Below, in pieces: positions 1-33,280 of a stretch of 33,280 nt of DNA (the first letter of the stretch is position 1; every line of letters starts with the position of its first letter). A model generated the notes under the pieces. It ran no database searches and had not been told where the DNA came from. It saw only the letters and a program-made list of their open reading frames with translations. This DNA comes from a virus. The stretch lies in IMG/VR virus record IMGVR_UViG_3300017987_000239, positions 1-33,280 of that record, one strand, 5' to 3'. Made by a program: the position numbers and the translations under genes.

Positions 1-1
1 G

Positions 2-151
2 GGCAGAGCGTTGAGCGCAGCGTGTGGCAACATGACCCCTGAACCTTGGCTGAGGGCTGAGATATGGAAGTGGGTTGGCAATGAAGACGATCTATCATCA
101 GATGTTGTCAAAGCCTACTTCCTTGAGAAGGTTAAGGAGGGAGTAGAGTAG
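2..151 (+). CDS. Small hypothetical protein, 5'-partial or starting at 32
   Basis: The frame is open from the window edge to the TAG at 149-151. An in-frame ATG at 32 would give a complete 39-residue protein beginning MTPEPWL, but no clear ribosome site precedes it, so the gene may begin outside the window. The product is short, charged and probably helical, with several Trp residues (WKWVGNEDD). I do not recognise it. Its stop touches the GTG of the next gene, and the next gene's ribosome site lies inside its last codons, which is typical of a compact phage early operon. Confidence 0.4.
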   Translation, partial: GRALSAACGNMTPEPWLRAEIWKWVGNEDDLSSDVVKAYFLEKVKEGVE

Positions 152-306
152 TGGTTAAATACGACCCAGACAGATGCCCCTATATAGCAACTTGGGGAGC
201 CTATTACATATGGGAAGTATGCGATTACTGCGAGCGATATAGCTATCAACGTGAAGCGTGCTGGCAGAAATATATCAAGAAAGCGAGGAGTCATGAAACG
301 ACCTGA
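151..306 (+). CDS. Small Cys/Tyr/Trp-rich hypothetical protein
   Basis: 51 residues. The GTG start at 151 is chosen because AAGGAGG lies at 134-140, ten bases upstream. The product holds four Cys (near residues 9, 24, 27 and 37), including a CDYC pair, and many aromatic residues. The Cys spacing is compatible with a small metal-binding fold, but this is inference. It follows the preceding gene without a gap, in the same direction. No family is recognised. Confidence 0.45.
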   Translation: MVKYDPDRCPYIATWGAYYIWEVCDYCERYSYQREACWQKYIKKARSHETT

Positions 307-339
307 AGATTTAACCCAACAGTTAATGATGTTGCCAGC

Positions 340-468
340 ATGTGTAAAGGGGACATAGGTATAGCAGATTATTATAAAGATGGTTTTTGGTGGTTACGGT
401 TCAACGAAGATTCTGCATCCAGGGTGGCATTTAAAAGAAACGAACTTACAAAGATTGGAGTCCTGTGA
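340..468 (+). CDS. Small hypothetical protein
   Basis: 42 residues from the ATG at 340 to the TGA at 466-468. That stop overlaps the ATG of the next gene (TGATG), which suggests translational coupling. The sequence reads like a small beta-strand protein (DGFWWLRF, then a basic stretch). No good ribosome site precedes the ATG, which lowers confidence, but there is no other in-frame start after the upstream stop at 304-306. Function unknown. Confidence 0.35.
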   Translation: MCKGDIGIADYYKDGFWWLRFNEDSASRVAFKRNELTKIGVL

Positions 469-770
469 TGAAACTTGAAGCCGGGGATAGAGTTGTTGTC
501 ATGGTTGATGAAAAACCATTTGCAGTTACCACTATCTATGCTGTTGATGAAAGTTTTAGAACCGAATACGGAAAGTGGTTTTATGATGCAGATGGCAATG
601 GAATAAATGACAAGTCTACCATAGTGCCATACACACAAGAGTTGGGCATGGAGGTTGAATTTAATTCCCTTCAACTGTCAATTAATTTTGAACTGCAAAA
701 GTTGCGATGCGATATGGACGATTTGCAATTGCTTAGAAAGATATGGGGGCTGTTAGAAAATGGTGTTTAA
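468..770 (+). CDS. Hypothetical protein
   Basis: 100 residues. The ATG at 468 is preferred to the GTG at 465 because GGAG at 457-460 is better spaced from it and the upstream stop overlaps it as TGATG. The N-terminal half looks beta-rich (KLEAGDRVVVMVDEKPFAV), with an Asp/Asn/Gly loop near residues 40-50 (DADGNGIND) that resembles a calcium-binding loop but may be chance. The C-terminal third looks helical. I do not recognise the family. It belongs to the row of small plus-strand genes. Confidence 0.55.
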   Translation: MKLEAGDRVVVMVDEKPFAVTTIYAVDESFRTEYGKWFYDADGNGINDKSTIVPYTQELGMEVEFNSLQLSINFELQKLRCDMDDLQLLRKIWGLLENGV

Positions 771-795
771 ATAGGCAAGCTGTAAAGGAGCGAGT

Positions 796-1047
796 ATGAA
801 ATACCGAAAAAAACCAGTATTTATTGAAGCACAACAATTCACCGATGAAACGAAAGACAGGGTGTTTAATTGGATAACCTGTAATACGGCTGCCGATTTT
901 GATGATGGCAAGCCGATACTCAAAATTCAAACACTTGAAGGCGTTATGACTGCAAGGATTGGCGATTGGATTATCAAGGGTGTTAACGGTGAATTTTACC
1001 CATGCAAGCCCGATATATTTGAACAGACTTACGAATTAGTAGAATGA
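796..1047 (+). CDS. Conserved small phage protein of the KYRKKPV...GDWIIKG type
   Basis: 83 residues, with ribosome site AAAGGAGCGAG just upstream. It matches from memory a very common phage hypothetical family: an N-terminal MKYRKKPV followed by IEAQQF, a central LEGVM strand, and a C-terminal GDWIIKGVNGEFYPCKPDIFEQTYE block. The biochemical role of the family is not known to me. Its presence supports the phage origin of the left end. The next gene starts 11 bases after its stop with the same ribosome site. Confidence 0.8.
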   Translation: MKYRKKPVFIEAQQFTDETKDRVFNWITCNTAADFDDGKPILKIQTLEGVMTARIGDWIIKGVNGEFYPCKPDIFEQTYELVE

Positions 1048-1058
1048 AAGGAGCGAGT

Positions 1059-1247
1059 ATGAAGTTAAGCGAAAAAATGTTTATTGATTATCTTGAATCC
1101 ATACCATGTATGCCTCATGAAATAACGATAAGGGATAAGTTAATAGCACACGATTTGTTTATGAGAAATGAGATAAAGGCATTGCATGGCGAGGTAAAAG
1201 AACTAAAAGAATTGTTGAAAAGTAGTCCAATAATCAAGACAAACTAA
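1059..1247 (+). CDS. Small helical hypothetical protein
   Basis: 62 residues. The ATG at 1059 is chosen over the in-frame ATG at 1044 because AAAGGAGCGAG lies directly before it and the upstream ATG overlaps the previous gene's end. The protein looks helical, and the C-terminal half is Lys/Glu-rich (EVKELKELLK), suggesting a short coiled coil. Function unknown. It is the last gene before a 112-base gap that holds a dyad and repeats. Confidence 0.55.
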   Translation: MKLSEKMFIDYLESIPCMPHEITIRDKLIAHDLFMRNEIKALHGEVKELKELLKSSPIIKTN

Positions 1248-1322
1248 CACTATTTATACACAAGTAGTGACGTTTTGTCTGGTTGAAAATTAACCACAAA
1301 GCGGCTAATTATATTAACCACA
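1237..1322. other. Intergenic dyad with direct repeats; possible origin or operator
   Basis: AGACAAA at 1237-1243 pairs with TTTGTCT at 1274-1280. Inside it, CACTA at 1248-1252 pairs with TAGTG at 1265-1269, with a symmetric four-by-four internal gap. The top loop contains TTATACACA (1254-1262), which fits the DnaA box TTATNCACA. The 10-base sequence ATTAACCACA follows at 1289-1298 and again at 1313-1322, exactly 24 bases apart, around an AT-rich stretch. A weak -35-like TTGAAA lies at 1283. The pattern could be a regulator site, an RNA hairpin at the end of the upstream gene, or an origin element. None is proven. Confidence 0.35.
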
Positions 1323-1359
1323 TCGTGAGATAGAATCAAGAAAGAAAGGAGCGGGTAGC

Positions 1360-1614
1360 ATGGCATACTTTAGTAACGGTAGCGAGGGAACGGATTACGA
1401 GGCTCGGCACTGTGAGAAGTGCGTCCACAATGGGGGTTGCGCTGTGTTGACGCTTCATTACATCCACAATTACGATGAGTGCAATAATGCGGAAAGCTTT
1501 CTGCACAAGTTGATTCCTCGTGGTGATAAAGATATTAAATGTGAAGATGGGAAGATTCGTTCAATACCAATCAACGAGAAGTGTAAAATGTTTTACGCAA
1601 AGGAGCGAGCATGA
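1360..1614 (+). CDS. Cys-rich conserved phage protein of the MAYFSNGxEG type
   Basis: 84 residues, with an AAAGGAGCGGG ribosome site. It has the hallmark start MAYFSNGSEG, then a Cys cluster (CEKCVHNGGC, residues 18-27), a LHYIHNYDEC segment, and a C-terminal CKMF block near the end. From memory this is a widespread phage hypothetical family with probable zinc-binding cysteines. The role is unknown. Its stop overlaps the next start, and the next ribosome site is encoded in its last codons (AKERA). Confidence 0.75.
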   Translation: MAYFSNGSEGTDYEARHCEKCVHNGGCAVLTLHYIHNYDECNNAESFLHKLIPRGDKDIKCEDGKIRSIPINEKCKMFYAKERA

Positions 1615-1877
1615 ATAGGGAAAACTTTTTCAACATCGTTGACGATGGCTTTTGCAAACGGTGTAATGACTGCGAACAGTCAGAATATAAAACACCGTGC
1701 CGTGGTAGCGCGAACGAATCTGCGTTGAAGGACACTTATGTAGCGCAAGAGAACGAGATACGGGTGCTGCGAAGGGCGTTGGAACTATTTAGCCCACACA
1801 CTTATTTTACGATTGGCAAAGATGCAGAATTAAAGCGGTGCATCGACAAGGCGCGGAAGGAGATCGAGGGATGCTGA
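1611..1877 (+). CDS. Small Cys-containing hypothetical protein
   Basis: 88 residues. The ATG at 1611 overlaps the preceding stop (ATGA) and has AAAGGAGCGAG upstream. The first third contains a Cys cluster (CKRCNDCEQ, then a further Cys), which could bind a metal. The remainder is charged and helical, ending in a basic stretch (KARKEIEGC). It may be a distant companion of the upstream Cys-rich protein, but I do not recognise it. The next small gene begins inside its 3' end. Confidence 0.6.
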   Translation: MNRENFFNIVDDGFCKRCNDCEQSEYKTPCRGSANESALKDTYVAQENEIRVLRRALELFSPHTYFTIGKDAELKRCIDKARKEIEGC

Positions 1878-1999
1878 GTGAAATAACAATTCCGTATTGG
1901 ATATTCTTAACCATGTGTTTTATCACAGGTATAGGAATCCAAAAGATATTTACAGTTGTATGCGAATGGATAGTTGAAAGGAGGAACGATGCTGAGTGA
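1871..1999 (+). CDS. Small single-pass membrane protein
   Basis: 42 residues. A seven-residue polar start (MLSEITI) is followed by a hydrophobic segment of about 20 residues (WIFLTMCFITGIGI), then a short charged tail ending RRNDAE. The ATG at 1871 sits within the last codons of the previous gene, after GGAG at 1860-1863. The stop overlaps the following gene by 11 bases. The size and topology fit a phage membrane micropeptide (holin accessory or host-interaction factor), but no function can be assigned. Confidence 0.5.
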   Translation: MLSEITIPYWIFLTMCFITGIGIQKIFTVVCEWIVERRNDAE

Positions 2000-2330
2000 G
2001 AATGAGTTTGAGAATGTGTTGGATAGCATGAATTATGATGCGTATGCAGGATATGATGCCCGATGGGATGAAAAGTTTGAATTACTCAAAACGTGTTACG
2101 CCGAAGCTGTGCAGCGTATCAAGGTGCTGGAGATGGCACTTGAGCCAAATAGCCGGTCAGAAAAAACGGTGGTTGATGTTTGTTCTCAGGCAAGCGGAGC
2201 AATAGATATCCCATCATGGTGTAGTTACGACACCAAAACCGGATACTGCGAAGGCAATCAATGTGATTGTTATTCTAAGTACTTCATCGAACAGGCAGAA
2301 CAGGAAATTAAGGACGCTCATCATCCATGA
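1989..2330 (+). CDS. Hypothetical protein
   Basis: 113 residues. The ATG at 1989 has AAAGGAGGA immediately upstream; an in-frame TTG at 1974 has none. The N-terminal half is acidic and helical with many Tyr and Met residues. The C-terminal half has a Cys-rich patch (CSYDTKTGYC, then CDCY) of zinc-ribbon-like spacing. It is the last plus-strand gene of the block and converges on the end of the minus late operon with a 23-base overlap. No terminator hairpin is obvious at the junction. Confidence 0.55.
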   Translation: MLSENEFENVLDSMNYDAYAGYDARWDEKFELLKTCYAEAVQRIKVLEMALEPNSRSEKTVVDVCSQASGAIDIPSWCSYDTKTGYCEGNQCDCYSKYFIEQAEQEIKDAHHP

Positions 2331-2595
2331 CCGCAAGCGTGGAATAGAACACTGTGTCTACGGCCTCATCCAATGTTTCCCGCCTCCAGTCACGACCATC
2401 GTTAGGGTTTAAATGCCCGTACTTCTTCTGCCCCACAAAAAACTTTTTCACAATCGTTTTGATTATCCGGTAGAATAGCCGTCGTTCGTGGTTGTTTGCC
2501 CTGATAAACAAACTGAGTACGACATTAAGGGTTTCGTCTAAAAGCTCTACGCCATCATCGTCAAGACAGTTGTAAATCTGGTCTATATCAGTCAT
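2308..2595 (-). CDS. Small helical protein, possibly MazG-like
   Basis: 95 residues, last gene of the minus operon. The ATG at 2595 follows the upstream stop by a few bases; an upstream extension would lie inside the metallophosphoesterase gene. The N-terminal half is acidic and helical. The C-terminal half has a QKKYGHL...DGRDWRRETLDEAVDTVFY pattern. Such K-Y-G and R-D-W...E-x-x-D patterns occur in phage helical proteins related to MazG-type nucleotide pyrophosphohydrolases, but the full set of metal-binding acidic residues cannot be confirmed, so the link is tentative. Confidence 0.5.
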   Translation of the reverse strand: MTDIDQIYNCLDDDGVELLDETLNVVLSLFIRANNHERRLFYRIIKTIVKKFFVGQKKYGHLNPNDGRDWRRETLDEAVDTVFYSTLAVMDDERP

Positions 2596-2602
2596 CGGCT
2601 TT

Positions 2603-3664
2603 TCAGATATATACCGGTTTCTTTTGTGGTTCATAGTAAGGGAAGAACTGCGCTCGCATATTGCGGATACCCTTTGTGTCAATCTTAAACTCAATTATCC
2701 AAAAGCCCGTCATAGCTGCAATATGCTTTGACCGCATAAAAGGGGTCTGCTTCTCAATGCAGCCAGCCTGTAGTGCGAACACACCGCGATAATTCGGGAT
2801 GTATTCAGCCTTGTGAAAATGACCGCTGATAAGAATATTTGGTTTAGTGCCCCCGGTATATGACTCTATTATCTTCTGCATTTTATAACTGAGCGCGTAA
2901 GCAGTACCGCCCCCAGGGTGAATCAAGTGAATGGTTGCTGTCTTCTCGCCACTACCACAAATAATCACGCCCATGTCCTTGCCGACATACACAAGGTCGT
3001 CGCGTTTCTCGGCGAGAGCCTTCCCGAAGTCTGCCCCGACCTGGCGCGACCAATCGTGATTTCCGGTGATGTAGTATGTCTTGATACCATTTTCTGAATA
3101 CGGGTGATTTTCAACTGCGTATTTAAGTTGATTGTCAAAGCCAACTGCACGCTGTTCAAAATGGCATCCTCGGTAATTGTCACCGTCTGCAATATCCCCG
3201 GCATCAAGTATCGCCTGTACCCCGGAATCATCAAACACCTTATACGCAGCGTGTAAGAACTCCACATTGTCGTAGTTGCTACCCATGTGCTTGTCGGAAA
3301 TGACTCCGAGTTTAACATACTCGGTATCAATATTGAGAAGGTTTATAGAACGCTGCTGAACAAGGCTTTCAACCTGATATTGCAATCGTTCAATTTCGTC
3401 TTTCAGGTTTCCGTTTTCCTGCTGTAATTCCTTGCGGTCTTCGTACTCGGGTTCTGAAATAGCTGTTTTTGAGCCCAAGTCTTCGCGCTCTTTCAGCCAG
3501 TTTCTTTTCGACCTGAGAACACACGATTTCGGTATACCGGTGCGCTCACAAATGCTTGTCAAGGGGATTCGTGTAACACCATGCTTATCCTTATAGTGTT
3601 CCTTCTCAAACAAAGGATATAGAATCAGCCTGTACTTTTCAGACAGAGCTTTCGGGTTAGGCAT
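2603..3664 (-). CDS. Metallophosphoesterase with N-terminal HTH and coiled coil
   Basis: 353 residues. The C-terminal two thirds carries the calcineurin-like phosphoesterase motifs in order: SDKH (123-126), GDIADG (156-161), GNHD (201-204), a His in LIHPGGG (249), and GHFH (281-284). All usual metal ligands are present, so it is probably an active phosphodiesterase or nuclease. Residues 1-62 look like a helix-turn-helix (ICERTGIPKSCVLRSKRNW) and residues 75-105 form a coiled coil, suggesting a DNA-binding oligomer. It lies just after the lysis genes, with AAGGGG before the ATG. Substrate unknown; DNA is suggested by the HTH. Confidence 0.85.
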   Translation of the reverse strand: MPNPKALSEKYRLILYPLFEKEHYKDKHGVTRIPLTSICERTGIPKSCVLRSKRNWLKEREDLGSKTAISEPEYEDRKELQQENGNLKDEIERLQYQVESLVQQRSINLLNIDTEYVKLGVISDKHMGSNYDNVEFLHAAYKVFDDSGVQAILDAGDIADGDNYRGCHFEQRAVGFDNQLKYAVENHPYSENGIKTYYITGNHDWSRQVGADFGKALAEKRDDLVYVGKDMGVIICGSGEKTATIHLIHPGGGTAYALSYKMQKIIESYTGGTKPNILISGHFHKAEYIPNYRGVFALQAGCIEKQTPFMRSKHIAAMTGFWIIEFKIDTKGIRNMRAQFFPYYEPQKKPVYI

Positions 3665-3676
3665 GTAGTCGCCCCT

Positions 3677-3979
3677 TCACAGCTTTTTGTTAATAAAATT
3701 TCTCACAACATCCTTGACCATCTCAGTGAAGCGCGGGAGATTGTCGGGGTCGTTGACTCGTTCCTTGACTTTCAGGATAACTTCAACAGGCACATTGCAT
3801 TCTGTCATAACCTTGACCACTACGTTCATCAAGATTTCAACAATGCGCTTCAGAACGTCGTTAATCTCGTCTTCAAACTCTTTCCCGCACCTGATAAACA
3901 GGTCGGCTATTTCGTCCTTGAGGTCGTACTTTGTCAGGAACTTTCCTATCTTGTATTTCCACTTACCCAACGTACTCAT
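3677..3979 (-). CDS. Hypothetical helical protein next to lysis genes
   Basis: 100 residues, highly charged and predicted helical throughout (repeated hydrophobic heptads such as VLKRIVEILMNVVVKVM). No signal peptide, no Cys motif and no recognised family. The ATG overlaps the stop of the holin-like gene, and GGAGGAT lies upstream. The position between a membrane protein and the metallophosphoesterase suggests a lysis or late accessory role, but this rests on context only. Confidence 0.6.
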   Translation of the reverse strand: MSTLGKWKYKIGKFLTKYDLKDEIADLFIRCGKEFEDEINDVLKRIVEILMNVVVKVMTECNVPVEVILKVKERVNDPDNLPRFTEMVKDVVRNFINKKL

Positions 3980-4209
3980 TAATTATCCTCCAACTTCTTT
4001 TCAACCTTCTTCGTGGCAAGTCGCTGGTAAATCTGCGACAGTGATATAAACAGCCCGTAGCCAAGCATCAGAAAATTAGTCAGATTTTTTTCCAATGCTT
4101 CAATTTCCCCGGGCGCAATATCCACGCCTGCCATGTTCAGCCCAAGTGCAACCAGTGTTACGATACTCGCTACTGCCATTGTGATGGTCCTACTGATTCC
4201 TGTTTTCAT
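3979..4209 (-). CDS. Small membrane protein, candidate holin
   Basis: 76 residues with two hydrophobic segments (about 8-28, MAVASIVTLVALGL, and about 44-62, NFLMLGYGLFISLSQIY) separated by a short acidic stretch, ending in a lysine-rich tail (KKVEKKLEDN). The size, the two membrane segments, the charged C-terminus and the place directly after the cell-wall peptidase are classic for a class II holin. The ATG has AGGAGG upstream. No sequence family is recognised; the assignment comes from topology and context. Confidence 0.6.
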   Translation of the reverse strand: MKTGISRTITMAVASIVTLVALGLNMAGVDIAPGEIEALEKNLTNFLMLGYGLFISLSQIYQRLATKKVEKKLEDN

Positions 4210-4220
4210 TCGGATTCCTC

Positions 4221-4622
4221 CTATCCATATAAAACACCAGGTATAATAGTGGCGTCAGTCCAGCCACCGCGTTCCTTGAAATGGCCTACGCCGTACTTTC
4301 TGCCCCTTGCCTCTACAGTTGCCCTGTGCGGTGCAATAATCGCAACGTGAGCGATTTTACCGCTGCGAGAACGGCGATAAAGAAGCGCTCCGGTAATGCG
4401 CTTCGCTATATCGACTTCCAATGCACCCGATTCACAGTAATCGTAGATGTTGTATGAGCCGTGCGGAAAATCGTAAACGCCGAGTTCGCGCATCACCCAC
4501 GTGACAAGCCCCGAACAGTCAAGGCCGGCATCGGGTGTCTTGCCGCCCCATCTGTAGACAGGGTGTTTCATGAAGCCGACCACCTGTGCAGCTTCACCGT
4601 AAACGTCTGTTCCGTGAATCAT
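4221..4622 (-). CDS. NlpC/P60 cell-wall peptidase (endolysin)
   Basis: 133 residues, the length of a bare NlpC/P60 domain. The catalytic Cys36 lies in LDCSGLVTWV, preceded by the typical YRWGGKTPDAG segment. His92 in AHVAII is the second catalytic residue, and His99 is a candidate third. Enzymes of this family cut the gamma-D-Glu to diamino-acid bond, or nearby bonds, in peptidoglycan stem peptides. No separate wall-binding domain and no signal peptide are seen, so release through the holin candidate is expected. The start overlaps the upstream stop as TAATG with GGGGT before it. Confidence 0.85.
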   Translation of the reverse strand: MIHGTDVYGEAAQVVGFMKHPVYRWGGKTPDAGLDCSGLVTWVMRELGVYDFPHGSYNIYDYCESGALEVDIAKRITGALLYRRSRSGKIAHVAIIAPHRATVEARGRKYGVGHFKERGGWTDATIIPGVLYG

Positions 4623-4858
4623 TAGCTACCCCATATTCTGAGGGCGATGATTACACCCGCAAGCAATCCCTGACCGCTTAGAATGAGGGTTACTACCCAT
4701 TTGTTGTGTGCCTTCATTTCATCGTACATTTCTTTTCTGTACCCTTCGCATTTTGTGGGCCAACCTTCTTTCCATTCCTGTAGCTTATTAATGCTTTTAT
4801 CGTGCGCCTCAATCTGCACGTCCTGTACTCCGTTGTGTCCGTCAATAGGTTCTGCCAT
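4622..4858 (-). CDS. Single-pass membrane protein, XhlA-like
   Basis: 78 residues. The N-terminal 50 are charged and helical (IEAHDKSINKLQEWKEG), followed by a C-terminal membrane segment (about 54-75, VVTLILSGQGLLAGVIIAL). This layout resembles haemolysin XhlA-type phage proteins that help holins. Both ends overlap neighbours as TAATG, linking translation of the giant protein, this protein and the peptidase. Function is inferred from layout and position. Confidence 0.6.
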   Translation of the reverse strand: MAEPIDGHNGVQDVQIEAHDKSINKLQEWKEGWPTKCEGYRKEMYDEMKAHNKWVVTLILSGQGLLAGVIIALRIWGS

Positions 4859-7800
4859 TACTGTGACCTCTGTAATGCTTTTGTTTCTTCCTCAACTGTA
4901 AGTGCCGTCTTCGGGAAGATGCTGGATAATATTCGGTACTCTTTCGCCTTTTGCGGGTCAGCCTGCGCAGCCTTAAGCAGTTCGCGGAGATACGCTTTAA
5001 CGCTGCTGTTGATTTCCTTTGCGCTCATTTCGTTAAGCCCGTTATCTCGCCCGTATTTTAACGCCTCGGCGTGCTTGCCTTGCGCTTCAAGCCTCAGGAC
5101 TTCGCTCATTAAATCGCGCGACTTTTGCGCGCCGTACTGTTTTTCCTTTGTTTCAAACAAGCCTGCTCGCCCTGCATCGATTCGCCGTTTATCTTCTTTA
5201 AATGCTTCTACCGGGTCAATACCAGTAATCTGCGCCAGCTTAATGATGCGTTCGCGAAGTTCGGGTACTCGGTTTGTCTTGTATGTTTTCATCAGACCAT
5301 ACTGTTCGCGCGCTTTCTTATTTATGTATTCGCTTTGCTGCTTGTCGCGCGGCTTCCTGTGGAACTGCTCTACTCTTTTGAGATCCGGCAGGGATGCAAG
5401 GTAGCGCAACATGCTTTCGCCCTTCGGGATGTCGCGTTTTTTCTCAGTGGTCGGGCGGTACAATAGTGGCGATTTGATTTCGCCGAACTGCTGGAACTGA
5501 CGTAGCTTGTCGAAGTCCTCCGCAACGTCGCCCATCTCGCGCGCCTTTTCTGTAAGGGAAACATTGGTAGCCTGATCGAGCATTTTTTTAATGTAGCGGC
5601 CCCCTGGAACTATCGGCATGTGCATGGGGACAAGCGTTTTCAAATCTTGCAGCGCAGCCTTGCCAGCGTCCGACGTGGGTTCACCCCACGGTGCGCCGGT
5701 TCGACCCTTGTCAATCAAGTAGAACAAAGATTTATAAGCGAAGTTTGGAACCGGCGGTGGCATATACTCAAGGTCGCCGGTGTACTCGTCGAAGCCAACA
5801 GGCGAAAGTCCCGCGCCCGTGAACTGTGTCATGTCAGTGTTAAGCTCAGACCCGGCCTTGAGCATCATGTATTGTGACCTGAAGTATCGGTCAAGTTTAT
5901 CTGTCTCGCCGTTCTTTATCCATGAAGCGATAAGCTCAGTCTGTTTTACCGGGTAGGTAAGGAACTGCCCGAACACGCGCCCTACGGGTGACTGCAAAGC
6001 CATCGGTATATCAATCTCTGTGTAATCGAATTGAAGTTTCCTTACAATGTGCTGCGCGTATTCGTCGGCGTTCTTGAAACCCTTTACCGGCTCATCGAGA
6101 TACTTGGAATACGCAGCAAGGTAGGTCGTTCCCCTGTTTACCGTTTCCGCGAACTGGAACATAAACATAGATTTGTCACGGACATCGCCCCACTTGTCGA
6201 GAGCCTTGTTGTATTTGCCACCGCTAATCTGCCTGAGTTTGCCGAGTTTTACCAGTTTCCTAATCTGAGACTCGTCAATAATCCCCGAGTCCATGACAAG
6301 TTTTCTGCCCTCTGGTGTAAGCATCATCTTGTATCCACGGGTCGCGTAGTCCCCGCCGAGTTCGGCGACAACGTTCATGCCCTGTCCAAGATTCTTCAGC
6401 GCAGAATCAGGGGCGAGAGCCAGAGCGCCGAGAAACACGTTATTAGTAATCCCGTATGCAGCCTGCGCGAGTTTCCCGCGCTTGCGCCCTCCGAGTGCTG
6501 GTCGCGATATTCCGCGGATGTTCTGATTAAATACGTCCAGCACATGCGCTGCAGCGGTGTTCTTTGTATTTTCTCCGGTAATAATTTTGCGTGCCATCTG
6601 GTACGGCTCATCGAGGTATATCTTCCGCATTGTGGTGGGTAGATAGCGGTCAAGGGCAAGCCAGACATCCTCGGCTACAAACTGTGACTTGTCACGTTTT
6701 TTCGTGAAGCGTGAAGTAATCCGCTTCGGGTTAACAAATTCAAGAATCCTTCGTATGCGGTACGGTATATCTGCGTCCTTCTGCATTTGAGACATAAGTG
6801 TTTCATCAAGGCGCGTTCCTTTTGCGTAAGGGACACCGTTAATCATGGTTTTCTTTGAAAGTTCAAACACTCCATCGGCTACTTCGTCTAATATCCCTTC
6901 ATCAATAAGCTGCTTCGCCGCGCCGTCATAACTGATGTTGGTAACATAGTTAACTATTCGTGCAGACCACGGGAGCTTTTGCGCGTCTGCCAGTTCGTCA
7001 TAAATATTCATGATGCGTCGCGCAGCCGGTTTGAGTTCTTCTGGCAGGCTTGCTATCTGTTTCGCCCTGATACCCTTCACCACTTCGTCGAGTTCAGGCG
7101 GTAACTTAGTGCTTTTGACCTTCTTTATTTCCTTGATAGCCTTGGCAGTATCCTCATCTATTTCTGGCAGCGTGTTCAAGGCGCGAAAGATTTCTCTCGA
7201 GGAACCCTCTATTTTGTCTGTCTCGTTTTTTAACGCCCTGAGTTCATCGAAAAGGTCGCTGAGTTTGTTGTTCATTTCAGTCCATCTTGTTTTATACAGC
7301 TTGTAAATATTCTCGATACCGAGTTCGCGCATCACGGTTTCAGGCGAACCGAGGAATGTCTTCGTCACCTTCTCAAACCATAGCGGATCTCGCATATTCA
7401 TGGACTTAATGAAGTCGCCTTCTGCAACGCGCGTTAAATCGTCATGCACCCATTTACCGCGCACCTTTCGGGCGTTCTTCATGTAGTATTCAAATGCTGC
7501 TGCTTCCTGCTGTGTTAGGTCGTCGATAGTACGTGCGCCGAACAGTTCACCGAGTACGTCTCTCAGGTTGCCTTGCTGACCGAACTTCCTTTTTAACTGC
7601 TTCGCCGTTTCTTTATTTATCGGTTCAGCTATTGCCCCGGCAAGTAGCGCGTCGTCAGGCTCACCGAATATCAGGTCTGCTGCGTGGCGCGATGCTTCGG
7701 GGTCGCCTGCCTCAGTTACAGCTTTCCAGTTTTTCGCAGCCTGGGAGTTATCCAATATCTGAACAGCGCGTGCGTGGTGGGTTGCATCACCGGTTTTCCT

Positions 7801-10497
7801 GAACTGGTCGAGCGCAACTTCAATGCCACCTATTTCGTCGTCCGTAAGCTGCGACCACACGCGCGAGTTGTACTGTGAGCGCGAACCTTCTTCAAGCATA
7901 CGCTTGTCTTCTGGACGAAAACCAACATCTTTAATCCGCTTAATCAACGCATTAAGTTTTCTATAGTATGTCCCCTTTTTATTTAACCCTGCCCTAAACT
8001 CTGCGGCAAGCTGCTCCGTTCCCTCCATTGCTTGCGCATAAGTCGGTCTGTCACCAACTCTTTTTTGAAACTCTTTATACGCTTCTGGCATATTGATTTT
8101 AAATGTTTTAATTTCTTTTTGTTTTAGACCTACGGGCGCGTCAAGAATGTCGGGTTTTAACTCTGGATATTTTCTGAGTATTTTTATTATGCTCTCACCG
8201 CCAGCAAGGTCGGCAAGCATGCTTTGAACCTTATCCATCATGGCTGGATTGTCGGCATATTTGGCATATAAAGCATAAGTTTCAAGCGGTATGTCGGAAA
8301 TATCCTCTACAAACTCAGGATACTTTTTAAAAAGATCGTTGATAGTTGTACCGCGTCCCAGCTCAGCTACAAACTCATCAACCCTGCTTTTTGTTGCAAT
8401 GTTATCGCCATAAACCCGATAAAGATATTCAATTTTATTCACTGTTCTGCTGTACTCTTTACTTGCTTTTCTGCCAAGAACAGCGTTTTTTCTGTTCAGT
8501 AAAACAATTTCTGTATATTCAGGGTCTTTAAAATCCCTTACCATATACATGTCATAGCCTTTCTTTTTGGCTTCTTGAGAACCTATCCCCTCGATTATGT
8601 CCTGAATATCATCGCCCTCCTCATATTTCGAGAAGTTTGCACCCTTATATCTTTTGTTAGCCCATTCTATAAGGCGTTTTTTAGACATGTTTTTAATCTT
8701 ATTAAACTTTTCTAACCCCAAAAAGTGCCGTGCTGCATGAACTCCAGCGCCAGCGCTAATCGCGCCTTTTCTTAATCGCACTTCTTCTATTGGGTATTCT
8801 CTTATTTCTATTTTTTTAGCGTTATGGTTAAGTCTGTACGTGTGTCTTTTTCCACCCAAATCAAGATGCGGACTTTTAACCTCTGCTGGTGTGGTGAATA
8901 AACCCTGCGGCTTTTTAAAACTTGGCTTAACGTCTGGTTCTTCAATTCGCTGTACTGTTATGGGCCAACCCTCATCAGTGGTAGATACCAGTTGTTCTAC
9001 CTCGGGTTTTAATTCTTTCTCACGTTTTTTTACATACCTGTATTTTCTCTTTTTAAGTTGCGATGAAGCGCCAGCAGCAGCAGCAGGGTTTCTTTCCCCT
9101 GACAGTATTCCGCCTTTTCCATAAACCGTTCCACGATCTGCGTTTTTTGTTTTTTTGTAAAGGCTATCAAGGTTGCGTGCTATCTCTGTATCTGATTCAG
9201 CGGTCTTAAGAATACGCATAACTTCTTTTGGATACTTCTCGTACAAAAGGTATATATCTTCGTGTATGGTTGCGGCATCCCTGATGATAGATGCGTCAGC
9301 CTGTTGTGTTCCGGGGTACATCTTGCGCGTTTCTTCAACGCCCCGCGCCTCGGACTGTAGCCGTTTCTTTAGTTCGTCAAGAACGCCCATCGGCTTTGAT
9401 ATTGTTTCTTGGAGTTCTTCTGTTCTGTCGAACTGCTTTCTAATGGCTACCGCTTCGTCGCGGTATTCTTTTTTACCAGTTCTTTTGTACTGTTCAAGCA
9501 GTTCCTTTATCCGCTTCTGTGCTGTCGGCAACTCGCGCAGCTTTTCTGTTCCTGACATTTCAGAAGAAAACTCTTTAGCAGCCTGTTCCGCGCCTTCTGC
9601 TTCGGTAAGAATCCGCGCCTTTTCCGCTTCGCCAGCTATCTCTTTATTTCTTTTTAAAAGTTTGTAAAGTTCTTTGGGCGTGGATTTTTCCAGCGTTTCA
9701 ATCGCCTTCACAAGTAACGGTATGTTGCGACTTTTGCCAGCCTGTTTGAGTGCAGCAAGCCCCTTGCCGATTGGCTTTGTGACTACGCCTGCGCCGACAT
9801 ACGACGTAATATCAAGCCCCATTTCACCGAGGAACGCTACAACCTTGTCGGGCGTGGTCAGTTCTTCTAACCCACGCGCTTCTTTAATGATGTCCTCAAC
9901 ATCCGTCTTTACTTCGCCCTTGGCTGCGCTGTAAGCAGACTTTATCGCGCCCCGCGTGGGTAACGTGGCTTCCATATACTTGGGCGACTTCTTTACAGCA
10001 TCGACCAGTACGCCGAGTCCCTTGTCTTGCAGCGCCTTGACCGCGTTTTGATATTCCGGGGAAGCTATCTGCTTTTTTGCCTTCAGTAAACCGAGGGGGT
10101 TAATTACATTTGTTACCGAGTACGGTCTTGCCACCGTGTAAAGCGCGCCAATGACCTCGGGCGCGTCCTCGTCGCTGATGTATGGAATATTCTCGTAGCC
10201 GACTTCCTCAAATCGCGTTTTAAGGAAATTCTTTAACGGTTGCGCTGTGTACTGCTCAATCTTTTCTATGATTTTAAAAAGCGTTTTCGCAGGCTTTGAG
10301 TCAAGTACCGCCCTTCCACGCGCAGCAGCTTCCATCTGCGAGGTGTACCCGAGTTTCGCGTCAAAGCGTTCGACGTTGTAGCCCTCCTCCTTGATCTTGC
10401 TGCGCCACTTTTCATATTCAGGCAAACGCCTGTTGACCGGCAGCTTATTAAATCTGCGCAGTACGTCAAGATATTCTTCGTCAGTTCGTTTAGCCAT
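4858..10497 (-). CDS. Giant internal virion / DNA-ejection-type protein (1879 aa)
   Basis: 1879 residues, by far the largest gene. It is Lys/Glu-rich and mostly helical, with Gly/Ala-rich amphipathic segments (for example FLGALALAPDSALKNLGQ near 1350 and VFGQFLTYPVKQTELIASW near 1505), as in large phage proteins that travel inside the capsid and help DNA cross the envelope. The section at about 450-860 differs in base composition and carries an internal repeat. No lytic transglycosylase or protease motif is clear. It is the third of three consecutive genes (403, 346, 1879 aa) recalling T7 gp14-gp15-gp16, immediately before lysis. The family could also be described as a large polyvalent-type protein; no active site can be assigned. 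Confidence 0.75.
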   Translation of the reverse strand: MAKRTDEEYLDVLRRFNKLPVNRRLPEYEKWRSKIKEEGYNVERFDAKLGYTSQMEAAARGRAVLDSKPAKTLFKIIEKIEQYTAQPLKNFLKTRFEEVGYENIPYISDEDAPEVIGALYTVARPYSVTNVINPLGLLKAKKQIASPEYQNAVKALQDKGLGVLVDAVKKSPKYMEATLPTRGAIKSAYSAAKGEVKTDVEDIIKEARGLEELTTPDKVVAFLGEMGLDITSYVGAGVVTKPIGKGLAALKQAGKSRNIPLLVKAIETLEKSTPKELYKLLKRNKEIAGEAEKARILTEAEGAEQAAKEFSSEMSGTEKLRELPTAQKRIKELLEQYKRTGKKEYRDEAVAIRKQFDRTEELQETISKPMGVLDELKKRLQSEARGVEETRKMYPGTQQADASIIRDAATIHEDIYLLYEKYPKEVMRILKTAESDTEIARNLDSLYKKTKNADRGTVYGKGGILSGERNPAAAAGASSQLKKRKYRYVKKREKELKPEVEQLVSTTDEGWPITVQRIEEPDVKPSFKKPQGLFTTPAEVKSPHLDLGGKRHTYRLNHNAKKIEIREYPIEEVRLRKGAISAGAGVHAARHFLGLEKFNKIKNMSKKRLIEWANKRYKGANFSKYEEGDDIQDIIEGIGSQEAKKKGYDMYMVRDFKDPEYTEIVLLNRKNAVLGRKASKEYSRTVNKIEYLYRVYGDNIATKSRVDEFVAELGRGTTINDLFKKYPEFVEDISDIPLETYALYAKYADNPAMMDKVQSMLADLAGGESIIKILRKYPELKPDILDAPVGLKQKEIKTFKINMPEAYKEFQKRVGDRPTYAQAMEGTEQLAAEFRAGLNKKGTYYRKLNALIKRIKDVGFRPEDKRMLEEGSRSQYNSRVWSQLTDDEIGGIEVALDQFRKTGDATHHARAVQILDNSQAAKNWKAVTEAGDPEASRHAADLIFGEPDDALLAGAIAEPINKETAKQLKRKFGQQGNLRDVLGELFGARTIDDLTQQEAAAFEYYMKNARKVRGKWVHDDLTRVAEGDFIKSMNMRDPLWFEKVTKTFLGSPETVMRELGIENIYKLYKTRWTEMNNKLSDLFDELRALKNETDKIEGSSREIFRALNTLPEIDEDTAKAIKEIKKVKSTKLPPELDEVVKGIRAKQIASLPEELKPAARRIMNIYDELADAQKLPWSARIVNYVTNISYDGAAKQLIDEGILDEVADGVFELSKKTMINGVPYAKGTRLDETLMSQMQKDADIPYRIRRILEFVNPKRITSRFTKKRDKSQFVAEDVWLALDRYLPTTMRKIYLDEPYQMARKIITGENTKNTAAAHVLDVFNQNIRGISRPALGGRKRGKLAQAAYGITNNVFLGALALAPDSALKNLGQGMNVVAELGGDYATRGYKMMLTPEGRKLVMDSGIIDESQIRKLVKLGKLRQISGGKYNKALDKWGDVRDKSMFMFQFAETVNRGTTYLAAYSKYLDEPVKGFKNADEYAQHIVRKLQFDYTEIDIPMALQSPVGRVFGQFLTYPVKQTELIASWIKNGETDKLDRYFRSQYMMLKAGSELNTDMTQFTGAGLSPVGFDEYTGDLEYMPPPVPNFAYKSLFYLIDKGRTGAPWGEPTSDAGKAALQDLKTLVPMHMPIVPGGRYIKKMLDQATNVSLTEKAREMGDVAEDFDKLRQFQQFGEIKSPLLYRPTTEKKRDIPKGESMLRYLASLPDLKRVEQFHRKPRDKQQSEYINKKAREQYGLMKTYKTNRVPELRERIIKLAQITGIDPVEAFKEDKRRIDAGRAGLFETKEKQYGAQKSRDLMSEVLRLEAQGKHAEALKYGRDNGLNEMSAKEINSSVKAYLRELLKAAQADPQKAKEYRILSSIFPKTALTVEEETKALQRSQ
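7920..9150 (-). other. AT-rich central section within the giant gene
   Basis: This in-frame stretch encodes roughly residues 450-860 of the giant protein and is visibly poorer in G+C than its flanks. By hand count, 8401-8460 has 20 of 60 G+C, while 9781-9840 has 33 of 60. It contains two degenerate copies of a KYPE-type repeat (about 704-739 and 761-789) and a segment ending KKGYDMYMVRDFKD...TEIVLLNRKNAV that resembles the C-terminal part of ADP-ribosyltransferase-like domains in polyvalent phage proteins. It may be a domain acquired by recombination. The edges are approximate. Confidence 0.5.
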
Positions 10498-10499
10498 AG

Positions 10500-11540
10500 T
10501 TAATCTTCAAACGGACTAAAATAACCGGCCGTTTCGTCCATTGATTCATCGGTGACTGCACTGGCAGCAGCAGCTTCGGACTTGGTTCCGCGAGTTCCCA
10601 CGCGCCCATAGATGTTGTCGAGCAAATCATCGAGTTGGGCTTTAATCCTCCCGGCTTCAATCGTGCCTTTGTATCCTGCGTTACGAAGGGGTTGCAAAAT
10701 ATTAGCTTCTATGTAGGCTTCTATTTCCTCGCGCAACGCTGGTTTTTTCGCTGTTCTTGACATGCCCTTTGCAATATCCAACACGCTTCCACCTTCTACG
10801 TTAATTTCGTGTGGCTCCTCTACCGTAATGCCTTCATCAAGCATTTTTTGCACTTCAACTATAGCGGGCGCTACAGTTGTCTTGGCCTCATTGTATCTCA
10901 ATGTTTCTTCTATTTCTGCCATGTTTTCTAATGCGTCTTGCTTGATTTCCCAATCTGCTTTCGGGTCTTTGCTAATGGCTTCATAGGTCATGTAAAGCGT
11001 TTTAAGCGCGCCCGTACTCGGACTTGGCAGTTCTCCTGTTGCGCCCGTACTCGGCTGTTCTCCAGGTATATATATCGGAGGCGGTTCGTATTCAGTTTCC
11101 TCCACCCTGACTGTGGGCGCAGCCAAATTCCACGCCGAAAACTCGGCTGCTTCTTCAGCGGTAAGCGGAACTTTGCTTTTGTAAACCTTATCTTCAAGCG
11201 AAGCAAGTCTGCGCTTAACAGCCGGGGGTATCTCTCTATACAGCGGGTCTTTCAGCCTGTCGATTTCAAGTTGCCGGGTACTCATTCTTTGATTGTGTTC
11301 GCGTGCATCGCGCCACGCTTTCGCCTTCGCTAGTTCGGTGCGGGTAGCAGCGTTTTCAACCTCGCGCTTACGAAGCAAAGCCGATAGTTCTTGATTAGCA
11401 CGCTGATTTTCTTCAAAACGTTTCTGGCGTTTCTGCGCCTCAACCTGTGCCAATTCGCCAACCCTTTTCTGGCGCAATTCATTTTTCATTGCGTAAAAAT
11501 CTCTTGCGCCCCTGAATGTCGAAGCATCTATAAGAGCCAT
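10500..11540 (-). CDS. Coiled-coil virion-associated protein, candidate ejection protein
   Basis: 346 residues. Residues 15-105 are an Arg/Glu/Gln-rich coiled coil (QKRQKRFEENQRANQELSAL). A Pro-rich linker follows (about 140-175) with a duplicated PSTGA motif, then a charged helical half ending in a poly-Ala patch and an acidic tail. No enzymatic motif is seen. It sits between the Gly/Ala-rich 403-residue protein and the 1879-residue protein with gaps of 1-2 bases, so co-production is likely. T7 gp15 is a loose analogue by position; no sequence similarity is claimed. Confidence 0.6.
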   Translation of the reverse strand: MALIDASTFRGARDFYAMKNELRQKRVGELAQVEAQKRQKRFEENQRANQELSALLRKREVENAATRTELAKAKAWRDAREHNQRMSTRQLEIDRLKDPLYREIPPAVKRRLASLEDKVYKSKVPLTAEEAAEFSAWNLAAPTVRVEETEYEPPPIYIPGEQPSTGATGELPSPSTGALKTLYMTYEAISKDPKADWEIKQDALENMAEIEETLRYNEAKTTVAPAIVEVQKMLDEGITVEEPHEINVEGGSVLDIAKGMSRTAKKPALREEIEAYIEANILQPLRNAGYKGTIEAGRIKAQLDDLLDNIYGRVGTRGTKSEAAAASAVTDESMDETAGYFSPFED

Positions 11541-11541
11541 A

Positions 11542-12753
11542 TCAATACACCCCGCTTTTAAATCGTTTCAGGTAGTTAGACGGCGCCATGCCTGTTCCAA
11601 GACTGCCCGATGAAAGGTCTAAGCCTGTCGTGTTAATGGCTGGATTGTAGCTGCCGTAGTTAAAGTCCATCGTTGGTATTTCCGGTAACTGGTTCTCAAA
11701 GCCGTAACCGCCACCCCCGTAGTTCGGAAGCGACGTTCCTGTGTAGCCTCCGGTAGTTGCCGTGCCGTCCGGTAGTCTGTACGGACTAACCTCGAACATG
11801 TTGTCGCCCGTTATGTCACCGAGCGTGAGACCTGAAAGCGGGCTACTCGCCGCCGGGGTAGCTTGCTGCGCTGTGAGTCCTTCATAGTACTGCTCCATTG
11901 GCGACTTCTGCCTTGACTTGTATATCTCCATGCCAAGTTCAAGCGGTAAGCGTTTCTCTGCCTCTGCGACATCCGTGTAATACTGAGCTGCACCCGAAAC
12001 CGTTGGCATAATAGCCGACTGCGCCTGAATAGCCCTGAGAGGATAATCCATCTCAATCCCGCGCCGCGCCTCAAGTTCTGCGCGCGCTTCCGCGTCTGAA
12101 AGCGCAGCCATCGGGCCAGTTGTCCTCTCGCCGAGTCCTCGCGCGTACAAGTCCATTTCGAGTTCCTTGCGCTCATTCCCGAAAGCCTTGCGCGTGTCCT
12201 CCTGCGCCTTCTGCACCATCTTCTCCATGTTCGCCGGGTCAGATAATGTCTGAGCAGTATTCACAAGATTCTGAATCGCGGTGTACTCGTATTCCTGTAG
12301 CGTGTTCGCCTTGGATATAGCATCCTTCGCAAGCATTTTTCCTGCGCCGGTTAAAGCGATGAGTGCGAGCACTTCCTCTACGACATCTTTCTGACTGCCT
12401 GATATGCCCAGAGATTCAAGAAAACCGCTGAACTCTGGCCCACCGCCACCCATGTTGAGAAATGCGCTTAAAACGCCTTTCCCCGCCTCACTACCAAAGA
12501 ACTGTCCGAGATCGCCACCCAAGCCAGGTAGCACTTGCTGAACGCCTCCGAGTATCGCCGCGCGTATCGGGTCGCCACCAGCAGCAGCAGCCATTCCAGC
12601 ACTTGCAAGCATCGTGCCTGCCGTAGCGCCGACAGCAGGTGCAAGCAATCCACCTGTCGCCACTGTTGCAATCGGAGCAACGACAGGATTGCGTGCGATG
12701 TCGCCCACGTCGCCTATTCCTAGGGATTCTCCAAATTCTGTTATATCGCCCAT
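11542..12753 (-). CDS. Gly/Ala-rich protein, candidate ejection or pilot protein
   Basis: 403 residues. The first 130 are rich in Gly, Ala and hydrophobic residues (VAPIATVATGGLLAPAVGATAG, then GGVQQVLPGLGGDLGQFFGS), the composition of phage internal proteins that insert into membranes during DNA delivery. A long helical part follows (about 150-270), then a Gly/Pro/Tyr-rich tail (YGGGGYGFENQLPEIP). The ATG has GAGGTG upstream and overlaps the upstream gene by 13 bases. It is first of the ejection-like trio; T7 gp14 is the positional analogue. Recognition is by composition and order. Confidence 0.6.
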   Translation of the reverse strand: MGDITEFGESLGIGDVGDIARNPVVAPIATVATGGLLAPAVGATAGTMLASAGMAAAAGGDPIRAAILGGVQQVLPGLGGDLGQFFGSEAGKGVLSAFLNMGGGGPEFSGFLESLGISGSQKDVVEEVLALIALTGAGKMLAKDAISKANTLQEYEYTAIQNLVNTAQTLSDPANMEKMVQKAQEDTRKAFGNERKELEMDLYARGLGERTTGPMAALSDAEARAELEARRGIEMDYPLRAIQAQSAIMPTVSGAAQYYTDVAEAEKRLPLELGMEIYKSRQKSPMEQYYEGLTAQQATPAASSPLSGLTLGDITGDNMFEVSPYRLPDGTATTGGYTGTSLPNYGGGGYGFENQLPEIPTMDFNYGSYNPAINTTGLDLSSGSLGTGMAPSNYLKRFKSGVY

Positions 12754-13091
12754 TTGTACACCTCGATTACTTCACTTATGAATTTAGCCGTATCGTCTGC
12801 CATTTTGGTTAATTCCTCTGCGGTCTTGTCGTCGGTATCTTTCGTGTATCCGAGTCTCAGCCACCAGTATGAACAGGTATGCCGTGTCGCCAGCACAATC
12901 GGACACTCGCGGCAGTTCAAGAGCCGTGCTTCGCCTTTCGTAACGTACTTCCGGTACTTCGGGCATAGACCGCAATCGTTCTCTTTTTGTGTTTGTAGTA
13001 GTACCCCTTCCTGCTTATCTCTTTTGTATGCTTCAGCAACCTGCTTCCATTTATTTACTTCGGCTGTTAAAAGTTCTGTAACATTTGTCAC
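12741..13091 (-). CDS. Cys-rich hypothetical protein within the tail/ejection block
   Basis: 116 residues, beginning with GTG inside the stop of the upstream gene (GTGA). The middle holds a Cys array (CGLCPKYRKY, then NCRECPIV, then HTCSYWW), five Cys in about 40 residues with two CxxC-type pairs, which suggests a small metal-binding knuckle or a disulfide-bonded domain. Both flanks are helical. It is an unusual protein to find between a fibre-like gene and the ejection trio. Function unknown. Confidence 0.6.
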   Translation of the reverse strand: MTNVTELLTAEVNKWKQVAEAYKRDKQEGVLLQTQKENDCGLCPKYRKYVTKGEARLLNCRECPIVLATRHTCSYWWLRLGYTKDTDDKTAEELTKMADDTAKFISEVIEVYKWAI

Positions 13092-13804
13092 GGGCGCACC
13101 TTGCTCGTATGCTCATACCAGAAAAAATCGTAACTGAGCCAGTTGTTACTCACCGTATCATTTTCAATATAGAAACAGTAATTCGTGTCCTGCTTGCCTA
13201 TAAATTCGTGTTCATGTGTTTCGCTGCCACCAATCTGTTTTCCACTACCCGCCTTTGCGCTGTAAACCAGTGTCCCGTTTGTGTTCACGGTTGGCCCCGA
13301 AAACGCAGTAACACCAGCAGTGTTGGCACTATTGCGGTTGTTGTTAATCGGGGTAATCTGAGATCCGCTTGCGCTGACAGCACAACCCTCGTACATCGAG
13401 AAAGTAGCTTCCGCTTCCGTCGCTAAGCCCCAGAATGCGTGAGGCCACTTCGTTGTGTTTGGAACAGTGAAAAGAAACGTGGCTGTCGAACTGCCGCCCA
13501 TGTCGGTTGTGCCAGCTATAAAGTAGTGGTCGCCAGAATGTATCTCATGGTGCGAATAATCAATAACTTGCAGCGTGTGCGTCATGTTGTCGACTTCCGC
13601 AGGGTAGCCACCACTGTCATAGATAATTACAGTACCGCTCGAAAACTCAACCTTCTTCGTATCCGTCGCTATGTCCACCACGTGCAACGCGTTGTCTTCA
13701 ACGACAGCAAAATTGCCGGTTCCAGAATCGCTTATCGGGACAGCAAGCGCACTAACCGAGGTCAGTAATAACAGGATCAGCGTTGTTGTCAATACTGTTC
13801 TCAT
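13088..13804 (-). CDS. Phage virion beta protein with Sec-type signal peptide
   Basis: 238 residues. Residues 1-21 are a textbook signal peptide: basic start, a TLILLLL core, and a VSALA site before VP. The remainder matches from memory a common phage virion-associated family with the blocks HHEIHSGDHYF (85-95), NNNRNSANTAG (154-164) and a closing WYEH (229-232). The exact role in that family (decoration, fibre or tail) is not established. The ATG has GGAG seven bases upstream, so the signal peptide is not a start error. It overlaps the upstream gene by 53 bases. Confidence 0.7.
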   Translation of the reverse strand: MRTVLTTTLILLLLTSVSALAVPISDSGTGNFAVVEDNALHVVDIATDTKKVEFSSGTVIIYDSGGYPAEVDNMTHTLQVIDYSHHEIHSGDHYFIAGTTDMGGSSTATFLFTVPNTTKWPHAFWGLATEAEATFSMYEGCAVSASGSQITPINNNRNSANTAGVTAFSGPTVNTNGTLVYSAKAGSGKQIGGSETHEHEFIGKQDTNYCFYIENDTVSNNWLSYDFFWYEHTSKVRP

Positions 13805-13970
13805 ATTCTTTCTCCATAACTATTTTAAGTGCGTTTAAATACTCGTTATCTTTTTCAAGTGCCTCTGGAATACCCTGCGCTACTAAACGCTTATCGCCGT
13901 CATACATGGCTATTTTAACAATGTTCTGACCGTCTACCTTTTCCTTCTGCTTCTTGAATTTGTTAGGCAT
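13752..13970 (-). CDS. Small acidic/basic hypothetical protein
   Basis: 72 residues. The ATG at 13970 overlaps the upstream stop (TAATG) and has GGGAGA upstream; a longer in-frame start would lie wholly inside the previous gene. The N-terminus is Lys-rich, the middle looks like a short beta hairpin (NIVKIAMYDGDKRLVAQG), and the rest is acidic and helical. The ribosome site and start of the next gene lie inside its 3' end. Function unknown; it may be a chaperone or linker for neighbouring fibre-like proteins. Confidence 0.55.
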   Translation of the reverse strand: MPNKFKKQKEKVDGQNIVKIAMYDGDKRLVAQGIPEALEKDNEYLNALKIVMEKEYENSIDNNADPVITDLG

Positions 13971-14695
13971 TAAGCTATCTCCCTGTACATACAAGTAATC
14001 TTTATGTTAAGGTCTGTGCTTCCACCAAGATAAACAGTCGTGTTTAAATTAGAGCCATTAGGCCAGTTAATGAGCAGGTCTAAACCGCTGCTGTCTGCTC
14101 CGAAAGCCATTATCTTTTCAAACTCTGTAGTCCCGTCTATCTTAACCTGTACGCGCACCGGTATGATTATAGAAAGCAATACCTGCGCCGTGGGATCATT
14201 TAAACCGTCAAGGTGAATGCTCGTTACAACACGCTTGTTACCGCTGCTGTTCGTCGCATTGCTCGACGAGTCGCCAGTCCAGTCTGCCGTCACCGTACCG
14301 TGTGCAAACCGTTCCGCTTCCGCTGCGTTGTAATTTAGCGCATCGGTTGTCCATACCTGTCTATCAGGATCGTCACCCGCTGGCTGCACGTTGCCACTTC
14401 CGTCTACCTGCTGCGATTTCTGTGACCCATCAGTCTGATTAGATGCTGTAGCTTTTCCTGTAGTGTCACATGCTGTAATTTTTCCGTCGATCGAAGAAAG
14501 ACTTGCGTTACCAGTAGCCTGATTCGCGGCAGTAGCCACCTTCCCGTTAAGCGTTGTTAACTCAGCAATTTCAAGTACTTGGTTTGCAGCCGTTGCCGCA
14601 CCCGTTGGAAGCGGCAAGGTACCCGAAATCTGGACAGTCCCGAGCTGGCGGGTAATGTCATCAACTATCTTCTGTACCTGTACTATTCCAAACAT
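13970..14695 (-). CDS. Tail/fibre-type structural protein with ATAANQ repeats
   Basis: 241 residues. Residues 30-90 contain the repeated pattern typical of phage fibre/structural proteins, alternating ATAANQ-type and L-x-x-L/I-D/N-G-K blocks (ELTTLNGKVATAANQATGN, then SLSSIDGKI). The C-terminal half is beta-rich and may be a receptor- or partner-binding domain. The ATG follows GGAG and overlaps the upstream stop. Neighbouring genes are fibre-like, so a distal tail role fits; which part of the virion it forms is not visible. Confidence 0.65.
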   Translation of the reverse strand: MFGIVQVQKIVDDITRQLGTVQISGTLPLPTGAATAANQVLEIAELTTLNGKVATAANQATGNASLSSIDGKITACDTTGKATASNQTDGSQKSQQVDGSGNVQPAGDDPDRQVWTTDALNYNAAEAERFAHGTVTADWTGDSSSNATNSSGNKRVVTSIHLDGLNDPTAQVLLSIIIPVRVQVKIDGTTEFEKIMAFGADSSGLDLLINWPNGSNLNTTVYLGGSTDLNIKITCMYREIA

Positions 14696-15057
14696 CAGTA
14701 CTCCGTGTAATCTATTCCAGTAACCTTCCCGGCTGCATCGTATGTGTACGTCACGTTAATCGTTTTGTAAAGTTCTCCAGCCTTGTAAATCTTTATCTGC
14801 ATCGAGGCTAAAAGGCTCGAACTGTCGTAGTTGTACGTTTCTTCATAGACTTTAATTGTTTTGCCGGTATCGCCGTAAACCGTCCACTGATTCACAAGCC
14901 CGGTTGTCGCGTCGTATTCGTATCCTTCGTGGTCGCCAGCGTTCAGGTGAATGGATAAGTCAACCAGGTGCCTGTTTACGCGGTCTTCAAGCTGTCGCAA
15001 TCGCTGTTCTGCATTGCCACCTACAACCGGAAAAGGTTGTGTCTGGTTCATGCTCAT
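14695..15057 (-). CDS. Small beta-rich tail-associated protein
   Basis: 120 residues. A short helical start (QRLRQLEDRVNRHLVD) could form a trimeric coil. It is followed by Tyr-rich beta strands with two YD-type stretches (YNYDSSSLLASMQIKIY, then VTYTYDAAGKVTGIDY) resembling YD/RHS-like hairpins. A coiled start plus beta strands suits a small trimeric fibre component. Starts and stops overlap both neighbours, so it is co-translated with fibre-like genes. The family is not recognised. Confidence 0.55.
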   Translation of the reverse strand: MSMNQTQPFPVVGGNAEQRLRQLEDRVNRHLVDLSIHLNAGDHEGYEYDATTGLVNQWTVYGDTGKTIKVYEETYNYDSSSLLASMQIKIYKAGELYKTINVTYTYDAAGKVTGIDYTEY

Positions 15058-15974
15058 GGTGTCGCGGTCCCCTTAAACACAATGCTGCTTGACGCCAAAA
15101 AGCCGTTAAGCTGGTTACATATCATTCCGTCTGGCGTGGCCCCGCTTGCTGAAATACAGATAAACTTGACCGAGTGGGTTCCCTGCGAGATCCCGATGTT
15201 TAGTGTCTGATTTGTGTCTGCTGCCCCGTTCTGTGTGTACTCGTTGGCGTCATCCACGAACACGGCTATATAGTCATCAACGGATGGTATGTAAAGATTG
15301 AGCGTACTGGTCGATAAAGCCTCTACTTCCATTCCGAGATAAAGGCTCATGTTGGTTCCACCCGGCATTTTGTACGTTCTGTTGAACTCACCCGAACCTG
15401 TAACCAATGCTGCCTCTGACTTGTAATTACTTTGGTAATCGCTGAGTGCTGTGTATGCTGCGCCGGGTTTGTACCGCTGCATGTAATGATACGTCGTAGT
15501 GTCGGCCGACGAAGCGTTTCCGAGACCGACATAATCCGCAATCTCTGTAAGCTGCCCTGCCACCGTATCAGTCGCGTAGTCGCCCGGAGTAACGCTGATA
15601 TTGCTTGCATCGTGGGAGTGCATCGCATCGGCGTTGCCGACAGCAGCGTTACAGTCTGATACCGTCTGCCAGTCACCAGAGCAGTCTAACTTTGTGTCAG
15701 CGATAGCAGCCGAACCGGATATATCGGCATTAACTATTGTGCCGTCCTTGATGTTCGTGGATTCAACATTGCCGTTAAACTCAGTTTCAAGTGCCGTCCA
15801 GTTTGACATATAAAGCGCTGGTGTCCGTGCTGTGCCGTCAACGGGTCGATACGGTGCCGTGAACGTGCCTGAAAACGCATATTCAAACAAAACAGCGCCC
15901 ACCATATTAAGCAGTAGCGCAGCGACAAATATCACACCTATCGCACCTATGGAATTTAAAAGTTTTCTTTTCAT
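15054..15974 (-). CDS. Fibre-like protein with N-terminal signal anchor
   Basis: 306 residues. Residues 1-10 are basic, and residues 11-31 are strongly hydrophobic (AIGVIFVAALLLNMVGAVLF) without an obvious cleavage site, so a membrane anchor is as likely as a cleaved signal. Residues 77-96 carry the fibre motif DGTIVNADISGSAAIADTK, well known in phage tail fibres. The C-terminal half is beta-rich. It overlaps the nozzle gene stop by ATGA, with GAGGAA before the start. A membrane anchor on a fibre is odd and could mean surface display or assembly at the membrane. Confidence 0.6.
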   Translation of the reverse strand: MKRKLLNSIGAIGVIFVAALLLNMVGAVLFEYAFSGTFTAPYRPVDGTARTPALYMSNWTALETEFNGNVESTNIKDGTIVNADISGSAAIADTKLDCSGDWQTVSDCNAAVGNADAMHSHDASNISVTPGDYATDTVAGQLTEIADYVGLGNASSADTTTYHYMQRYKPGAAYTALSDYQSNYKSEAALVTGSGEFNRTYKMPGGTNMSLYLGMEVEALSTSTLNLYIPSVDDYIAVFVDDANEYTQNGAADTNQTLNIGISQGTHSVKFICISASGATPDGMICNQLNGFLASSSIVFKGTATP

Positions 15975-17857
15975 GCCGGGTTCCTCTTTATCTTGAAATA
16001 GGTCAGCGCGAAGCCGTAAAAACTGGCGTGCTTGTCACCGCTGATATTGAAGCCAACATACGCGCCAGCCATCTCTTGACCGTATGGAAGCGTCCTGCTT
16101 GCTTCTTCTGTTCCTTCCCAAAAGTCGCCTGTGTCTGACCACTCATCGCCACTATCAGCCCATTCGTCACCGGTCAGCGTCAAGTCGAACTCATCTGTAT
16201 ATACGCCGTAATTCAGGACATCTACTTTTGTCGTGAATGTTATTGTCGCAGTCGCGCCCGCGCCTGTTGCCGTAACATCGTCAAGTACTTTATCACGGAG
16301 TTTGTCGCTAAAGTCGGACTTGCGGGTTTCGTATTCCCAAGTGTAATCTGTCGAATCGTCTTGTATGCCTATATTGTCTTCGTAGTAGACATACTCGTTT
16401 TTTGAAGCTGTGAATATCCTGTTTCCATCGCCGTTGACAGCAGATTCAAAGCCGTAATCGTATTCAGACCACGGCGAAATCCTTAAATCGTTGACGCACT
16501 CTACGCGGTAAACAAATGTCTTTTTGTTGTAATCTGAATCGTTTTCAGGGACACTCAATTCGTACTGCTCAAAAAACGGGTTCCACAGCCCACACGCATA
16601 CTGCAACTTGCTTATCTGATTGTCGAGTATTCCGCGATTGAAGCCATGCGCATCCCTGTTAATTTTCCGAGATATGTTTTCAGGCTTACTGTAGCCGTCG
16701 AACTCATATACGCCGTCCGAACCGAGCCACCTGAGTATTCCAGCGCAGTTTGCGAGAGACCTGTCAGCAATACAGTCGATACCCCACTTTTTATCAATTA
16801 CAGCAAACGGTTCAGCATCACCAACAATAAGGAACAGTTTCGATTCGGTAAGCACGACAAGCGCGTTTTCCGTTGCAAAACATGTAAGTATATTTTCATT
16901 ATTCTGCGGGTCCATATTAAGCGGTGTGCTGCCGACCACACTTGATTCATTGTACCAGTCACCGGGACGCCCCTGTACAGTACGATAAAGATATGAACCA
17001 CTCCAGCCCCACAACCGGCTTTTCCACATCGCTATACCGCTTAATATTACCGGGCTAAAGTCGGTGTCTAATACTTCGCCCTCGTTCAGATAGCGTCCCA
17101 CCGCGCCCATGTCAGCTTCGGCGGTATTATCCGTGTACGTGGTGGACGTATTCGGTAGGTCTATGCCACCGCTGCCGTCCAGGGGACACGCCTTGTAATC
17201 CAGCGCATTGCTTGAACGTCTGTATATTCTTATGTAGGTTGCTTCACCTGTGGGGTCCGCTACGACTGACACATCAATCTGTTTGCTGGATACCGTGATG
17301 TCAGCCCTTGAGGAATAACGTGATTCTGCCTCATAGCCAGTAACAGCATCGACGTAAACGTAAACATAAACATACTGATAACCCCCTGTCAGGCCCCCTG
17401 CTCCACCGTCTGCAATCGTTGGCGCAGCACTCGGCGCAGCGATTGACATGTTCGTCCATGTGGTTCCGTTAAACTTTTTATTCGCGTCTACGCCGTTGCA
17501 AAACCAGAAATAATTCAGGTATGAAACTCCGTTTGAGCGCGTGTTATTTGTCAGCCCGGTAAGCGATGCTGTAGGCGAACCACTAATATCGCCATCGTCA
17601 TAAAGCGTGTCGCCTGCCCCCACCAGCATGTGCGCTGAATCGTTTACGTCTACAAACCAGTGTTTTGAGTGAATGGGCGCCGGAAGCGTAGAGCGCGTTG
17701 TGCGCCCGGGCCGTGCGGTAAAACCACCGTCTTTGTTAAGGATTATATTTTTCGCGATTATTGATTCGTAGAACTTCTCGCCATGCTTACACCTTACGGG
17801 GTCGCGATAGTTCAGCCCGTAAAATATTTCCCTGTTGTAGTCATATTTTCTCGGCAT
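15971..17857 (-). CDS. Tail nozzle/stabilisation protein, T7 gp12 or P22 gp10-like
   Basis: 628 residues, the right size for a beta-propeller tail protein. The N-terminus has the family pattern GLNYRDP (14-20), then a segment leading to KNIILNKDGGFTARPGR (about 36-52), comparable with the GLN...N-hydrophobic-DG-x-RPG signature of nozzle proteins. The remainder is a long run of beta strands rich in Gly, Trp and Tyr. It follows the adaptor gene, the same order as gp11-gp12 in T7-like phages. It would close the tail channel. No other role is suggested by the sequence. Confidence 0.7.
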   Translation of the reverse strand: MPRKYDYNREIFYGLNYRDPVRCKHGEKFYESIIAKNIILNKDGGFTARPGRTTRSTLPAPIHSKHWFVDVNDSAHMLVGAGDTLYDDGDISGSPTASLTGLTNNTRSNGVSYLNYFWFCNGVDANKKFNGTTWTNMSIAAPSAAPTIADGGAGGLTGGYQYVYVYVYVDAVTGYEAESRYSSRADITVSSKQIDVSVVADPTGEATYIRIYRRSSNALDYKACPLDGSGGIDLPNTSTTYTDNTAEADMGAVGRYLNEGEVLDTDFSPVILSGIAMWKSRLWGWSGSYLYRTVQGRPGDWYNESSVVGSTPLNMDPQNNENILTCFATENALVVLTESKLFLIVGDAEPFAVIDKKWGIDCIADRSLANCAGILRWLGSDGVYEFDGYSKPENISRKINRDAHGFNRGILDNQISKLQYACGLWNPFFEQYELSVPENDSDYNKKTFVYRVECVNDLRISPWSEYDYGFESAVNGDGNRIFTASKNEYVYYEDNIGIQDDSTDYTWEYETRKSDFSDKLRDKVLDDVTATGAGATATITFTTKVDVLNYGVYTDEFDLTLTGDEWADSGDEWSDTGDFWEGTEEASRTLPYGQEMAGAYVGFNISGDKHASFYGFALTYFKIKRNPA

Positions 17858-17863
17858 AGCATA

Positions 17864-18700
17864 TCAGTAGTCAACATTGAAACCATACGTGCCTTTAGCC
17901 GCCCGTGACGTTCGGTACATTCCGTAAGCCTGTCGTGCGGTTTTAGCGCGTGGCTGGTAATCTGGAACCTTGCTCAAATCGTCATAGAACTGTATTACTT
18001 CTGCTTTCTTTTCCATGTACTCACGCTTCGCAGCGATGTACTGGTTTTCGTTCATGTAACCGCCGATGAAGCCCTTGTACGATGCGCGGAAAACTACTCC
18101 GCGAACAAGCACTTCAGAAAGCGAGCGGATGATATTCGCAGTATTTGATCCGCTGTTGGTGTACTGCGTTGATAAAAAGTAATAACGGACTTCGCCGTCT
18201 GCACTATCAGCAGGGTTAGGCTGGAACCATATTATCTTTCCGCTTCGCCCCGTGCTTCGTGAATTCTCGTCAGAATAGTCAACAAAGTAATGCTGCACAA
18301 GCCCCGTGTAGGAAGCGTCAAAGTAATCAGTTGTACTGATTTCCAAGTCAGCGTTATTCGTTTCCTCGTCCGTTGTTCCAGCCGTAGCCTTTTCCTGAAA
18401 CAAATCTAGTTCGGCTGGCGTGGATGGCAGATAGCGAAGCCCGTTTATATGTACGCCCTCGTCCTTATCAATCATTATCAAGTCAGCAGGCAGGTCATAA
18501 ATCCGCGCACCGTTGCGAGTCTCGATATAACCGCGCCCCACAAACTTAAAAGTTTTCTTCTCAAAGCCAGCCTGCACGCCGATTTCATCAAGTGTGTTGT
18601 TGGCCCACACAAGTTTCTCGTCGTTGGTGTAGCGACGTGCCAGGGGGTCTGAGAGCAGGTAGCCTGCCTGTGTCCTGATTTCAGTGATATTGAGCGACAT
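17864..18700 (-). CDS. Head-to-tail adaptor, T7 gp11-like
   Basis: 278 residues. Residues 5-45 show the adaptor pattern: helix with Ala/Leu, then LSDPLARRYTNDEKLVWANNTLDEIG, i.e. the short L-x-D-x-x-x-R-(Y/W)-(S/T)-(D/N)-(D/E)-E-L pattern seen in phage adaptor proteins. A beta section near 55-170 and a C-terminal helical part with many Tyr and Arg follow. It would form the ring between portal and nozzle. Immediately upstream of the nozzle gene, it starts inside the stop of a 59-residue gene (TAATG). Confidence 0.7.
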   Translation of the reverse strand: MSLNITEIRTQAGYLLSDPLARRYTNDEKLVWANNTLDEIGVQAGFEKKTFKFVGRGYIETRNGARIYDLPADLIMIDKDEGVHINGLRYLPSTPAELDLFQEKATAGTTDEETNNADLEISTTDYFDASYTGLVQHYFVDYSDENSRSTGRSGKIIWFQPNPADSADGEVRYYFLSTQYTNSGSNTANIIRSLSEVLVRGVVFRASYKGFIGGYMNENQYIAAKREYMEKKAEVIQFYDDLSKVPDYQPRAKTARQAYGMYRTSRAAKGTYGFNVDY

Positions 18701-18879
18701 TATGCGTCAACTTCCTCGATTGTTATTACCGCCTTGACATACGCCTTCCGGTCAGCGGGAACGGTGTACGAAAGAGTGTCACCGCCTGTCGTGACCTGAA
18801 ATGTCTCGGTGGCTATAAGTTCGTCCGTGAGGTCTTCTGTTAAAACCTTACGGGCATCATCCCAACTGAGTGTAGCCAT
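18700..18879 (-). CDS. Small structural-type protein, 59 aa
   Basis: 59 residues. The ATG at 18879 begins MATLSWDDARKVL, and the rest is short beta strands (TFQVTTGGDTLSYTVPA, then AYVKAVITIEE) like a small immunoglobulin-like or head-tail connector subunit. Its stop overlaps the adaptor start, so translation is coupled. A second 59-residue gene precedes it. No family is recognised, but the frame, tight packing and clean coding sequence support a real gene. Confidence 0.6.
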   Translation of the reverse strand: MATLSWDDARKVLTEDLTDELIATETFQVTTGGDTLSYTVPADRKAYVKAVITIEEVDA

Positions 18880-18891
18880 GCTTCACCGCCC

Positions 18892-19071
18892 TTAGTCGTT
18901 AAGATCAATCGGGTCAGGGACAGACACGGCGAGAACTGCTTTAACCAGAATCGTGTTCGGGTCACTCGGATTGGCACCGATCAATGTCGGGTCTTCCGAA
19001 ATGGTCTGTCCCGCGCCATCCTGTACAACGATCTTCTGTGCTGACGCATTGTAGATCAACTTCATAGCCAT
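18892..19071 (-). CDS. Small structural-type protein, 59 aa
   Basis: 59 residues from the ATG at 19071 (AAAGGAG nine bases upstream) to the TAA at 18892-18894. It is acidic, beta-rich and Pro-containing (DPTLIGANPSDPNTI, then VPDPIDLND). An alternative ATG eight bases upstream stops after five codons. It lies between the large fibre gene and a second 59-residue gene. Function unknown; by position it could be a small neck or decoration subunit. Confidence 0.55.
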   Translation of the reverse strand: MAMKLIYNASAQKIVVQDGAGQTISEDPTLIGANPSDPNTILVKAVLAVSVPDPIDLND

Positions 19072-19087
19072 TTGTTCATTCTCCTTT

Positions 19088-21121
19088 CTATGGCACTACT
19101 ACATCGTACGTATCTGTAGACCAAAGCCATTGCGAACCACTGGCGTAATACAAACATGTGTGTACACTGTCTGTAGCAGCACCACCATTTAGCCCTACCC
19201 TTGCAAATGACATCGTAGAGTCACATGTAGGAAGAACGTTAACCTCTGCCAGACGCATAGGCTTTGAATAGTCAACGCTTTCATTTTCACCATCGAGCTG
19301 AAGATATTCAGTAAGAGATCCGCCCTGTGCGACAGAAAGCTCTATCCGCCCTTCCTGAACACCGGCGGAAGGGTCTGCAACATCTACGGTTATCTGTGCG
19401 TATATCTGGTCAACTGTTCCGGCATCGTTAGGCCCGTTAAACGATAGCGTACCTACGTTTGTGCCAGCATTGGCTGCCTGACTTGCACCACCACTCTGCT
19501 TAACCTTCTGAAACTTAATTGCAACCGGGGCAGCATCCCCGTTATAGTCGTTAACGAGCATCAATCCACGCCCTGTATTCTGTTGATTGAGCATGTGTAC
19601 GTTGTAAAACGAATCATATACGCCAAGGGTATTTAAATAATCAGTATTGGTACCAAGAACAACTTCGCCAGTAGCATAAAGGTCATCGCCTATTGAAATA
19701 TCAGTGGTAAAACTACCAGTAGCAGCAGCTATCCCTCCGTCTATTGTAATATTCCCATTAGATATAAAGTCGTAGGCTATTCCGCTCGTTACACCAAGGG
19801 TTAAATCCCTGTCTTTGCCGTCCAGTTCAAGCACGTCATGCTTTGTGGTAGTGCTGTTGTTTGTCAACAGCCTCCACGTAACTTTACCGGCAGGACTCGC
19901 AGTATCATTTTCTGAAACGGTATATTCGACAAGGGCAAACCTGTCGTTGCCAGAAGCCTTGTTGCCAATGAAAACATGAGTGGCAATCACATTATCGTCA
20001 CCCGTACCAGCAGAATCCACATGGGTTATAGTGGCAAGCGAAGTGTCGTTCACCTGTAGCGTAGCGTCACCGTCCGTACCGTCTGAATTTGTAGAAGAAA
20101 ATTCAGCACAGTTGTTTTCAGCAGCACCCATGCAGAATTCGCTTACCCCATTATGTCTAATACGAAAACCGTTCGTAGTACCACCGTACTGACCTATCAT
20201 TGCAAAGCCAGTTGTAGGTGTTACATTGTTACGTGCTATAAATGATGTTCCACCATCGTGCCGAACCTGCCCCTCGATAGCTGCCGCATATGGGTTGTAC
20301 GTGTCCTGCCAATCAGACGGCAGGTCAACGCTGATCGGGTAAACTGCATGGACGGTATCAACCTCATTCGCTCCAGACCATTTGTTACCTTGTCGGAACT
20401 CAAAGCCAATAGTCGCGCTTGAAGACCGCACATCTATGCTTTCGCCCTGTACTGTGGTCGCACTCGCCACCGCTGCCTGAATGTAGCTGTCGGTGATTAT
20501 CGCCCCGGTCGCGCTCATGTAACCCGTAGAGTTCACGTTCTGAAAACTGCCGTTCTGGCTCCCGTCTACCACTGTAGCGTTATTCACTATGATGCTGCTC
20601 GCGCTCGCGTAACCAGAAATATCAAGATCTGTTCCACCGCTTATACTTCCACTCGCGTAGATATTCCCGCCATGCCACGTATGGCTCGCGAAAAACGCCT
20701 CGCTTGCAAACTTGTTTCCCTGCGCGCTGAGTCCGGTTAACGCGCTGCCGTCACCGAAATATATCGGAGCACTCGCGTAGGCGTCAGTCACAATCGCGCC
20801 TGTCGCGCTTATGCTCCCACTCGCCCACAGGTCGCCGCCTATGAAAACATCTGTCGCGAATATATTGTTGAATGATCCAGAGCCAGCAGCGTAAATTGAG
20901 CCGGAAGCATATATATCGCCCGTTGAGGCATCAAGTGAAATGCTTTTGCTGGCAAAGGTTGAACTCGCCCAGGTTGTAATGTCCTGTTCGGTACTTATCG
21001 CGCCGATGTGGTCGCTGCCCCTGTGCGTGTGCCTCCATCTTGAAACCTGTGCCAAGGACGGCGCAGACATCGCGAAAATCAGCAAAGCGACTAATGCCAA
21101 TGTATATTTTTTAAACCCCAT
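19088..21121 (-). CDS. Large fibre-like protein with Sec-type signal peptide and YASGSI repeats
   Basis: 677 residues. Residues 1-24 are a signal peptide (MGFKKY, then LALVALLIFAM, then a SLA site before QV). Residues 68-215 contain several copies of a (D/N)-(I/L)-(Y/W)-A-S-G-S-I pattern spaced about 30 or 60 residues apart, typical of trimeric phage fibre shafts. A long beta-rich part follows, with a further DDLYATGEV copy near 480 and a C-terminal domain with Cys residues (CDSTMSF, then HTCLYYASGSQW). The ATG has GGGGTGA upstream. It is probably a tail fibre or surface fibre; the signal peptide is unexplained. Confidence 0.7.
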   Translation of the reverse strand: MGFKKYTLALVALLIFAMSAPSLAQVSRWRHTHRGSDHIGAISTEQDITTWASSTFASKSISLDASTGDIYASGSIYAAGSGSFNNIFATDVFIGGDLWASGSISATGAIVTDAYASAPIYFGDGSALTGLSAQGNKFASEAFFASHTWHGGNIYASGSISGGTDLDISGYASASSIIVNNATVVDGSQNGSFQNVNSTGYMSATGAIITDSYIQAAVASATTVQGESIDVRSSSATIGFEFRQGNKWSGANEVDTVHAVYPISVDLPSDWQDTYNPYAAAIEGQVRHDGGTSFIARNNVTPTTGFAMIGQYGGTTNGFRIRHNGVSEFCMGAAENNCAEFSSTNSDGTDGDATLQVNDTSLATITHVDSAGTGDDNVIATHVFIGNKASGNDRFALVEYTVSENDTASPAGKVTWRLLTNNSTTTKHDVLELDGKDRDLTLGVTSGIAYDFISNGNITIDGGIAAATGSFTTDISIGDDLYATGEVVLGTNTDYLNTLGVYDSFYNVHMLNQQNTGRGLMLVNDYNGDAAPVAIKFQKVKQSGGASQAANAGTNVGTLSFNGPNDAGTVDQIYAQITVDVADPSAGVQEGRIELSVAQGGSLTEYLQLDGENESVDYSKPMRLAEVNVLPTCDSTMSFARVGLNGGAATDSVHTCLYYASGSQWLWSTDTYDVVVP
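20477..20920 (-). repeat. In-frame repeats encoding YASGSI-type fibre shaft
   Basis: Degenerate DNA repeats with cores such as CTCGCG(T/A)A on the plus strand recur through this stretch and encode the YASGSI / WASGSI / MSATGAI motifs of the fibre protein. Clear copies lie near protein residues 70, 99, 155 and 201. Two copies continue as ISATGAIVTD and MSATGAIITD, so a larger unit of about 100 residues may be duplicated. The repeats stay in frame, as in fibre shafts, and are not a CRISPR array. Confidence 0.6.
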
Positions 21122-21131
21122 ATCTCACCCC

Positions 21132-21506
21132 TTATACGAACGCGCTTTTAGAAATATCAACGTCGCTGAACGGTTCAAGGTAAATGTCGGCATCTTCCGC
21201 AGCGTCAGCGTTGTAGAACCTGATTTCACATATCGCCAGGTCTTCCGGCATCAGGTAGTCGTCGCCAGCATAAATCCACGGGTCACTTGCGCCCGGGTCT
21301 AACGCTGTGGCTGCGCCTGATTCAGCATAAACCCTGAAATGAATTTTCCCTGAGTGTGCCGCTGCTGCGTCGGCGCGTATTCTTAACCGTTTGCACCATG
21401 ACGGCTTACTGTCTGCATCAAGAAAGGTTGCTTTCTTTACCGCTGCGCCAGCAGCTACGACAGTTCCCTTCATGGCAGTGGTTGGTCTACACGGTAAACT
21501 TTTCAT
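21132..21506 (-). CDS. Small beta-rich virion-type protein
   Basis: 124 residues. The ATG at 21506 overlaps the upstream stop (CGATGA) and has GGGAGGA just before it. The product is Ala/Asp-rich with predicted beta strands (KIHFRVYAESG, then ICEIRFYNADAAEDADIYLEP), similar in style to small phage decoration or head-fibre proteins. No signal peptide. Located between the DUF115 protein and the large fibre. Family not recognised. Confidence 0.55.
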   Translation of the reverse strand: MKSLPCRPTTAMKGTVVAAGAAVKKATFLDADSKPSWCKRLRIRADAAAAHSGKIHFRVYAESGAATALDPGASDPWIYAGDDYLMPEDLAICEIRFYNADAAEDADIYLEPFSDVDISKSAFV

Positions 21507-22435
21507 CGTATTCCTCCCTGCGCTAATTTACGTGTTATGTAATCTTTCATTGAATTCATACTGAAATGGGGAGAAATCCACAGCGCGCCGTCCGACATGT
21601 CAAACAGCCCTATCCCCATAAGCGTATACTGCTGCATGAACAGCCAGTAATAGTTTGGTATCGCGGAAGCAAACGCCGGTATGGTGTAAAAATCGCGGCC
21701 GTCTGGTAGTTTTGAGTGTAGTAACGTATTGCCAGCGTAATGCCCTTCAGCTTTTGGTATATCGTCTTCGCTGTGCCACCCGCAATCATGTCCTATCAGG
21801 TATATGGATTCGCCACCCCATGAACGCTGAATCATCCAGTGGCATAAGTCCGTGGCAACAAGCCCAACGACACTTCCAGACCGCAGCGAAAACAACTTCT
21901 TAGGATAGTTCTTGTACAAGTAATTAGATGCTTCAGAAAACGGGTTAATCGGGATATAAAAATAAACATGTCCCGCTTTCTCAACCACCATATCAACGAC
22001 ATCAGGTGCCTGTATTAAACTCATCACAACGGTATCGTTTTCGTCCACGTCCTCAAAGAACATGCCGACACGCGGCGTGGGGTCTAAACTAACGGTCATG
22101 TCGGGCTGTATGCCATGCTTTTTCAACACTGGCAGCATATGGTCGCACGTTACGATTTTTATGCCTGATTTTTGTAAATCTGAAATACCGTCCAGATTGT
22201 CGTGTGCCGACTTTCCGGCACCCACACACATAATGCTGTAATCGTCCCACGTCCCGAACAGGTCAGATATATACGAATCATCGCTAAGATGCCGCGCATT
22301 TATGACCGCGTTCTGTTTCCAGTTCGGGTTAAAGGAAGCAAGGGCGATGCGGGAGTTTACCCGCAAAGCCCCTTGAAATTCTTCCGAGTGACCCCAAATT
22401 TCTGGATTCATCCATGTGTCAGGATCAAATTTCAT
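21503..22435 (-). CDS. DUF115 / MptE-like (Maf-type) protein
   Basis: 310 residues. The ATG at 22435 has GGAG upstream; the in-frame TTG at 22438 is less likely. It shows the DUF115 pattern in order: CVGAGKSAHDNL (70-81), KIVTCDHMLPVLKKHGIQPDM (about 93-113), SLDPTP (116-121), GSVVGLVATDLCHW and then IYLIGHDCGW. In known members this fold occurs in 6-hydroxymethylpterin pyrophosphokinase MptE and in motility-associated (Maf) proteins linked to flagellin sugar transfer. It sits in the virion block between small structural genes. A role in modifying virion or host-surface glycans is possible; substrate unknown. Confidence 0.75.
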   Translation of the reverse strand: MKFDPDTWMNPEIWGHSEEFQGALRVNSRIALASFNPNWKQNAVINARHLSDDSYISDLFGTWDDYSIMCVGAGKSAHDNLDGISDLQKSGIKIVTCDHMLPVLKKHGIQPDMTVSLDPTPRVGMFFEDVDENDTVVMSLIQAPDVVDMVVEKAGHVYFYIPINPFSEASNYLYKNYPKKLFSLRSGSVVGLVATDLCHWMIQRSWGGESIYLIGHDCGWHSEDDIPKAEGHYAGNTLLHSKLPDGRDFYTIPAFASAIPNYYWLFMQQYTLMGIGLFDMSDGALWISPHFSMNSMKDYITRKLAQGGIR

Positions 22436-22450
22436 CAATGCTCCGTTCGC

Positions 22451-22720
22451 TCAGAGTATGCCGATAGCGTTCCACTTGTATGAAACAGCTCCGGTTACTC
22501 CAGATGCAGTCAGGATAAGGTTTTCACCAGAAATGCGGCACTGGACAACTGCGCTTGCTGCGCTTGATCCACTTTCAGGACAAGCCCACGCAGACTTAAT
22601 TTCTGTTAGACCAGTTGCTACTGAGCCGCTTGTCGCGCCAGTGATTGCCTTATCGTTAGATTTCCAGCGAAGGCCGTTACCAGCCAACTCTCGAATCGAA
22701 AGATCAATTCCTTCAGACAT
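22451..22720 (-). CDS. Small beta protein, related to its upstream neighbour
   Basis: 89 residues. The ATG at 22720 has AAGGAGG upstream in a leader closely resembling that of the neighbouring gene. The C-terminal half (VVQCRISGENLILTASGV, then YKWNAIG) has the same layout as the C-terminus of the neighbour: hydrophobic-C, a polar gap, I-V/L-L-T-A, then W-x-A-x-G. This suggests duplication. Unlike the neighbour it has no signal peptide. Probably a small virion or head-surface protein; family not recognised. Confidence 0.6.
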   Translation of the reverse strand: MSEGIDLSIRELAGNGLRWKSNDKAITGATSGSVATGLTEIKSAWACPESGSSAASAVVQCRISGENLILTASGVTGAVSYKWNAIGIL

Positions 22721-22734
22721 TACTAAGTACCTCC

Positions 22735-23130
22735 TTAATTTTCGCCGTATCCGTAGGCGGTCCAGTTGACAGCTGTTGCGCCTGAGGCCGTGCCACCAAC
22801 TGTGTCAGCCGTCAGGACAATTTTGCCCCTGTTGGTTGAACTGGTCTGGTCTGGAACGTTGCAGTAAACAAGGTGCGCCGGGGTGGTAGCTGCGTTAGTG
22901 GAAATGCTTGATACACAGCTTTCTACCCAGTATAACTTCGTAGTCACGGTAGCAGCAGTCTCATCGGTTAAAGCCTGCGTACCGTCGTCGTTCCAGTCGA
23001 CACCAGCCTGTGTGCCTACGAGATATTTGAACGTCCCGCCGCCGCCGGTAAGGCTGATTGTTGCAAACGCGGTAATGGTTCCCGCCAGCAACACCGCTGC
23101 GACGATAACAAATGCCTTAAACTTCGTCAT
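22735..23130 (-). CDS. Small beta protein with Sec-type signal peptide
   Basis: 131 residues. Residues 1-23 form a signal peptide (KFKAF, then VIVAAVLLAGTI, then a TAFA site before TI). The mature part is beta-rich and Thr-rich with two Cys (SCVSS, then YCNVP), ending with IVLTADTVGG and NWTAYGYGE, which align with the end of the next gene's product. AAGGAGG precedes the ATG. Located just after the capsid genes. A secreted or envelope-inserted role is implied by the signal peptide, but nothing identifies it. Confidence 0.6.
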   Translation of the reverse strand: MTKFKAFVIVAAVLLAGTITAFATISLTGGGGTFKYLVGTQAGVDWNDDGTQALTDETAATVTTKLYWVESCVSSISTNAATTPAHLVYCNVPDQTSSTNRGKIVLTADTVGGTASGATAVNWTAYGYGEN

Positions 23131-23143
23131 TACAAATACCTCC

Positions 23144-23608
23144 TTACTTCGTTACAGAGGAAGCATGTTTATTGCTCTCAGCCCTGGCCTTCGCCTTTTT
23201 TAGTTCTTCGAGTTCTTCAAGCGATATAACCACGTCCTCGGTCTTCGTGCTGTACTTCTCAAAGTCGCGCCCGAGCATCGGATGATTCATGAGATGTTTC
23301 CACACGGCGGCTTTCAGCTTTTCTCGCTTCTTTGCCTCCGACTGCGGCATTCCCTCGTCAACTTTCAAACGCGGGTCACTGTTGATGTCGTAGATACCGT
23401 GGACGGTTCTGACGCCGCCTTTGGAGTTTGCTGGAACCTCAATGGAACCATCGAACTCAGCCGAGAAACCGCTATACGGACCTTCGCTGCTTACCCTGTC
23501 GTCGTCTTCCGCTTCGCGCTTTGTGTATGGCATGAAAACCATGATTCCGTAAAAAGGCGATACAACCTTTTTTCTGAGTAGACAATATTCGTTACTTCCT
23601 GCTGACAT
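23144..23608 (-). CDS. Hypothetical protein downstream of major capsid
   Basis: 154 residues. The ATG at 23608 (MSAGSNEYCLL) is chosen because AAAGGAGC precedes it; the longer frame would run into the capsid gene. The N-terminal half is beta-rich with VFMPYTKREAEDDDRV. The C-terminal half is helical, ending in a Lys/Glu/Ala-rich coil (ELEELKKAKARAES). The position just after the capsid gene and the layout suggest a head-associated or completion protein. Family not recognised. Confidence 0.6.
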   Translation of the reverse strand: MSAGSNEYCLLRKKVVSPFYGIMVFMPYTKREAEDDDRVSSEGPYSGFSAEFDGSIEVPANSKGGVRTVHGIYDINSDPRLKVDEGMPQSEAKKREKLKAAVWKHLMNHPMLGRDFEKYSTKTEDVVISLEELEELKKAKARAESNKHASSVTK

Positions 23609-23634
23609 TGGTATTGCTCCTTTCGTACTGCAAA

Positions 23635-24903
23635 TTATCCGTAAGTCACGAAACCCTTGAGTCTCAGGTGAGGCGGTCTGTACTGCAGAGCCGCGCTGTC
23701 GCTGTTGTACGTGAAGTCGATCGTCGGCGACATTTCCAGGCCAATCGTGGTTTCCCACACGTCTTTGCGCCCGGACACTCCGGGAAGCTGCACGTTCCTT
23801 TTCAGCCTTGTCCCCATGTTCGGGATATGGCGCAGACCCATGAGCTTCACATCAAGTATTGCTGCCTGGGCTGACATCGTTCCGCCGTACGTGCTGTTGG
23901 TCGCGCCGAAGCCCTCGAAAATCTCCTTCTCGGTAATGATTTCGAGCCTCTTGCCGCCACTGGTGTACTCGGTGATTTTCATGCCGTAGGACTTAGATTT
24001 CTGGTCGTTGAACATTACTTTGTTCTTAGCAATGCTGGTGAAGGCGTTACCCATGTGCCGACCACAGAAAAGAACCTTGTCGTCGCTGCCGTTATAGAAC
24101 GCACGTTCCATAATCAGGTCGATGGCTTTTTCTGTAAGAACGCCGCTGTAGGCCGTGGTCAGGTCATAGTAGTCGCCCAAGTGCTGGAAGACACCGCCAG
24201 TTGTGCTTACCGGCTTTCCGAATACCGGGCACGTGGTTTCCTCATGCCTTGAAGAAAACCAGAGAGTTGAGTTGACTTCGCGTACGTGCTGCCTGGCCTG
24301 CTTCTTTCTGGCATAGTCCCAATCGTTGCCGTACTCGGTCGTGGTGTGGATGTCGTGTTCAGACGCCTCAACAGCAGTCCTGACAAACGACAGGTAGTTG
24401 TAGCCCGTAGAGGGCTGATTGGTGATAGCGTCCGGCGCGTCCGTACCTTCTGCGGATGCAAGACCGAGGATTCTCAACACGTCGTTGTTAGCGGTCGAAG
24501 ACGACGCGCCGCTGAGTACTGAACCCCAGTCACGGGTTACTGTCACCGTGTCGCCGGACACGTCGGTAATTCTCATGCGCTCATCGGTCATTTCGTTGTA
24601 GAGCATCATCCCTGCCTGCAGGATGTCTCCGTCACCGCTGGTCACATCAAAGTAGGTGTCCGTCGCACCAGAGATCGAAGATATTGCCGTTGATTTCTTT
24701 CGGTCAACGTCTTCGGCACACTGGAACTTTTTGGTCTTCGTCTCTTTACCCAAGCCCTTTCCCAGCTTGTAAAGAAGACGGAAAAGCGAATCATCCCCGT
24801 CGGAATATCCGAACTCGGGATTAAAAATCTTGTCTGAAAAATTCAGTGGACGTAGCCCTGAAGGTACACTTTCAGTCGTCCTCTGACCCTGTATAGTTGC
24901 CAT
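23635..24903 (-). CDS. Major capsid protein, SU10/phiEco32-like
   Basis: 422 residues, a normal size for an HK97-fold capsid protein of this group. Features: an early loop with FNPEFGYSDGDDSLFRLLYKLGK (about 27-49), the beta-domain GDGDILQAGMMLYNE with VTRDWG, a helix with EASEHDIHTTTEYG and WDYARKKQARQHVREVNSTLWF, and a C-terminal LEMSPTIDFTYNSDSAALQ section. From memory this matches the SU10 major-capsid family. The position after the acidic scaffold and portal agrees. GGAGG lies nine bases before the ATG. No internal protease gene is seen, so maturation may rely on scaffold release. Confidence 0.85.
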   Translation of the reverse strand: MATIQGQRTTESVPSGLRPLNFSDKIFNPEFGYSDGDDSLFRLLYKLGKGLGKETKTKKFQCAEDVDRKKSTAISSISGATDTYFDVTSGDGDILQAGMMLYNEMTDERMRITDVSGDTVTVTRDWGSVLSGASSSTANNDVLRILGLASAEGTDAPDAITNQPSTGYNYLSFVRTAVEASEHDIHTTTEYGNDWDYARKKQARQHVREVNSTLWFSSRHEETTCPVFGKPVSTTGGVFQHLGDYYDLTTAYSGVLTEKAIDLIMERAFYNGSDDKVLFCGRHMGNAFTSIAKNKVMFNDQKSKSYGMKITEYTSGGKRLEIITEKEIFEGFGATNSTYGGTMSAQAAILDVKLMGLRHIPNMGTRLKRNVQLPGVSGRKDVWETTIGLEMSPTIDFTYNSDSAALQYRPPHLRLKGFVTYG

Positions 24904-24953
24904 TTTCTTAATACCTCCGTTTCAGCTTCAACGATTGCCGAAACGAATTGCGC

Positions 24954-25904
24954 TTAACCTGTAGCGTTCATTATTCGTTGTATTTCGGCATCATCGTTGG
25001 ATGTATCGCCCTTACCGCCAGCCGGTTTCGACTTATCCGTCGGCCTTGTGGTAGTGAGCTTCTTCTTCTGGATGTACCTTTGCTTCGCCTTCTTGTTGGC
25101 GTTGGCTTTGGTTTCGCCGTTTTTCTGGTCGTAGAGCCGACCCTTGGCTACCTGTGCCGCGAGTTTGTAGACTTTAGTGAAATGTTCCTGTATCTGCTCG
25201 ACACTGTACTTGTCGTAGTTGTCGCGGGTTATCGCGTCGAACTGCGATTTGAACTCCGGTTCTTCTACAACCTTGTCGAACTCGGCAAGAACATCGTCGT
25301 CGAGATTCGCGAATCGCGGGTCTTCAGAAATGGACTTTAAAGCGTTTTCCGACGCAGTTGTTTTTGTCTTTTCACAAGCTGCGGTGCGCTGCTCCAATTC
25401 TGCGTAAACCTGCTTGGCTTCCTCGCGTGCGACATCTTTAGACCACTTCTGCGGGTTGTTGCCGAACTTGTCTATCATGGCGATGCGTTCATCGTCGGTT
25501 AGCTCAGCTTGATTATCGCCACTAACCTTTTCCATCGCCCGTGATAGCTGCTTTTCCTGTTCGGCATTTTTTGTCGCTGTTTCGGTTAACTTGCGCTCAA
25601 GTTCTTTGTGGGATTTGACCATATCGTCAAATGTCTTGAATTTACCGCCAAATTCCTTTTCAAGAACCGCGTCAATGTCTACGTCGACAATCTCTACTCC
25701 TTCGTCGCCATCGTCCCCCTCTGGTTCGGTTTCACCTTCTCCGTCGCCACCTTCGGCACCTTCTCCGTCGCTACCTTCTTCGTCGGGTTCGGTGTCGTCG
25801 AATAACGAATCTCCTTCCGGTTGTCCTTCGACCTCCGGGTCTGCATCGGCAGATTGTCCGTCAGCCTCCGGGCCTTCTACGGTTTCGTTTAATTCGTCCG
25901 GCAT
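24954..25904 (-). CDS. Capsid scaffold protein
   Basis: 316 residues. Residues 1-75 are extremely acidic and Gly/Pro-rich (repeated DGEG, EPEG), residues 78-135 are coiled coil (FDDMVKSHKELERKLTET), and the C-terminal part is helical, ending in a Lys/Arg-rich section (KANANKKAKQRYIQKKKL) before a short acidic tail. An acidic head, long coil and basic C-terminus are hallmarks of phage scaffolds, whose basic end binds capsid protein. It lies directly before the capsid gene. GGGAG precedes the ATG. Confidence 0.8.
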   Translation of the reverse strand: MPDELNETVEGPEADGQSADADPEVEGQPEGDSLFDDTEPDEEGSDGEGAEGGDGEGETEPEGDDGDEGVEIVDVDIDAVLEKEFGGKFKTFDDMVKSHKELERKLTETATKNAEQEKQLSRAMEKVSGDNQAELTDDERIAMIDKFGNNPQKWSKDVAREEAKQVYAELEQRTAACEKTKTTASENALKSISEDPRFANLDDDVLAEFDKVVEEPEFKSQFDAITRDNYDKYSVEQIQEHFTKVYKLAAQVAKGRLYDQKNGETKANANKKAKQRYIQKKKLTTTRPTDKSKPAGGKGDTSNDDAEIQRIMNATG

Positions 25905-25922
25905 AAAAGTACTCCCTTCAGT

Positions 25923-26261
25923 TTACAAATCTTTTCTATCGTCGATGTCCTTTTTCAGGACTACCATTTCTCTTTCAAGTTGTGCTATCTCCGTGTCTAT
26001 TTCGTCGAACCTGTCATCAAGGATTCGTTCAATCCACTCAAGTTCCCTTATCCTTCCGACTGTTACCGAGTGGTTTCCATCGGCGCGCGCCGCATCGCTT
26101 ATCGCCTGTCGCCGTCGCTGAGATACAAGCCTCAGGATGTCGGACCATTCATTCTGAAATGCGCTGCCCTGCACCGTTTCGGACGCGCGTTTTTGGGCGT
26201 AAAGTCCATCAAGCCTGTGCTCAACTCCCGCAAGCCTTTCAATCGATACGTTCAGCGTCAT
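25923..26261 (-). CDS. Small coiled-coil protein in head operon
   Basis: 112 residues, almost entirely charged helix. The C-terminal half is a clear coiled coil (LEWIERILDDRFDEIDTEIAQLEREMVVLKK). The ATG overlaps the previous stop as ATGA, with a G-rich site before it. It could be a small scaffold accessory or a portal-associated factor. No family is recognised; the position between portal and scaffold suggests head assembly. Confidence 0.6.
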   Translation of the reverse strand: MTLNVSIERLAGVEHRLDGLYAQKRASETVQGSAFQNEWSDILRLVSQRRRQAISDAARADGNHSVTVGRIRELEWIERILDDRFDEIDTEIAQLEREMVVLKKDIDDRKDL

Positions 26262-26542
26262 GCAACAGCCCCCGCAGGTTCTTCAAGCGGTATATCGTCC
26301 GTGTCGTCGTAAAACTCGCCCTCGGCTGTCTGTGGGACGGCTACATCGTCCACAAGTCTTTCCATCTCCTGCGGTGTAAGGTAGCTGCCACCGAGCGCAA
26401 GGACCACGTTTACAAGCGTCTCCTGCGGGACCGTCATCAGCGAACTTCTGTGATTCGTGTAATCGTTCATCTCACTCGGTATCTGCGCCGTTTCCTTAGG
26501 CGCTTCTTTCATATTGTTTCGATACATTTCACTTGGTTTCAT
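26258..26542 (-). CDS. Small acidic protein in head operon
   Basis: 94 residues. The N-terminus is polar with several Met and Lys residues. The middle is helical (VPQETLVNVVLALGGSYLTPQEMERLV) and the C-terminal third acidic (EFYDDTDDIPLEEP). GGAG lies seven bases before the ATG, and the stop overlaps the next start. Downstream of the portal and upstream of the scaffold, so a head-assembly accessory is likely. Not recognised. Confidence 0.6.
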   Translation of the reverse strand: MKPSEMYRNNMKEAPKETAQIPSEMNDYTNHRSSLMTVPQETLVNVVLALGGSYLTPQEMERLVDDVAVPQTAEGEFYDDTDDIPLEEPAGAVA

Positions 26543-26552
26543 TTCTTGCTCC

Positions 26553-28403
26553 TTACATGAAATATTGCATTATGTCCGCGCCACCCTGGGGGGTTGCACC
26601 CTGACCCTCTAGCATACCGGCTTCCTGTTCAGTGATTGGCGTGGTGCTACCCTGCTGCGCCAAACCCGGTTCCATTCCACCGCCACCCTCAAGCAACTTC
26701 AAGTCCGGCTTCTGCTGCGGATTCTCTGGCGACCTGTCCTGCAAAAGAATGTTGTCCATGTCGAGATTCAGCATCTCGCCTATTCCCTTTGCCAGTTCGG
26801 GCCAGTTAACGCGCTCCGCTATCATCGGTACGCCTTTTGCAAACTCGGCAAACATCATCTGCTGCTGCGCCGTCAGCGCCTTGACACCACTCGCGCCCTC
26901 GGTTTTCAGCTTGATTGTTCCCATCCACTTAAGCTGCGTTGGGGTAAGCGACACGAAAGCGTCAACGTTGTTCATGCCGAACGCTTTTGCCATAACCTCA
27001 GTGTCGGTGTACTGCTTTTCCATCTTCAGTTGCATTTCACCCACACGCGAAATGGAACCATCGGCAAGCTGCACCTTCATAACGCGTCGCTGCGAGCCTT
27101 TCTCAGACTTGATTAGGTTCTCTGTGGCAGTAGTTCTGATGTTTCCTTCCGCGCCCGTGACCGACGGGTACGTGCCAAGCGTTGCCATGATGTCATCGTA
27201 CATGCTGTTGATGTCAGTGAAACCTGTCATCCACGTGGTATCAGTCTTTATTGGCGACATCGCATCCGGCTCATCGACTATCACCATGTTTCCTGGCGCG
27301 AATACTATCCGGTCAAGGTCTTTTACTGCACCGCGCAATACCTGAAATAACGGCGATACGTTAAACTGCACCGCGTCCATCATCGCGTTACGCCTGTCGT
27401 TGATTTCGAGTACGAGAAATTCTATGGCCTCGAGTTCGCCGATGCCGTAAAACTCTTTAGGACTCGGCACATCGAGATACCGAACGTAAGGCTTGATTGC
27501 GTAGAATAGGTCTGTGTCCTCGTCGTGCAGGTGATACGGACACTCCTCAAGCCTGACAAGATGCTGACGGTCAACCATCGTGGCAACCACGTCAAAGTAC
27601 TCGTCTGTTTCGGGGTCTTTCCATTTACCCCAAAACTCTAAGACTTCGTGATAATCGCTTTTTTCGGTGTAGTCGTCGGCTTCGTAGCCAAGTGTTCGCA
27701 GCCTGTCAAGGCTAGTGAAATAATTATGCGAGCCACCCTTTTCAATTTTGTCGGTGTCGTACCAGACATCCTGCGTTTCCATGTCCTTGATGTTCTCGAT
27801 GTGCATGATATTTCTATCAAGACATCCTCGTCCTGAGGCAATGGAACTGGCGAAGGGGTCGTTGTAAAAATCAAATATGTCGAGGGGGATCGCTTCAGAT
27901 CCCTCATACTCGCGGTTCGTAGAATATACGACCTTTTCAATCGCCGTCCCATATATGAGCATTTGTTTAAGCGTGGTGTATAATGACCACTTTCGCTGTG
28001 TCTGGTGATTTCGAGTAGCGAGAAGCATCTCTACCTGTTTTGTAGCAGGCCTGAACTCCTCGCGCTCAGGGACACCTACAAGCATCGGTGATTGTCCGGT
28101 GATTGCCTGCATAATCCACGCAAGCACAGATTCAATCGCCTCAAAACCCTTCGGGCTGTAGTAAGCCGACTGCCAGCTAGGGCGGTCTGCGTAGTGCTGA
28201 GAATACTGCCTGTACATCAAGTAGTGATCATACCAGCGATTGGCACGTTCGTTCCGCATCTCACGACACGTCTTGAAAAAAGAGTTCAGGTAAGCAACGA
28301 CTTCCTTTTTCTGGTCGTCGTTGTAATGGGTCATGAAATCTACAAGCCCTGAATTTATGGGGTCTACATACGTGGGTTTACTTTTGATTTTGCGTTTAGC
28401 CAT
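26553..28403 (-). CDS. Portal protein
   Basis: 616 residues. The stretch FYNDPFASSIASGRGCLDRNIMHI, the wing and stem-like region around FVLEINDRRNAMMDAVQFNVSPLF (about 330-353), VFAPGNMVIVDEP, and a C-terminal Gln/Met/Gly-rich tail fit podovirus-type portals such as those of SU10-like phages. Twelve copies would form the DNA channel and terminase dock. It heads the head-assembly genes just after the small Lys-rich gene, which it overlaps by 8 bases. Identification rests on recognised style, length and gene order rather than a search. Confidence 0.8.
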   Translation of the reverse strand: MAKRKIKSKPTYVDPINSGLVDFMTHYNDDQKKEVVAYLNSFFKTCREMRNERANRWYDHYLMYRQYSQHYADRPSWQSAYYSPKGFEAIESVLAWIMQAITGQSPMLVGVPEREEFRPATKQVEMLLATRNHQTQRKWSLYTTLKQMLIYGTAIEKVVYSTNREYEGSEAIPLDIFDFYNDPFASSIASGRGCLDRNIMHIENIKDMETQDVWYDTDKIEKGGSHNYFTSLDRLRTLGYEADDYTEKSDYHEVLEFWGKWKDPETDEYFDVVATMVDRQHLVRLEECPYHLHDEDTDLFYAIKPYVRYLDVPSPKEFYGIGELEAIEFLVLEINDRRNAMMDAVQFNVSPLFQVLRGAVKDLDRIVFAPGNMVIVDEPDAMSPIKTDTTWMTGFTDINSMYDDIMATLGTYPSVTGAEGNIRTTATENLIKSEKGSQRRVMKVQLADGSISRVGEMQLKMEKQYTDTEVMAKAFGMNNVDAFVSLTPTQLKWMGTIKLKTEGASGVKALTAQQQMMFAEFAKGVPMIAERVNWPELAKGIGEMLNLDMDNILLQDRSPENPQQKPDLKLLEGGGGMEPGLAQQGSTTPITEQEAGMLEGQGATPQGGADIMQYFM

Positions 28404-28557
28404 TCTTCGCCTTTTTATATATTTCGGAAGGCTTCTTCTTGTTGATTTCTATGGCTGCCAACTGACTCTGCGCTTTCTTCTTGGTCGGGTGAGTACCCAA
28501 CTTCTTCGTTCCGGTCTTATCGTAAACGCACCATTTACCGCCATTTTTCTTTATCAT
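28396..28557 (-). CDS. Small Lys-rich conserved phage protein
   Basis: 53 residues. The pattern KNGGKWCVYDKTGTKKLGTH, then TKKKAQSQLAAIE, is a common small phage family (K-W-x-V-x-(S/D)-K-T-G-K...L-G-x-(Y/H)-x-(T/S)-K-x-x-A). It is the first gene of the long minus operon; its ATG is preceded not by a clear ribosome site but by one of the three palindromes (28560-28575). That arrangement might let the palindrome affect translation or early transcription. Role of the family unknown. Confidence 0.65.
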   Translation of the reverse strand: MIKKNGGKWCVYDKTGTKKLGTHPTKKKAQSQLAAIEINKKKPSEIYKKAKNG

Positions 28558-28559
28558 GT

Positions 28560-28575
28560 GTGTAACCGCTTACCC
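28560..28575. promoter_or_regulatory. Palindromic operator candidate O1
   Basis: GTGTAACCGCTTACCC: half-sites GTAA and TTAC around a four-base spacer. One of three related palindromes between the minus operon and the terminase gene. It lies in the predicted leader of the minus operon, just before the first ATG at 28557. Confidence 0.6.
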
Positions 28576-28593
28576 ATTTTTCATCCTGATTCA

Positions 28594-28623
28594 ATTTTGT
28601 ATGACAATGGTTGCCTTTGTCAA
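28594..28623 (-). promoter_or_regulatory. Promoter candidate for the minus late operon
   Basis: On the minus strand, a perfect -35 TTGACA (28623-28618) is followed by an 18-base spacer and CAAAAT (28599-28594), four of six matches to TATAAT. Alternatively TACAAA acts as the -10 with a 16-base spacer. Transcription would start near 28587 and read into the gene at 28557 and the whole late operon. Operator O2 sits 7 bases upstream of its -35. Confidence 0.55.
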
Positions 28624-28630
28624 GCATTTT

Positions 28631-28646
28631 GTGTAAATATTTACCC
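28631..28646. promoter_or_regulatory. Palindromic operator candidate O2
   Basis: GTGTAAATATTTACCC: arms GGGTAA-type and GTGTAA-type around ATAT; the core GTAAATATTTAC is a perfect palindrome. It lies 7 bases upstream of the -35 of the leftward promoter, and its centre is 21 bases (two helical turns) from that of O3. Confidence 0.65.
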
Positions 28647-28650
28647 GTTC

Positions 28651-28668
28651 TGTGTAACGGCTTACACA
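28651..28668. promoter_or_regulatory. Palindromic operator candidate O3
   Basis: TGTGTAACGGCTTACACA: two perfect seven-base inverted arms (TGTGTAA / TTACACA) around CGGC. It lies 6 bases upstream of the -35 TTGACA of the rightward promoter. The strongest of the three sites. The adjacent position upstream of -35 suits activation as well as repression. Confidence 0.7.
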
Positions 28669-28674
28669 TTTTTC

Positions 28675-28703
28675 TTGACACAAGCTGGTTTCTGTCTCAA
28701 AAT
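28675..28703 (+). promoter_or_regulatory. Promoter candidate for the terminase gene
   Basis: TTGACA at 28675-28680, a 17-base spacer, then CAAAAT at 28698-28703 (four of six matches to TATAAT). It reads toward the large terminase gene, whose start lies some 30 bases after the expected transcription start. Operator O3 is directly upstream. Confidence 0.55.
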
Positions 28704-28739
28704 GAAACATAATGTGTGACAATGAAGGGACGGTGTTTT

Positions 28740-30293
28740 TTGCCTGACATTACTGAAGTTGACCCGATTGAAAAATATCTTACAAACCTTGACGATGGAC
28801 AGCTTTTAGAGCTTTTCAGTTTCGTTGAAAAGTTTGAGGACCAGAAGCAAAACGACCCATTATCCATCTATCTCCCAAACGATATACAGCGCGAGTTCCA
28901 TGATTCGGATGCTATTATCCGGTTCCTGTTTGGTGGCAACATGTCTGGTAAAACCTACGCTGGATTCAAGGAACTATGCTGCCACCTTCTTGAATACGAC
29001 CCATCCGGTACGACACCAGAAACCCGGAAAATTATGATTGGCGGTAAAGAACGCGAAGTCCCTCGCTACGGGAAACACCCGCTTTACAAGCACATGCCAA
29101 AGGTTTTCTGGTTCGGCGCGGTAAAAATGTCGAAAGCAAAGTCAATGTATGAACAGGACTTGCGCAGGATGATACCGCCAGGGGAGTTCGGGCGCTACGA
29201 CAATTACAACGAACGCCTATACATGAAAAATGGGAACATCCTGCAACTCATGTCATACGAATCTGACATCCGCATGTGGCAGTCGGACGCTATCGACGGC
29301 ATATTCCTCGATGAGCAGCCCCCGTTTTTACACTTCAAGGAATCCAGATCCCGCGTTAACAGAAAATCAGGACTCATTTGGTGTGCAATGACTCCGCTTT
29401 ACGCGCACTCCGCATGGACTTTTAGAGAAATATGGCAAAAGTCGAAAGACGATAAAAATATTGTTTACCACATCATGGACCTCGACCACAACATTCACCT
29501 GGACGAGGCGCAGAAGGACGCGCAGAAGTCAGCGTTTGCCGGGACCGAGGAGGAGGATTCCCGTATCCACGGGCGATTCACTATCCTGCGCGGCGTCATT
29601 CACCCGCTTTTTAATGAACAGACACACGTTATACCGCCGTTCAAGATTACCGAGGAGCACAGAAAGGAATACGAGTTCTGCCGGGTGATTGACCTTCACC
29701 CACGTAACGAATGTGTCTGTCAGTGGTTTATGTACCGTGACGGTTACGACCCGATCATTTACGAAATCGAGGAATATGACCTGATGGGCGGTCAGACTGA
29801 CCTTTTCGCTGACGAAGTTAACCGCATGACCGATAAAATGAATATTGAGATTGCTTTCAATATCATCGACACTCCAGAAGCGAAAGAGTCTCCGAGTAGG
29901 CGCGACTTCTCAATGCGCCGAGTTCTCCGCGAGAAGGGCATTGCCGGTATAAACGCCAACCGCAACCACGGCGCCGGCGTTATGCGCCTCAATGAATACA
30001 TCAAGGAAGACAAGTTCTTCATTTTCTCTACATGCAGAAAGTCAATAAATTCAATCATGTTCCACATGTGGGATGACTACAAGGGCATCGTCGCCGACGA
30101 GAAGAACCCGAAAGAAACCTGGAAGCGCAAAGATGACCACTGGATACGTTCGTGCCATTTCATGGCTTTAAAGATGCCTGCGCTCAACACTACGCGCCTT
30201 GAACACGATATTATGCAGCGTGGTTCTGATGAGGATTATCTTCACTACTTCGGGGGCGGTCAGCAGAAAAACTACATGAGGCGCAGGCGCTAG
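28740..30293 (+). CDS. terL: Terminase large subunit
   Basis: 517 residues. The TTG at 28740 is chosen because GAAGGGA (28724-28730) lies nine bases upstream; the in-frame ATG at 28722 and GTG at 28716 lack a ribosome site. Residues 65-72 are the Walker A motif GGNMSGKT, 188-192 the Walker B IFLDE, and 214-220 WCAMTPL the coupling motif. The nuclease half has acidic positions in VIDLHP (Asp318), the following beta hairpin, and NIIDTPEAK (Asp377). It pumps DNA into the prohead through the portal. It is transcribed opposite to the portal and all other virion genes. Confidence 0.9.
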   Translation: MPDITEVDPIEKYLTNLDDGQLLELFSFVEKFEDQKQNDPLSIYLPNDIQREFHDSDAIIRFLFGGNMSGKTYAGFKELCCHLLEYDPSGTTPETRKIMIGGKEREVPRYGKHPLYKHMPKVFWFGAVKMSKAKSMYEQDLRRMIPPGEFGRYDNYNERLYMKNGNILQLMSYESDIRMWQSDAIDGIFLDEQPPFLHFKESRSRVNRKSGLIWCAMTPLYAHSAWTFREIWQKSKDDKNIVYHIMDLDHNIHLDEAQKDAQKSAFAGTEEEDSRIHGRFTILRGVIHPLFNEQTHVIPPFKITEEHRKEYEFCRVIDLHPRNECVCQWFMYRDGYDPIIYEIEEYDLMGGQTDLFADEVNRMTDKMNIEIAFNIIDTPEAKESPSRRDFSMRRVLREKGIAGINANRNHGAGVMRLNEYIKEDKFFIFSTCRKSINSIMFHMWDDYKGIVADEKNPKETWKRKDDHWIRSCHFMALKMPALNTTRLEHDIMQRGSDEDYLHYFGGGQQKNYMRRRR

Positions 30294-31012
30294 GTATCTA
30301 CTTCCTCCGCTTCAGCGTCTACTACATCGCCACCTATCGCTTTCTGCCTCAATGCAGGGTTGCTCTGGAATACGTCTATCAACTTGTTTATCATGTTCTC
30401 GCGGTCTGATTTATCCTCTACCTTCACGATGTAGTTAAACGTGTTAGAATCATGTGTCTGCTTTTCGAGCGTCTTGCTGAGTTCACCAATCGCTTTGACC
30501 ATCTGATTAGCTGTCAACTCATCGTATCTTCCGTCAGACAAATCTTTCGCGGCTTCGTGGATTGTCTTCGATATTCTGTTCTTGGTGTCAAACTCTCGTA
30601 TCTCGCTCAAAGCCACTACCACGTTCTTGTATCGCAGTATGAGTTCGATGCGCCTGAACTTCTGCTTCGGCGTGCCGAACTTCGGCATTAACTCCTCGCC
30701 GTTTACTACAAGGTCATACACTTCCTGCAACTCGGGCAGCATCTCAAGCGTTACGTCCATCTTGAACAGGTTGCTTAAATAAGCGCAATCCTCAGGCATG
30801 AACGCTATTTCAGCCGTCTCGTCTGCACGCGGCACTACTTCCGGCAACGGCTGCGTGCCACTTCCAGGCGCAGGATCAGTCGGCTTCTGCATATCTTTTG
30901 CACGCGCCTTTTCAACTCGCTTCTTGAGCTCAGCCAACCTACGCGCTTTCTTTTCTTGGGCTTTAAACGATGTCTTCTTCGCCACTGTAACCTTCTTCCG
31001 GTTCCGGCTCAT
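30290..31012 (-). CDS. Hypothetical protein tail-to-tail with terminase, candidate small terminase
   Basis: 240 residues from the ATG at 31012; a TTG at 31039 is possible, and neither has a strong ribosome site. The N-terminal 45 residues are strongly basic (KKARRLAELKKRVEKARAKD), followed by a Pro-rich linker, then a helical part (about 70-215) and an acidic tail. Small terminases are often next to terL and combine DNA-binding and coiled regions, but no HTH is clear, so this is only a suggestion. It ends in the same CTAG as the terminase. It overlaps the XRE gene by 50 bases. Confidence 0.55.
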   Translation of the reverse strand: MSRNRKKVTVAKKTSFKAQEKKARRLAELKKRVEKARAKDMQKPTDPAPGSGTQPLPEVVPRADETAEIAFMPEDCAYLSNLFKMDVTLEMLPELQEVYDLVVNGEELMPKFGTPKQKFRRIELILRYKNVVVALSEIREFDTKNRISKTIHEAAKDLSDGRYDELTANQMVKAIGELSKTLEKQTHDSNTFNYIVKVEDKSDRENMINKLIDVFQSNPALRQKAIGGDVVDAEAEEVDT

Positions 31013-31301
31013 GCTGTATCCAGCCGTGTATTTCTGCAAGGTGCGCTTTCAGTATCCGCTTTATCACAAATGAAACCTTCGGGTCATCTACGTATTTCCG
31101 TATCATCAATTCCTCGAGGTCGAGCTTGAGATGCTTCGACAACAACATTATCGTTTCATCAGGCGGGACACGCCGTTCTTCTTCTTCCTCTGCCTCAAAC
31201 CGCGACATGTACGCGCGCGACTTCCCGATAAGAAACGCTAACTCGCTCTGCGTAAACGGTATCCCTTCCCTCACAGCCCTCAGGTATTCGTGGAATTTCA
31301 T
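30963..31301 (-). CDS. XRE (Cro/CI-type) helix-turn-helix regulator
   Basis: 112 residues. Residues 14-66 form an XRE domain: FTQSELAFLIGKSRAYMSRFEAE holds the two DNA-binding helices, followed by a Glu-rich insertion and the typical PPDETIMLLSKHLKLDLEEL end. The C-terminal 45 residues are helical with an acidic tail and could mediate dimerisation. It is encoded downstream of a GroES-like gene under the same promoter. It is a natural candidate for binding the GTGTAA palindromes 2.3 kb away, but this link is only inferred. Confidence 0.75.
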   Translation of the reverse strand: MKFHEYLRAVREGIPFTQSELAFLIGKSRAYMSRFEAEEEEERRVPPDETIMLLSKHLKLDLEELMIRKYVDDPKVSFVIKRILKAHLAEIHGWIQHEPEPEEGYSGEEDIV

Positions 31302-31307
31302 AGCCCC

Positions 31308-31658
31308 TCAGTTCAACACCTTCACCTTCTTCGCTTCCCGGGTATCCTGATACGTCCACCCTTCCGTGTCCTCAATTACCCCGAGGATTGCTCCTTCTTC
31401 AAAAATACACTGGAATTCATCGTGACCGGCAGCTTTGTACATCCGCGGCGCATTCGCATTCAGCACTACCAAATCCCCAACACCGATTCCTGTCTCGCAC
31501 TTCTCACCCACCGATAACACCCGCGCCCAATCTGTCGGACCCATCCCGTCCGGCATCTTCGCACCTTCAGGCAGCGCTATATCAGACTTACTGTACCCGT
31601 CAGGCACTCCCAACACTAAATCAACTACTACATTCTTTCCTGTCGCTCTAATCTTCAT
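31308..31658 (-). CDS. GroES-like co-chaperonin
   Basis: 116 residues from the ATG at 31658 (AAAGGG eight bases upstream; the earlier in-frame ATG at 31685 lacks one). It follows the Cpn10 layout: MKIRATGKNVVVDLV at the start (compare M-x-I-R-P-x-x-D-R-V in GroES), a mobile-loop region near 20-40, ARVLSVGEK (about 46-54), GIGVGDLVVLN (58-68) and CIFEEGAILGVIED near the end. Phage co-chaperonins such as T4 gp31 cap the host GroEL to fold the capsid protein. A similar role here is likely but unproven. A promoter lies directly upstream. Confidence 0.65.
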   Translation of the reverse strand: MKIRATGKNVVVDLVLGVPDGYSKSDIALPEGAKMPDGMGPTDWARVLSVGEKCETGIGVGDLVVLNANAPRMYKAAGHDEFQCIFEEGAILGVIEDTEGWTYQDTREAKKVKVLN

Positions 31659-31683
31659 CTGTATACCCTTTCTTTTAACCCAC

Positions 31684-31713
31684 ATTCTATATCACACGTG
31701 ACAAATCTGTCAA
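31684..31713 (-). promoter_or_regulatory. Promoter candidate for the GroES-like / XRE genes
   Basis: On the minus strand, a perfect -35 TTGACA (31713-31708) is followed by TAGAAT at 31689-31684 with an 18-base spacer (five of six matches), or TATAGA with a 16-base spacer. Transcription would begin just before the GroES-like start and read through the XRE regulator. Confidence 0.55.
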
Positions 31714-32662
31714 CCCAACTCCAGCTTTTTCTATTTCATTTCAGGAGTCCCTTACTATCCCACAACCAATCTACAAAATACCTCACAAGATACTCAAATC
31801 ATCGCTCAATCACTTTTCTCGCTTCATTTAGTAACAACACGCAGGGTTTCGATTTAAAATTGATAGGGCGCAGTTTGGACAGTTTTGGGGGAGGTGATGT
31901 CTTACTTACATAATTTAGGCCCCCTCCCCCCCCCCTATGCCCCGGCCCCCTCTTTTCCCGCGATCGATCTTTTCCCCAGAGTCAGAGATTACCTATTTTC
32001 CCGCGCCAATGTATCAGCTTTCAGGGCATGAAAAAAGGGATATATCGAGATTTCACAACCACGCCGCCTTGTCGTGTATGAGCGTATAGCACTAAGGTTA
32101 TGTAGTGCGCCGCGCAACCAACAACCTTGACACCATTGCTATCAACTACGATAACATGGCGCGGTGATAGCAGAATAAATAGCCCGTTTTGCTACCCCTG
32201 CAGAAATATTCCCATGAATGCTCATTTTGTATTAAATAGATATTATATTACAAAACTCCGTGAGTGTCTCATAATGTATCGGTTTGCACGAGATCGAAAA
32301 GACCTGGGTAATGCCGAAGCTTCGCGCCTAGTGTTCGATGCGCCATTGCTGGCCTTGTCTGCCAGGCCTTGAATGATGCGTGTTACGATTGTGGGATTCG
32401 TGTTACTATTGAGTGAATAGAGCGGGGTGAATATCTTTTCCCCCTTTTCCCCTACAACCCCTTTAACCCCTTTTAATATTCTTTTAATACTGGATGGTTA
32501 TAAAATAATTAATTAATAAAACTATAAGGATAAAAGAGGCGTGCGCGGGTAGCGGGTTCGTTGTATTTTTGGTAAGTTGTGTGTAAATAGGCTAATTTTG
32601 GTGGTGGTGGCAATATAAAAATTCTTTTGTTTATGGTCATATATTTTTTTTATGATAACATC
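31714..32662. other. Gene-poor region with repeats
   Basis: About 950 bases without a convincing gene. 31714-31830 is G-poor and pyrimidine-rich on the plus strand. A C-tract with matching G-tract lies at 31887-31950. A TTGACA...GATAAC promoter-like pair (32127-32155) overlaps an 8-base inverted repeat (TGCTATCA at 32137-32144, TGATAGCA at 32165-32172). CGTGTTACNATTG occurs at 32379-32391 and 32399-32411. 32450-32530 is AT-rich with runs such as AATTAATTAATAAAA. A single GTGTAA half-site lies at 32581. It could hold a replication origin, packaging site or regulatory sites; none is proven. Confidence 0.4.
31920..31950 (-). other. G-quadruplex-forming tract
   Basis: On the plus strand, C runs of 5, 10, 4 and 5 are separated by T, TATG and GG. 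The minus strand therefore reads four G runs with short loops, meeting the usual G-quadruplex pattern. GGGGGAGG at 31887-31894 is complementary to CCTCCCCC at 31923-31930, so a hairpin is also possible. The length of the ten-C run may be affected by sequencing error. Confidence 0.5.
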
Positions 32663-32691
32663 TTGACAAACGTGGGATTATGTCTTACAAT
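32663..32691 (+). promoter_or_regulatory. Strong promoter candidate
   Basis: TTGACA at 32663-32668 (perfect), a 17-base spacer and TACAAT at 32686-32691 (five of six). This is the best match to a vegetative bacterial promoter in the window. It drives the small gene starting at 32723. Confidence 0.7.
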
Positions 32692-32722
32692 CTTAGTATC
32701 TCAATAATGAAAGGATGATATT

Positions 32723-32914
32723 ATGAAATCGGCCTATGCGAACTACAATGAGATTGAGGGTCTTACAGAAAATGTTTTCTTTTTTATTGAAAAGCACAAA
32801 AGGTTGAATGCTCAACAAATTGCTCGAAAGTGGAACCGACTGCACGATTATGGTGAATGGCTTCATGCTATGGACGTATATATTGTTATGAACGGTGGAT
32901 GTTTAAGAGCATAG
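32723..32914 (+). CDS. Small hypothetical protein behind a strong promoter
   Basis: 63 residues. The ATG at 32723 has AAGGAT six bases upstream and a near-consensus promoter at 32663-32691. The product is predicted helical (FFFIEKHKRLNAQQIARKWNRLHDYGEWLHAM), ending in a short hydrophobic part (VYIVMNGGCLRA). The QQIARKWNR stretch may be part of a small helix-turn-helix. A short promoter-proximal gene followed by a hairpin is typical of phage immediate-early host-takeover proteins, but this is inference. Not recognised. Confidence 0.6.
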   Translation: MKSAYANYNEIEGLTENVFFFIEKHKRLNAQQIARKWNRLHDYGEWLHAMDVYIVMNGGCLRA

Positions 32915-32939
32915 TTTTAACGGCTAATCATTTTATATC

Positions 32940-32957
32940 GCCACTATTCGTAGTGGC
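32940..32957 (+). terminator. Hairpin, possible terminator
   Basis: GCCACTA (32940-32946), a TTCG loop, and TAGTGGC (32951-32957): seven perfect base pairs with a stable tetraloop, followed by TTTATAAG. The U-run is short, so termination may be weak. An outer pairing TAATCA / TGATTA flanks it. It lies 26 bases after the 63-residue gene. Confidence 0.45.
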
Positions 32958-32989
32958 TTTATAAGCTGATTACAGAAAAGAGAATTCCA

Positions 32990-33280
32990 ATGGAAGCAAT
33001 AGAAAAATATCATGAATTAGAATCAATCGACGGTGCCGATATATATGAGGGCCGGTTTGGTTTCGATGAGCAGCCGGAGTATGTTGAATATCTTGGAAAT
33101 ATAGCTCAAACAAAGTACGCGCTTCAGTATGCCGGACAGTTAGCAGAGCATATCTGTTATTATTATGAAAGTAATGAAATGAGCAGCTCATCAATTCCGA
33201 ATACTGCCGGCGATGGACAAAATAAAAGCCGCCAGGCGATCCTGCCAGGCGGCTCGAGTCACGGCAACACCGTGAACAGA
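32990..33280 (+). CDS. Hypothetical protein, 3'-partial
   Basis: 97 codons from the ATG at 32990 to the window edge with no stop. The first 70 residues look like a real acidic protein (IEKYHELESIDGADIYEG, then YVEYLGNIAQTKYALQYAGQLAEHICYYY). The last 30 are Ser/Gly/Asn-rich and overlap two DNA hairpins. AAAAGAGA precedes the ATG as a weak ribosome site. If the molecule is circular, the frame would stop at 40-42 of this window. Function unknown. Confidence 0.45.
   Translation, partial: MEAIEKYHELESIDGADIYEGRFGFDEQPEYVEYLGNIAQTKYALQYAGQLAEHICYYYESNEMSSSSIPNTAGDGQNKSRQAILPGGSSHGNTVNR
33227..33254 (-). terminator. GC-rich hairpin, possible minus-strand terminator
   Basis: AGCCGCC, A, GGC (33227-33237), loop GATCCT, then GCC, A, GGCGGCT (33244-33254): ten base pairs with one A/A mismatch. 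On the minus strand it is followed by TTTATTTTG, the layout of an intrinsic terminator for transcripts arriving from the right. It lies inside a plus-strand open frame, which makes either the terminator or the end of that frame doubtful. Confidence 0.45.
33259..33275. repeat. Short inverted repeat at window end
   Basis: TCACGG (33259-33264), loop CAACA, CCGTGA (33270-33275): six perfect pairs, five bases after the previous hairpin. Purpose unknown; it may be a regulator site or part of a paired structure with the neighbouring hairpin. Confidence 0.4.

Follow-up and report, generated by a model that had tools for sequence, protein, structure and literature searches.

Clustered N-terminal export signals on fibre-type late proteins of a tailed phage and their recurrence in unrelated phages

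Tailed phages are, in the textbook view, cytoplasmic assemblers. Filamentous phages are put together at the membrane, from coat proteins held there, and their virion proteins pIII and pVIII carry Sec signal peptides. The DNA considered here, unlike theirs, belongs to a tailed phage with a portal, a terminase and an SU10-type capsid, for which assembly in the cytoplasm is expected. Closer to the role proposed below for its proteins are T5 Llp (PMC9586334) and Rtp45 (PMC12685063), exported phage-coded proteins that block adsorption to debris as well as the receptor used by the phage itself. Both are small lipoproteins rather than fibre modules, whereas the proteins described here have no lipobox and are encoded in the virion block; known exclusion proteins are moreover small, and many are expressed early and not from the structural operon (PMC9586334). 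In its genomic setting, Lom of phage lambda provides a parallel, since it is exported and is encoded between the tail spike and tail fibre genes, so that exported cargo in a late region is known (PMC12309495). Lom differs in being an outer-membrane beta barrel, expressed in the lysogen from a single gene, and in not being a fibre module.

The late operon and its four hydrophobic N-termini

The window, by which we mean the whole stretch of DNA analysed, is one entire IMG/VR record from a tailed phage (positions 1-33280; 33,280 bases). Its minus strand forms one long late operon. The features of interest are as follows.

4221-4622, NlpC/P60 endolysin, a gene apart from the four signal-bearing genes
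13088-13804, minus strand, P0001, 238 aa, Sec signal peptide and conserved beta-sandwich domain, phrog_5335 (DYxHHEIH...WYEH family)
13742-13804, minus strand, P0001 signal peptide, residues 1-21, predicted cleavage between SALA and VP
13752-13970, minus strand, upstream 72-aa ORF, its last 53 nt overlapping the P0001 signal-peptide codons in another frame
15054-15974, minus strand, P0002, 306 aa, N-terminal anchor and fibre motif DGTIVNADISGSAAIADTKL (phrog_2012 minor tail protein, E 1e-4)
15870-15974, minus strand, P0002 hydrophobic anchor, residues 1-35, a single helix (3-35) in the model
15971-17857, minus strand, tail/virion protein (phrog_511), its stop overlapping the P0002 start
17864-18700, minus strand, SU10-type adaptor
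19088-21121, minus strand, P0003, 677 aa, fibre-type repeat protein with signal peptide
21050-21121, minus strand, P0003 signal peptide, residues 1-24, predicted cleavage between PSLA and QV
22451-22720, minus strand, 89-aa probable paralogue of mature P0004, no signal peptide
22735-23130, minus strand, P0004, 131 aa, signal peptide and Cys pair
23062-23130, minus strand, P0004 signal peptide, residues 1-23, predicted cleavage between TAFA and TI
23635-24903, minus strand, major capsid protein (Pfam SU10_MCP)
26553-28403, minus strand, SU10-type portal (Pfam SU10_portal)
28716-30293, plus strand, large terminase

Peptide-pattern scans of IMG/VR found no close relatives of the portal, tail protein or terminase of the window, whose proteins are about 20-28% identical to those of isolates. 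No tRNA was found in the window, and neither an integrase nor genes for DNA replication were recognised there; the record may be partial. A GroES-like co-chaperonin is encoded at 31308-31685 on the minus strand (Pfam Cpn10, E 1.5e-4), with no GroEL gene recognised in the window. An MptE-like domain protein (21503-22438, minus strand; E 1e-16) lies in the virion block between 22735-23130 and 19088-21121, and a 1879-aa protein (4858-10497, minus strand), for which only a weak family match was obtained (phrog_37402, E 2e-6), is possibly an ejected internal protein.

A preliminary description of the window had proposed Sec signal peptides in three late genes and a long hydrophobic anchor in a fourth. 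All four ORFs are present on the minus strand with the coordinates and starts that it gave, and both proposals are confirmed. P0001, P0003 and P0004 begin with MRTVLTTTLILLLLTSVSALA, MGFKKYTLALVALLIFAMSAPSLA and MTKFKAFVIVAAVLLAGTITAFA, followed beyond the predicted cleavage sites by VP, QV and TI, respectively. All three have the n-region, the h-region and the AxA-type site within the first ~30 residues that characterise Sec/SPase I preproteins. P0002 begins with MKRKLLNSIGAIGVIFVAALLLNMVGAVLFEYAFSG, in which a KRK n-region precedes a hydrophobic stretch of ~22 residues with no convincing cleavage site. This charged-hydrophobic N-terminus is most likely an anchor, as judged from its sequence; an AlphaFold2 model of P0002 alone is confident for the N-terminal helix only.

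The signals were scored with a rule-based predictor that looks for a positive n-region, an 11-residue uncharged h-region and a small-x-small site, and that, when checked on seven known Sec proteins, recovered the signal peptide of every one. Of 27 window genes it selected the four and a 76-aa two-helix holin-like membrane protein; composition shuffles passed at rates of 0.23% (all genes) and 0.38% (the four). Signal-peptide-like starts occur in 4 of 28 window ORFs, compared with 16 of 739 (2.2%) ORFs around relatives that have no signal peptide. None of the four proteins has a Cys among its first 40 residues, and a lipoprotein reading was rejected for want of a lipobox Cys. A signal-arrest-release endolysin or spanin was likewise rejected, as no lytic domain was found in the four.

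Could translation, in P0001 if not in the others, really begin beyond the hydrophobic segment? Such a wrong start would explain why the P0001 signal and 13752-13970 overlap by 53 nt. It is nevertheless hardly credible, in agreement with the preliminary description: GGAG stands 7 nt before the P0001 ATG, an in-frame internal start preceded by a 4-base Shine-Dalgarno match is absent from codons 1-80 of all four genes, and seven other members of the P0001 family in the tree described below have signals of their own. For the same lack of an internal start with a ribosome site, a dual cytoplasmic and exported product was rejected. The claim that every ATG has a good ribosome site was slightly overstated. 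It holds for P0004 (AGGAGG, 8 nt) and P0001, but the site of P0002 is moderate (AGGA, 7 nt) and that of P0003 weak (GGTGA only). P0002 starts at 15974, in overlap with the stop of the preceding gene (ATGA).

The fibre motif of P0002 is a common tail-fibre motif. Peptide-pattern scans of IMG/VR found no relatives of P0002 or P0003, and tblastn of P0002-P0004 against isolates gave no matches. That such signals are unusual for the late genes of a tailed phage, and that they sit on fibre-type modules, is supported by the sequences.

P0001 and its relatives

The core of P0001 matches phrog_5335 by sequence (E 3e-7), a match found in 49 of 66 aligned members of the family. From residue ~48 onwards P0001 is 42% identical to a protein of contig L002 (L002:9389-10102), which starts MALPKSTVDRERKKF and is without a signal; for the core, identity to L002 lies at 42-46%. 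Because the core thus matches relatives that have none, we regard the signal as an addition to P0001. A family scan with the motif DYxHHE[IV]HxG led to about 100 viral contigs, in which the members mostly begin with polar N-termini and have no signal. Own Sec signals are found in the members of L018, L019, L052, L069, L079, L089, L103 and L104, giving seven complete and one truncated signal-bearing member besides P0001. The signals of these eight contigs are unrelated in sequence; most end in AxA-type sites, many then followed by Q.

In a maximum-likelihood tree of 82 cores, P0001 groups with two signal-less relatives, of which that of L002 is closest. The distribution of signals on the tree needs six label changes, at least five of them forced by well-supported branches, and we therefore conclude that the trait arose or was lost repeatedly. 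The preliminary description had held that homologues starting after the hydrophobic segment would speak against a signal. For P0001 this is borne out in part: 74 of the 82 tree rows are without a hydrophobic start, but seven others have a signal peptide of their own, different from that of P0001. Most of the P0001 signal is encoded by the first 53 nt of 13088-13804 (13752-13804), which overlap the end of the upstream gene, and the signal may therefore stem from overprinting.

Three contigs show further peculiarities. In L018 the signal-bearing family member (L018:604-840) is only 78 aa long and ends inside the conserved domain, which suggests frameshift or decay. L103 has tandem signal-bearing copies (L103:6817-7461 and 7519-8127), the first strongly diverged (EYHNHEW compared with DYEHHEIH). 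In L047 two signal-bearing proteins (L047:76-792 and 710-1219), the former resembling by eye a ClpP/S49-type protease, are encoded directly upstream of a signal-less P0001 relative.

AlphaFold2, given 66 relatives, models P0001 residues 90-235 as a confident beta sandwich (pLDDT about 97 over most of it), the first 60 residues not being reliably modelled. A structure search against the PDB gave no match at E<=0.001; the fold search returned uncharacterised phage proteins, including proteins of LIMEzero and CVT22. The profile of P0001 relatives correspondingly matches ORF57 of Pantoea phage LIMEzero (E 1e-11) and gp25 of Citrobacter phage CVT22 (E 1e-9). Isolate homologues surfaced through the fold search and the profile only, tblastn of P0001 and two relatives against isolates having found none. 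They are annotated as hypothetical only, and the isolate members of phrog_5335 examined have no signal peptide, in contrast to P0001 and the members in the eight metagenomic contigs. In Klebsiella phage ZCKp20p the family gene, without a signal, lies just downstream of the capsid gene; in other isolates it lies away from recognisable structural genes, as would suit an accessory decoration. Exactly two core Cys residues are present in 6 of 8 signal-bearing members and in 17 of 75 others (p=0.005, in a post hoc test).

Signals in the late genes of other phages

Export signals are not confined to the P0001 family. On contigs with a signal-bearing family member (n=8), signals are also present in 12 of the 67 remaining ORFs that are 100 aa or longer, compared with 16 of 739 on contigs with a signal-less member (n=84), an odds ratio of 9.9 (p=4e-7). 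Counting by contig is safer because the ORFs of one contig are not independent; a further signal-bearing ORF is then found on 7 of 8 contigs versus 14 of 84 (p=9e-5). Five consecutive genes of L018, close to a tape-measure gene, bear signals; L103 has three signal-bearing genes, and L019, L052 and L104 have two each. The preliminary description had seen in the recurrence within one operon a system rather than chance. This is supported by the clustering of signals in late genes: several genes together appear to make up a system that recurs in unrelated phages. Restriction to one host type is not indicated. Shine-Dalgarno sites are absent from L018 (0 of 10) but in use in the window and in most of the remaining signal-bearing contigs.

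The signal-bearing genes are surrounded by genes for tape measures, portals, capsids, terminases and tail fibres and consequently look like part of virion blocks, of long-tailed as well as short-tailed type. The 780-aa signal-bearing protein of L018 matches tail fibre phrog_8745 and has an internal match to cyanophage tail fibres, and a 253-aa signal-bearing protein of L069 shares the P0002 motif NAD(I/V)..AAIA(D/Y)(T/S)KL. These surroundings bear on the possibility that the proteins are morons, that is, accessory cargo of the late operon which alters the host surface, as Lom does, or secretes enzymes or adhesins and is unrelated to the particle. Exported cargo in a late region has its precedent in lambda Lom, and the P0001 family is scattered across unrelated phages and genome positions, as morons might be. 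The genes are, however, collinear and tightly packed with virion genes, the modules are of fibre type and common to annotated tail fibres, and there are several signal-bearing genes per phage. We consider the moron explanation distinctly unlikely.

The recurrence also bears on whether the hydrophobic N-termini might be particle anchors, inserted for example in a capsid or tail socket, that resemble signals by chance. The N-termini of homologues are highly variable, as attachment peptides would be, and P0002 has no clear cleavage site. Against this, about 20 proteins whose mature parts are unrelated share the positive n-region, the length of the h-region and the AxA-type site, the last often with Q after it. 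Moreover, it is established Sec/SRP biology that hydrophobic peptides of this kind are probably captured by the export machinery, which would be expected to take such an anchor anyway. Resemblance by chance is accordingly very improbable.

Possible roles of the putatively exported proteins

Given correct starts, established Sec biology leads us to infer export of P0001, P0003 and P0004 and anchoring of P0002. Our favoured explanation, to which we assign a probability of about 0.5, is that these are genuine Sec-export signals on adhesin- or fibre-type late modules that act in the envelope or the medium in a shielding role. Late in infection, the host Sec machinery would export P0001, P0003 and P0004, signal peptidase I would cleave them, and P0002 would remain anchored in the inner membrane, facing outward. 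Folding would take place beyond the cytoplasm, perhaps with formation of a disulphide, and the site of action would be the envelope or, once the cell has lysed, the medium. By occupying surface ligands that virion-borne versions of the same modules bind, they would shield both infected cells and debris against progeny of the same phage or against competitors. As neither a lipobox nor an outer-membrane domain was recognised, the proteins would in a two-membrane host be periplasmic until lysis, which weakens the case for shielding before lysis.

Alternatively, the four proteins may be virion parts that mature in the periplasm, forming disulphides and folding as trimers, and that bind the outside of finished virions at lysis; the particle would not acquire its outer fibres or decorations until periplasm and cytoplasm are mixed by lysis. 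The genes lie among head and tail genes, late in the virion block, with P0002 in stop-start overlap with a tail gene. The signal-less family member of ZCKp20p is beside the capsid gene, signal-bearing members are beside portal genes in L089 and L104, and Cys pairs are weakly enriched. The isolate homologues, on the other hand, are annotated as hypothetical only, and several lie outside the structural block. We know of no tailed-phage precedent for such maturation; a literature search gave no direct report of exported virion proteins in tailed phages, which counts for little by itself. Periplasmic maturation of the four is thus possible but unlikely, and we slightly prefer the adhesin and shielding role, in view of the missing precedent and the accessory look of the modules. 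The broader proposition, that the particles of some tailed phages are completed outside the cytoplasm, with Sec-exported fibres or decorations joining virions at lysis, we regard as rather doubtful. If true, it would amount to a two-compartment assembly route, repeatedly evolved by the addition of signal peptides to existing virion modules.

Other suggestions of the preliminary description fared less well. No evidence points to virions assembled at the membrane or in the periplasm, and insertion during DNA delivery does not follow from a Sec signal, which acts in the producing cell and leaves insertion into a subsequent host unexplained. That the four are particle proteins of the window phage was not substantiated, gene position and fibre motifs being all that speaks for it.

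Independent export signals in several unrelated phages suggest deliberate export of adhesin-like proteins: some phages may ship them out of the infected cell besides building them into particles. The repeated, clustered signals on fibre-type late proteins thus point either to exported adhesins that manage re-adsorption or to periplasmic virion maturation, and either reading would have consequences for the recognition of receptor-binding proteins in metagenomes.

The window itself offers a possible case of both forms. Mature P0004 and the signal-less product of 22451-22720 align with a score of 61, compared with a mean of 30 for shuffled sequences and reached in 0 of 5000 shuffles. The two are probably paralogues, and one phage seems to make a single small module in two copies, one exported and the other not.
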